A stretch of DNA of 64,000 nt from the NCBI GenBank assembly GCA_033032865.1, contig JAWHQI010000756.1, positions 124,001-188,000 on the forward strand, in the 5' to 3' direction. This DNA comes from Dactylorhiza incarnata. Its lineage: Eukaryota; Streptophyta; Magnoliopsida; Asparagales; Orchidaceae. The notes below the pieces were generated by a model that made no database searches, was not told the origin of the DNA, and saw only the letters and a list, made by a program, of their open reading frames with translations. Positions 1 through 64,000 of the stretch are shown here, piece by piece; the first letter of the stretch is position 1; each line of letters begins with the position of its first letter. A program made the position numbers and the translations under genes.

Positions 1-2580
1 GAGGGGGGGTAGGGGAATGACAGATATCATGCGCTCCTCTGTCGTTCCCTCCTCTGTTGTGCCCACTTTTGTTGTGCCCTCCTTCGTCAAGCTCGTCGCA
101 ATTTACAGAGTACGGTGCACGGGGTACGATGTACGGTGCTAGGAGACCGGGGCACAAGGCACCGCACTCGCCTCAGTCACACTCTCCTTCGTTCTCCCTC
201 CTTCATTATGAATTTATTGTTTAATGTTTAATGTTTATGATTAATAAGGAGCAATGAGCAAGGAGCAATGAGCAAGGAGCAAGGAGAAAGGAGCACGGAG
301 CAAGGAGCAAGGAGCAAGGAGGTACACATTTTGAGGGCTTCTGTGGATGGAGGAGGGATGACGGTGGAGAGGGGACGACAATGGAGGGGGGTGAGTGCAC
401 GGGGAACATGACACTGCGGAGGGGGGATGATGGAGGGGGGTAAGGGAATGACAGACATCATGCGCTCCTCTGTCGTTCCCTCCTCTATTGTGCCCACTTT
501 TGTTGTGCCCTCCTCCGTAACGCTCGCCGCAGTTCACAGAGTACGGTGCACGGGGTACGAAGTACGGTTCTAGGAGACCGGGGCACAAGGAATCACACTC
601 GCCTCAGTCACACTCTCCTTCGTTATCCCTCCTTCGTTTTGAAATTATTTTTTAATGTTTATGATTTATAAGGAGCAAGGAGCAAGGAGTAAGGAGCAAG
701 GAGGTACACATTTTGAGGGCTTCTGTGGATGGAGGAGGGATGACGGTGGAGAGGGGACGACAACGGAGGGGGGTGAGCGCACGGGGAACATGACACTGCG
801 GAGGGGGGATGACGGAGGGGGGGTAAGGGAATGACAGATAGCATGGGCTCCTCTGTCGTTCCCTCCTCTATTGGGCCCACTTTTGTTGTGCCCTCCTCCG
901 TCACGCTCGCCGCAGTTCACAGAGTACGGTGCACGGGGTACGAAGTACGGTGCTAGGAGACCGGGGCACAAGGCACCGCACTCGCCTCAGTCACACTCTC
1001 CTTCGTTATCCCTCCTTCATTTTGAAATTATTTTTTAATGTTTAATGTTTATGATTTATAAGGAGCAAGGAGCAAGGAGCAAGGAGGTACACATTTTGAG
1101 GGCTTCTGTGGATGGAGGAGGGATGACGGTGGAGAGGGGACGACAACGGAGGGGGGTGAGCGCACGGGGAACATGACACTGCGGAGGGGGGATGACAGAG
1201 GGGGGTAAGGGAATGACAGATATCATGCGCTCCTCTGTCGTTCCCTCCTCTATTGTGCCCACTTTTGTTGTGCCCTCCTCCGTCACGCTCGCCGCAGTTC
1301 ACAAAGTACGGTGCACGGGGTACAAAGTACGGTGCTAGGAGACGGGGGCACAAGGCACCGCACTCGCCTCAGTCACACTCTCCTTCGTTATCCCTCCTTC
1401 ATTTTGAAATTATTTTTTAATGTTTAATGTTTATGATTTATAAGGAGCAAGGAGCAAGGAGGTACACATTTTGAGGGCTTCTGTGGATGGAGGAGGGATG
1501 ACGGTGGAGAGGGGATGACAACGGAGGGGGGTGAGCGCACGGGGAACACTGCGGAGGGGGCATGACGGAGGGGGGGTAAGGTAATGACAGATATCATGGG
1601 CTCCTCTGTCCTTCCCTCCTCTATTGTGCCCACTTTTGTTGTGCCCTCCTCCGTCACGCTCGCCGCAGTTCACAGAGTACGGTGCACGGGGTACGAAGTA
1701 CGGTGCTAGGAGACCAGGGCACAAGGCACCGCACTCGCCTCAGTCACACTCTCCTTCGTTATCCCTCCTTCATTTTGAAATAATTTTTTAATGTTTAATG
1801 TTTATGATTTATAAGGAGCAAGGAGCAAGTAGGTACACATTTTGAGGGATCTATGGATGGACGAGGGATGACGGTGGAGAGGGGACGACAACGGAGGGGG
1901 GTGAGCGCACAGGGAAAATGACACTGCGTAGGGGGGATGACGGAGGGGGGTAAGGGAATGACAGATATCATGGGCTCCTTTGTTGTTCCCTCCTCTATTG
2001 AGCCCACTTTTATTGTGCCCTCCTCCGTCACGCTCGCCGCAGTTCACAGAGTATGTTGCACGGGGTACGAAGTGCGGTGCTAGGAGACCGTGGCACAAGG
2101 CACCACACTCGCCTCAGTCACACTCTCCTTCATTATCCCTCCTTCATTTTGAAATTATTTTTTAATGTTTAATGTTTATGATTTATAAGGAGCAAGGAGC
2201 AAGGAGCAAGGACCAAGGAGCAAGGAGCAAGAAGGTACACATTTTGAGGGCTTCTGTGGATGGAGGAGGGATGACGGTGGAGAGGGGACGACAACGGAGG
2301 GGGGTGAGCGCACGGGAAACATGACACTGCGGAGGGGGGATGACGGAGGGGGGTAAGGGAATGACAGATATCATGCGCTCCTCTGTAGTTCCCTCCTCTA
2401 TTGTGCCCACTTTTGTTGTGCCCTCCTCCGTCACGCTCGCCGCAGTTCACAGAGTATGGTGCACAGGGTACGAAGTACGGTGCTAGGAGACCGGGGCACA
2501 AGGCACCGCATTCGCCTCAGTCACACTCTCCTTCGTTATCCCTCCTTCATTTTGAAATTATTTTTTAATGTTTAATGTTT

Positions 2581-5046
2581 ATGATTTATAGGGAGCAAGG
2601 AGCAAGGAGCAAGGAGGTACACATTTTGAGGGCTTTTGTGGATGGAGGAGGGATGACGGTGGAGAGGCGACGACAACGGAGGGGGGTGAGCGCACGGGGA
2701 ACATGACACTGCGGAGGGGGGATGACGGAGGGGGGTAAGGGAATGACAGATAGCATGGGCTCCTCTGTCGTTCCCTCCTCTATTGGGCCCACTTTTGTTG
2801 TGCCCTCCTCCGTCACGCTCGCCGCAGTTCACAGAGTACGGTGCACGGGGTACGAAGTACGGTGCTAGGAGACCGGGGCACAAGGCACCGCACTCGCCTC
2901 AGTCACACACTCCTTCGTTATCCCTCCTTCATTTTGAAATTATTTTTTAATGTTTAATGTTTATGATTTATAAGGAGCAAGGAGCAAGGAGCAAGGAGCA
3001 TGAGCAAGGAGCAAGGAGCAAGGAGCAAGGAGCAAGGAGCAAGGAGCAAGAAGCAAGGAGCAAGGAGCAAGGAGCAAGGAGGTACACATTTTGAGGGATT
3101 CTGTGGATGGAGGAGGGATGACGGTGGAGAGGGGACGACAACGGAGGGGGGTGAGCGCACAGGGAACATGACACTGCGGAGGGGGGATGACGGAGGGGGG
3201 TAAGGGAATGACAGATATCATGGGCTCCTCTATCGTTCCCTCCTCTATTGAGCCCACTTTTGTTGTGCCCTCCTCCGTCACGCTCGCCGCAGTTCACAGA
3301 GTACGGTGCACGGGGTACGAAGTACGGTGCTAGGAGACCGGGGCACAAGGCACCACACTCGCCTCAGTCACACTCTCCTTCATTATCCCTCCTTCATTTT
3401 GAAATTATTTTTTAATGTTTAATGTTTATGATTTATAAGGAGCAAGGAGGTACACATTTTGAGGGCTTCTGTGGATGGAGGAGGGATGACGGTGGAGAGG
3501 GGACGACAACGGAGGGGGGTGAGCGCACGGGGAACATGACACTGCGGAGGGGTGATGACGGAGGGGGGTAAGGGAATGACAGATATCATGGGCTCCTCTG
3601 TCGTTCCCTCCTCTATTGTGCCCACTTTTGTTGTGCCCTCCTCCGTCACGCTCGCCGCAGTTCACAGAGTACGGTGCACGGGGTACGAAGTACGGTGCTA
3701 GGAGACCGGCGCACAAGGCACCGCACTCACCTCAGTCACACTCTCCTTCGTTATCCCTCCTTCATTTTGAAATTATTTTTTAATGTTTAATGTTTATGAT
3801 TTATAAGGAGCAAGGAGCAAGGAGGTACACATTTTGAGGGCTTCTGTGGATGGAGGAGGGATGACGGTGGAGAGGGGACGACAACGGAGGGGGGTGAGCG
3901 CACGGGGAACATGACACTGCAGAGGGGGGATGACGGAGGGGGGGTAAGGGAATGACAGATAGCATGGGCTCCTCTGTCGTTCCCTCCTCTATTGGGCCCA
4001 CTTTTGTTGTGCCCTCCTCCGTCACGCTCGCCGCAGTTCATAGAGTACGGTGCACGGGGTACGAAGTACGGTGCTAGGAGACCGGGGCACAAGGCACCGC
4101 ACTCGCCTCAGTCACACACTCCTTCGTTATCCCTCCTTCATTTTGAAATTATTTTTTAATGTTTAATGTTTATGATTTATAAGGAGCAAGGAGCAAGGAG
4201 CAAGGAGCAAGGAGCAAGGAGCAAGGAGCAAGGAGCATGAGCAAGGAGCAAGGAGCAAGGAGCAAGGAGCAAGGAGCAAGGAGCAAGGAGCAAGGAGCAA
4301 GAAGCAAGGAGCAAGGAGCAAGGAGCAAGGAGGTACATATTTTGAGGGATTCTGTGGATGGAGGAGGGATGACGGTGGAGAGGGGACGACAACGGAGGGG
4401 GGTGAGCGCACAGGGAACATGACACTGCGGAGGGGGGATGACGGAGGGGGGTAAGGGAATGACAGATATCATGGGCTCCTCTATCGTTCCCTCCTCTATT
4501 GAGCCCACTTTTGTTGTGCCCTCCTCCGTCACGCTCGCCGCAGTTCACAGAGTACGGTGCACGGGGTACGAAGTACGGTGCTAGGAGACCGGGGCACAAG
4601 GCACCACACTCGCCTCAGTCACACTCTCCTTCATTATCCCTCCTTCATTTTGAAATTATTTTTTAATGTTTAATGTTTATGATTTATAAGGAGCAAGGAG
4701 GTACACATTTTGAGGGCTTCTGTGGATGGAGGAGGGATGACGGTGGAGAGGGGACGACAACGGAGGGGGGTGAGCGCACGGGGAACATGACACTGCGGAG
4801 GGGGGATGACGGAGGGGGGTAAGGGAATGACAGATATCATGGGCTCCTCTGTCGTTCCCTCCTCTATTGTGCCCACTTTTGTTGTGCCCTCCTCCGTCAC
4901 GCTCGCCGCAGTTCACAGAGTACGGTGCACGGGGTACGAAGTACGGTGCTAGGAGACCGGCGCACAAGGCACCGCACTCACCTCAGTCACACTCTCCTTC
5001 GTTATCCCTCCTTCATTTTGAAATTATTTTTTAATGTTTAATGTTT
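2581..5046. repeat. Higher-order repeat: two copies of a three-monomer block
   Basis: Monomers starting at 2581, 2963 and 3428 recur in the same order, with the same private variants, at 3796, 4172 and 4679. Diagnostics are the ATAGCATGGGC variant in the first monomer, a GAGCATGAGC interruption inside the heptamer run in the second, and ACCGGCGCACAAGG in the third. The block period is about 1.21-1.25 kb. The block was probably copied by unequal exchange. Confidence 0.8.
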
Positions 5047-5796
5047 ATGATTTATAAGGAGCAAGGAGCAAGGAGGTACACATTTTGAGGGCTTCTGTGG
5101 ATGGAGGAGGGAAGACGGTGGAGAGGGGACGACAACGGAGGGGGGTGAGCGCATGGGGAACACTGCGGAGGGGGATGACGGAGGGAGTAAGGTAATGACA
5201 GATATCATGGGCTCCTCTGTCCTTCCCTCCTCTATTGTGCCCACTTTTGTTGTGCCCTCCTCCGTCACGCTCGCCGCAGTTCACAGAGTACGGTGCACGG
5301 GGTACGAAGTACGGTGCTAGGAGACCGGGGCACAAGGCACCGCACTCGCCTCAGTCACACTCTCCTTCGTTATCCCTCCTTCATTTTGAAATTATTTTTT
5401 TATGTTTAATGTTTATGATTTATTAGGAGCAAGGAGTAAGGAGCAAGGAGCAAAGAGCAAGGAGGTACACATTTTGAGGGCTTCTGTGGATGGAGGAGGG
5501 ATGACGGTGGAGAGGGGACGACAACGGAGGGGGGTGAGCGCACGGGGAACATGACACTGCGGAGGGGGGATGACGGAGGGGGGTAAGGGAATGACAGATA
5601 TCATGCGCTCCTCTGTCGTTCCCTCCTCTATTGTGCCCACTTTTGTTGTGCCCTCCTCCGTCACGCTCGCCGCAGTTCACAGAGTATGGTGCACGGGGTA
5701 CGAAGTACGGTGCTAGGAGACCGGGGCACAAGGCACCGCACTCGCCTCAGTCACACTCTCCTTCGTTATCCCTCCTTCATTTTGTAATTGTTTTTT

Positions 5797-6073
5797 AATA
5801 TGCGCACGGGGAACATGACACTGCGGAGGGGGATGACGGAGGGGGGTAAGGGAATGACAGATATCATGCGCTCCTCTGTCGTTCCCTCCTCTATTGTGCC
5901 CACTTTTGTTGTGCCCTCCTCCGTCACGCTCGCCGCAGTTCACAGAGTATGGTGCACGGGGTACGAAGTACGGTGCTATCAGACCGGGGCACAAGGCACC
6001 GCACTCGCCTCAGTCACACTCTCCTTCGTTATCCCTCCTTCATTTTGAAATTATTTTTTAATGTTTAATGTTT
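5797..6073. repeat. Internally deleted satellite monomer (~277 bp)
   Basis: The AT-rich linker runs directly into GCGCACGGGGAACATG. The heptamer run and the first part of the G-rich segment are missing. Neighbouring monomers on both sides are full length. Confidence 0.8.
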
Positions 6074-7350
6074 ATGAATTATAAGGAGCAAGGAGCAAGG
6101 AGCAAGGAGCAAGGAGGTACACATTTTGAGGGCTTCTGTGGATGGAGGAGGGATGACGGTGGAGAGGGGACGACAACGGAGGGGGGTGAGCGCACGGGGA
6201 ACATGACACTGCAGAGGGGGATGACCGAGGGGGGTAAGGGAATGACAGATATCATGCGCTCCTCTGTCGTTCCCTCCTCTATTGGGCCCACATTTGTTGT
6301 GCCCTCCTCCGTCACGCTCGCCGCAGTTCACAGAGTACGGTGCACGGGGTACGCAGTACGGTGCTAGGAGACCGGGGCACAAGGCACCGCACTCTCCTCA
6401 GTCACACTCTCCTTCGTTATCCCTCCTTCATTTTGAAATTATTTTTTAATGTTTAATGAGCAAGGAGCAAGGAGCAAGGAGCAAGTAGCAAGTAGCATTT
6501 TGCAAGGAGCAAGGAGGTACACATTTTGAGGGCTTCTGTGGATGGAGGAGGGATGACGGTGGAGAGGGGACGACAACGGAGGGGGGTGAGCGCACGGGGA
6601 ACATGACAATGCGGAGGGGGGATGACGGAGGGGGGTAAGGGAATGACAGATATCATGCGCTCCTCTGTCGTTCCCTCCTCTATTGTGCCCACTTTTGTTG
6701 TGCCCTCCTCCGTCACGCTCGCCGCAGTTCACAGAATACGCTGCTCGGGGTACGAAGTACGGTGCTAGGAGACCGGGGCACAAGGCACCGCACTCGCCTC
6801 AGTCACACTCTCCTTCATTATCCCTCCTTCATTTTGAAATTATTTTTTAATGTTTAATGTTTATGATTTATAAGGAGCAAGGAGCAAGAAGCAAGGAGCA
6901 AGGAGAAAGGAGCAAGGAGCAAGGAGGTACACATTTTGAGAGCTTCTGTGGATGGAGGAGGGATGACGGTGGAGAGGGGACGAGAACGGAGGGGGGTGAG
7001 CGCACGGGGAACATGACACTGCGGAGGGGGGATGACGGAGGGGGGTAAGGGAATGACAGATATCATGGGCTCCTCTGTCGTTCCCTCCTCTATTGTGCCC
7101 ACTTTTGTTGTGCCCTCCTCCGTCACGCTCGCCGCAGTTCACAGAGTACGGTGCACGGGGTACGAAGTACGGTGCTAGGAGACCGGGGCACAAGGCACCG
7201 CACTCGCCTCAGTCACACTCTCCTTCGTTATCCCTCCTTCATTTTGAAATTATTTATTAATGTTTAATGCTTATGATTTATAAGGAGCAAGGAGCAAGGA
7301 GGTACACATTTTGAGGGCTTCTGTGGATGGAGGAGGGATGACGGTGGAGA

Positions 7351-7355
7351 GGGGA
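7351..7355. repeat. Target-site duplication of Tekay-like element (left)
   Basis: The five bases GGGGA flank the left LTR and recur at 16972-16976 after the right LTR. Joining across the element restores an uninterrupted satellite monomer (GAGAGGGGACGACAACGG). Confidence 0.95.
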
Positions 7356-9383
7356 TGTCACGACCCGTCTCGACAAGAGTCAGAGCGCACTTCTGGCGGG
7401 CCGTGATGCCACAGACATGAGCAAAACAGGAAAACCATGTCTGCTAAGGCGGAAACAGAAATACTATAATAGTTTTGAATTTATTACTTTGAAAAGAAAT
7501 TAGTATATTTATAAGTATGCAGAAGCCACAGTGAAAAGTTAAAACTATGCATTTTCATTAAAATCAGATGTCATACATTATACTGAAATGATGAACATGC
7601 AAGGAGTCACAATAGTAAAATGCTATAAGTAAAATGATTTGATACAAGCAAGAACACCCTAAGAGTTGCCCACGATGCCAGAGAAAATGGCTGACAATTA
7701 CTAATACAAGAAAAGTAGATCCAACAGTACTGAAACAAAGTACATAGAACCTGCTGACACAGTAATCAAAATAGAACCTCCAAGCAAAACTGCAGCTGAA
7801 CGAAGAAAACTCAGGGAGCAGACGGCGCGGTCACGAACCCTAAGGCAAATCCAAACAGAAGGAAATGCCTCAGAACAAGAAAATATTTGAAAACAAGCTG
7901 TAATTTTAAGTACATGCAAAAATAAATCTAAAGTACCAATTAACTCTTGAAACAGGCCAGTGACACAGGCAGGTAACTGAAACAAACTGAAACTATCTAG
8001 AAATATTAGCCTACTCCGGAGTATAGCCTAAACAAGTATTTTGCATCGACATAAGCTGTTATCTATGAAATGCGTAGGTGTTTATGGTGGGCACACATGG
8101 TTCACACTCAAGTCCAAGTTTAAGGCTCACCAGAATAAGGGTATTCCATGCTCACCGTGACCATGCAAGCAAGACGTTGCACCACCTAAAACCTAGTTTC
8201 CACGATTCGCTTATGACACTCAAGACCTAAGGGTTTCATGTTTTTCCGAGGAGATTCCTATCGCAACGCGACATGTTCGCGAGTGATAGTGCTTATGCCA
8301 TCAGATATTGATAATAATTTAGAAAACCAGTAAAAGAAATTAAATTCTTGTTTGCAAGCGAGAGGGAATTTCTCCACTTGCCTTAAGGTGAAGCCGCAAC
8401 TACCAGCAACAACTATGCGGCGCAAGCAAGGACAAGGCTCTATTGAACCTGTTCAGAAATAATCGCAGTCGATATTTGATTCTTGACAAGTAGAAAACCA
8501 TACGCTAACACACGCAGTTATTTGCGAAAACACACTCAAGAGCGGATTAGCAATTTACCTCCCTCAAGGTGAGGGGAGAAGAAGTTACCACAAGGATCCA
8601 GAGTTTGGCGGCGCTTGAGTGACGAAAACCCTAAATCGGAGAGGGTTCGGAGCGATTCCACCACTAGATCTGATGTGCGGCACCGGAAACGCAAACAAAA
8701 ATTGGGGTTAGGCGGAATTACGACAAACATAAGAGGGACCGATGAAATTACGTCGATCGAATAGCGAAAATCACCGCAAGCATTTAGGGCAAATCTAAAA
8801 ACAGAACTTTTGGCGGAGATCCTTACCGAAGGAGACCAGATTTGGGCTCAGGAATCCACGAGGAGGGGTTTCGAGCGAAACCCTAGGAGTCCCCTTGAAA
8901 TCCGCCGGCCGAAACGGAGAGGAAGCGGGGTTGTCGACCTCTTTGGAGGAGGAGGAGCTACTGCTGGCCGGAGGAAGCAAGGGAGGAGGGCTGCTGCCCT
9001 AACTGGCCGAGGAAGGAGGAGAAAAAAAGAAGCGGCCTTGCTGCTGCCGTCGACTTGGAGGGGGGAGGAAGCGGCCCTTGCTGCTGCCGTCGACCAGGAG
9101 AAGGGAAGGAGGCGCAGGTGGCGGCGCCGGCGGGAGGAGGCGCAGGCGGCGGCGGCGGCAAGAGGAGGAGCGGGCGGCGGCGTCACTGATCGCGGGAGAC
9201 GGGAGCGGCACGAGAGCGGGAGCCCTAGCGATTTTGGTTTGCGGTTCTTTTGCGTGAGGGCTGGACCGAAATTTAATCGGGGAGTTTAAATTGGGGGGGG
9301 GGGGGGGGGGAAGGAAGGATGGCTTAATATAATTGTTATTATAATTATCATTTTTTTTTTAATTGTTTTTAAGGGTTGTTACA
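7356..9383 (-). repeat. 3' LTR of Tekay-like element
   Basis: This is a 2028-bp direct repeat of 14934-16971. Read on the minus strand it begins TGTAACAACCC and ends GGTCGTGACA. It holds an AT-rich U3 start, a poly-C/G tract (plus-strand G run near 9292-9310), a very GC-rich stretch (about 9040-9200) and two telobox-like motifs (AAACCCTAA at 8626-8634 and AAACCCTAG at 8878-8886). Small ORFs inside it are low complexity and I do not call them genes. Confidence 0.95.
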
Positions 9384-9393
9384 TTCTCCCCTA
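9384..9393 (-). other. Polypurine tract of Tekay-like element
   Basis: Read on the minus strand, TAGGGGAGAA lies immediately upstream of the 3' LTR start TGTAACAACCC. This is the expected site for plus-strand DNA priming. Confidence 0.8.
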
Positions 9394-9546
9394 CTTAGAA
9401 AGTTTCGTCCCGAAACTTCTGAGGATTCTCTTTATGACGAATATTAGGATGACATTCATTCCAACAGGGTTTGCAATTCAAGTCAAGAGATCTAACTGAA
9501 AAGGCACTTAAAAAGAGAGAGGAACAAGAGCGGAGGCATACCGGGA
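9394..9546 (-). other. 3' untranslated segment of Tekay-like element
   Basis: About 150 bp lie between the stop of the chromodomain reading frame and the polypurine tract. I see no further ORF or motif here. Confidence 0.6.
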
Positions 9547-10020
9547 TCAAGAGAAAAGATGCGGATACTTGCTACGCATGTCAGCTTCGAGCTCCCAAGT
9601 GAACTCCTCAGACTTGCCATGCATCCAAAGTACCTTCACCATAGGAATGGTCCTCTTTCGAAGTTTGCGCTCTTGATATTCCACTATCTTGGCGGGCTCA
9701 ATCGGATAAGACAGATTAGCTTCAGGAACCACCGGAATTTCCTCAAGAACACGAGTAGGATCATGGATGTATTTCCGGAGCTGACTGACATGGAAAACAT
9801 CATGAACACCGGACAACGAATCTGGCAACTCCAAACGATAAGCAGATCCTCCAACACGCTCTGAGATGGTGTACGGCCCCACAAATCTCGGGCTGAGCTT
9901 ATGATGGCGACCAAACCGTTTCACCCCAGGAGTAGGAGAAACCTTCAAGAACACCTGATCACCTACTGCAAACTCCAACGGACGGCGACGCTGATTAGCA
10001 TATTTCCTGTCTTTCAATGG
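9547..10020 (-). pseudogene. pol: Pol C-terminus with chromodomain (frame 3 of broken pol)
   Basis: This is the C-terminal end of the integrase plus a chromodomain. The real coding part begins near KDRKYANQRRRP, where the frame returns after a single-base insertion at about 10005-10015. It continues through GDQVFLKVSP and GPYTISERVGGSAYRLELP, the SH3-like integrase C-terminal region. It ends with a chromodomain-like segment (VEYQERKLRKR, VKVLWMHGKSEEFTWE) just before the stop. In chromoviruses this module is thought to tether integrase to heterochromatin, which fits insertion into a satellite. The ORF extends upstream to 10155, but that part is out of frame with its neighbours. Frame and length agree with Tekay-type pol ends. 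The break itself is certain from frame comparison, but a sequencing error in the copy cannot be excluded. Confidence 0.85.
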
Positions 10021-10162
10021 CACGGCCGAGCTGAAGACGAGTCTTCTTGGTGGCTTCTTCCATTTCCTGAAGTAACTCAGGGCCCAACACCACCTTCTCA
10101 CCAACTTCCGACCAATAGAGAGGAGTTCTACAACGACGCCCATACAATGCTTCAAAGGGGGG
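10015..10162 (-). pseudogene. pol: Pol integrase segment in shifted frame
   Basis: About 50 codons encode the conserved stretch [15 protein letters not shown] and following residues. They are readable only in a frame different from both flanking pol segments. The upstream shift is an extra base in the G6 run at 10157-10162 (C6 on the coding strand, where C5 would keep the frame). The downstream shift is one extra base near 10005-10015. Both are single-base insertions. The alignment of recognisable integrase residues across the three frames shows one ancestral ORF. Confidence 0.85.
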
Positions 10163-12901
10163 CCATCTTGAGGCTTTCCTGATAGCTATTGTTGTAGGCG
10201 AACTCAACCAACGGTAGGTGCTCATCCCAAGCTCCCTTGAAGTCCAGAATATAACACCGAAGCATGTCTTCCAGGATCTGATTAACCCTTTCGGTCTGCA
10301 CATCGGTAGTTGGATGATAAGCGGTGCTCAGGTTGAGCTCGGTACCCAAGGCTTGCTGAAAACCCTTCCAAAAGTGCGAAACGAACCTCGAATCACGATC
10401 AGAGACAATCCGCAGAGGAATCCCATGAAGTCTAACTATCTCAGAAACATAAATCCGGGCCATCTTCTCGGTGGAGTGACCTTCCTTGTACGGGATGAAG
10501 TGAGCCACCTTCGTCATGCGGTCCACTATGACCCAAATCGCATCATGCCCTCTCGGAGTACGGGGCAAACCCGTGATGAAGTCCATAGAGACATCTTCCC
10601 ACTTCCATTCGGGGATAGGTAAGGGCTGCAGAAGACCACCAGGACGCTGACGCTGAGCTTTCACCTTCTGGCACGTCAGACATCGAGAGATGAAGCGAGT
10701 TATATAATTCTTCATACCAGGCCACCAAACGATTTGCTTCAAGTCATGATACATTTTATTGTTGCCTGGATGACCAGATGTGCGAGACTCGTGAGCTTCC
10801 CGGCAAATACTATCGAGCAATTCAGGAACATCAGGAATGCAGAGGCGGCCTCGAAAACGCAGAACATCATCAGAGATAGAGAAATCCGGAAGAGTCCCAA
10901 GTTCAACCTGTCGGCGGATGCGCTGGAGTGCGGGGTCAGATGGCTGTAAATCCTTCACCTGCTCTACCCATAACGGAACGGGAACCTCTTCATGACCTTC
11001 TGGCGCGATGGATATATCCATCCGATCGAGGTCATCAATCAAGGCTGCTAGAATAGCTGACATGGGTGCACAAGCGGCTACGGAGGCATGCCGGCTCAAC
11101 GCATCTGCCACTGAATTGGCTTTACCAGGAACATACGTGAGCTGCAAGTCATAATCTGCCACGAACTCGAGCCAACGCCTCTGACGAAGATTGAGGTCCT
11201 TCTGAACAAAGATGTACTTTAAACTCTGGTGGTCAGTGAAAAAGTGACACTTCACGCCATAGAGATAATGGCGCCAAAGCTTCAGAGCAAACACCACCGC
11301 AGCGAACTCCAGATCATGAGTGGGGTAGTTGCGTTCGTGAACCTTCAACTGCCTCGACCCATAAGCAATGACATGATCATCCTGCATCAGGACACAACCC
11401 AAACCAACTCCGGAAGCGTCAGTGTAAACTGAAAAGTCCATCCCTTCTGACGGGAGGGCTAGAACAGGCGCTGAACACAGACGTTGCTTCAACTCAGAAA
11501 ATGACTGTTCGCACTGATCTGTCCACTTGAATCTAGCATGCTTTTGAGTTAGTCGAGTCAGGGGAGCAGCAAGAGAGGAAAAACCCTTGACGAAGCGTCG
11601 GTAATAGCCAGCCAAACCAAGGAAACTGCGGATCTCGGTAGGGGTAGAAGGTCGCTTCCAGTCCATAACTGCGGAAATCTTGGCAGGGTCAACAGAAAGT
11701 CCATCTCCTGAAATGACGTGGCCTAAGAAGGCGACACGGTCCAGCCAGAACTCACATTTTGCCAACTTGGCATAGAGCTGATGCTGACGAAGAGTGGAGA
11801 GAGTGAGTCTAAGATGGGCTGCATGCTCCTCGAGAGTCTTGGAGTAGACCAGGATATCATCAATGAAGACGATGATGAACTTGTCCAGGTACTCACGAAA
11901 GACACGGTTCATCATGTCCATGAATGCAGAAGGGGCGTTAGTCAACCCAAAAGACATCACCAAAAACTCAAAATGTCCATACCGAGTTCGGAAGGCCGTC
12001 CTGGGGATGTCGGAGTCCTTGATCTTCAGCTGATGGTAACTCGATCTGAGATCTATCTTTGAAAAAACTGAACTGCCCTTAAGCTGATCGAATAAGTCAT
12101 CCACATGCGGAAGGGGGTACTTATTCTTGATGGTCACCTTATTAAGATCTCGGTAGTCGATGCACAATCTCATGGATCCATCCTTCTTTTTCACGAAGAG
12201 TACAGGGGCTCCCCAAGGTGACGAGCTAGGGCGAATGTACCCACGCTCAAGCAATTCGTCTAACTGCGATCTGAGTTCTTCTAGCTCACGCGGTGCCATG
12301 CGGTAAGGAGCTTTAGATATGGGGCGCGTCCCAGGCTCTACATCAATACAGAACTCCACATCTCGATCAGGGGGCATCCCAGGCAATTCGGCGGGGAACA
12401 CGTCAGGAAACTCCGAAGCAACATAAATAGACTCGAGTTTAGGAGAGATAGCATCCGAGTGCGAAGCATAAACGTAGCAGACAGTACATCCTTGGCTAAG
12501 AAGTCGAGTGCCACGTACAGCCGAGATTACCTTCAGGTGACTGCGGGTCTGAACATGAACGTTGTAGTCTTTGCCATCAATGCTGAGATTGACCCTCTTT
12601 GCCACACAGTCCAGTTTTGCTCGATACGCGACCAACCAATTCATTCCCAAGATTACGTCGAACTCTGTCATCTCCAAAACTATGAGATCGGCGACGACTA
12701 GCAACTCTCCAAGCAGGATCGGGCAATTGAGAACGCCTCTGGTTGAGAGATGCAGATGACCGGGTACAGAAATCTCAAAAGGAACCTCAAGTGGCGAAGT
12801 ATGCCAACTATAAAGGTCCACGATGCGGCGGGTGATAAAAGAGTGCGATGCACCAGAGTCAAATAAGATTTGCATCCACTTATACTTGACCCTAAAACTT
12901 C
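10152..12901 (-). CDS. pol: Pol: protease, RT, RNase H, integrase (3' end frameshifted)
   Basis: This is the main enzymatic polyprotein. The open frame reaches back to 12929, but coding probably resumes at 12901 after the proposed intron. Numbering residues from 12929: the aspartic protease motif DSGASHSF has its Asp at 24; the RT catalytic motif is FIDD at 355-358; RNase H acidic residues include YTDAS (Asp 504), HDLEF, TDHQSL and VADALSR (Asp 609); integrase has the zinc-binding H713, H720, C750, C753 and the catalytic triad D783, D844, E880 with the DD35E spacing. All key residues are present, so enzyme function was lost only through the 3' frameshifts. The ORF ends in KMAPL at the extra base in 10157-10162. 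No ATG start is evident, so expression must come from fusion to gag, either by splicing or by recoding. Confidence 0.95.
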
Positions 12902-12996
12902 CTAAAAATGAAAACATAAAGCATAGCAAGTTTGTTCGACTAAGGCAAGTTAGATTTAAGAATGCAGAAAAATTTAAAATTCTACACCAAACATAC
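12902..12996 (-). other. Candidate 95-bp spliceosomal intron between gag and pol
   Basis: On the minus strand the segment starts GTATGT after exon TCTG and ends TTTCATTTTTAG before exon GAAG. It is T-rich and AT-rich, unlike the flanking coding DNA. It contains a CTAAC branch-point match (plus-strand 12949-12953, about 49 nt from the acceptor). It carries the in-frame TAA that ends gag. Removing it joins gag and pol in one frame, with a split glycine codon (phase 1) at the junction, just upstream of the protease active site. Canonical borders, phase and composition all agree, but splicing has not been observed. The alternative is a decayed linker with a chance stop. Confidence 0.62.
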
Positions 12997-14254
12997 CAGA
13001 GATGACGTCGGTAGATGCAAGCGCCTCGCCCTGAGTGACGACGTTCAGCACAGCTCTGCCCTGAGCTCCGGGGATAACTTGCAGAGGTTGAGCGGGGATC
13101 GGGCTATCCTTTATGGGGCAGTCGAGCATGAGGTGCCCAACCTGCCCACATTTGAAACAGGCCTTCTGCTTGCGGCGGCAGTCCTTTACCAAGTGGCCCG
13201 ATCTCTTGCAGAAAGCACAGACGGAGGCAGCAGAGGCAAGTGTCAACTGAGGTTGCTGCGCAGGGGTAACCATCTTCTGCTTCTTCAGGAGGGAGCGGCA
13301 GACTTGGGCGACATGGTCCACCTTGTGGCAGAAGGCACACACCTCTTTGGACCTGGGGCCTTGCTGCTGAGCTGGAGCATCCTTGCGCTTGAGGTCGGAT
13401 GCGGCGGCATTGCTTGTCCCATGCTGGGCTTTCTTGGCAGAACGATCCAACTCAATAGCTTCCACCTGCAAGGCGGCTCCCACGGTCTCCGCGTAGGTGG
13501 TGGCGCCATGAGCTACCACAAGCTGGCGGAAGTCATGATGGAGCCCCTTCACGAAATGGCTGATCTTTTTGTCTTCATCCGGCACGAACTCCGGAGCGAG
13601 GAGGGAAAGGCGGGAGAACTCTCTCGCGTACTCGGTCACTGTCCTACCAGTCTGCTGAAGGGACAGGAACTTCTCAGCTAACTTGTCCCGTTCCACGGAA
13701 GAGAGGAAGTTCTCCATAAGAGCGTCCTTGAACTGTCTCCAAGATAAGGTGGCAGAATCAGGGAGGCTGCGGCGCTGGAGCCACCAAGTATAAGCATCCT
13801 CAGACAATTGATAGGCCGCAAGGAGGACCTTCTGGGTCTCGGGAACTCCAGCATACTCAAAATGCTTCTCCATCTGGGAGATCCATTCAGTGATCACGAA
13901 GAAGTCTCGATTGCCATCGAAAGACGGCGGATTCAGCCTTTTGAATGCAAGAGTATCTGTCATTGCCACTGGCGGGGCAGGCAGGCTTGGCACGAGCGGG
14001 GGAACCAATGTGACGGCAGGCGAGCCGGTCCTAGAATCAGTTGCAGGAGGGGTGGCTCCAGGAAGGGCAGTAGAGTTAGTCACTGCAGCTGTCCCTGCGC
14101 TGCCGGAACCAAGGGCTGGGTCAGTAGTTTGGCGATCCTCTTCCAGTCGGGTGAGACGCTCCAGAATCTGCCTCATCAGTTGGGCAGTGGTATCTCCAGA
14201 TGTTCCTCCCGCTGAAGAGGTAGCCCGCTTGCGTTGCGATCGTTTCGAAGCCAT
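12974..14254 (-). CDS. gag: Gag with three CCHC zinc knuckles
   Basis: This is a 426-residue structural protein forming the virus-like particle. It begins at an ATG ([10 protein letters not shown]), has a low-complexity N-terminus, then the retrotransposon Gag core ([22 protein letters not shown], the WW pair in [20 protein letters not shown]). Three C-X2-C-X4-H-X4-C knuckles lie at about 306-319, 346-359 and 366-379; they bind nucleic acid. The ORF stops at TAA, seven residues past the glycine where the proposed donor site GTATGT falls. If spliced, Gag instead continues into protease. The frame has no internal stop. A single knuckle is more usual in plant Ty3-gypsy Gag, so three is notable. 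Confidence 0.93.
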
Positions 14255-14918
14255 CTAGAAAGGAACACAAAAGAGACAAGTAAGAGAAATAGTCAGGCTA
14301 AGCTTAGAGGATTGAGACTACAGGTTCTAGCATTCTAATACTGTTGAATACGTAAATCATGTAATAGTTACAGCATTTTCAGTGGACAACTCTAGGTGGT
14401 AATCATGCAAGTGCAAATGCGACGATAAGATCGCGTGCGATAGAAGAATGATTTGAAAAATCCATGTGTGTACAATCATCATCTGTTGCTCTTAGCTTAA
14501 CACTCGTGCAATGAGTTATGTCATGCATGCAATGTATTTATGCCTACAATGCATCCTTAAGAATGTTCATGAATGGATACGCATGCCAAGTTAAGCGCCC
14601 ATATCACTTAGCATGTCACGCGCATGATGATTCTAATGTCAGCGCACTTGAAAATATTAAACCGCCCATACAATTTAATATTCGCAAGCGGTGTATATCC
14701 TAGTGGAAATTCATATGCATATAAATGTTAAGTTTGCCCATACTCCCTTAACATTTGTATGCATACTACTCATGCTTATGAGTGAGTGTGTGCGTGTTTC
14801 AGCCTCGAACAACAGACAATGACAAAGTGAGTGAGGAAATGATGCATGCACGTATATCTACATAATAGATTTCAAAATATAAAAATTTTAAAATATTTTA
14901 TCTTTAGATGCTCAACCT
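14255..14918 (-). other. Untranslated leader of Tekay-like element
   Basis: About 660 AT-rich bases lie between the primer-binding site and the gag ATG. They would hold packaging and dimerisation signals, but I see no specific motif and no convincing ORF. Confidence 0.7.
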
Positions 14919-14931
14919 CCCTCTGATACCA
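14919..14931 (-). other. Primer-binding site, initiator tRNA-Met
   Basis: Read on the minus strand, TGGTATCAGAGGG lies two bases inside the 5' LTR. Its first ten bases match the complement of the 3' end of plant initiator tRNA-Met (TGGTATCAGAGC), the standard primer of chromoviruses. Confidence 0.93.
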
Positions 14932-14933
14932 AC

Positions 14934-16971
14934 TGTCACGACCCGTCTCGACAAGAGTCAGAGCGCACTTCGGGCGGGCCGTGATGCCACAGGCATGAGC
15001 AAAACAGGAAAACCATGTCTGCTAAGGCGGAAACAGAAATACTACAATAGTTTTGAATTTATTACTTTGAAAAGAAATTAGTATATTTATAAGTATGCGG
15101 AAGCCACAGTGAAAGGTTAAAACTATGCATTTTCATTAAAATCAGATGTCATACATTATACTGAAATGATGAACGTGCAAGGAGTCACAATAGTAAAATG
15201 CTATAAGTAAAATGATTTGATACAAGCAAGAACACCCTAAGAGTTGCCCACGATGCCAGAGAAAATGGCTGACAATAACTAATATAAGAAAAGTAGATCC
15301 AACAGTACTGAAACAAAATACATAGAACCTGCTGACACAGTAATCAAAATAGAACCTCCAAGCAAAACTGCAGCTGAACGAAGAAAACTCAGGGAGCAGA
15401 CGGCGCGGTCACGAACCCTAAGGCAAATCCAAACAGAAGGAAAATGCCTCAGAACAAGAAAATATTAGAAAACAAGCTGTAATTTTAAGTACATGCAGAA
15501 ATAAATCTAAAGTACCAATTAACTCTTGAAACAGGCCAGTGACACAGGCAGAAACTGAAACAAGCTGAAACTATCTAGAAATATTAGCCTACTCCGGAGT
15601 ATAGCCTAAACAAATATTTTCCATCGACATAAGCTGTTATCTATGAAATGCGTAGGTGTTTATGGTGGGCACACATGGTTCACACTCAAGTCCAAGTGTA
15701 AGGCTCACCAGAATAAGGGTATTCCATGCTCACCGTGACTATGCAAGCAAGACGTTGCACCACCTAAAACCTAGTTTCCACGATTCGCTTATGACACTCA
15801 AGACCTAAGGGTTTCATGTTTTTCCGAGGAGATTCCTATCGCAACGCGACATGTTCGCGAGTGATAGTGCTTATGCCATCAGATATTGATAATAATTTAG
15901 AAAATCAGTAAAAGAAATTAAATTCTTGTTTGCAAGCGAGAGGGAATTTCTCCACTTGCCTTAAGGTGAAGCCGCAACTACCAGCAACAACTATGCGGCG
16001 CAAGCAAGGACAAGGCTCTATTGAACCTGTTCAGAAATAATCGCAGTCGATATTTGATACTTGACAAGTAGAAAACCATACACTAACACACGCAGTTATT
16101 TGCGAAAACACACTCAAGAGCGGATTAGCAATTTACCTCCCTCAAGGTGAGGGGAGAAGAAGTTACCACAAGGATCCGGAGTTTGGCGGTGCTTGAGTGA
16201 CGAAAACCCTAAATCGGAGAGGGTTCGGAGCGATTCCACCACTAGATCTGATGTGCGGCACCGGAAACGCAAACAAAAATTGGGGTTAGGCGGAATTACG
16301 ACAAACATAAGAGGGACCGATGAAATTACGTCGATCGAATAGCGAAAATCACCGCAAGCATTTAGGGCAAATCTGAAAACAGAACTTTTGGCGGAGATCC
16401 TTACCGAAGGAGACCAGATTTGGGCTCAGGAATCCACGAGGAGGGGTTTCGAGTGAAACCCTAGGAGTCCCCTTGAAATCCGCCGGCCGAAATGGAGAGG
16501 AAGCGGGGTTGTCGACCTCTTTGGAGGAGGAGGAGCTACTGCTGGCCGGAGGAAGTAAGGGAGGAGGGCTGCTGCCCTAACTGGCCGAGGAAGGAGGAGA
16601 AAAAAAGAAGCGGCCTTGCTGCTGCCGTCGACTTGGAGGGGGAGGAAGCGGCCCTTGCTGCTGCCGTCGACCAGGAGAAGGGAAGGAGGCGCAGGCGGCG
16701 GCGCCGGCGGGAGGAGGCGCAGGCGGCGGCGTCGGCAAGAGGAGGAGCGGGCGGCGGCGTCACTGATCGCGGGAGACGGGAGCGGCACGGGAGCGGGAGC
16801 CCTAGCGATTTTGGTTTGCGGTTCTTTTGCGTGATGGCTGGACCGAAATTTAATCGGGGAGTTTAAATTGGGGGGGGGGGGGGAAGGAAGGATGGCTTAA
16901 TATAATTGTTATTATAATTATCATTTTGTTTTATTTTTTTTTTATTTTAATTGTTTTTAAGGGTTGTTACA
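14934..16971 (-). repeat. 5' LTR of Tekay-like element
   Basis: This 2038-bp LTR lies next to the primer-binding site, so it is the 5' LTR of a minus-strand element. It is nearly identical to 7356-9383, with scattered substitutions and small indels. It shares private variants with the truncated LTR at 45212-47140 (for example GTATGCGGAAGCC against GTATGCAGAAGCC in the other LTR), which makes those two the duplicated pair. The transcription start should lie inside it, but I cannot place a TATA box with confidence. Confidence 0.95.
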
Positions 16972-19900
16972 GGGGACGACAACGGAGGGGGGTGAGCGCA
17001 CGGGGAACATGACACTGCGGAGGGGGGATGACGGTGGGGGGTAAGGGAATGACAGATATCATGCGCTCCTCTGTCGTTCCCTCCTGTATTGTGCCCACTT
17101 TTGTTGTGCCTCCTCCGTCACGCTCGTCGCAGTTCACAGAATACGTTGCACGAGGTACGAAGTACAGTGCTAGGAGACCGGGGCACAAGGCACCGCACTC
17201 GCCTCAGTCACACTCTCTTTCGTTATCCCTCCTTCATTTTGTAATTATTTTTTAATGTTTAATGTTTATGATTTATAAGGAGCAAGGAGAAAGGAGCAAG
17301 GAGCAAGGAGCAAGGAGCAAAGAGCAAGGAGGTACACATTTTGAGGGCTTCTGTGGATGGAGGAGGGATGACGGTGGAGAGGGGACGACAACGGAGGGGG
17401 GTGAGCGCACGGGGAACATGACACTGCGGAGGGGGGATGACGGAGGGGGGTAAGGGAATGACAGATATCATGCGCTCCTCTGTCGTTCCCTCCTCTATTG
17501 TGCCCACTATTGTTGTGCCCTCCTCCGTCACGCTCGCCGCAGTTCATAGAGTACGGTGCACGGGGTACGAAGTACGGTGCTAGGAGACCGGGGCACAAGG
17601 CACCGCACTCGCCTCAGTCACACTCTCCTTCGTTATCCCTTCTTCATTTTGAAATTATTTTTTAATGTTTAATGTTTATGATTTATAAGGAGCAAGGAGC
17701 AAGGAGCAAGGAGGTACACATTTTGAGGGCTTCTTTGGATGGAGGAGGGATGACGGTGGAGAGGGGACGACAACGGAGGGGGGTGAGCGCACGGGGAACA
17801 TGACACTGCAGAGGGGGGATGACGGAGGGGGGTAAGGGAATGACAGATATCTTGGGCTCCCCTGTTGTTCCCTCCTCTATTATGCCCACTTTTGTTGTGC
17901 CCTCCTCCGTCACGCTCGCCGCAGTTCACAGAGTACGGTGCACGGGGTACGAAATACGGTGCTAGGAGACCGGGGCACAAGGCACCGCACTCGCCTCAGT
18001 CACACTCCCCTACGTTATCCCTCCTTCCTTTTTAAATTATTTTTTAATGTTTAATGTTTATGATTTATAAGGAGCAAGGAGCAAGGAGGTACACATTTTG
18101 AGGGCTTCTGTGGATGGAGGAGGGAAGACGGTGGAGAGGGGACGACAACGTAGGGGGGTGAGTGCACGGGGAACATGACACTGCGGAGGGGGGATGACGG
18201 AGGGGGGTAAGGGAATGACAGATATCATGCGCTCCTCTGTCGTTCCCTCCTCTATTGTGCCCACTTTTTTTGTGCCCTCCTCCGTCACGCTCGTCGCAGT
18301 TCACAGAAAACGCTGTACGAGGTACGAAGTACGGTGCTAGGAGACCAGGGCACAAGGCACCGCAATCGCCTCAGTCACACTCTCCTTCGTTATCCCTCCT
18401 TCATTTTGAAATTATTTTTTAATGTTTAATGTTTATGATTTATAAGGAGCAAGGAGCAAGGAGCAAAGAGCAAGGAGCAAGGAGCAAGGAGGTACACATT
18501 TTGAGGGCTTCTGTGGATGGAGGAGGGATGACGGTGGAGAGGGGACGACAACGGAGGGTGGTGAGCGCACGGGGAACATGACACTGCGGAGGGGGGATGA
18601 CGGAGGGGGGTAAGGGAATGACAGATATCATGGGCTCCTTTGTCGTTCCCTCCTCTATTGTGCCCACTTTTGTTGTGCCCTCCTCTGTCACGCTCGCCTC
18701 AGTTCACAAAGTACGGTGCACGGGGTACGAAGTACGGTGCTAGGAGACCGGGGCACAAGGCACTGCACTCGCCTCAGTCACACTCTCCTTCGTTATCCCT
18801 CCTTCATTTTGAAATTATTTTTTAATGTATAATGTTTATGATTTATAAGGAGCAAGGAGGTACACATTTTGAGGGCTTCTGTGGATGGAGGAGGGATGAC
18901 GGTGGAGAGGGGACGACAACGGAGGGGGGTGAGCGCACGGGGAACATGACACTGCGAAGGGGGGATGACGGAGGGGGGTAAGGGAATGACAGATATCATG
19001 CGCTCCTCTGTCGTTCCCTCCTCTATTGTGCCCACTTTTGTTGTGCCCTCCTCCGTCACGCTCGCCGCAGTTCACAGAGTACGGTGCACGGGGTACGAAG
19101 TACGGTGCTAGGAGACCGGGGCACAAGGCACCGCACTCGCCTCAGTCACACTCTCCTTCGTTATCCCTCCTTCATTTTGAAATTATTTTTTAATGTTTAA
19201 TGTTTATGATTTATAAGGAGCAAAGAGCAAGGAGCAAGGAGCAAGGAGGTACACATTTTGAGGGCTTCTGTGGATGGAGGAGGGATGACGGTGGAGAGGG
19301 GACGACAACGGAGGGGGGTGAGCGCACGGGGAACTAGACACTGCGGAGGGGGGATGACGGAGGGGGGTAAGGGAATGACAGATATCATGCGCTCCTCTGT
19401 CGTTCCCTCCTCTCTATTGTGCCCACTATTGTTGTGCCCTCCTCCGTCACGCTCGCCGTAGTTCACAGAGTAGGTGCACGGGGTACGAAGTACGGTGCTA
19501 GGAGACCGGGGCACAAGGCACCGCACTCGCCTCAGTCACACTCTCCTTCGTTATCCCTCCTTCATTTTGAAATTATTTTTTAATGTTTAATGTTTATGAT
19601 TTATAAGAGCAAGGAGCAAGGAGCAAGGAGCAAACAGGTACACATTTTGAGGGTTTCTGTGGATGGAGGAGGGATGACGGTGGAGAGGGGACGACAACGG
19701 AGGGGGGGTGAGCGCACGGGGAACATGACACTGCGGAGGTGGGATGACGGAGAGGGGTAAGGGAATGACAGATATCATGGGCTCCCCTGTCGTTCCCTCC
19801 TCTATTGTGCCCACTTTTGTTGTGCCCTCCTCGGTCACGCTCGCCGCAGTTCACAGAGTACGGTGCACGGGGTACGAAGTACGGTGCTAGGAGACCGGGG

Positions 19901-22723
19901 CACAAGGCACCGCACTAACCTCAGTCACACTCTCCTTCGTTATCCCTCCTTTAAATTATTTTTTAATGTTTAATGTTTATGATTTATAAGGAGCAAGGAG
20001 CAAGGAGTAAGGAGCAAGGAGCAAGGAGCAAGGAGATACACATTTTGAGGGCTTCTGTGGATGCAGGAGGGATGACGGTGGAGAGGGGACGACAACGGAG
20101 GGGGGTGAGCGCACGGGGAACATGACACTGCGGAGGGGGGATGATGGAGGGGGGTAAGGGAATGACAGATATCATGCGCTCCTTTGTCGTTCCCTCCTCT
20201 ATTGTGCCCACTTTTGTTGTGCCCTCCTCCGTCACGCTCGTCGCAGTTCACAGAGTACGTTGTACGAGGTACGAAGTACGGTGCTAGGAGACCGGGGCAC
20301 AAGGCCCCGCACTCGCCTCAGTCACACTCTCCTTCGTTATGCCTCCTTCATTTTGAAATTATTTTTTAATGTTTAATGTTTATGATTTCTAAGGAGCAAG
20401 GAGCAAGGAGCAAGGAGCAAGGGGTAAGGAGGTACACATTTTGAGGGCTTCTGTGGATGGAGGAGGGATGACGGTGGAGAGGGGACGACAACGGAAGGTG
20501 GTGAGTGCACGGGGAACCTGACACTGCGGAGGGGGGATGACGGAGGGGGGTAAGGGAATGACAGATATCACGGGCTCCTCTGTCGTTCCCTCCTCTATTG
20601 TGCCCACTTTTGTTGTGCCCTCCTCCGTCACGCTCGCCGCAGTTCACAGAGTACGGTGCACGGGGTACGAAGTACGGTGCTAGGAGACCGGGGCACAAGG
20701 CACCGCACTCGCCTCAGTCACACTCTCCTTCGTTATCCCTCCTTCATTTTGAAATAATTTTTTAATGTATAATGTTTATGATTTATATGGAGCAAGGAGC
20801 AAGGAGCAAGGAGGTACACATTTTGAGGGCTTCTGTGGGTGGAGGAGGGATGACGGTGGAGAGGGGACGACAATGGAGGGGGGTGAGCGCACGGGGAACA
20901 TGACACTGCGGAGGGGGATGACGGAGGGGGTAAGGGAATGACAGATATCATGCGCTCCTCTGTCGTTCCCTCCTCTATTGTGCCCACTTTTGTTGTGCCC
21001 TCCTCCGTCACGCTCGCCGCAGTTCACAGAGTACGGTGCACGGGGTACGAAGTACGGTGCTAGGAGACCGGGGCACAAGGCACCGCACTCACCTCAGTCA
21101 CACTCTCCTTCGTTATCCCTCCTTCATTTTGAAATTATTTTTTAATGTTTAATGTTTATGATTTATAAGGAGCAAGGAGCAAGGAGCAAGGAGGTACACA
21201 TTTTGAGGGCTTCTATGGATGGAGGAGGGATGACGGTGGAGAGGGGACGACAACGGAGGGGGGTGAGCGCACGGGGAACATGACATTGCGGAGGGGGGAT
21301 GACGGAGGGGGGTAAGGGAATGACAGATATCATGGGCTCCTCTGTCGTTCCCTCCTCTATTAGGCCGACTTTTGTTGTGCCCTCCTCAGTCACGCTCTCC
21401 GCAGTTCACAGAGTACGGTGCACGGGGTACGAAGTACGGTGCTAGGAGACCGGGGCACAATGCACCGCACTAGCCTCAGTCACACTCTCCTTCGTTATCC
21501 CTCCTTCATTTTGAAATTATTTTTTAATGTTTAATGTTTATGATTTATAAGGAGCAAGGAGCATGGAGGTACACATTTTGAGGGCTTCTGTGGATGGAGG
21601 AGGGATGACGGTGGAGAGGGGACGACAACGGAGGGGGGTGAGCGCACGGCGAACCTGACACTACGGAGGGGGGATGACGGAGGGGGGTAAGGGAATGACA
21701 GATATCATGCGCTCCTCTGTCGTTCCCTCCTCTATTGTGGCCACTTTTGTTGTTCCCTCCTCCGTCACGCTCGCCGCAGTTCACAGAGTACGTTGCACGG
21801 GGTACGAAGTACAGTGCAAGGAGACCGGGGCACAAGGCACCGCACTCGCGTCAGTCACACTCTCCTTCGTTATCCCTCCTTCATTTTGAAATTATTTTTT
21901 TATGTCTAATGCTTATGATTTATAAGGAGCAAGGAGGAAGGAGCAAGGAGGTACACATTTTGAGGGCTTCTGTGGATGAGGAGGGATGACGGTGGAGAGG
22001 GGATGACAACGGAGGGGGGTGAGCGCACGGGGAACATGACACTGCGGAGGGGGGATGACGGAGGGGGGTAAGGGAATGACAGATTTCATGCACTCCTCTG
22101 TCGTTCCCTCCTCTATTGTGCCCACTTTTGTTGTGCCCTCCTCCGTCACGCTCGCCGCAGTTCACAGAGTACGGTGCACGGGGTACGAAGTACGGTGCTA
22201 GGAGACCGGGGCACAAGGCACCGCACTCGCCTCAGTCACACTCTCCTTCGTTATCCCTCCTTCATTTTGAAATTATTTTTTAATGTTTAATGTTTATGAT
22301 TTATTAGGAGCAAGGAGCAAGGAGCAAGGAGCAAGGAGAAAGGAGCAAGGAGCAAGGAGGTACACATTTTGAGGGCTTCTCTGGATGGAGGAGGGATGAC
22401 GGTGGAGAGGGGATGACAACGGAGGGGGGTGTGCGCACGGGGAACATGACACTGCGGAGTGGGGATGACGGACGGGGGTAAGGGAATGACAGATATCATG
22501 GGCTCCTCTGTCGTTCCCTCCTCTATTGGGCCCACTTTTGTTGTGCCCTCCTCCGTCACGCTCGCCGCAGTTCACAGAGTACGGTGCACGGGGTACGAAG
22601 TACGGTGCTAGGATACCGGGGCACAAGGCACCGCACTCGCCTCAGTCACACTCTCCTTCGTTATCCCTCCTTCATTTTGAAATTATTTTTTAATGTTTAA
22701 TGTTTATGATTTATAACAAGCAA

Positions 22724-22905
22724 GGAGCAAGGAGCAAGGAGCAAGGAGCAAGGAGCAAGGAGCAAGGAGCAAGGAGCAAGGAGCAAGGAGCAAGGAGCAA
22801 GGAGCAAGGAGCAAGGAGCAAGGAGCAAGGAGCAAGGAGCAAGGGGCAAGGGGCAAGGGGCAAGGGGCAAGGGGCAAGGAGCAAGGAGCAAGGAGCAAGG
22901 AGCAA
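22724..22905. repeat. Longest heptamer run (GGAGCAA)26
   Basis: There are 26 uninterrupted 7-bp units, including five consecutive GGGGCAA variants, inside the satellite monomer starting at 22706. The matching monomer in array E has 16 units with two variants. Reading frames on the minus strand stay open as a periodic LLAPCSL peptide, which is an effect of the repeat and not coding. Confidence 0.93.
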
Positions 22906-23248
22906 GGAGGTACACATTTTGAGGGCTTCTGTGGATGGAGGAGGGATGATGGTGGAGAGGGGACGACAACAGAGGGGGGTGAGCGCACGGGGAACATGAC
23001 ACTACTAAGGGGGGATGACGGAGGGGGGTAAGGGAATGACAGATATCATGGGCTCCTCTGTCTTTCCCTCCTCTATTGGGCCCACTTTTGTTGTGCCCTC
23101 CTCCGTCACGCTCGCCGCAGTTCACAGAGTATGTGGCACGGGGTACGAAGTACGGTGCTAGGAGACCGGGGCACAAAGCACCGCACTCGCCTCAGTCACA
23201 CTCTCCTTCGTTATCCCTCCTTCATTTTGAAATTATTTTTTAATATTT

Positions 23249-24019
23249 ATGATTTATAAGGAGCAAAAAGCAAGGAGCAAGGAGCAAGGAGGTACACATT
23301 TTGAGGGCTTCTGTGGATGGAGGAGGGATGACGGTGGAGAGGGGACGACAACGGAGGGGGGTGAGCGCACGGGGAACAAGACACTGCGGAGGGGGGATGG
23401 CGGAGGGGGGTAAGGGAATGACAGATATCATGGGCTCCTCTGTCGTTCCCTCCTCTATTGTGCCCACTATTGTTGTGCCCTCCTCCGTCACGCTCGCCGC
23501 AGTTCACAGAGTACGGTGCACGGGGTACGAAGTACGGTGCTAGGAGACCGGGGCACAAGGCACCGCACTCGCCTCAGTCACACTCTCCTTCGTTATCCCT
23601 CCTTCATTTTGAAATTATTTTTTAATGTTTAATGTTTATGATTTATAAGAGCAAGGAGCAAGGAGCAAGGAGCAAACAGGTACACATTTTGAGGGTTTCT
23701 GTGGATGGAGGAGGGATGACGGTGGAGAGGGGACGACAACGGAGGGGGGGTGAGCGCACGGGGAACATGACACTGCGGAGGTGGGATGACGGAGAGGGGT
23801 AAGGGAATGACAGATATCATGGGCTCCCCTGTCGTTCCCTCCTCTATTGTGCCCACTTTTGTTGTGCCCTCCTCGGTCACGCTCGCCGCAGTTCACAGAG
23901 TACGGTGCACGGGGTACGAAGTACGGTGCTAGGAGACCGGGGCACAAGGCACCGCACTAACCTCAGTCACACTCTCCTTCGTTATCCCTCCTTCATTTTG
24001 AAATTATTTTTTAATGTTT
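23249..24019. repeat. Two-monomer block copied from 19206-19978
   Basis: The monomers at 23249 and 23638 repeat those at 19206 and 19596. They share CCCACTATTGTTGTG in the first, and AGCAAACAGGTACAC with GAGGTGGGATGACGGAGAGG in the second. The block is about 4.04 kb downstream of its source and is absent from array E, so it arose by unequal exchange in copy 1 or was lost in copy 2. Confidence 0.8.
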
Positions 24020-24514
24020 ATGATTTATAAGGAGCAAAAAGCAAGGAGCAAGGAGCAAGGAGCAAGGAGCAAGGAGGTACACATTTTGAGGGCTTCTGTG
24101 GATGAGGTGGGATGACGGTGGAGAGGGGACGACAACGGAGGGGGGTGAGCGCACGGGGTACATGACACTGCGGAGGGGGGATGACGGAGGGGGGTAAGGG
24201 AATGACAGATATCATGGGCTCCTCTGTCGTTCCCTCCTCTATTGGGCCCACTGATGAGTCCCAATTATATACACATTTATGGACTCATCTGGGCCGATTT
24301 TTTAGTCTTTGCACTTCACTTTAGACATGTTTTCATTCCTATTTAATATTCCATGCTAAGTGCACTTCTAGGCCCGTTTTGGTATTATTTCTTGTTTATC
24401 TTCGTTACTAGTTTTCATGCAGTATTAAGTGCCACCTTCAGTGGCTAGACTGGTGTTGTATGCTGGAACAGGAGTCGTGCAGTTGTTCCCGGTACAATTC
24501 CATACAGGAACATT

Positions 24515-24774
24515 GCGCACGATCACTGGCTCTATCGCGCACGACCACTGGTCGTGCGACACTGATCGTGCGCACTTAACGCCCATTTTATGAGTTCTGT
24601 TTTGCTTATCGCACGACCACTTACGATAGTGCGCACGACCACTGGTCGTGCGCGACTGGTCGTGCGAACATGTATTTTATAAATTGCTTTCATTTCAGGC
24701 TCCGCCCAGGCAGCGCGCACGATCGCAGAAATCCAGTGCGCACGACCACTGGTCGTGCGCCAATGACCGTGCGC
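24515..24774. promoter_or_regulatory. Array of inverted GCACGACCA half-sites in LTR U3
   Basis: About a dozen copies of GCACGA(C/T)C or its complement occur in 260 bp just upstream of the TATA box. Three are perfect inverted pairs (arms CGCACGACCA and TGGTCGTGCG around one base, for example 24538-24558). The same array is at 33931-34190, 52330-52633 and 60582-60841. Dense palindromes at a fixed place before a promoter suggest protein-binding sites or hairpins. The binding factor is unknown. Confidence 0.7.
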
Positions 24775-24792
24775 AGTATTCATTCCAGCGCC

Positions 24793-24801
24793 TATATATA
24801 T
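24793..24801 (+). promoter_or_regulatory. TATA box of Athila-like LTR
   Basis: TATATATAT lies about 540 bp into the LTR, right after the palindrome array and before a GC-rich stretch. This is the expected U3/R layout. Equivalent boxes lie at 34209-34217, 52652-52660 and 60860-60868. The transcription start is inferred to be about 30 bp downstream. Confidence 0.7.
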
Positions 24802-25682
24802 GCTTGTTCCGCTTTTAGGGCGGGATCGAGCCGCCGGGAGCGCGAGTGGCAGTCCGTACGCCGGCGATTTCCATTCCTGGACACCTCCACTTCATCTCCT
24901 ACGCAAGGGGAAGTCCTCTCCAACCATTCCAAGCATTTCTCCATTGTCCGGGAGCATTCTCCACCATCCGCAAGCCCTCAAGCAGCTGTTTTTCCACTCC
25001 AGTCCGGTGAGAAGAAGAGGAATCCTGAGGTAGAAGACGACGGAACCACGTAGAGAGATCGTGACAGTTTCTCTACACCGGAAGCACAGTCCGCCCGAGC
25101 CCGGAGGTAGCTTGACAAATTACCATTCCGGCCATGAACGGCCGCTAGTCTTCATCCATTGGTTATCTTTTTCCTCTCTCCTTCGTTGTAATCTTTGAAT
25201 CTTTTAAACTTGAATATCATGATGTTTGGTTTAAATGAAATGAATGTTTCTTCTCTTTTCATCATTACTTGCTTGTGAATCGCTTCGCCTCCACTCATCC
25301 ACTCACTCACTCACGCACTCAAGGTGTTCGATCCGCGTTAGCAAGAGCTAACGGCGTTTGTGAAGAGGTGTTTGCGACCCTCGCCTTCCCGCACTAGAGC
25401 ACGCTCCATCCGCCTCACGAAGCACGGCATCGCGGCCGTTGCATCCATCTCGCCTTGCAAAGCAGTGCTTTCGACCCGCATTTCCTTCAGTGTTGTTAAG
25501 AGTAGGAAAACCCAACCAAAACCCCTTTTTGTGTGTTTGTTTACGCTTGTGTAACTATAGTCACACAACACGATTCGTTTACCCAACCTACATTCCTCAA
25601 GAGACCGACACTCGGGGATCCTATTCCCAAACTTTATTACTTGCGCGACCGGTGCACTTGCCGAAATATCGCATCAAGTTTT

Positions 25683-25700
25683 TGGCGCCGTCGCCGGGGA
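25683..25700 (+). other. Primer-binding site, tRNA-Asp type
   Basis: TGGCGCCGTCGCCGGGGA lies six bases after the LTR. It differs at one base from the complement of the plant tRNA-Asp 3' end used by Athila elements (TGGCGCCGTTGCCGGGGA). The copy 2 site at 53543-53560 is identical. Confidence 0.85.
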
Positions 25701-25872
25701 ATGCAGACGTGATGAATTCGTCTGCGTGAAAAATCGTTGCACGAGAAACTTTTCTCTTTTATTATTTCTCTTTGTTTACCTCTGTTGTCTTTGCTTATTT
25801 TTGATACGCACATTTCTTTACCTTCGTTCTTTCCATCGTGCGCTAATCTTTTGGGTTTTAAGTATTCCTAGC
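25701..25872 (+). other. Leader between PBS and gag ATG, Athila copy 1
   Basis: This is a T-rich stretch of about 170 bp without a convincing ORF. The open frame through it lacks an ATG until 25873. Confidence 0.6.
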
Positions 25873-26066
25873 ATGACCTCCATTCAGGAATACATCTATC
25901 AAGGAAGTTTAAATGATCTAAAGGTTCAAGCACAAAGGAACGATCATGACTTCGGGATTTCCTCCGACATCATTGAGTATATGACTGGGAACTGCAAGTT
26001 CAGTGGGGATAAACATGAAGATGCGGTACAACACGTGCAGGACTTCTTAGAAATTTACTATACATG
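25873..26066 (+). pseudogene. gag: Gag N-terminus, Athila copy 1 (cut by solo LTR)
   Basis: This is the first part of Gag, starting at ATG (MTSIQEYIYQ). It runs to the codons before the solo LTR insertion and then reads into LTR sequence and a stop at about 26124. The intact counterpart is 53733 onward in copy 2, which lacks the insertion. Gag would form the particle; this copy cannot make a full-length one. Confidence 0.88.
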
Positions 26067-26383
26067 TGTTGAAACCGAAATCTTGAGGACAAGACTTGGT
26101 CTCTGTGGAGTTCGGGGTCCCTAAGAAGGGGTGGTCTCACACCTACTTCCCTCGAGCCAACTCTCTAGGCAAGAGCACTTAGATTTGGAAACGGACCAAG
26201 GGCTTAGTGGGGAGGTCCCGCCACATACCCGGAAGTCCCCTTGGAACTTCCCCTCCCAAGCCACTACTAAGCTTGGGCACCACTGGAGCCTCTCCTCACC
26301 TCTCTAGAGAGACTTGCTGAGGAGGGAGAGAGAGGAGAGAGCTAGCTAAGAATGAGATCCCCTCAAATGGTGCCCCCTTGGTC

Positions 26384-26393
26384 CTATTTATAG
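26384..26393 (-). promoter_or_regulatory. TATA box of the gag-inserted solo LTR
   Basis: CTATAAATAG on the minus strand is a near-perfect plant TATA box. It is followed downstream (lower coordinates) by a pyrimidine-rich leader-like stretch. Confidence 0.7.
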
Positions 26394-26404
26394 GTTTTTC
26401 GGAT

Positions 26405-26530
26405 CTGGACTGCGAATAGCCAAAACTGGACTGCGAATAGCCAAATCCCGCTGTTCTGAAGCGCTAAACGCAGACCACCGGACTGCGAATAGCCAAAACT
26501 GGACTGCGAATAGCCAAAACTGGACTGCGA
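26405..26530. repeat. Short repeats GGACTGCGAATAGCCAAA in solo LTR
   Basis: Five copies, some truncated, of a ~21-bp unit with core GGACTGCGAATAGCCAAA lie upstream of the solo LTR TATA box, in two clusters with a short spacer. Confidence 0.85.
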
Positions 26531-26598
26531 AGGGGCCTCCCCTGGGCGAGAGGGGTACCTCGCGGGGCTCGGCGAGCCCCCTTGCTGGGCGAGGGCGA

Positions 26599-26600
<2 letters not shown>

Positions 26601-26632
<32 letters not shown>

Positions 26633-27095
26633 CCGCCCCTCCTCCTCTCGCCCCTGGCTGGGCGCGGGCGAGAGGTGGGGCACCCGCCCCTCCTCTCGCC
26701 TCCAAGCCGGGCGAGTGGGGGGGGCGAGCCGCCCCTCCCCCCTTCTCGCCACCAAGCTGGGCGAGTGGGGGGGGGGGGGCGAGCCGCCCCTCCCCCCTTC
26801 TCGCCACCAAGCTGGGCGAGTGGGGGGGGGGGGGGGGGGGGGGGCGAGCCGCCCCTCCCCCCTTCTCGCCACCAAGCTGGGCGAGTGGGGGGGGGGGGGG
26901 GGGGCGAGCCGCCCCTCCCCCCTTCTCGCCACCAAGCTGGGCGAGTGGGGGGGGGGGGGGGGGGCGAGCCTCCCCTCCCCCCTCCTCGCCACCAAGCTGG
27001 GCGAGTGGGGGGGCGAGCCGCCCCTCCCCCCTTCTCGCCACCAAGCTGGGCGAGTGGGGGGGGGGGCGAGCCGCCCCTCCCCCCCTTCTCGCCTC
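26601..27095. repeat. Poly-G minisatellite in solo LTR U3
   Basis: About seven copies of a 50-66-bp unit (CTTCTCGCCACCAAGCTGGG, GCGAGT, a G run, then GCGAGCCGCCCCTCCCCC) differ mostly in G-run length. The first G run is 29 bases (26601-26629). It has strong G-quadruplex potential. Run lengths may be unreliable in any assembly. Confidence 0.9.
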
Positions 27096-27279
27096 CTCAA
27101 TGAGCAGGGCGAGCGGGAGGTCTCCGCCTCCACCGCTGGTCCTCTTTGCCTCCACCTCCCTTCCTGCATGGGTAGACGTTACCATGATGCTCCAATGAGC
27201 CTTTGGGAGTATACTCGGCGAATAGCGGGGTTGCACAACGCTGGGCCTTACTCGATGGATATGGGGGTTGTACAACATG

Positions 27280-28267
27280 TATATTCAGTGGAGTTGAAAA
27301 CGACCCGCAAAAGATCCTAGCATTTTCATTTTCCCTACATAATAAAGCCAAAAGCTGGTACTGGGATTTCCGGAAAAGAGAGGCGACCTCATGGAAGCAG
27401 CTCGAGGGGAGATTTTTGCATGAGTTTCAACACCGTACTCGAGTGTTGGACAAGTACAGGGAACTCATAACCTTCGGTCAGGGAAAGGAGGAGACGCTAG
27501 TTGATGCTTGGGAGCGTTTTCAATCCCTGCATCGGGGATGCTACCGTGAAGATCTATCAGAAGTCTTTCTAATTCAGATTTTCTATTTCGGCGTGTTGGA
27601 CAAATTCCGTCTGTTATTCGATGTGGCAGCCGGAGGGGCCCTGTTTAATAAATCGGGGAAGGACGCGTGGGAAGTGGTCGTGAATATTGTTCACACCAAC
27701 CAGCACTGGAGTCATGTCATTTTTTCCCCCAGTACTGCTGAAGTGAATGCAGTAACATTCCACGGAGCAGCGGGTCACGTGCCGTCAGGGCAAACGGAGC
27801 CGTTAGCAGCTTTGGTGGTCGGGATGCTGGATAAAATGAATGACCAATCTTCCGCAATTCAACAGCTTCACTCCACTATAGGGATTCTTACCAATGTTGT
27901 TTCTGGGCTTGCAAGTCAGCATCCGGAGTCTGTGAATACCATGCGATTGAGAAGCTGTAGAGGTGTTGACAATCCTCCTCGACAGGAACCACTTGTGAGG
28001 CCTACTGACAAGTGTAATTCAGACATGGCCGAGAAGCAGACTCAGATTCATGTTGAGCCAGACCTCGTGAGCGAGGCACGACCCTCGGGAAGTGTTGTTC
28101 ACCCCCCATTCCCCCACAGGTTGCGAAACGAGAAATCCGAGAAGCAGTTCCGCAAATTCCTGGAAATAATGAAAGGAGTGCAAGTGAGCATCCCTCTGAT
28201 TGAAGCCATTTCTCAAATGCCGGGCTACTCCAAGTTCTTGAAAGACTTGATTTCGAAGCGGAGACTG
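27280..28267 (+). pseudogene. gag: Gag C-terminal part and protease start, Athila copy 1
   Basis: Gag continues after the solo LTR and its second TSD. It contains the Athila-type Gag core (AFSFSLHNKAKSWYWDF, FQHRTRVLDKYRELITFGQG, the AAGGALFNKSGKD motif) and the linker leading to protease (PLIEAISQMPGYSKFLKDL). There is no CCHC knuckle. A one-base deletion near 28267 (GACTGTGG; copy 2 has GACTGTTGG) shifts the frame before the protease. This deletion is private to copy 1. Confidence 0.88.
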
Positions 28268-30026
28268 TGGAGGATCTCAAGACTATCGACCTCACTGAGG
28301 AGTGCTCCGCCATCATCTCCAATATGCCCACAAAGTGCAAAGATCCGGGCAGCTTCACTATTCTGTGCAGGATCGGTCATCACCGTTTCAGCCAGGCGCT
28401 CTGTGATTTGGGAGCATCAATCAACTTGATGCCGCTCTCTATCTTTCGTGAACTAGGTGCAGGTACCTTGAAGCCGACACGGGTAATGCTACAGCTAGCT
28501 GATCGGTCGATCAAAAAACCATCTGGAATTGTCGAGGACCTCACAATAGTAGTAAACGGCCTCGCATTTCCAGCCGATTTTGTCATCCTCGACATGAAGG
28601 TTGATACTATGGTGCCCATTATCTTGGGGCGGCCCTTTCTCGCTACAGCTCGTGCTATCATTAATGTGGAGCAGGGGGAGCTCACGCTCAGATTGGGGGA
28701 GGACGCTATATCCTTTAACGTCCACAACCCGTCGCAACTCTTCCAAATCACGGAATGCGAACCGACTGAGCTGCTTGAAGAATTCGATGACCAGATCGAT
28801 GTGGATTTGGATGACTGCGAGATGTGTTGGCGGCGCGAGGACTTGGGCAATGACGGTGCTCATTCGAACCAGCCCGATAGTCCACATTCAATCGGAGGGC
28901 CATCCAGTGATTCTGCTGATCCAAACATTTATCCGGCCCTCAAACAACTACCGGATTCTCTAAAGTACGTTTTTCTTGGAGAAAATGCCACGCATCCAGT
29001 GATTATTTCCGCAGCTCTTTCCGCCGCCAACGAAACCGCATTAGTGGGTGTGCTGAGAAAGTACCATAAAGTCTTCGGACGCTCTCTTGCAGACATTAAG
29101 GGAATCAGCCCCACAGTCTGCATGCATAAGATCCTTCTTGAAGATCAGTACAAACCCTCAGCACAGCCCCAAAGGCGTTTGAACCCAAAAATGCAAGAGG
29201 TAGTGAAGGCAGAAGTGATAAAGCTCTTAGACGCTGGCATCATTTACCCAATCAGCGACAGCAAATGGGTCAGCCCAGTTCAGGTGGTACCGAAAAAGGG
29301 AGGGATCACCGTTGTTGCCAATGAAAAGAATGAGTTGCTACCTGCCCGAATGATCACCGGATGGAGAGTCTGCATCGATTACCGCAAGCTAAATGATGCT
29401 ACACGTAAGGACCACTTCCCACTCCCCTTCATTGATCAGATGTTAGAAAAGTTAGCGGGGCTGGACTACTACTGTTTCTTGGATGGGTACTCAGGTTACA
29501 ATCAAATCTTAATAGACCCGTCTGATCAAGACAAAACAATATTTACATGTCCCTCAGGTACCTTTGCATTTAAAAGAATGCCATTCGGACTGTGTAATGC
29601 CCCCGCAACCTTCCAACGCTGTATGCTCGCTATTTTCGCTGACATGGTGGGAGACTTCCTCGAAGTTTTCATGGATGACTTTACTCTCTTTGGCAGCAGC
29701 TTCGATTCTTGCCTCGCGAATTTGGCCAAGACTTTGAAGCGGTGTGAGGACACCAATCTTGTCTTGAACTGGGAGAAATGTCATTTTATGGTGCGCGAAG
29801 GAATTGTGTTGGGGCATAAGGTTTCCTGCCAAGGGCTCGAGGTGGATCAAGCGAAGGTAAGTGTTATTAGAAACCTCCCTCCGCCTACGTCAGTGAAAGG
29901 TATCCGAAGTTTTCTTGGTCATGTGGGATTTTATCGAAGGTTTATTAAGGACTTTTCATCCATTTCGAAGCCTTTATCTCGCTTACTCGTTAAGGATGTC
30001 CCCTTCCACTTCGACGATGCATGCAG
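28267..30026 (+). pseudogene. pol: Protease and reverse transcriptase, Athila copy 1
   Basis: This open frame encodes an aspartic protease (CDLGASINLMP, Asp about residue 47 counting from 28267), a long acidic linker, and reverse transcriptase (WRVCIDYRKLND, FLDGYSGYNQI, MPFGLCNAPATFQ, catalytic FMDD at 468-471, VGFYRRFIKDFSS). Protease and RT are complete. At about 30026 the frame breaks (DDAC then RPLK instead of the next conserved residues QAFETLRGQ, which are in another frame). Copy 2 has the same break at the same place, so it predates the duplication. Confidence 0.92.
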
Positions 30027-30626
30027 GCCTTTGAAACTTTACGGGGACAACTCATCTCGGCTTCAATTTTGGTGGTACCCGACTGGAATTTACCCTTTAT
30101 TATCATGTGTGACGCAAGTGATGTGGCCGTAGGTGTTGTACTCGGTCAAAAGAAAGATAAGACTTTTCACACCATTGCGTATGCCAGTAGAACTCTCAAC
30201 AGCGCGCAAGCAAACTATACCACCACGGAGAAAGAAATGCTTGCCGTGGTCTTCGCCTTTGAAAAATTTCACTCATACTTGGTACTTTCCGAAGTAATCG
30301 TGTACACGGACCACGCTGCACTCAGGTATCTTTTCAGCAAAAAAGAATCCAAATCGCGTCTGATTCGTTGGATTTTACTTTTGCAGGAATACAATTTTGA
30401 AATCAAAGACAAGAAAGGGGTGGAGAACGTGATAGCTGATCATCTTTCGCGGTTGGAGTACGATATGACGGCCGACATCCCCAACAGCTTTGTGGAGGAA
30501 ACGAACGATTATTTCCCGGATGAAAAGTTATTCGCAATCACTACGCCTCATCCAACAGCCCCATGGTACGCTGATATTGCTAACTACTTGGCTTGTAAAA
30601 CCCTTTCTCCGAATCTGTCCCCTTAG
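30021..30626 (+). pseudogene. pol: RNase H and start of integrase, Athila copy 1
   Basis: RNase H domain: [38 protein letters not shown] and VIADHLSRL supply the acidic residues. The frame begins at the shared frameshift, so it has no proper start. It ends at TAG 30624-30626 where copy 2 has CAG (57272-57274), so the nonsense mutation is private to copy 1. Confidence 0.92.
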
Positions 30627-31865
30627 CAAAGACGGAAGCTTGCCTCTGATTCAAAATACTATTTTTGGGAAGACCCGCTCTTATTCCATACGTGCAGTGA
30701 TAGAATTATCAGACGCTGCGTTCCTGAAGCCGAGTTTCAGTCTATACTGCAGCACTGCCATGACAGAGAAGCTGGCGGGCACTTCGGGGCCGTTCGAACA
30801 GCGCGAAAAATCTTGCAATGCGGATTATTTTGGCCAACCCTCTTCAGGGACGCCCATGCTTATGTCACCAAGTGTGACGAATGCCAAAGGACCGGAAATA
30901 TCTCCCGGCGTAACGAGATGCCCCTCAATAACATGCTGGTCTGCGAACCATTTGATGTCTGGGGGATAGACTTTATGGGTCCTTTCCCAATGTCTCATGG
31001 TAAGCATTATATCATTGTGGCAGTTGATTATGTCTCAAAATGGGTGGAGGCCGAGGCGGTTGCCACGAATGATGCCAGCACGGTGCTACATTTTATCCAC
31101 AAGAATATCTTCTCCAGGTTTGGGACGCCGAGAACTATTATCAGCGACGACGGTAGTCATTTTTGTAATAAGCAGTTTGTGCAGCTCATGAAAAAGTTTG
31201 GGGTCCATCATAAAATTTCCTTAGCGTACCACCCCCAAACATGTGGACAAGTAGAAGTATCCAACCGCGAGCTCAAGCGAATAATCGAGAAATCAATACA
31301 TTCAAATAGGAAGGAGTGGTCTAAAAAGGTCGACGACGCATTATGGGCTTACCGGACCGCTTTCAAAACACCTATCGGCATGACTCCGTTTCAATTAGTC
31401 TATGGCAAGGCATGCCACCTTCCTGTGGAGCTGGAGCATAAAGCATTATGGGCAACCAAACTGTTGAACATGGACATTGAAGCCGCGGCCAAGGTGCGTC
31501 GTTCACAACTCAACGAATTGGAAGAGCTCCGGCATTTCGCTTATGAAAACGCTCGCATCTACAAAGAGAAAACAAAAAAATGGCATGATCGACACATCAT
31601 CCCTAAGGAGTTCAAAATTGGGGACCAAGTGCTGCTTTACAACTCCCGTCTCCGCCTCTTTCCAGGGAAGTTAAAATCGAGGTGGAGCGGTCCTTTCTCA
31701 GTGACCGACGTCACTCCCTTTGGTGCCATCGAAATATCAGGGGATAAGGGAGACAAATTTAAGGTCAATGGGCATCGACTGAAGTTATACGATGGCACAA
31801 TTATAAACAAGGAGTGTCAGTTGGTGACATTGGGAGACGAGCACCATAAAAGTGCTTACAGCTGA
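30627..31865 (+). pseudogene. pol: Integrase, Athila copy 1
   Basis: Integrase continues in the same frame after the TAG. It has the His-His-Cys-Cys zinc module ([18 protein letters not shown]), the catalytic core ([25 protein letters not shown] with DD35E spacing), the [16 protein letters not shown] motif and the C-terminal region [17 protein letters not shown]. It ends at a stop at 31863-31865. There is no chromodomain, as expected for the Athila lineage. Confidence 0.92.
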
Positions 31866-33654
31866 TGTTCTGTATTTCTCTTATTTTGTGAAACTTTCTC
31901 TTATGCACTCTTATTTAATTTCTGCACTCTTTAAACATTTATAATACAGGTATTTAGTCCAGCTTAAGGACATAAAATAAAAGCGCTGCTGGGAGACAAC
32001 CCAGATTTGCTGTTTTTGTTTTTCTAACCTGTTTCAATTCAGTTTTTATCTATTTTTGCTGCTTTTAGTTGTACCGTTTGCAGGTGTGCTTTGTACTTCG
32101 TGTGGCGGATGCTGCGGACTGCTCTTTATCTTAATCATCAATCGTCTGGTATGCTCAATTCTGAGCATTGGGTAACACTTCTTCCCCCCTCAGCTTCCAA
32201 TTTCTGTGATGTAATGTTTAGACTAAGTCTGGGGGAGAGTATGTTGTCATCCACTGTGCACGAGTTGCACTGCATACTAGAAGTTTGTTTATTATTTATC
32301 TTTATCATCATCATTGTTTTCATACTTCTTGCACCACTTCACCCACATGAGTGCGCGCTTTCCTATTTGTGTTGTTTCCAGATAAACTATTTTGGTTAGG
32401 AATGTGAATTGGGGTGTTAGCTTAGGAATTACTATTTGGAGTGCGATGTTGACTCGAGCAGTGTTCTAGTCGCACCCGCATGCTGCAGTAGAATTGAGTA
32501 AAACTAGATTATTTCTATGCGTTTAATTTATGATTAGTATTTTTTTTGCGTAGTTTTAGATTTGTTATACTCAAATGGTGAATGTGAATGAAATTGGTGA
32601 TAACCCGGTGTTGTGTGTTCACGAGCACTAGTTGTGTGTTGCTCGAGTCGGGAGGAAGGTTTACCTTTCTCGTGGGCTAAGAACTTGCCCCAAGCGACTC
32701 TTGAAGCATGGGTGTAAGCGATTCTTTGAGTTAAATATGATATAGGCCACCTTTTGGCTAGTTTGAGCCTTATCTTTCCGTGTCCTATTCGCTCACCTTT
32801 GCAAGCCAACATTTGTGCCTACCACTTCCTTGTTACAGCTCCTCCTCCATTCACCAAGGCCTGAAGCTTTGCCCACTTTCGCAACCAAATAGATGTTTAT
32901 CTGCACTCATGTTCTTGATTTGGTGTGATTTTTGGAATCTTTGTGATGTGATGAAGAAAAACACGTTTTATTTTGCTGAATTTGCACCAACCGGAGGATA
33001 AGTGAAAGAAGAAAAGTATGTTGTTAAAAGAAAAAAATCTGAAAAAGAAATATGTCGTAAAGAAATCCTTCCGAACTAAATAGAAAACCTGTTGGTAATT
33101 GTGAAGTAGGCCGTGCGCACACCTAGTTTTCATGATAAGTCTGGGGGTGTGTCACACGAGCATTGTTTTTGGTTTTGTGTGGTGCAGCGTTCCGTTAGCT
33201 CACTTGGGTTGCGTAGCCATCGTGTTTAAATTTGAATATCATACCGCAACCTAAGCCCCAATATAATCCTAAAAGCCCTATTGATTTGACTTGTGAGTTT
33301 GCTAACGTCGTGGAGAGAGTGTGACCGGGCGAGCGTATGGTTCACGACGTTGATGGATTTCAGCGGAGTTATCCCTAAACCCCGACCTTGTGCAACACCC
33401 GCCTTAGTGTCTTGTTACTTTCACACCGGGCATGATCGTTCGAATTCTTCATAATTCACCAACTGAGTATAACTAAATCTCTACTTACGCTCTAATACTT
33501 TCGTAAATTAGTTAGCATAGTTAGAATCTCTTTTTACTAAATTTCTATTTGCATGTTTTTGTTACTTCGCATTGTACTCCTTTGTGTAATTTTCTTTGTT
33601 AACTACCATTTTCACACTCCGCCGAATTCGTTTGCTCGGGACGCGCAAACAGGT
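31866..33654 (+). other. Long 3' non-coding region of Athila copy 1
   Basis: About 1.8 kb lie between integrase and the polypurine tract, where some Athila elements carry an env-like ORF. Only short ORFs occur here, none recognisable. Two internal polypurine-like motifs, TAAGTCTGGGGG, occur at 32224-32237 and 33136-33147. Confidence 0.75.
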
Positions 33655-33667
33655 CAGTCTGGGGGTG
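33655..33667 (+). other. Polypurine tract of Athila copy 1
   Basis: CAGTCTGGGGGTG abuts the 3' LTR start TGATGAGTCC. The copy 2 equivalent ends at 60318. Confidence 0.8.
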
Positions 33668-35092
33668 TGATGAGTCCCAATTATATACACATTTATGGAC
33701 TCATCTGGGCCGATTTTCTAGTCTTTGCACTTCACTTTAGACATGTTTTCATTCCTATTTAATATTCCATGCTAAGTGCATTTCTAGACCCGTTTTGGTG
33801 TTATTTCTTGTTCATCTTCGTTACTAGTTTTCATGCAGTGTTAAGTGCCACATTCAGTGGCTAGACTGGTGTTGTATGCTGGAACAGGAGTCGTGCAGGT
33901 GTTCCCGGTACAATTCCGTACAGGAACATTGCGCACGATCACTGGCTCTATCGCGCACGACCACTGGTCGTGCGACACTGATCGTGCGCACTTAACGCCC
34001 ATTTTATGAGTTCTGTTTTGCTTATCGCACGACCACTTACAATAGTGCGCACGACCACTGGTCGTGCGCGACTGGTCGTGCGAACATGTATTTTATAAAT
34101 TGCTTTCATTTCAGGCTCCGCCCAGGCAGCGCGCACGATCGCAGAACTCCAGTGCGCACGACCACTGGTCGTGCGCCAATGACCGTGCGCAGTATTCATT
34201 CCAGCGCCTATATATATGCCTGTTCCGCTTTTAGGGCGGGATCGAGCCGCCGGGAGCGCGAGTGGCAGTCCGTACGCCGGCGATTTCCATTCCTGGACAC
34301 CTCCACTTCATCTCCTACGCAAGGGGAAGTCCTCTCCAACCATTCCAAGCATTTCTCCATTGTCCAGGAGCATTCTCCACCATCCGCAAGCCCTCAAGCA
34401 GCTGTTTTTCCACTCCAGTCCGGTGAGAAGAAGAGGAATCCTGAGGTAGAAGACGACGGAACCACGTAGAGAGATCGTGACAGTTTCTCTACACCGGAAG
34501 CACAGTCCGCCCGAGCCCGGAGGTAGCTTGACAAACTACCATTCCGGCCGTGAACGGCCGCTAGTCTTCATCCATTGGTTATCTTTTTCCTCTCTCCTTC
34601 GTTGTAATCTTTGAATCTTTTAAACTTGAATATCATGATGTTTGGTTTAAATGAAATGAATGTTTCTTCTCTTTTCATCATTACTTGATTGTGAATCGCT
34701 TCGCCTCCACTCATCCACTCACTCACTCACGCACTCAAAGTGTTCGATCCGCGTTAGCAAGAGCTAACGGCGTTTGTGAAGAGGTGTTTGCGACCCTCGC
34801 CTTCCCGCACTAGAGCACGCTCCATCCGCCTCACGAAGCACGACATCGCAGCCGTTGCATCCATCTAGCCTTGCGAAGCGGTGCTTTCGACCCGCATTTC
34901 CTTCATTGTTGTTAAGAGTAGGAAAACCCAACCAAAACCCCTTTTTGTGTGTTTGTTTGCGCTTGTGTAACAATAGTCACACAACACGATTCGTTTACCC
35001 AACCTGCATTCCTCAAGAGACCGACACTCGGGGATCCTATTCCCAAACTTTATTACTTGCGCGACCGGTGCACTTGCCGAAATATCGCATCA
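33668..35092 (+). repeat. 3' LTR of Athila copy 1
   Basis: This 1425-bp LTR is followed by TSD CCCAC (35093-35097). Right-LTR-specific variants (CTAGACCCG, CAGTGTTAAGTG, ATCTAGCCTTGCG) are shared with 60319-61743 and not with either left LTR. Confidence 0.95.
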
Positions 35093-37825
35093 CCCACTTT
35101 TGTTGTGCCCTCCTCCGTCACGCTCGCCGCAGTTCACAGAGTACGGTGCACGGGGTACGAAGTACGGTGCTATGAGACCGGGGCACAAGGCACCACACTC
35201 GCCTCAGTCACACTCTCCTTCGTTAACCCTCCTTCATTTTGAAATTATTTTTTAATGTTTAATGTTTATGATTTATAAGGAGCAAGGAGGAAGGAGCAAG
35301 GAGCAAGGAGGTACACATTTTGAGGGCTTCTGTGGATGGAGGAGGGATGACGGTGGAGAGGGGACGACAACGGAGGGGGGTGAGCGCACGGGGAACATGA
35401 CACTGCGGAGGGGGGATAACGGAGGGGGGTAAGGGAATGACAGATATCATGCGCTCCTCTATCGTTCCCTCCTCTATTGTGCCCACTTTTGTTGTGCCCT
35501 TCTCCGTCACGCTCGCCGCAGTTCACAGAGTACGGTGCATGGGGTACGAAGTACGGTGCAAGGAGACCGGGGCACAAGGCACCGCACTCGCCTCAGTCAC
35601 ACTCTCCTTCGTTATCCCTCCTTCATTTTGAAATTATTTTTTAATGTTTAATGTTTATGATTTATAAGGAGCAAGGAGCAAGGAGGTACACATTTTGAGG
35701 GCTTCTGTGGATGGAGGGGGGATGACGGTGGAGAGGGGACGACAACGGAGGGGGGTGAGCGCACGGGGAACATGACACTGCGGAGGGGGGATGACGGAGG
35801 GGGGTAAGGGAATGACAGATATCATGGGCTCCTCTGTCGTTCCCTCCTCTATTGTGCCCTCTTTTGTTGTGCCCTCCTCCGTCACGCTCGCCGCAGTTCA
35901 CAGAGTACGGTGCACGGGGTACGAAGTACGGTGCTAGGAGACCGGGGCACAAGGCACCGCACTCGCCTCAGTCACACTCTCCTTCGTTATCCCTCCTTCA
36001 TTTTGAAATTATTTTTTAATGTTTAATGTTTATGATTTATAAGGAGCAAGGAACAAGGAGCAAGGAGGTACACATTTTGAGGGCTTCTGTGGATGGAGGA
36101 GGGATGGCGGTGGAGAGGGGACGACAACGGAGGGGGGTGAGCGCACGGGGAACTTGACACTGCGGAGGGGGATGACGGAGGGGGGTAAGGGAATGACAGA
36201 TATCATGCGCTCCTCTGTCGTTCCCTCCTCTATTGTGCCCACTTTTGTTGTGCCCTCCTCCGTCATGCTCGCCGCAGTTCACAGAGTACGGTGCACGGGG
36301 TACGAAGTACGGTGCTAGGAGACCGGGGCACAAGGCACCGCACTCGCCTCAGTCACACTCTCCTTTGTTATCCCTCCTTCATTTTGAAATTATTTTTTAA
36401 TGTTTAATGTTTATGATTTATAAGGAGCAAGGAGCAAGGAGGTACACATTTTGAGGGCTTCTGTGGATGGAGGAGGGATGACGGTGGAGAGGGGACGACA
36501 ACGGAGGGGGGTGAGCGCACGGGGAACATGACACTGCGGAGGGGGGATGACGGAGGGGGGTAAGGGAATGACAGATATCATGCGCTCCTCTGTCGTTCCC
36601 TCCTCTATTGTGCCCACTTTTGTTGTGCCCTCCTCCGTCACGCTCGCCGCAGTTCACAGAGTACGGTGCACGGGGTATGAAGTACGGTGCTAGGAGACCG
36701 GGGCACAAGGCACCGCACTCGCCTCAGTGACACTCTCCTTCGTTATCCCTCCTTCATTTTGAAATTATTTTTTAATGTTTAATGTTTATGATTTATAAGA
36801 AGCAAGGAGCAATGAGCAATGAGCAAGGAGCAAGGAGCAAGGAGGTACACATTTTGAGGGCTTCTGCGGATGGAGGAGGGATGACGGTGGAGAGGGGACG
36901 ACAACAGAGGGGGGTGAGCGCACGGGGAACATGACACTGCGGAGGGGGGATGACGGAGGGGGGTAAGGGAATGACAGATAGCATGCGCTCCTCTGTCGTT
37001 CCCTCCTCTATTGTGCCCACTTTTGTTGTGCCCTCCTCCGTCACGCTCGCCGCAGTTCACAGATTACGGTGCACGGGGTACGAAGTACGGTGCTAGGAGA
37101 CCGGGGCACAAGGCACCGCACTTGCCTCAGTCACACTCTCCTTCGTTATCCCTCCTTCATTTTGAAATTATTTTTTAATGTTTAATGTTTATGATTTATA
37201 AGGAGCAAGGAGCAAGGAGGTACACATTTTGAGGGCTTCTGTGGATGGAGGAGGGATGACGGTGGAGAGGGGACGACAACGGAGGAGGGTGAGCGCACGG
37301 GGAACATGACACTGCGGAGGGGGGATGACGGAGGGGGGTAAGGGAATGACAGATATCATGGGGTCCTATGTCGTTCCCTCCTCTATTGGGCCCACTTTTA
37401 TTGTGCCCTCTTCCGTCACGCTCGCCGCAGTTCATAGAGTACGGTGCACGGGGTACGAAGTACGGTGCTAGGAGACTGGGGCACAAGGCACCGCACTCGC
37501 CTCAGTCACACTCTCCTTCGTTATCCCTCCTTCATTTTGAAATTATTTTTTAATGTTTAATGTTTATGATTTATAAGGAGCAAGGAGCAAGGAGGTACAC
37601 ATTTTGAGGGCTTCTGTGGATGGAGGAGGGATGACGGTGGAGAGGGGACGACAATGGAGGGGGGTGAGCGCACGGGGAACATGACACTGCGGAGGGGGGA
37701 TGACGGAGGGGGGTAAGGGAATGACAGATATCATGCGCTCCTCTGTCGTTCCCTCCTCTATTGTGCCCACTTTTGTTGTGCCCTCCTCCGTCACGCTCGC
37801 CGCAGTTCACAGAGTACGGTGCACG
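35093..37825. repeat. Satellite array C, about 7 monomers
   Basis: The satellite continues from array B at CCCAC. Monomers start near 35268, 35657, 36032, 36413, 36788, 37191 and 37566. They match array F in order. The array is cut at 37825 by the 4.8-kb solo LTR and resumes at 42645. Confidence 0.95.
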
Positions 37826-38598
37826 TGTAAGACCCCCCCCCCCCTCCCAAATCGACGGTCCGACCGGGGGATCTTATCGCACACCACCCTTTAGCACGAC
37901 GCCGAAGCGACCCCGAAGGGTGAAGGCACTAGCTTCTCCAACCCTTTTTCCTTGATCACTCCGATGTCACGCCTAGGGGTGGTGTTAAGCGAAAGTCACT
38001 ACACACCAACAGAGTAAGGAAGCAGTATTTTAGCGGAAGACATTATTAAATGGTGCGCTTTGTAACCCTTAGCGGAATACATGGTTTATAGCGGAAGATT
38101 AATTATCACAGAAACCATAATTTCATAACTTGTATGAATAATATCGATTTCGCCGCCACATTAAATCCTATCCATCAAGGCTTTATTGCCGTTATATATA
38201 TATACCCTGAGATAGGGCACAATAAAAGGAGATGCGGCTTAACAAACTTATACCTGACGTAGTTCGCTCCATAGCTTCATCCACACATGGGTGCTGTCCC
38301 TCATCTGCACCTGTCACTTGTGCTAAAGACAAGTTATTAGAACCACGAAGAGAATCCAACCCTTACTATCAAACAAACATAATATAACATTTATAAGGGA
38401 GGGGATATCTGGACTCGTATTGGGCCGAGGCGGTCTTCCCACGACCACCGCCTACGTACTCCGTATCATCCTGCATACGGCCTCAGACCCACGTAGTTCT
38501 ATTAGTTTCGCACGGGTTGCCCTCCCAGACCGTCCATCGTGCGGGTTGCCTTAGATTAAAACTCATAGGCCATCCGATTTTATCCCTTGTCACATTCC

Positions 38599-39045
38599 CG
38601 AAGGCAGCATTTCATTCCCGTAGGAATTATATCTCGAAGGCAACATTTCATTCCCGTAGGAATTATTTCTCGAAGGCAACATTTCATTCCCGTAGGAATT
38701 ATTTTTCGAAGGCAACATGTGTATTCCCGTAGGAATTATTTCTCGAAGGCAACATTTCATTCCCGTAGGAATTATTTCTCGAAGGCAACATTTCATTCCC
38801 GTAGGAATTATTTCTCGAAGGCAACATTTCATTCCCGTAGGAATTTATTTCTCGAAGGCAACATTTCATTCCCGTAGGAATTTATTTCTCGAAGGCAACA
38901 TTTCATTCCCGTAGGAATTATTTCTCGAAGGCAACATTTCATTCCCGTGGGAATTATTTCTCGAAGGCAACATGTGTATTCCCGTAGGAATTATTTTTCG
39001 AAGGCAACATGTGTATTCCCGTAGGAATTATTTTTCGAAGGCTAC
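38599..39045. repeat. 36-bp minisatellite, about 12 copies
   Basis: The tandem unit has core CGAAGGCAACATTTCATTCC followed by CGTAGGAATTATTTCT. Period is 36 bp (37 in the variant with ATGTGTATTC). Units abut directly, with no unique spacers. Confidence 0.95.
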
Positions 39046-39479
39046 TATTTTCATAAGAGAAGAAAAGAGGCGTCCTTTAAGATTAGCAATATATCCACCC
39101 GCAACCTGTAGGAGGAGAGAAGACGAACTCTATATAAGCTTAGCATATCTTTATCCGAGAAGGTACCACTATTTTAACCCGGCTGGCAATTAAATCGAGC
39201 CATCCTCATAGGCTCCCGTCAACCATTTGGATGCTTGGTGATCAAACCCAAGTTATCTATATAACACTTCCATTGGTATTGGTACCACAAAAGAAGAGGG
39301 AGTATTTCCACCTTTATTCAACATCAGAATTCGTGAAGAGGTAGAGAGAGAAGAAATGTTAGAGACTAGGGGAAGGAGGTAGTAACAGCAAAGCCCATCT
39401 ACCAAAAGTGTACCAACAACCCTCAATTCACAAGGAGGGCCCCAACATTAATTGATAGTAGCAGCAACGGGTTTTTATG

Positions 39480-41135
39480 ACAGCAGCCCCCAAAAATCAG
39501 CTCACAAGGCAGCCCCCTACTAACCCAACAGGAAAGTAAAGCAGCCCCCATTAACAGCTCCCAAGGCAGCCCCCAATTCAACAAGGAAAGGAGCAACCCA
39601 AAGCAACAAACCTGCAGCCCAACTCAACAAGGAGCAGCCCCAAATCAACAAGGAGCAGCCCCCAAATCAACAAGGAACAAAAGCAGCCCCCATTTAATAA
39701 AAATACAGCAGCAGCCCCCATTAGACCAAGAGGAAACAAGAGAAGCCTCAAATCAACAAGGAGCAGCCCCCAAATCAACAAGGAAAGGAGCAGCCCCAAA
39801 TCCACAAGGAAAGGAGCAGCCCCATTTCAACAAACCTGCAGTCCAACTCAACAAGGAGCAGCCCCCAAACCAACAAGGAAAGGAGCAGCCCCATTTCAAC
39901 AAACCTGCAGTCCAACTCAACAAGGAGCAGCCCCCAAACCAACAAGGAAAGGAGCAGCCCCATTTCAACAAACCTGCAGTCCAACCCAACAAGGAGCAGC
40001 CCTAAAACCACAAGGGAAGGAGCAGCCCCAAAATAGCAAGGAAAGGAGCAGCCCCAAATCCACAAGGAAAGGAGCAGCCCCAAAACAGATTATATAATAG
40101 GAAAGTAAAGAGCAGCCCCCATTTTTAACAAGAAGTATGTAAGCAGCCCCCATCAAAATGCATGAAAACAGAGCCCAATTTACAGGTAAATAAGGTAGAG
40201 CTCCCCCCCCCCCCCCCCCCCCCCAACAGAACTACATAGCAGCAGCCTCATTAAATGAGAAAGACAGCAGCAGCCCCGCTAGGTAAGAAAGCATAATAGC
40301 AGCAGCCCTACTGAAAGAGGAGGACAGCAGCAGTTCAATACTAGCAGCCCCCTCCAATTCAACATGAAAATAAGGTAGCCCAACCAAACAATGATATGAG
40401 GAGCAGCCCAATTTAGTCTAAGAAATGTATAAGCAGCCCCCATCTTATAAAGATAAGAAACAGCCCCCCATTAGCAAAGATAAGAAACAGCCCCCCCATT
40501 AGCAAAGATAAGAAACAGCCCCCCATTAGCAAGGATAAGAAACAGCCCCCCATTAGCAAAGATAAGAAACAGCCCCCCATTAGCAAAGATAAGAAACAGC
40601 CCCCCATTAGCAAAGATAAGAAACAGCCCCCCATTAGCAAAGATAAGAAACAGCCCCCCATTAGCAAAGATAAGAAACAGCCCCCATAATAACACTACAG
40701 CAGCAGCCCTTACTGGACAGAAAAAGGAAAGAAAACAAGAGCAGCCCCCTAGGTAAAAATAACAGCAAACCAGCCCCTTACAAAGGGTTATAACAGCATC
40801 CCCAACTAAAACAACAGCAGCAGCCCGACTAAAGCCAACAGCAGCAACCCCATAAGAGGAGAAAACAAACGGAAATAAGAGCAGCCCCGATTTAACAAAG
40901 ACAGGAAGCAGCCCCCATATAACAGAGACAGGAAGCAGCCCCCAAATCAGCAAGTAAAAGAGGCAGCCCCAACCAAACAGCAAGCATAACAGCATGCAGA
41001 CCATGGCAACAGGTGCAGCCCCCAGCAACTCAACTCAACAAGGAAAGGAGCAGCCCCATTTCAACAAACCTGCAGTCCAACTCAACAAGGAGCAGCCCCC
41101 AAACCAACAAGGGAAGGAGCAGCCCCAATTTGGCC
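39480..41135. repeat. Degenerate GCAGCCCC-rich repeat tract
   Basis: GCAGCCCC or GCAGCCCCC recurs dozens of times at irregular 15-40-bp spacing, mixed with CAACAAGG. A 69-bp subrepeat containing CCTGCAGTCCAACTCAACAA occurs at about 39835, 39904 and 39973 and again at 41069. A C run lies at 40204-40224. All ORFs here are repeat artefacts. Confidence 0.88.
40461..40690. repeat. 27-bp minisatellite, about 9 copies
   Basis: The unit contains CAGCCCCCCATTAGCAAAGA followed by TAAGAAA. Copies are nearly identical, so this is the youngest-looking repeat within the GCAGCCCC tract. One copy has an extra C. Confidence 0.93.
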
Positions 41136-41944
41136 ATAGCTTTTATCCAGAACTAACCCACTCAACCCAGATGGCAAAAGAGAAATGAGTATAAGCCCAG
41201 ATTTTTGAAGAAGAAATCGAGTTCATGCATCCGAAATTTAGCAAACACAACCAAGAATAAGCAAATCCAGAATTTTTGTTAGAACCTAGAGCATGATTCT
41301 CGATTTCTTATGCAAGAATCGAGCATATAAATCAAGGATAAAAGCCCAACTTACTACCACGAGATCGACCCGGAAGCTCGCCAATTTAGTCTAAATTGAA
41401 ACCCAGACTTTTTGCAAACCAAAGAGGAGTGGTGAATCAGCTAAAGAGGAAGAAAGAAAAGGAGGAAAAGTAATTTCCTACACAAGCAACTCGCCACCAG
41501 CATGAATTTCCAAAAAAAATAATTTCAACACAAAGCCTGGACGAAAATCGGGAAGGCAACCTCATAGCAGCTATTAGTGCAAGTAAATGAACCCATCCAA
41601 CATTTGCTAGCATAATAAAGCAATATTTGCCCCTCCCGAACCATAAATTCGCCAAGCACAGAAGAGTAAAAGAAAAGGGAGGGGGGAAGAAGAAGATGAA
41701 AAGGGTGAAGAGCTTCCTTGTCATACCTTGCCGTGAGCTCCCCTTGCCGTGAAACCCTCTGCCAGGACAGAGCTTCGGGGAGGGGAAGAGGAGGAGGAAG
41801 AGCGTGTGGTCCCCTGAACCTTGCCGTGAAAACCCTTGTATAGCCATGGTCGACCAACCGGATGGCTCCAGCGAGTTTCTTCTCCCGCCCCTGGTTTTTT
41901 CGTTACTGTTACCCGCTGGTTTCAGTTTCTCTGGCAGGTTTTTA

Positions 41945-42040
41945 TTCTTCTTAGTTTTTTTTTTTTTGGTATATATATAATATATATATAAGCATATATG
42001 CACATATTTATATAAGCATGTAATTACATACATATATATA
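41945..42040. other. AT-rich TATATA tract in solo LTR
   Basis: Runs of TATATATAA alternate with ATATATGCACATAT. On the minus strand this could serve as the LTR TATA region, since a leader-like stretch with repeated CACGGCAAGG follows at about 41825-41720. Confidence 0.4.
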
Positions 42041-42213
42041 ATCACAACTCTCGAAGTAAGCACGGGAAAAATGCGCGGAGTGTGCATTTGAGTTCGTGTC
42101 AGCCATACAGAGCTGATGAAAGTATCCGAAGTTGATTCCGAGTCCGTTCGCATGATATTTTATAATGGCGGTGTTGTGGCGCTCGTCGTTACTCCAAATA
42201 GTGGTTTTCTTCA

Positions 42214-42545
42214 AACGACCTCGGATCGAAACGAAACGAGTTCCGTTGCACTCGTATCAACTATACGAGTCTAACGTAACTGACGGAAATCGATTCGGAG
42301 CACGTATGCTCCATATTCTAAAACTGCGTCGTCGTGACGCGCTGTGATACTCAAAACGGCCGCTTTCACCAAATGACCTCTGATTGGAACGAAACGAATT
42401 CTGTTGCACTCGTGTCAACTATACGAGTCTAACGTAACTGACGGAAGTCGATTCGGAGCACGCATGCTCCATATTCTAAAACTGCGTCGTCGTGACGCGC
42501 TGCGATACTCAAAACGGTCACTTTCACTAAATGACCTCCTCTATA
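42214..42545. repeat. 158-bp direct repeat near solo LTR end
   Basis: A unit starting AACGACCTC or AATGACCTC and containing CTATACGAGTCTAACGTAAC recurs at 42214 and 42372, with a partial third start at 42530. In the minus orientation it lies in the distal U3, a usual place for enhancer repeats. Confidence 0.88.
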
Positions 42546-42644
42546 TGGTGAAGGTCGGGTCGTGATTGCCTGATGACCCGGCCTAGATTCCTCCAAGGGT
42601 TCAACTGAACCGGCTAGACCACTTTTTAAAGTCGGGATGTTACA

Positions 42645-44995
42645 GCACTGGGTACGAAGTACGGTGCTAGGAGACCGGGGCACAAGGCACCGCACTCGCC
42701 TCAGTCACACTCTCCTTCGTTATCCCTCCTTCATTTTGAAATTATTTTTTAATGTTTAATGTTTATGATTTATAAGGAGCAAGGAGCAAGGAGGTACACA
42801 TTTTGAGGGCTTCTGTGGATGGAGGAGGGATGACGGTGGAGAGGGGACGACAACGGAGGAGGGTGAGCGCACGGGGAACATGACACTGCGGAGGGGGGAT
42901 GACGGAGGGGGGTAAGGGAATGACAGATATCTTGGGCTCCCCTGTTGTTCCCTCCTCTATTGTGCCCACTTTTGTTGTGCCCTCCTCTGTCACGCTCCCC
43001 GCAGTTCACAGAATACGGTGCACGGGGTACGAAGTACGGTGCTAGGAGACCGGGGCACAAGGCACTGCACTCGCCTCAGTCACACTCTCCTTCGTTATCC
43101 CTTCTTCATTTTGAAATTATTGTTTAGTGTTTAATGTTTATGATTTATAAGGAGCAAGAAGCAAAGAGCAAGGAGCAAGGAGGTACACATTTTGAGGGCT
43201 TCTGTGGACGGAGGAGGGATGACGGTGGAGAGGGGACGACAATGGAGGGGGGGTGAGCGCATGGGGAACATGACACTGCGGAGGGGGGATGACGGAGGGG
43301 GGTAGTGGAATGACAGATATCACGCGCTCCTCTGTCGTTCCCTCCTCTGTTGTGCCCACTTTTGTTGTTCCCTCCTCCGTCACGCTCGTCGCAGTACACA
43401 GAGAATGGTGCACGGTTACGAAGTACGGTGCTAGGAGACCGGGGCACAAGGCACCGCACTCGCCTCAGTCACACTCTCCTTCGTTATCCCTCCTTCATTT
43501 TTAAATTATTGTAATGTTTAATGTTTAATTTTTATGATTTAAAAAGGAGCAAGGGGCAAGGAGGTACACATTTTGAGGGCTTCTGTGGACGGAGGATGGA
43601 TGACGGTGGAGAGGGGACGACAACAGAGGGGGGTGAGCGCACGGGGAACATGACACTGCGGAGGGGGGATGACGGAGGGGGGTAGGGGAATGACAGATAT
43701 CATGCGCTCATCTATCGTTCCCTCCTCTGTTGTGCCCACTTTAGTTGTGCCCTCCTCCGTCACGCTCGCCGCAATACACAGAGTACGGTGCACGGTTACA
43801 AAGTACGGTGCTAGGAGACCGGGGCACAAGGCCCGCACTCGCCTCAGTCACACTCTCCTTCGTTATCACTCTTTCATTTTGAAATTATTGTTTAATTTTT
43901 AATGTTTATGATTTATAAAGAGCAAGGAGTAAGAAGGTACACATTTTGAGGGCTTCTATGGATGGAGGAGGGATGACGGTGGAGAGGGAACGACAACGGA
44001 GGGGGGTGAGCGCACGGGGAACATGACACTGCGGAGGGGGGATGATGGAGGGGGGTAGGGGAATGACAGATATCATGCGCTCCTCTGTCGTTCCCTCCTC
44101 TATTGTGCCCACTTTTGTTGTGCCCACTTTTGTTGTTCTCTCCTCCGTCACGCTCGCCGCAGTTCACAGAGTACGGTGCACGGGATACGAAGTACGGTGC
44201 TAGGAGACCGGGGCACAAGGCACCGCACTCGCCTCAGTCACACTATCCTTCGTTATCCCTCCATTTTGAAATTATTGTTTAATGTTTAATGTTTAATGTT
44301 TATGATTTATAAGAAGCAGGGAGCAGGGAGCAGGGAGCACGGCAGGGAGCAGGGAGCACGGAGCAAGGAGCACGGAGCACGGAGCAAGGAGCAAGGAGCA
44401 AGGAGCAAGGAGGTACACATTTTGAGGGCTTCTGTGGACGGAGGAGGGATGACGGTGGAGATGGGACGACAACGGAGGGGGGGTGACCGCTCGGGGAACA
44501 TGACTCTGCGGAGGGGGGATGACGGAGGGGGGTAGGGGAATGACAGATATCATGCGCTTCTCTGTCGTTCCCTCCTCTGTTGTGCCCACTTTTATTGTGC
44601 CCTCCTCCGTCACGCTCGCCGCAGTTCACAGAGTACGGTGCACGGGGTACGATGTACGGTGCTAGGAGACTGGGGCACAAGGCACCGCACTCGCCTCAGT
44701 CACACTCTCCTTCGTTATCCCTTCTTCATTTTGAAATTATTGTTTAATGTTTAATGTTTATGATTTATAAGGAGCAAGGAGCAAGGAGCAAAGAGCAAGG
44801 AGACAAGGAGCAAGGAGCAAGGAGCAAGGAGCCAAGGAGCAAGGAGACAGGGACCAAGGAGCAAGGAGGTACACATTTTGAGGGCTTCTCTGGACGGAGG
44901 AGGGATGACGGTGGAGAGGGGACGACAACGGAGGGGGGGGGGGGGTGAGCGCACGGGGAGCATGACACTGCGGAGGGGGGATGACGGAGGGGGGT
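42645..44995. repeat. Satellite array D, about 6 monomers, diverged subtype
   Basis: Monomers start near 42765, 43140, 43534, 43908, 44302 and 44760. They share subtype features rare elsewhere: GGTAGGGGAATGAC instead of GGTAAGGGAATGAC, CTCTGTTGTGCCC, AATTATTGTTTAATG, and CGATGTACGG in the 44302 unit. Bases 1-236 of the window share these features. The heptamer runs include GGGAGCA and GGAGCAC variants. The array ends abruptly at 44995. Confidence 0.93.
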
Positions 44996-45211
44996 TGTAA
45001 CACCCCAGTTTTCTGTTTTGCGAGCTAACGCCCGGCGGTAGTCCTACCGCCGGCGGTAGGGAGATCGACGAGCGCCGAGCGGGAAAGTTTTAGTCGAGAT
45101 GTTAGCGCGGCGCGGTAGTGTAAGCGCGGCGAGGTAGAAGGAGCCTAGAAAGTGAAAAAAAACGAGCTATGTCGCTGGCGCGGGGCGGTAGCTCTACCGC
45201 CGCTTTCGAGT
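44996..45211 (+). mobile_element. Foreign LTR-like 5' fragment at duplication junction
   Basis: The sequence begins TGTAACACCCCAG, a typical Ty3-gypsy LTR start. It contains GGCGGTAG/CTACCGCC inverted repeats (around 45033-45058 and 45185-45202). It has no match elsewhere in the window and no 3' end. It passes directly into the truncated Tekay LTR at 45212. It may be an LTR start captured at a rearrangement breakpoint. Confidence 0.55.
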
Positions 45212-47140
45212 TTTATTACTTTGAAAAGAAATTAGTATATTTATAAGTATGCGGAAGCCACAGTGAAAGGTTAAAACTATGCATTTTCATTAAAATCAGA
45301 TGTCATACATTATACTGAAATGATGAACATGCAAGGAGTCACAATAGTAAAATGCTATAAGTAAAATGATTTGATACAAGCAAGAACACCCTAAGAGTTG
45401 CCCACGATGCCAGAGAAAATGGCTGACAATAACTAATACAAGAAAAGTAGATCCAACAGTACTGAAACAAAATACATAGAACCTGCTGACACAGTAATCA
45501 AAATAGAACCTCCAAGCAAAACTGCAGCTGAACGAAGAAAACTCAGGGAGCAGACGGCGCGGTCACGAACCCTAAGGCAAATCCAAACAGAAGGAAAATG
45601 CCTCAGAACAAGAAAATATTAGAAAACAAGCTGTAATTTTAAGTACATGCAGAAATAAATCTAAAGTACCAATTAACTCTTGAAACAGGCCAGTGACACA
45701 GGCAGAAACTGAAACAAGCTGAAACTATCTAGAAATATTAGCCTACTCCGGAGTATAGCCTAAACAAGTATTTTCCATCGACATAAGCTGTTATCTATGA
45801 AATGCGTAGGTGTTTATGGTGGGCACACATGATTCACACTCAAGTCCAAGTGTAAGGCTCACCAGAATAAGGGTATTCCATGCTCACCGTGACTATGCAA
45901 GCAAGACGTTGCACCACCTAAAACCTAGTTTCCACGATTCGCTTATGACACTCAAGACCTAAGGGTTTCATGTTTTTCCGAGGAGATTCCTATCGCAATG
46001 CGACATGTTCGCGAGTGATAGTGCTTATGCCATCAGATATTGATAATAATTTAGAAAATCAGTAAAAGAAATTAAATTCTTGTTTGCAGCGAGAGGGAAT
46101 TTCTCCACTTGCCTTAAGGTGAAGCCGCAACTACCAGGAACAACTATGCGGCGCAAGCAAGGACAAGGCTCTATTGAACCTGTTCAGAAATAATCGCAGT
46201 CGATATTTGATACTTGACAAGTAGAAAACCATACGCTAACACACGCAGTTATTTGCGAAAACACACTCAAGAGCGGATTAGCAATTTACCTCCCTCAAGG
46301 TGAGGGGAGAAGAAGTTACCACAAGGATCCGGAGTTTGGCGGCGCTTGAGTGACGAAAACCCTAAATCGGAGAGGGTTCAGAGCGATTCCACCACTAGAT
46401 CTGATGTGCGGCACCGGAAACGCAAACAAAAATTGGGGTTAGGCGGAATTACGACAAACATAAGAGGGACCGATGAAATTACGTCGATCGAATAGCGAAA
46501 ATCACCGCAAGCATTTAGGGCAAATCTGAAAACAGAACTTTTGGCGGAGATCCTTACCGAAGGAGACCAGATTTGGGCTCAGGAATCCACGAGGAGGGGT
46601 TTCGAGCGAAACCCTAGGAGTCCCCTTGAAATCCGCCGGCCGAAACGGAGAGGAAGCGGGGTTGTCGACCTCTTTGGAGGAGGAGGAGCTACTGCTGGCC
46701 GGAGGAAGTAAGGGAGGAGGGCTGTTGCCCTAACTGGTCGAGGAAGGAGGAGAAAAAAAGAAGCGGCCTTGCTGCTGCCGTCGACTTGGAGGGGGGAGGA
46801 AGCGGCCCTTGCTGCTGCCGTCGACCAGGAGAAGGGAAGGAGGCGCAGGGGAGGCGCCGGCGGGAGGAGGCGCAGGCGGCGGCGCCGGCGGGAGGAGGCG
46901 CAGGCGGCGGCGTCGGCAAGAGGAGGAGCGGGCGGCGGCGTCACTGATCGCGGGAGACGGGAGCGGCACGGGAGCGGGAGCCCTAGCGATTTTGGTTTAC
47001 GGTTCTTTTGCGTGAGGGCTGGACCGAAATTTAATCGGGGAGTTTAAATTGGGGGGGGGGGGGGAAGGAAGGATGGCTTAATATAATTGTTATTATAATT
47101 ATCATTTTTTTTTTTTTAATTGTTTTTAAGGGTTGTTACA
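45212..47140 (-). mobile_element. Truncated Tekay-like LTR (copy 2)
   Basis: This corresponds to 15058-16971 of the 5' LTR and ends with the same TTGTTACA followed by GGGGACGACAACGG. About 125 bp of the LTR, the internal region and the other LTR are missing on the left. Shared private variants link it to the 14934-16971 LTR. It has its own changes, including an extra GGAGGCGCAGG-type unit near 46850-46875. Confidence 0.93.
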
Positions 47141-50100
47141 GGGGACGACAACGGAGGGGGGTGAGCGCACGGGGAACATGACACTGCGGAGGGGGGATGA
47201 TGGAGGGGGGTAAGGGAATGACAGATATCATGCGCTCCTCTGTCGTTCCCTCCTCTATTGTGCCCACTTTTGTTATGCCTCCTCTGTCACGCTCGTCACA
47301 GTTCACAGAATACGTTGCACGAGGTACGAAGTACGGTGCTAGGAGACCGGGGCACAAGGCACCGCACTCGCCTCAGTCACACTCTCCTTCGTTATCCCTC
47401 CTTCATTTTGTAATTATTTTTTAATGTTTAATGTTTATGATTTATAAGGAGCAAGGAGAAAGGAGCAAGCAGCAAGGAGCAAGCAGCAAGGAGCAAGGAG
47501 CAAAGAGCAAGGAGGTACACATTTTGAGGGCTTCTGTGGATGGAGGAGGGATGACGGTGGAGAGGGGACGACAACGGAGGGGGGTGAGCGCACGGGGAAC
47601 ATGACACTGCGGAGGGGGGATGACGGAGGGGGGTAAGGGAATGACAGATATCATGCGCTCCTCTGTCGTTCCCTCCTCTATTGTGCCCACTATTGTTGTG
47701 CCCTCCTCCGTCACGCTCGCCGCAGTTCACAGAGTACGGTGCACGGGGTACGAAGTACGGTGCTAGGATACCGGGGCACAAGGCACCGCACTCGCCTCAG
47801 TCACACTCTCCTTCGTTATCCCTCCTTCATTTTGAAATTATTTTTTAATGTTTAATGTTTATGATTTATAAGGAGCAAGGAGCAAGGAGGTACACATTTT
47901 GAGGGCTTCTGTGGATGGAGGAGGGATGACGGTGGAGAGGGGACGACAACGGAGGGGGGTGAGCGCACGGGGAACATGACACTGCAGAGGGGGGATGACG
48001 GAGGGGGGTAAGGGAATGACAGATATCTTGGGCTCCCCTGTTGTTCCCTCCTCTATTGTGCCCACTTTTGTTGTGCCCTCCTCCGTCACGCTCGCCGCAG
48101 TTCACAGAGTACGGTGCACGGGGTACGAAGTACGGTGCTAGGAGACTGGGGCACAAGGCACCGCACTCGCCTCAGTCACACTCTCCTTCGTTATCCCTCC
48201 TTCCTTTTTAAATTATTTTTTAATGTTTAATGTTTATGATTTATAAGGAGCAAGGAGCAAGGAGGTACACATTTTGAGGGCTTCTGTGGATGGAGGAGGG
48301 AACACGGTGGAGAGGGGACGACAACGGAGGGGGGTGAGCGCACGGGGAACATGACACTGCGGAGGGGGGATGACGGAGGGGGTAAGGGAATGACAGATAT
48401 CATGCGCTCCTCTGTCGTTCCCTCCTCTATTGTGCCCACTTTGTTGTGCCCTCCTCCGTCACGCTCGTCGCAGTTCACAGAAAACGCTGTACGAGGTACG
48501 AAGTACGGTGCTAGGAGACCAGGGCACAAGGCACCGCAATCGCCTCAGTCACACTCCTTCGTTATCCCTCCTTCATTTTGAAATTATTTTTTAATGTTTA
48601 ATGTTTATGATTTATAAGGAGCAAGGAGCAAGGAGCAAGGAGCAAGGAGCAAGGAGCAAGGAGCAAGGAGGTACACATTTTGAGGGCTTCTGTGGATGGA
48701 GGAGGGATGACGGTGGAGAGGGGACGACAACGGAGGGTGGTGAGCGCACGGGGAACATGACACTGCGGAGGGGGGATGACGGAGGGGGGTAAGGGAATGA
48801 CAGATATCATGGGCTCCTCTGTCGTTCCCTCCTCTATTGTGCCCACTTTTGTTGTGCCCTCCTCCGTCACGCTCGCCGCTGTTCACAAAGTACGGTGCAC
48901 GGGATACGAAGTACGGTGCTAGGAGACCGGGGCACAAGGCACCGCACTCGCCTCAGTCACACTCTCCTTCGTTATCCCTCCTTCATTTTGAAATTATTTT
49001 TTAATGTATAATGTTTATGATTTATAAGGAGCAAGGAGGTACACATTTTGAGGGCTTCTGTGGATGGAGGAGGGATGACGGTGGAGAGGGGACGACAACG
49101 GAGGGGGGTGAGCGCACGGGGAACATGACACTGCGGAGGGGGGATGACGGAGGGGGGTAAGGGAATGACAGATATCATGCGCTCCTCTGTCGTTCCCTCC
49201 TCTATTGTGCCCACTTTTGTTGTGCCCTCCTCCGTCACGCTCGCCGCAGTTCACAGAGTACGGTGCACGGGGTACGAAGTACGGTGCTAGGAGACCGGGG
49301 CACAAGGCACCGCACTCGCCTCAGTCACACTCTCCTTCGTTATCCCTCCTTTATTTTGAAATTATTTTTTAATGTTTAATGTTTATGATTTATAAGGAGC
49401 AAGGAGCAAGGAGCAAGGAGCAAGGAGCAAGGAGCAAGGAGCAAGGAGGTACACATTTTGAGGGCTTCTGTGGATGGAGGAGGGATGACGGTGGAGAGGG
49501 GACGACAACGGAGGGGGGTGAGCGCACGGGGAACATGACACTGCGGAGGGGGGATGACGGAGGGGGGTAAGGGAATGACAGATATCATGCGCTCCTCTGT
49601 CGTTCCCTCCTCTATTGTGCCCACTATTATTGTGCCCTCCGTCACGCTCGCCGCAGTTCACAGAGTGCGGTGCACGGGGTACGAAGTACGGTGCTAGGAG
49701 ACCGGGGCACAAGGCACCGCACTCGCCTCAGTCACACTCTCCTTCGTTATCCCTCCTTCATTTTGAAATTATTTTTTAATGTTTAATGTTTATGATTTAT
49801 AAGAGCAAGGAGCAAGGAGCAAGAAGCAAGGAGCAAGGAGCAAAGAGCAAACAGGTACACATTTTGAGGGTTTCTGTGGATGGAGGAGGGATGACGGTGG
49901 AGAGGGGACGACAACGGAGGGGGGTGAGCGCACGGGGAACATGACACTGCGGAGGTGGGATGACGGAGAGGGGTAAGGGAATGACAGATATCATGGGCTC
50001 CCCTGTCGTTCCCTCCTCTATTGTGCCCACTTTTGTTGTGCCCTCCTCGGTCACGCTCGCCGCAGTTCACAGAGTACGGTGCACGGGGTACGAAGTATGT

Positions 50101-52066
50101 TGCTAGGAGACCGGGGCACAAGGCACCGTACTAACCACAGTCACACTCTCCTTCGTTATCCCTCCTTCCTTTTTAAATTATTTTTTAATGTTTAATGTTT
50201 ATGATTTATAAGGAGCAAGGAGCAAGGAGTAAGGAGCAAGGAGCAAGGAGCAAGGAGATACACATTTTGAGGGCTTCTGTGGATGCAGGAGGGATGACGG
50301 TGGAGAGGGGACGACAACGGAGGGGGGTGAGCGCACGGGGAACATGACACTGCGGAGGGGGGATGATGGAGGGGGGTAAGGGAATGACAGATATCATGCG
50401 CTCCTCTGTCGTTCCCTCCTCTATTGTGCCCACTTTTGTTGTGCCCTCCTCCGTCACGCTCGTCGCAGTTCACAGAGTACGTTGTACGAGGTACGAAGTA
50501 CGGTGCTAGGAGACCGGGGCACAAGGCACCGCACTCGCCTCAGTCACACTCTCCTTCGTTATGCCTCCTTCATTTTGAAATTATTTTTTAATGTTTAATG
50601 TTTATGATTTCTAAGGAGCAAGGAGCAAGGAGCAAGGGGCAAGGAGGTACACATTTTGAGGGCTTCTGTGGATGGAGGAGGGATGACGGTGGAGAGGGGA
50701 CGACAACGGAAGGTGGTGAGCGCACGGGGAACCTGACACTGCGGAGGGGGGATGACGTAGGGGGGTAAGGGAATGACAGATATCACGGGCTACTCTGTCG
50801 TTCCCTCCTCTATTGTGCCCACTTTTGTTGTGCCCTCCTCCGTCACGCTCGCCGCAGTTCACAGAGTACGGTGCACGGGGTACGAAGTACGGTGCTAGGA
50901 GACCGGGGCACAAGGCACTGCACTCGCCTCAGTCACACTCTCCTTCGTTATCCCTCCTTCATTTTGAAATTATTTTTTAATGTTTAATGTTTATGATTTA
51001 TAAGGAGCAAGGAGCAAGGAGAAAGGAGCAAGGAGCAAGGAGGTACACATTTTGAGGGCTTCTCTGGATGGAGGAGGGATGACGGTGGAGAGGGGACGAA
51101 AACGGAGTGGGGTGAGCGCACGGGGAACACGACACTGCGGAGTGGGGATGACGGAGGGGGGGTAAGGGAATGACAGATATCATGCGCTCCTCTGTCGTTC
51201 CCTCCTCTATTGGGCCCACTTTTGTTGTGCCCTCCTCCGTCACGCTCGCCGCAGTTCACAGAGTACGGGGGCACAAGGCACCGCACTCGCCTCAGTCACA
51301 CTCTCCTTCGTTATCCCTCCTTCATTTTGAAATTATTTTTTAATGTTTAATGTTTATGATTTATAAGGAGCAAGGAGCAAGGAGCAAGGAGCAAGGAGCA
51401 AGGAGCAAGGAGCAAGGAGCAAGGAGCAAGGAGCAAGGAGCAAGGAGCAAGGGGCAAGGGGCAAGGAGCAAGGAGCAAGGAGGTACACATTTTGAGGGCT
51501 TCTGTGGATGGAGGAGGGATGATAGTGGAGAGGGGACGACAACAGAGGGGGGTGAGCGCACGGGGAACATGACACTACGAAGGGGGGATGACGGAGGGGG
51601 GTAAGGGAATGACAGATATCATGGGCTCCTCTGTCGTTCCCTCCTCTATTGGGCCCACTTTTGTTGTGCCCTCCTCCGTCACGCTCGCCGCAGTTCACAG
51701 AGTATGGTGCACGGGGTACGAGGAACGGTGCTAGGAGACCGGGGCACAAAGCACCGCACTCGCCTCAGTCACACTCTCCTTCATTATCCCTCCTTCATTT
51801 TGAAATTATTTTTTAATGTTTAATGTTTATGATTTATAAGGAGCAAAAAGCAAGGAGCAAGGAGCAAGGAGGTACACATTTTGAGGGCTTCTGTGGATGG
51901 AGGTGGGATGACGGTGGAGAGGGGACGACAACGGAGGGGGGTGAGCGCACGGGGAACATGACACTGCGGGGGGGGGGGGGGGGGGGGGGGGGGGGATGAC
52001 GGAGGGGGGTAAGGGAATGACAGATATCATGGGCTCCTCTGTCGTTCCCTCCTCTATTGGGCCCAC
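47141..52066. repeat. Satellite array E, about 13 monomers
   Basis: Monomers start near 47437, 47861, 48236, 48607, 49017, 49385, 49792, 50201, 50604, 50993, 51356 and 51829, after a first partial unit. Each pairs with one in array B: 17268, 17678, 18060, 18435, 18838, 19206, 19596, 19979, 20382, 22296, 22706 and 24020. A G run of 28 (51968-51995) replaces a G6 region in the last monomer. The array ends at CCCAC before Athila copy 2. Confidence 0.95.
51367..51478. repeat. Heptamer run (GGAGCAA)16
   Basis: Sixteen units with two GGGGCAA variants. This is the orthologous position to the 26-unit run at 22724-22905. Confidence 0.93.
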
Positions 52067-53536
52067 TGATGAGTCCCAATTATATACACATTTATGGACT
52101 CATCTGGGCCGATTTTCTAGTCTTTGCACTTCACTTTAGACATGTTTTCATTCCTATTTAATATTCCATGCTAAGTGCACTTCTAGGCCCGTTTTGGTGT
52201 TATTTCTTGTTCATCTTCGTTACTAGTTTTCATGCAGTATTAAGTGCCACCTTCAGTGGCTAGACTGGTGTTGTATGCTGGAACAGGAGTCGTGCAGGTG
52301 TTCCCGGTACAATTCCGTACAGGAACATTGCGCACGATCACTGGCTCTATCGCGCACGACCACTGGTCGTGCGACAATGATCGTGCGCACTTAACGCCCA
52401 TTTTATGAGTTCTGTTTTGCTTATCGCACGACCACTTACGATAGTGCGCACGACCACTTACGATAGTGCGCACGACCACTTACGATAGTGCGCACGACCA
52501 CTGGTCGTGCGAGACTGGTCGTGCGAACATGTATTTTATAAATTGCTTTCATTTCAGGCTCCGCCCAGGCAGCGCGCACGATCGCAGAACTCCAGTGCGC
52601 ACGACCACTGGTCGTGCGCCAATGACCGTGCGCAGTATTCATTCCAGCGCCTATATATATGCCTGTTCCGCTTTTAGGGCGGGATCGAGCCGCCGGGAGC
52701 GCGAGTGGCAGTCCGTACGCCGGCGATTTGCATTCCTGGACACCTCCACTTCATCTCCTACGCAAGGGGAAGTCCTCTCCAACCATTCCAAGCATTTCTC
52801 CATTGTCCGGGAGCATTCTCCACCATCCGCAAGCCCTCAAGCAGCTGTTTTTTCCACTCCAGTCCGGTGAGAAGAAGAGGAATCCTGAGGTAGAAGACGA
52901 CGGAACCACGTAGAGAGATCGTGACAGTTTCTCTACACCGGAAGCACAGTCCGCCCGAGCCCGGAGGTAGCTTGACAAACTACCATTCCGGTCGTGAACG
53001 GCCGCTAGTCTTCATCCATTGGTTATCTTTTTCCTCTCTCCTTCGTTGTAATCTTTGAATCTTTTAAACTTGAATATCATGATGTTTGGTTTAAATGAAA
53101 TGAATGTTTCTTCTCTTTTCATCATTACCTTCTTGTGAATCGCTTCGCCTCCACTCATCCACTCACTCACTCACGCACTCAAGGTGTTCGATCCGCGTTA
53201 GCAAGAGCTAACGGCGTTTGTGAAGAGGTGTTTGCGACCCTCGCCTTCCCGCACTAGAGCATGCTCCATCCGCCTCACGAAGCACGGCATCGCGGCCGTT
53301 GCATCCATCTCGCCTTGCGAAGCAGTGCTTTCGACCCGCATTTCCTTCATTGTTGTTAAGAGTAGGAAAACCCAACCAAAACCCCTTTTTGTGTATTTGT
53401 TTACGCTTGTGTAACTATAGTCACACAACACGATTCGTTTACCCAACCTGCATTCCTCAAGAGACCGACACTCGGGGATCCTATTCCCAAACTTTATTAC
53501 TTGCGCGACCGGTGCACTTGCCGAAATATCGCATCA
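52067..53536 (+). repeat. 5' LTR of Athila copy 2 (expanded)
   Basis: At 1470 bp it is 45 bp longer than the other three LTRs. The difference is two extra copies of a 22-bp unit (GCGCACGACCACTTACGATA plus GT) at about 52444-52490 and one extra T near 52852. It is the counterpart of 24252-25676. Confidence 0.95.
52330..52633. promoter_or_regulatory. Expanded palindromic half-site array in LTR U3
   Basis: This is the same inverted half-site array as at 24515-24774, with three instead of one GCACGACCACTTACGATAGT units. The TATA box follows at 52652-52660. Confidence 0.7.
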
Positions 53537-53542
53537 AGTTTT

Positions 53543-53560
53543 TGGCGCCGTCGCCGGGGA
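53543..53560 (+). other. Primer-binding site, tRNA-Asp type (copy 2)
   Basis: TGGCGCCGTCGCCGGGGA, identical to the copy 1 site, six bases after the LTR end. Confidence 0.85.
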
Positions 53561-53732
53561 ATGCAGACGTGATGAATTCGTCTGCGTGAAAAATCGTTGC
53601 ACGAGGAACTTTTCTCTTTTATTATTTCTCTTTGTTTACCTCTGTTGTCTTTGCTTATTTTTGATACGCACATTTCTTTACCTTCGTTCTTTCCATCGTG
53701 CGCTAATCTTTTGGGTTTTAAGTATTCCTAGC

Positions 53733-55160
53733 ATGACCTCCATTCAGGAATACATCTATCAAGGAAGTTTAAATGATCTAAAGGTTCAAGCACAAAGGAA
53801 CGATCATGACTTCGGGATTTCCTCCGACATCATTGAGTATATGACTGGGAACTGCAAGTTCAGTGGGGATAAACATGAAGATGCGGTACAACACGTGCAG
53901 GACTTCTTAGAAATTTACTATACATGTATATTCAGTGGAGTTGAAAATGACCCGCAAAAGATCCTAGCATTTTCATTTTCCCTACATAATAAAGCCAAAA
54001 GCTGGTACTGGGATTTCCGGAAAAGAGAGGCGACCTCATGGAAGCAGCTCGAGGGGAGATTTTTGCATGAGTTTCAACACCGTACTCGAGTGTTGGACAA
54101 GTACAGGGAACTCATAACCTTCGGTCAGGGAAAGGAGGAGACGCTAGTTGATGCTTGGGAGCGTTTTCAATCCCTGCATCGGGGATGCTACCGTGAAGAT
54201 CTATCAGAAGTCTTTCTAATTCAGATTTTCTATTTCGGCGTGTTGGACAAATTCCGTCTGTTATTCGATGTGGCAGCCGGAGGGGCCCTGTTTAATAAAT
54301 CGGGGAAGGACGTGTGGGAAGTGGTCGTGAATATTGTTCACACCAGCCAGCACTGGAGTCATTTCATTTTTTCCCACAGTACTGCTGAAGTGAATGCAGT
54401 AACATTCCACGGAGCAGCGGGTCACGTGCCGTCAGGGCAAACGGAGCCGTTAGCAGCTTTGGTGGTCGGGATGCTGGATAAAATGAATGACCAATCTTCC
54501 GCAATTCAACAGCTTCACTCCACTATAGGGATTCTTACCAATGTTGTTTCTGGGCTTGCAAGTCAGCATCCGGAGTCTGTGAATACCATGCGATTGAGAA
54601 GCTGTAGAGGTGTTGACAATCCTCCTCGACAGGAACCACTTGTGAGGCCTACTGACAAGTGTAATTCAGACATGGCCGAGAAGCAGACTCAGATTCATGT
54701 TGAGCCAGACCTCGTGAGCGAGGCACGACCCTCGGGAAGTGTTGTTCACCCCCCATTCCCCCACAGGTTGCGAAACGAGAAATCCGAGAAGCAGTTCCGC
54801 AAATTCCTGGAAATAATGAAAGGAGTGCAAGTGAGCATCCCTCTGATTGAAGCCATTTCTCAAATGCCGGGCTACTCCAAGTTCTTGAAAGACTTGATTT
54901 CGAAGCGGAGACTGTTGGAGGATCTCAAGACTATCGACCTCACTGAGGAGTGCTCCGCCATCATCTCCAATATGCCCACAAAGTGCAAAGATCCGGGCAG
55001 CTTCACTATTCCGTGCAGGATCGGTCATCACCGTTTCAGCCAGGCGCTCTGTGATTTGGGAGCATCAATCAACTTGATGCCGCTCTCTATCTTTCGTGAA
55101 CTAGGTGCAGGGACCTTGAAGCCGACACGGGTAATGCTACAGCTAGCTGATCGGTCGATC
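53733..55160 (+). pseudogene. gag: Gag-protease, Athila copy 2
   Basis: This is the uninterrupted Gag-protease frame from ATG 53733 (MTSIQEYIYQ), the reference for the broken copy 1. It contains the Gag core (AFSFSLHNKAKSWYWDF, TLVDAWERFQSLHRGC, AAGGALFNKSGKD), a middle region without a CCHC knuckle, the linker SQMPGYSKFLKDL, and the protease motif CDLGASINLMP with its Asp at about residue 441. Protease coding is cut by an extra A in the A7 run at 55161-55167 (copy 1 has A6 at 28513-28518). This lesion is private to copy 2. Confidence 0.92.
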
Positions 55161-55167
55161 AAAAAAA

Positions 55168-55522
55168 CCATCTGGAATTGTCGAGGACCTCACAATAGTA
55201 GTAAACGGCCTCGCATTTCCAGCCGATTTTGTCATCCTCGACATGAAGGTTGATACTATGGTGCCCATTATCTTGGGGCGGCCCTTTCTCGCTACAGCTC
55301 GTGCTATCATTAATGTGGAGCAGGGGGAGCTCACGCTCAGATTGGGGGAGGACGCTATATCCTTTAACGTCCACAACCCGTCGCAACTCTTCCAAATCAC
55401 GGAATGCGAACCGACTGAGCTGCTTGAAGAATTCGATGACCAGATCGATGTGGATTTGGATGACTGCGAGATGTGTTGGCGGCGCGAGGACTTGGGCAAT
55501 GACGGTGCTCATTCGAACCAGC
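55168..55522 (+). pseudogene. pol: Protease C-terminal part, Athila copy 2
   Basis: This stretch continues the protease in the +1 frame (LGRPFLATARAIINVEQGEL is the conserved flap-distal part) and then an acidic linker. A one-base deletion near 55522 (CAGCCGATAG against CAGCCCGATAG in copy 1) shifts the frame again. Confidence 0.85.
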
Positions 55523-56674
55523 CGATAGTCCACATTCAATCGGAGGGCCATCCAGTGATTCTGCTGATCCAAACATTTATCCGGCCCTCAAACAACTACC
55601 GGATTCTCTAAAGTACGTTTTTCTTGGAGAAAATGCCACGCATCCAGTGATTATTTCCGCAGCTCTTTCCGCTGCCAACGAAACCGCATTAGTGGGTGTG
55701 CTGAGAAAGTACCATAAAGTCTTCGGACGCTCTCTTGCAGACATTAAGGGAATCAGCCCCACGGTCTGCATGCATAAGATCCTTCTTGAAGATCAGTACA
55801 AACCCTCAGCACAGCCCCAAAGGCGTTTGAACCCAAAAATGCAAGAGGTAGTGAAGGCAGAAGTGATAAAGCTCTTAGACGCTGGCATCATTTACCCAAT
55901 CAGCGACAGCAAATGGGTCAGCCCAGTTCAGGTGGTACCGAAAAAGGGAGGGATCACCGTTGTTGCCAATGAAAAGAATGAGTTGCTACCTGCCCGAATG
56001 ATCACCGGATGGAGAGTCTGCATCGATTACCGCAAGCTAAATGATGCTACACGTAAGGACCACTTCCCACTCCCCTTCATTGATCAGATGTTAGAAAAGT
56101 TAGCGGGGCTGGACTACTACTGTTTCTTGGATGGGTACTCAGGTTACAATAAAATCTTAATAGACCCGTCTGATCAAGACAAAACAACATTTACATGTCC
56201 CTCAGGTACCTTTGCATTTAAAAGAATGCCATTCGGACTGTGTAATGCCCCCGCAACCTTCCAACGCTGTATGCTCGCTATTTTCGCTGACATGGTGGGA
56301 GACTTCCTCGAAGTTTTCATGGATGACTTTACTCTCTTTGGCAGCAGCTTCGATTCTTGCCTCGCGAATTTGGCCAAGACTTTGAAGCGGTGTGAGGACA
56401 CCAATCTTGTCTTGAACTGGGAGAAATGTCATTTTATGGTGCGCGAAGGAATTGTGTTGGGGCATAAGGTTTCCTGCCAAGGGCTCGAGGTGGATCAAGC
56501 GAAGGTAAGTGTTATTAGAAACCTCCCTCCGCCTACGTCAGTGAAAGGTATCCGAAGTTTTCTTGGTCATGTGGGATTTTATCGAAGGTTTATTAAGGAC
56601 TTTTCATCCATTTCGAAGCCTTTATCTCGCTTACTCGTTAAGGATGTCCCCTTCCACTTCGACGATGCATGCAG
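55523..56674 (+). pseudogene. pol: Reverse transcriptase, Athila copy 2
   Basis: RT has WRVCIDYRKLND, FLDGYSGYNKI, MPFGLCNAPATFQ, and catalytic FMDD at residues 224-227 counted from 55647. All catalytic residues remain. It ends at the frameshift near 56674, in the same place as in copy 1 (near 30026), so that lesion is ancestral to both copies. Confidence 0.92.
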
Positions 56675-58513
56675 GCCTTTGAAACTTTACGGGGACAACT
56701 CATCTCGGCTCCAATTTTGGTGGCACCCGACTGGAATTTACCATTTATTATCATGTGTGACGCAAGTGATGTGGCCGTAGGTGCTGTACTCGGTCAAAAG
56801 AAAGATAAGACTTTTCACACCATTGCGTATGCCAGTAGAACTCTCAACAGCGCGCAAGCAAACTATACCACCACGGAGAAAGAAATGCTAGCCGTGGTCT
56901 TCGCCTTTGAAAAATTTCACTCATACTTGGTACTTTCCGAAGTAATCGTGTACACGGACCACGCTGCACTCAGGTATCTTTTCAGCAAAAAAGAATCCAA
57001 ATCGCGTCTGATTCGTTGGATTTTACTTTTGCAGGAATACAATTTTGAAATCAAAGACAAGAAAGGGGTGGAGAACGTGATAGCTGATCATCTTTCGCGG
57101 TTGGAGTACGACATGACGGCCGACATCCCCAACAGCTTTGTGGAGGAAACGAACGATTATTTCCCGGATGAAAAGTTATTCGCAATCACTACGCCTCATC
57201 CAACAGCCCCATGGTACGCTGATATTGCTAACTACTTGGCTTGTAAAACCCTTTCTCCGAATCTGTCCCCTCAGCAAAGACGGAAGCTTGCCTCTGATTC
57301 AAAATACTATTTTTGGGAAGACCCGCTCTTATTCCATACGTGCAGTGATGGAATTATCAGATGCTGCGTTCCTGAAGCCGAGTTTCAGTCTATACTGCAG
57401 CACTGCCATGACAGAGAAGCTGGCGGGCACTTCGGGGCCGTTCGAACAGCGCGAAAAATCTTGCAATGCGGATTATTTTGGCCAACCCTCTTCAGGGACG
57501 CCCATGCTTATGTCACCAAGTGTGACGAATGCCAAAGGACCGGAAATATCTCCCGGCGTAACGAGATGCCCCTCAATAACATGCTGGTCTGCGAACCATT
57601 TGATGTCTGGGGGATAGACTTTATGGGTCCTTTCCCAATGTCTCATGGTAAGCATTATATCATTGTGGCAGTTGATTATGTCTCAAAATGGGTGGAGGCC
57701 GAGGCGGTTGCCACGAATGATGCCAGCACGGTGCTACATTTTATCCACAAGAATATCTTCTCCAGGTTTGGGACGCCGAGAACTATTATCAGCGACGACG
57801 GTAGTCATTTTTGTAATAAGCAGTTTGTGCAGCTCATGAAAAAGTTTGGGGTCCATCATAAAATTTCCTTAGCGTACCACCCCCAAACATGTGGACAAGT
57901 AGAAGTATCCAACCGCAAGCTCAAGCGAATAATCGAGAAATCAATACATTCAAATAGGAAGGAGTGGTCTAAAAAGGTCGACGACGCATTATGGGCTTAC
58001 CGGACCGCTTTCAAAACACCTATCTGCATGACTCCGTTTCAATTAGTCTATGGCAAGGCATGCCACCTTCCTGTGGAGCTGGAGCATAAAGCATTATGGG
58101 CAACCAAACTGTTGAACATGGACATTGGAGCCGCGGCCAAGGTGCGTCGTTCACAACTCAACGAATTGGAAGAGCTCCGGCATTTCGCTTATGAAAACGC
58201 TCGCATCTACAAAGAGAAAACAAAAAAATGGCATGATCGACACATCATCCCTAAGGAGTTCAAAATTGGGGACCAAGTGCTGCTTTACAACTCCCGTCTC
58301 CGCCTCTTTCCAGGGAAGTTAAAATCGAGGTGGAGCGGTCCTTTCTCAGTGACCGACGTCACTCCCTTTGGTGCCATCGAAATATCAGGGGATAAGGGAG
58401 ACAAATTTAAGGTCAATGGGCATCGACTGAAGTTATACGATGGCACAATTATAAACAAGGAGTGTCAGTTGGTGACATTGGGAGACGAGCACCATAAAAG
58501 TGCTTACAGCTGA
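56669..58513 (+). CDS. pol: RNase H-integrase, Athila copy 2 (614-codon open frame)
   Basis: This is a long intact frame. RNase [48 protein letters not shown]. Integrase: zinc module [10 protein letters not shown] and CDECQRTG, catalytic Asp 317 (GIDFMGPF), Asp 376 (ISDDGSHF) and Glu 412 (GQVEVSNRK) with DD35E spacing, then the [16 protein letters not shown] motif and the C-terminal [17 protein letters not shown] region. It begins only at the shared frameshift, so the first Met is internal to the ancestral polyprotein and translation as a separate protein is doubtful. Confidence 0.93.
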
Positions 58514-60305
58514 TGTTCTGTATTTCTCTTATTTTGTGAAACTTTCTCTTATGCACTCTTATTTAATTTCTGCACTCTTTAAACATTTATAATACAGGTA
58601 TTTGGTCCAGCTTAAGGACATAAAATAAAAGCGCTGCTGGGAGACAACCCAGATTTGCTGTTTTTGTTTTTCTAACCTGTTTCAATTCAGTTTTTATCTA
58701 TTTTTGCTGCTTTTAGTTGTACCGTTTGCAGGTGTGCTTTGTACTTCGTGTGGCGGATGCTGCGGACTGCTCTTTATCTTAATCGTCAATCGTCTGGTAT
58801 GCTCAATTCTGAGTATTGGGTAACACTTCTTCCCCCCTCAGCTTCCAATTTCTGTGATGTAATGTTTAGACTAAGTCTGGGGGAGAGTATGTTGTCATCC
58901 ACTGTGCACGAGTTGCACTGCATACTAGAAGTTTGTTTATTATTTATCTTTATAATCATCATTGTTTTCATGCTTCTTGCACCACTTCACCCACATGAGT
59001 GCGCGCTTTCCTATTTGTGTTGTTTCCAGATAAACTATTTTGGTTAGGAATGTGAATTGGGGTGTTAGCTTAGGAATTACTATTTGGAGTGCGATGTTGA
59101 CTCGAGCAATGTTCTAGTCGCACCCGCATGCTGCAGTAAAATTTGAGTAAAACTAGATTATTTCTATGCGTTTAATTTATGATTAGTATTTTTTTTTTGC
59201 GTAGTTTTAGATTTGTTATACTCAAATGGTGAATGTGAACGAAATTGGTGATAACCCGGTGTTGTGTGTTCACGAGCACTAGTTGTGTGTTGCTCGAGTC
59301 GGGAGGAAGGTTTACCTTTCTCGTGGGCTAAGAACTTGCCCCAAGCGACTCTTGAAGCATGGGTGTGAGCGATTCTTTGAGTTAAATATGATATAGGCCA
59401 CCTTTTGGCTAGTTTGATCCTTAGCTTTCCGTGTCCTATTCGCTCACCTTTGCAAGCCAACATTTGTGCCTACCACTTCCTTGTTACAGCTCCTCCTCCA
59501 TTCACCAAGGCCTGAAGCTTTGCCCAGTTTCGCAACCAAATAGATGTTTATCTGCACTCATGTTCTTGATTTGGTGTGATTTTTGGAATCTTTGTGATGT
59601 GATGAAGAAAAACACGTTTTATTTTGCTGAATTTGCACCAACCGGAGGATAAGTGAAAGAAGAAAAGTATGTTGTTAAAAGAAAAAAATCTGAAAAAGAA
59701 ATATGTCGTAAAGAAATCCTTCCGAACTAAATAGAAAACCTGTTGGTAATTGTGAAGTAGGCCGTGCGCACACCTAGTTTTCATGATAAGTCTGGGGGTG
59801 TGTCACACGAGCATTGTTTCTGGTTTTGTGTGGTGCAGCGTTCCGTTAGCTCACTTGGGTTGCGTAGCCATCGTGTTTAAATTTGAATATCATACCGCAA
59901 CCTAAGCCCCAATATAATCCTAAAAGCCCTATTGATTTGACTTGTGAGTTTGCTAACGTCGTGGAGAGAGTGTGACCGGGCGAGCGTATGGTTCACGACG
60001 TTGATGGATTTCAGCGGAGTTATCCCTAAACCCCGACCTTGTGCAACACCCGCCTTAGTGTCTTGTTACTTTCACATCGGGCATGATCGTTCGAATTCTT
60101 CATAATTCACCAACTGAGTATAACTAAATCTCTACTTACGCTTTAATACTTTCGTAAATTAGTTAGCATAGTTAGAATCTCTTTTTACTAAATTTCTATT
60201 TGCATGTTTTTGTTACTTCGCATTGTACTCCTTTGTGTAATTTTCTTTGTTAACTACCATTTTCACACTCCGCCGAATTCGTTTGCTCGGGACGCGCAAA
60301 CAGGT
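58514..60305 (+). other. Long 3' non-coding region of Athila copy 2
   Basis: About 1.8 kb is nearly identical to 31866-33654. No env-like ORF is seen. The TAAGTCTGGGGG motif occurs at about 58872 and 59787, with the true polypurine tract after them. Confidence 0.75.
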
Positions 60306-60318
60306 CAGTCTGGGGGTG
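60306..60318 (+). other. Polypurine tract of Athila copy 2
   Basis: CAGTCTGGGGGTG directly precedes the 3' LTR at 60319. Confidence 0.8.
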
Positions 60319-61743
60319 TGATGAGTCCCAATTATATACACATTTATGGACTCATCTGGGCCGATTTTCTAGTCTTTGCACTTCACTTTAGACATGTTTT
60401 CATTCCTATTTAATATTCCATGCTAAGTGCACTTCTAGACCCGTTTTGGTGTTATTTCTTGTTCATCTTCGTTACTAGTTTTCATGCAGTGTTAAGTGCC
60501 ACCTTCAGTGGCTAGACTGGTGTTGTATGCTGGAACAGGAGTCGTGCAGGTGTTCCCGGTACAATTCCGTACAGGAACATTGCGCACGATCACTGGCTCT
60601 ATCGCGCACGACCACTGGTCGTGCGACACTGATCGTGCGCACTTAACGCCCATTTTATGAGTTCTGTTTTGCTTATCGCACGACCACTTACGATAGTGCG
60701 CACGACCACTGGTCGTGCGTGACTGGTCGTGCGAACATGTATTTTATAAATTGCTTTCATTTCAGGCTCCGCCCAGGCAGCGCGCACGATCGCAGAACTC
60801 CAGTGCGCACGACCACTGGTCGTGCGCCAATGACCGTGCGCAGTATTCATTCCAGCGCCTATATATATGCCTGTTCCGCTTTTAGGGCGGGATCGAGCCG
60901 CCGGGAGCGCGAGTGGCAGTCCGTACGCCGGCGATTTCCATTCCTGGACACCTCCACTTCATCTCCTACGCAAGGGGAAGTCCTCTCCAACCATTCCAAG
61001 CATTTCTCCATTGTCCGGGAGCATTCTCCACCATCCGCAAGCCCTCAAGCAGCTGTTTTTCCACTCCAGTCCGGTGAGAAGAAGAGGAATCCTGAGGTAG
61101 AAGACGGCGGAACCACGTAGAGAGATCGTGACAGTTTCTCTACACCGGAAGCACAGTCCGCCCGAGCCCGGAGGTAGCTTGACAAACTACCATTCCGGCC
61201 GTGAACGGCCGCTAGTCTTCATCCATTGGTTATCTTTTTCCTCTCTCCTTCGTTGTAATCTTTGAATCTTTTAAACTTGAATATCATGATGTTTGGTTTA
61301 AATGAAATGAATGTTTCTTCTCTTTTCATCATTACTTGCTTGTGAATCGCTTCGCCTCCACTCATCCACTCACTCACTCACGCACTCAAGGTGTTCGATC
61401 CGCGTTAGCAAGAGCTAACAGCGTTTGTGAAGAGGTGTTTGCGACCCTCGCCTTCCCGCACTAGAGCACGCTCCATCCGCCTCACGAAGCACGGCATCGC
61501 AACCGTTGCATCCATCTAGCCTTGCGAAGCGGTGCTTTCGACCCGCATTTCCTTCATTGTTGTTAAGAGTAGGAAAACCCAACCAAAACCCCTTTTTGTG
61601 TGTTTGTTTACGCTTGTGTAACAATAGTCACACAACACGATTCGTTTACCCAACCTGCATTCCTCAAGAGACCGACACTCGGGGATCCTATTCCCAAACT
61701 TTATTACTTGCGCGACCGGTGCACTTGCCGAAATATCGCATCA
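60319..61743 (+). repeat. 3' LTR of Athila copy 2
   Basis: This 1425-bp LTR is followed by TSD CCCAC. It carries the right-LTR variants found in 33668-35092. Confidence 0.95.
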
Positions 61744-64000
61744 CCCACTTTTGTTGTGCCCTCCTCCGTCACGCTCGCCGCAGTTCACAGAGTACGGTGC
61801 ACGGGGTACGAAGTACGGTGCTATGAGACCGGGGCACAAGGCACCACACTCGGCTCAGTCACACTCTCCTTCGTTATCCCTCCTTCATTTTGAAATTATT
61901 TTTTAATGTTTAATGTTTATGATTTATAAGGAGCAAGGAGGAAGGAGCAAGGAGCAAGGAGATACACATTTTGAGGGCTTCTGTGGATGGAGGAGGGATG
62001 ACGGTGGAGATGGGACGACAACGGAGGGGGGTGAGCGCACGGGGAACATGACACTGCGGAGGGGGGATAACGGAGGGGGGTAAGGGAATGACAGATATCA
62101 TGCGCTCCTCTATCGTTCCCTCCTCTATTGTGCCCACTTTTGTTGTGCCCTTCTCCGTCACGCTCGCCGCAGTTCACAGAGTACGGTGCACGGGGTACGA
62201 AGTACGGTGCAAGGAGACCGGGGCACAAGGCACCGCACTCGCCTCAGTCACACTCTCCTTCGTTATCCCTCCTTCATTTTGAAATTATTTTTTAATGTTT
62301 AATGTTTATGATTTATAAGGAGCAAGGAGCAAGGAGGTACACATTTTGAGGGCTTCTGTGGATGGAGGAGGGATGACGGTGGAGAGGGGACAACAACGGA
62401 GGGGGGTGAGCGCACGGGGAACATGACACTGCGGAGGGGGGATGACGGAGGGGGGTAAGGGAATGACAGATATCATGGGCTCCTCTGTCGTTCCCTCCTC
62501 TATTGTGCCCTCTTTTGTTGTGCCCTCCTCCGTCACGCTCGCCGCAGTTCACAGAGTACGGTGCACGGGGTACGAAGTACGGTGCTAGGTGACCGGGGCA
62601 CAAGGCACCGCACTCGCCTCAGTCACACTCTCCTTCGTTATCCCTCCTTCATTTTGAAATTATTTTTTAATGTTTAATGTTTATGATTTATAAGGAACAA
62701 GGAGCAAGGAGCAAGGAGGTACACATTTTGAGGGCTTCTGTGGATGGAGGAGGGATGGCGGTGGAGAGGGGACGACAACGGAGGGGGGTGAGCGCACGGG
62801 GAACTTGACACTGCGGAGGGGGATGACGGAGGGGGGTAAGGGAATGACAGATATCATGCGCTCCTCTGTCGTTCCCTCCTCTATTGTGCCCACTTTTGTT
62901 GTGCCCTCCTCCGTCATGCTCGCCGCAGTTCACAGAGTACGGTGCACGGGGTACGAAGTACGGTGCTAGGAGACCGGGGCACAAGGCACCGCACTCGCCT
63001 CAGTCACACTCTCCTTTGTTATCCCTCCTTCATTTTGAAATTATTTTTTAATGTTTAATGTTTATGATTTATAACGAGCAAGGAGGTACACATTTTGAGG
63101 GCTTCTGTGGATGGAGGAGGGATGACGGTGGAGAGGGGACGACAACGGAGGGGGGTGAGCGCACGGGGAACATGACACTGCGGAGGGGGGATGACGGAGG
63201 GGGGTAAGGGAGTGACAGATATCATGCGCTCCTCTGTCGTTCCCTCCTCTATTGTGCCCACTTTTGTTGTGCCCTCCTCCGTCACGCTCGCCGCAGTTCA
63301 CAGAGTACGGTGCACGGGGTATGAAGTACGGTGCTAGGAGACCGGGGCACAAGGCACCGCACTCGCCTCAGTCACACTCTCCTTCGTTATCCCTCCTTCA
63401 TTTTGAAATTATTTTTTAATGTTTAATGTTTATGATTTATAAGGAGCAAGGAGCAATGAGCAATGAGCAAGGAGCAATGAGCAAGGAGCAAGGAGGTACA
63501 CATTTTGAGGGCTTCTGCGGATGGAGGAGGGATGACGGTGGAGAGGGGACGACAACGGAGGGGGGTGAGCGCACGGGGAACATGACACTGCGGAGGGGGG
63601 ATGACGGAGGGGGGTAAGGGAATGACAGATAGCATGCGCTCCTCTGTCGTTCCCTCCTCTATTGTGCCCACTTTTGTTGTGCCCTCCTCCGTCACGCTCG
63701 CCGCAGTTCACAGATTACGGTGCACGGGGTACGAAGTACGGTGCTAGGAGACCGGGGCACAAGGCACCGCATTTGTCTCAGTCACACTCTCCTTCGTTAT
63801 CCCTCCTTCATTTTGAAATTATTTTTTAATGTTTAATGTTTATGATTTATAAGGAGCAAGGAGCAAGGAGGTACACATTTTGAGGGCTTCTGTGGATGGA
63901 GGAGGGATGACGGTGGAGAGGGGACGACAACGGAGGAGGTTGAGCGCACGGGGAACATGACACTACGGAGGGGGGATGACGGAGGGGGGTATGGGAATGA
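61744..64000. repeat. Satellite array F, about 6 monomers, runs off the window
   Basis: Monomers start near 61919, 62308, 62683, 63064, 63432 and 63842. They pair in order with array C, including shared variants such as GGTGCAAGGAGACC in the first full unit, GTCATGCTCGCC in the third and the TAGCATGCGC variant in the fifth. Confidence 0.95.

What the first reader, a model, noticed from the sequence alone, without database searches (positions are those of the whole stretch)
12902..12996. Candidate spliceosomal intron joining gag and pol of a chromovirus-type retrotransposon
On the minus strand the gag frame ends in TAA inside a 95-bp AT/T-rich segment bounded by GTATGT and TTTCATTTTTAG, with a CTAAC branch-point match. 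Removing exactly GT...AG fuses gag to pol in one frame through a split glycine codon, directly upstream of the protease Asp. Unspliced RNA would give Gag only and spliced RNA would give Gag-Pol, so splicing could set the Gag to Gag-Pol ratio. Splicing at gag/pol boundaries is known for Ogre-type Ty3 elements and for some Ty1-copia elements (BARE1, EVD). I know of no such intron as a standard feature of Tekay/Del chromoviruses.
Basis: partly seen in the sequence, partly recalled or inferred. Interest (0 to 1): 0.78.

Follow-up and report, generated by a model that had tools for sequence, protein, structure and literature searches.

The report
Spliced intron between gag and pol
An abundant jumping gene in an orchid-like plant genome appears to carry a real, removable intron exactly between its coat-protein gene and its enzyme genes, which probably sets how much of each it makes.

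Summary
Window 12902-12996 (minus strand) is a 95-nt GT-AG, T-rich segment splitting a Gly codon 14 residues before the protease Asp of a Ty3/gypsy, probably Tekay-type, element (7356-16971).

Same genome:
(1) 287 places match the exon flanks with an 85-115-nt gap (control 1; one of the first 100 unrelated). The other 99 have 90-103 nt, all three phases, GT in 97.
(2) A divergent relative (gag ~40% identical) has an intron at the same codon and phase: 602 flank matches, 75-86 nt in the first 100.
(3) Natural copies lack the intron exactly: one in the window's clade (plus one inexact deletion), three in the relative, apart on the tree.
(4) Mixed phase, in-frame stops and no slippery heptamer argue against frameshifting or readthrough.
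(5) Platanthera zijinensis protein models carry the predicted joint; a few leave gag there but join elsewhere.

Likely mechanism: unspliced RNA is genome and Gag mRNA; a partly spliced fraction makes Gag-Pol. Ogre works alike, but its intron lies after the protease; beet chromoviruses are described as single-ORF. New variant of a known kind.

The parts
7356..16971 (-). Whole LTR retrotransposon carrying the intron (Ty3/gypsy, probable Tekay/Del chromovirus by recall)
   Evidence: LTR pair 97.4% identical, PBS, PPT and target-site duplication; gag, protease, RT, RNase H, integrase domains
14934..16971 (-). 5' LTR of the element
   Evidence: 97.4% identical to the other LTR over 2044 columns
7356..9383 (-). 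3' LTR of the element
7351..7355 (.). target-site duplication GGGGA (other copy at 16972-16976)
   Evidence: sequence
14922..14931 (-). primer binding site TGGTATCAGA (initiator-Met type, by recall)
   Evidence: sequence
9384..9394 (-). polypurine tract next to the 3' LTR
   Evidence: sequence
12974..14254 (-). gag ORF (426 aa) with its TAA inside the intron
   Evidence: Retrotrans_gag, Ty3_capsid, zf-CCHC
12997..14254 (-). exon 1: gag up to the first base of the split Gly codon
12902..12996 (-). intron, 95 nt: GTATGT ... CTAAC ... TTTTCATTTTTAG
12949..12953 (-). branch-point-like CTAAC (CTAAC or CTGAC in 40 of 40 close copies)
10152..12901 (-). exon 2: protease, RT, RNase H and part of integrase
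   Evidence: RVP_2 matched only from profile position 23 in the pol ORF, RT, RNase H, Integrase_H2C2
9547..10185 (-). 3' end of pol in another frame (this copy is broken here): integrase C-terminus, weak chromodomain
   Evidence: SH3_Tf2-1; Chromo E=0.0036, below the curated cut-off

Best explanation
The 95-nt segment is a spliceosomal GT-AG intron that an LTR retrotransposon keeps between gag and the protease. Unspliced full-length RNA is the genome that is packaged and reverse transcribed and also encodes Gag, stopping within the intron. A fraction of transcripts is spliced; these encode Gag-Pol, because splicing restores the conserved Gly-x13-Asp spacing of the protease. Now and then spliced RNA is itself reverse transcribed and leaves an intronless copy. 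Shown from DNA: conserved borders, same position in a divergent clade, free length and phase, exact intronless copies. Inferred: that RNA is spliced, that splicing is partial, and that this sets the Gag to Gag-Pol ratio.
For: Borders, composition and reading. 40 of 40 close copies (the window's locus included) have 95 nt; GTATGT or GTACGT 40 of 40; CTAAC/CTGAC 40 of 40; AG 39 of 40. 287 places with exact flanks and an 85-115-nt gap, control 1; of the first 100 listed one was dropped as unrelated, the other 99 have 90-103 nt, phases 58/25/16, donor GT in 97. Twelve diverged ones that I picked from that list are 62-80% identical to the window's intron; AG in 11 of 12, GT in 10 of 12, VIS-G-[RSK]FRVK across the joint in 11 of 12. 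Divergent clade: same codon and phase in 19 of 20 copies read; 602 flank matches, control 0; 75-86 nt in all phases among the first 100. Exact intronless copies: L010, C1460 and two more; the three of the second clade need three changes on a tree with intron-bearing copies. L010 has both LTRs, 95.5% identical, and TSD GAGTC. P. zijinensis proteins show the joint. The protease domain is split by the intron: profile 8-131 in P0005, 23-131 in the window's pol ORF.
Against: No RNA was examined. The second clade's donor (GTTAGA) is far from the plant consensus as I recall it, and its branch point is unclear. Flanks share 2-3 bases (GG or AGG), so one exact loss could be a chance microhomology deletion; L009 shows that an inexact deletion does occur. 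In the window copy and its close relatives the pol frame is open through the segment (40 of 40), so these copies alone would not exclude a -1 frameshift; in the 78-nt introns of subclade 2b one frame has no stop. P. zijinensis models P0067, P0121 and P0138 leave gag at the same VIS but join other places, and P0021 skips the junction. L010's own siblings could not be fetched (the request did not complete).
Confidence: 0.92

Rival explanations
1. Programmed ribosomal frameshifting: gag and pol overlap in the window copy and a -1 slip in the overlap makes Gag-Pol; the T-rich segment is ordinary coding sequence.
For: The pol frame is -1 to gag and open for 130 nt upstream of the gag stop, and open through the segment in 40 of 40 close copies.
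Against: No X XXY YYZ heptamer in the gag frame in the overlap (only this motif was scanned, in the window copy). In other copies the segment has every length phase, and 11 of 12 diverged copies have stops in all three frames. A slip would leave extra residues before the protease, unlike 42 of 45 relatives. Exact intronless copies are not explained.
Confidence: 0.03
2. Stop-codon readthrough, at least in the second clade where gag and pol can lie in one frame.
For: In the 78-nt introns gag and pol are in frame and the gag stop directly follows the Gly.
Against: Two or three in-frame stops in each of the 16 introns printed; 79-nt introns are commonest among the first 100 listed (67 of 100) and break the frame; does not apply to the window copy, where pol is in another frame.
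Confidence: 0.01
3. Intron-like insertion in dead copies without function: the segment was inserted once and amplified by trans-complementation; intronless copies are ancestral or deletions.
For: The window's copy and L010 have broken frames; no RNA evidence; intronless copies exist.
Against: Same position and phase in two clades with gag about 40% identical; borders kept while interiors diverge; some second-clade copies have pol without stops; intronless copies sit among intron-bearing ones.
Confidence: 0.04

Closest known systems
Ogre (Tat lineage Ty3/gypsy)
   [quoted passage not shown] here it lies before the protease and is 75-103 nt in the copies measured. Ogre is non-chromovirus.
Bianca (Ty1/copia, by recall)
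   Same: Two ORFs separated by a spacer, on average 172 bp (PMC6317226 passages).
   Different: Different superfamily; splicing was not reported in the passages seen.
BARE1 / EVD (Ty1/copia)
   Same: An intron near the gag end balances Gag against Pol; BARE1's is 104 nt and U-rich (PMC3735527 passages).
   Different: Logic reversed: there splicing yields Gag-only RNA and unspliced RNA encodes Gag-Pol (passages of PMC12786077, PMC3735527 and PMC8892269). For BARE, DNA copies of spliced RNA could not be amplified; here four intronless copies were found.
CRR (a chromovirus, by recall)
   Same: A Gypsy element whose transcripts are spliced (mentioned in PMC3735527).
   Different: There splicing removes rt and creates two ORFs; it does not join gag to pol.
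Beet chromoviruses, Tekay-clade families included
   Same: Same domain order with chromodomain at the end.
   Different: gag and pol in one continuous ORF (PMC3605345 passages).

Membership tests
Spliceosomal (U2-type) intron | GT...AG borders kept across copies | tested here: met
   GT 40/40, AG 39/40 in close copies; GT 97/99; GT 10/12 and AG 11/12 in diverged copies; GT 18/19 in the second clade
Spliceosomal (U2-type) intron | U-rich, AU-rich relative to exons | tested here: met
   T 47%, GC 28% against 51% mean; T 40-51% in 12 diverged copies
Spliceosomal (U2-type) intron | branch point at a usable distance | tested here: inconclusive
   CTAAC/CTGAC 48 nt from AG in 40/40 close copies; no single clear motif in the diverged introns
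Spliceosomal (U2-type) intron | length free of reading phase | tested here: met
   all three phases in the first 100 places listed for each clade
Spliceosomal (U2-type) intron | exact loss in reverse-transcribed copies | tested here: met
   4 exact intronless copies against 1 inexact deletion; L010 has both LTRs and a TSD; the other three were not checked for LTRs
Spliceosomal (U2-type) intron | spliced RNA | not testable with these tools
   no transcript data available
Ty3/gypsy LTR retrotransposon | LTRs, TSD, PBS, PPT and order gag-PR-RT-RH-INT | tested here: met
Chromovirus | chromodomain after integrase | tested here: inconclusive
   Chromo E=0.0036 at residues 163-210, 17.6 bits against cut-off 25.1
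Tekay/Del clade | placement in an RT tree with named references | not tested
   name rests on recall of motifs
Ogre | intron between PROT and RT | tested here: not met
   intron lies before the protease Asp
Programmed -1 frameshift element | slippery heptamer in frame and a fixed frame relation | tested here: not met
   no X XXY YYZ in frame in the overlap; frame relation varies

The most novel reading that the evidence does not exclude
A whole lineage of chromoviruses, at least two families of an orchid-like genome with gag only about 40% identical, inherited one gag/protease intron and relies on inefficient host splicing as its only route to Pol. Weak donors (GTACGT, GTTAGA) keep most RNA unspliced for packaging and Gag; the rare intronless copies record spliced RNA leaking into reverse transcription. 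This would be a lineage-wide splicing switch unknown in chromoviruses.
Probability: 0.7. Interest if true: 0.75.

Novelty: new variant of a known kind. Interest (0 to 1): 0.68.

Why it matters
Plant LTR elements need more Gag than Pol, yet most groups encode one ORF (PMC6317226 passages), and how many of them manage this is, to my knowledge, open. Here many copies carry the same short intron at a fixed place before the protease, and exact intronless copies act as fossils of spliced RNA. That makes the splicing model directly testable from RNA-seq. It also shows a site different from Ogre's at which splicing may separate Gag from Pol, and offers a count (intronless against intron-bearing copies: 1 to about 287 and 3 to 602 by exact flank match) for how seldom spliced RNA is reverse transcribed.

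Tried and rejected
Frameshifting: scanned the gag/pol overlap for X XXY YYZ heptamers, none in frame, and rejected on phase variation. Readthrough: considered when the second clade proved to be in frame with TAG after the Gly, rejected on two or three in-frame stops and on 79-nt introns. Ancestral absence of the intron: rejected because intronless copies sit among or beside intron-bearing ones; five fetched copies (L013, L022, L026, L029, L036) were left out for incomplete coverage. Scans of viral contigs and prokaryote genomes gave no relative. Branch-point search in diverged introns gave no single clear motif. The resemblance of the intron's first codons (GMFGVEF) to exon 2 (GSFRVKY) was seen; a duplication was neither supported nor excluded. 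A scan for intronless copies in subclade 2a did not complete. An earlier count said 41 sampled copies and 40 of 41; the right figures are 40 copies and 39 of 40 acceptors.

Full report
What is there. On the minus strand, 12996-12902 is a 95-nt segment from GTATGT to TTTTCATTTTTAG, with CTAAC 48 nt before its end. The gag ORF (14254-12974) stops inside it; the pol frame is -1 to gag and in this copy is open back to 13103. It is T-rich (47%) and 28% GC; the three lowest-GC 95-mers shown for 14254-9547 overlap it. The host element spans 7356-16971, with 2.0-kb LTRs 97.4% identical, TSD GGGGA, a PBS and a PPT. Using the rate 1.65e-8 printed for Platanthera in PMC9023349 (passages; printed per Ma, read here as per year), 31 mismatches suggest roughly 0.5 My. 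The copy is broken in the integrase region, where the frame changes around 9995-10327, so it is not itself a working element.

Host and relatives. The closest proteins by identity are from Platanthera zijinensis. P0005 reads ...[26 protein letters not shown], the joint predicted by splicing. That genome was annotated with MAKER from de novo, homology and RNA-seq prediction (PMC9023349 passages), but whether P0005's gene model contains this intron was not seen. In the second clade P0046, P0049, P0072, P0123 and P0132 carry the like joint [IF]SG[KRS]FKV[KR]N; P0122, P0130, P0131 and P0136 end exactly at V/AISG; P0129 runs on into a hydrophobic stretch. Against: P0067, P0121 and P0138 leave gag at VIS but join other places, and P0021 skips the junction. 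The source species of P0122 is not given. A Gly lies 14 residues before the catalytic Asp in 42 of 45 proteins with a readable junction, as it would after splicing here.

Copies in the same genome (G000, 3.27 Gb). One search scored 40 of 798 candidates; all 40 were fetched (one is the window itself): 95 nt in all, donor GTATGT/GTACGT 40 of 40, CTAAC/CTGAC 40 of 40, AG 39 of 40. These 40 are the closest matches to a query that contained the intron, so they are not an unbiased sample. A pattern with the exact exon flanks and an 85-115-nt gap finds 287 places, control 1. In the first 100 listed I dropped one as unrelated; the other 99 have 90-103 nt, phases 58/25/16, GT in 97 (lengths assume nine exon-2 bases before the second flank). 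Twelve diverged ones that I picked and read in full are 62-80% identical to the window's intron; 11 of 12 end in AG, 10 of 12 begin with GT, the joint reads VIS-G-[RSK]FRVK in 11 of 12, and 11 of 12 have stops in all three frames. Some of them have broken frames further downstream.

A second clade. P0072 finds copies whose gag and pol matches are interrupted at the same codon; 216,777 first-look candidates, 31 scored. In 20 copies read, 19 carry a 78-nt intron in the same Gly codon and phase (donor GTTAGA, one mutated to ATTAGA); the 16 printed have two or three stops in the gag frame. One, C1460, lacks the intron exactly. The flanks of the 2b subclade with a 70-100-nt gap give 602 places, control 0; lengths in the first 100 are 75-86, mostly 79, all phases.

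Intronless copies. With a 0-30-nt gap allowed, the window's clade gives two places: L010, exactly spliced, and L009, an inexact deletion that leaves part of the intron (the control gave 1). The 2b subclade gives three, all exact (control 0). L010 has both LTRs, 95.5% identical, with TSD GAGTC, though its frames are broken elsewhere; its inside is about 93-94% like the window's, with the gap at the intron. In the tree of the first clade (37 rows, five fetched copies left out) the most distant row, L012 (same locus as L009), still has part of the intron and lies outside L010 under midpoint rooting. In the second clade the three intronless copies need three changes on the tree, at least two forced by strong branches; three rows there fill under half of the columns and one of them branches long. 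L070 (C1460) sits with intron-bearing copies, the intron-bearing subclade 2a outside. So exact loss has most likely happened several times. Each loss alone could be a microhomology deletion (GG or AGG shared), but repeated exact losses fit reverse transcription of spliced RNA better.

Mechanism. By exact flank match intronless copies are 1 against about 287 and 3 against 602, so the RNA that is copied seems almost always unspliced. In the diverged first-clade copies and the second-clade introns read, reading on from gag meets stops. Hence both RNA forms should coexist: unspliced for genome and Gag, spliced for Gag-Pol. Weak donors would suit partial splicing, but donor strength is judged from recall.

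Known systems. Ogre works the same way but with the intron after the protease (PMC6317226 passages). BARE1 and EVD use the reverse logic (PMC3735527, PMC12786077 and PMC8892269 passages). A 2025 review says plant LTR elements generally lack introns, Ogre and EVADE being notable exceptions (PMC12786077 passage). Beet chromoviruses are single ORFs (PMC3605345 passages). Searches listed no paper that, by title and the shown start of the abstract, describes a gag/pol intron in a Tekay-type element; two searches listed 20 of 26 and 20 of 30, only open-licence papers are held, and the Ogre papers themselves were not read (one was looked up and is not held). Tekay is a name by recall; the chromodomain match is weak.

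Limits. No RNA was seen. L010's siblings and intronless copies of subclade 2a could not be searched because the tool was busy. Counts from patterns are exact-match counts, so copies with changed flanks are missed.

Noticed in passing
26356-31865 and 53421-58513: Two further Ty3/gypsy-like elements on the plus strand, each split over several frames and looking alike in the ORF list; Athila-like by recall.
   Followed up: no
4000-7350 and 16972-20000: Tandem array with spacings of about 260-510 bp, mostly 368-410, on both sides of the element (which looked at 4000-20000 only); units contain AAGGAGC runs.
   Followed up: partly
9995-10327: Frame changes in the integrase part of pol; this copy is not intact.
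   Followed up: partly
L009/L012 (G000:C1723:1464629): Inexact deletion removing most of the intron, with a TTTTA-like microhomology; a useful contrast to the exact losses.
   Followed up: partly
L036: Copy with 3' border mutated from TAG to TAA and one more change in the tract; predicted to splice badly.
   Followed up: no
12997-12974 and 12901-12881 (minus strand): The intron's first codons (GMFGVEF) resemble exon 2's first codons (GSFRVKY); origin by duplication or chance is open.
   Followed up: no
P0025 (JGI protein): A 74% identical pol protein starts right at the protease (MHVLFDSG), perhaps another element with an interrupted gag/pol junction; its DNA could not be fetched.
   Followed up: no
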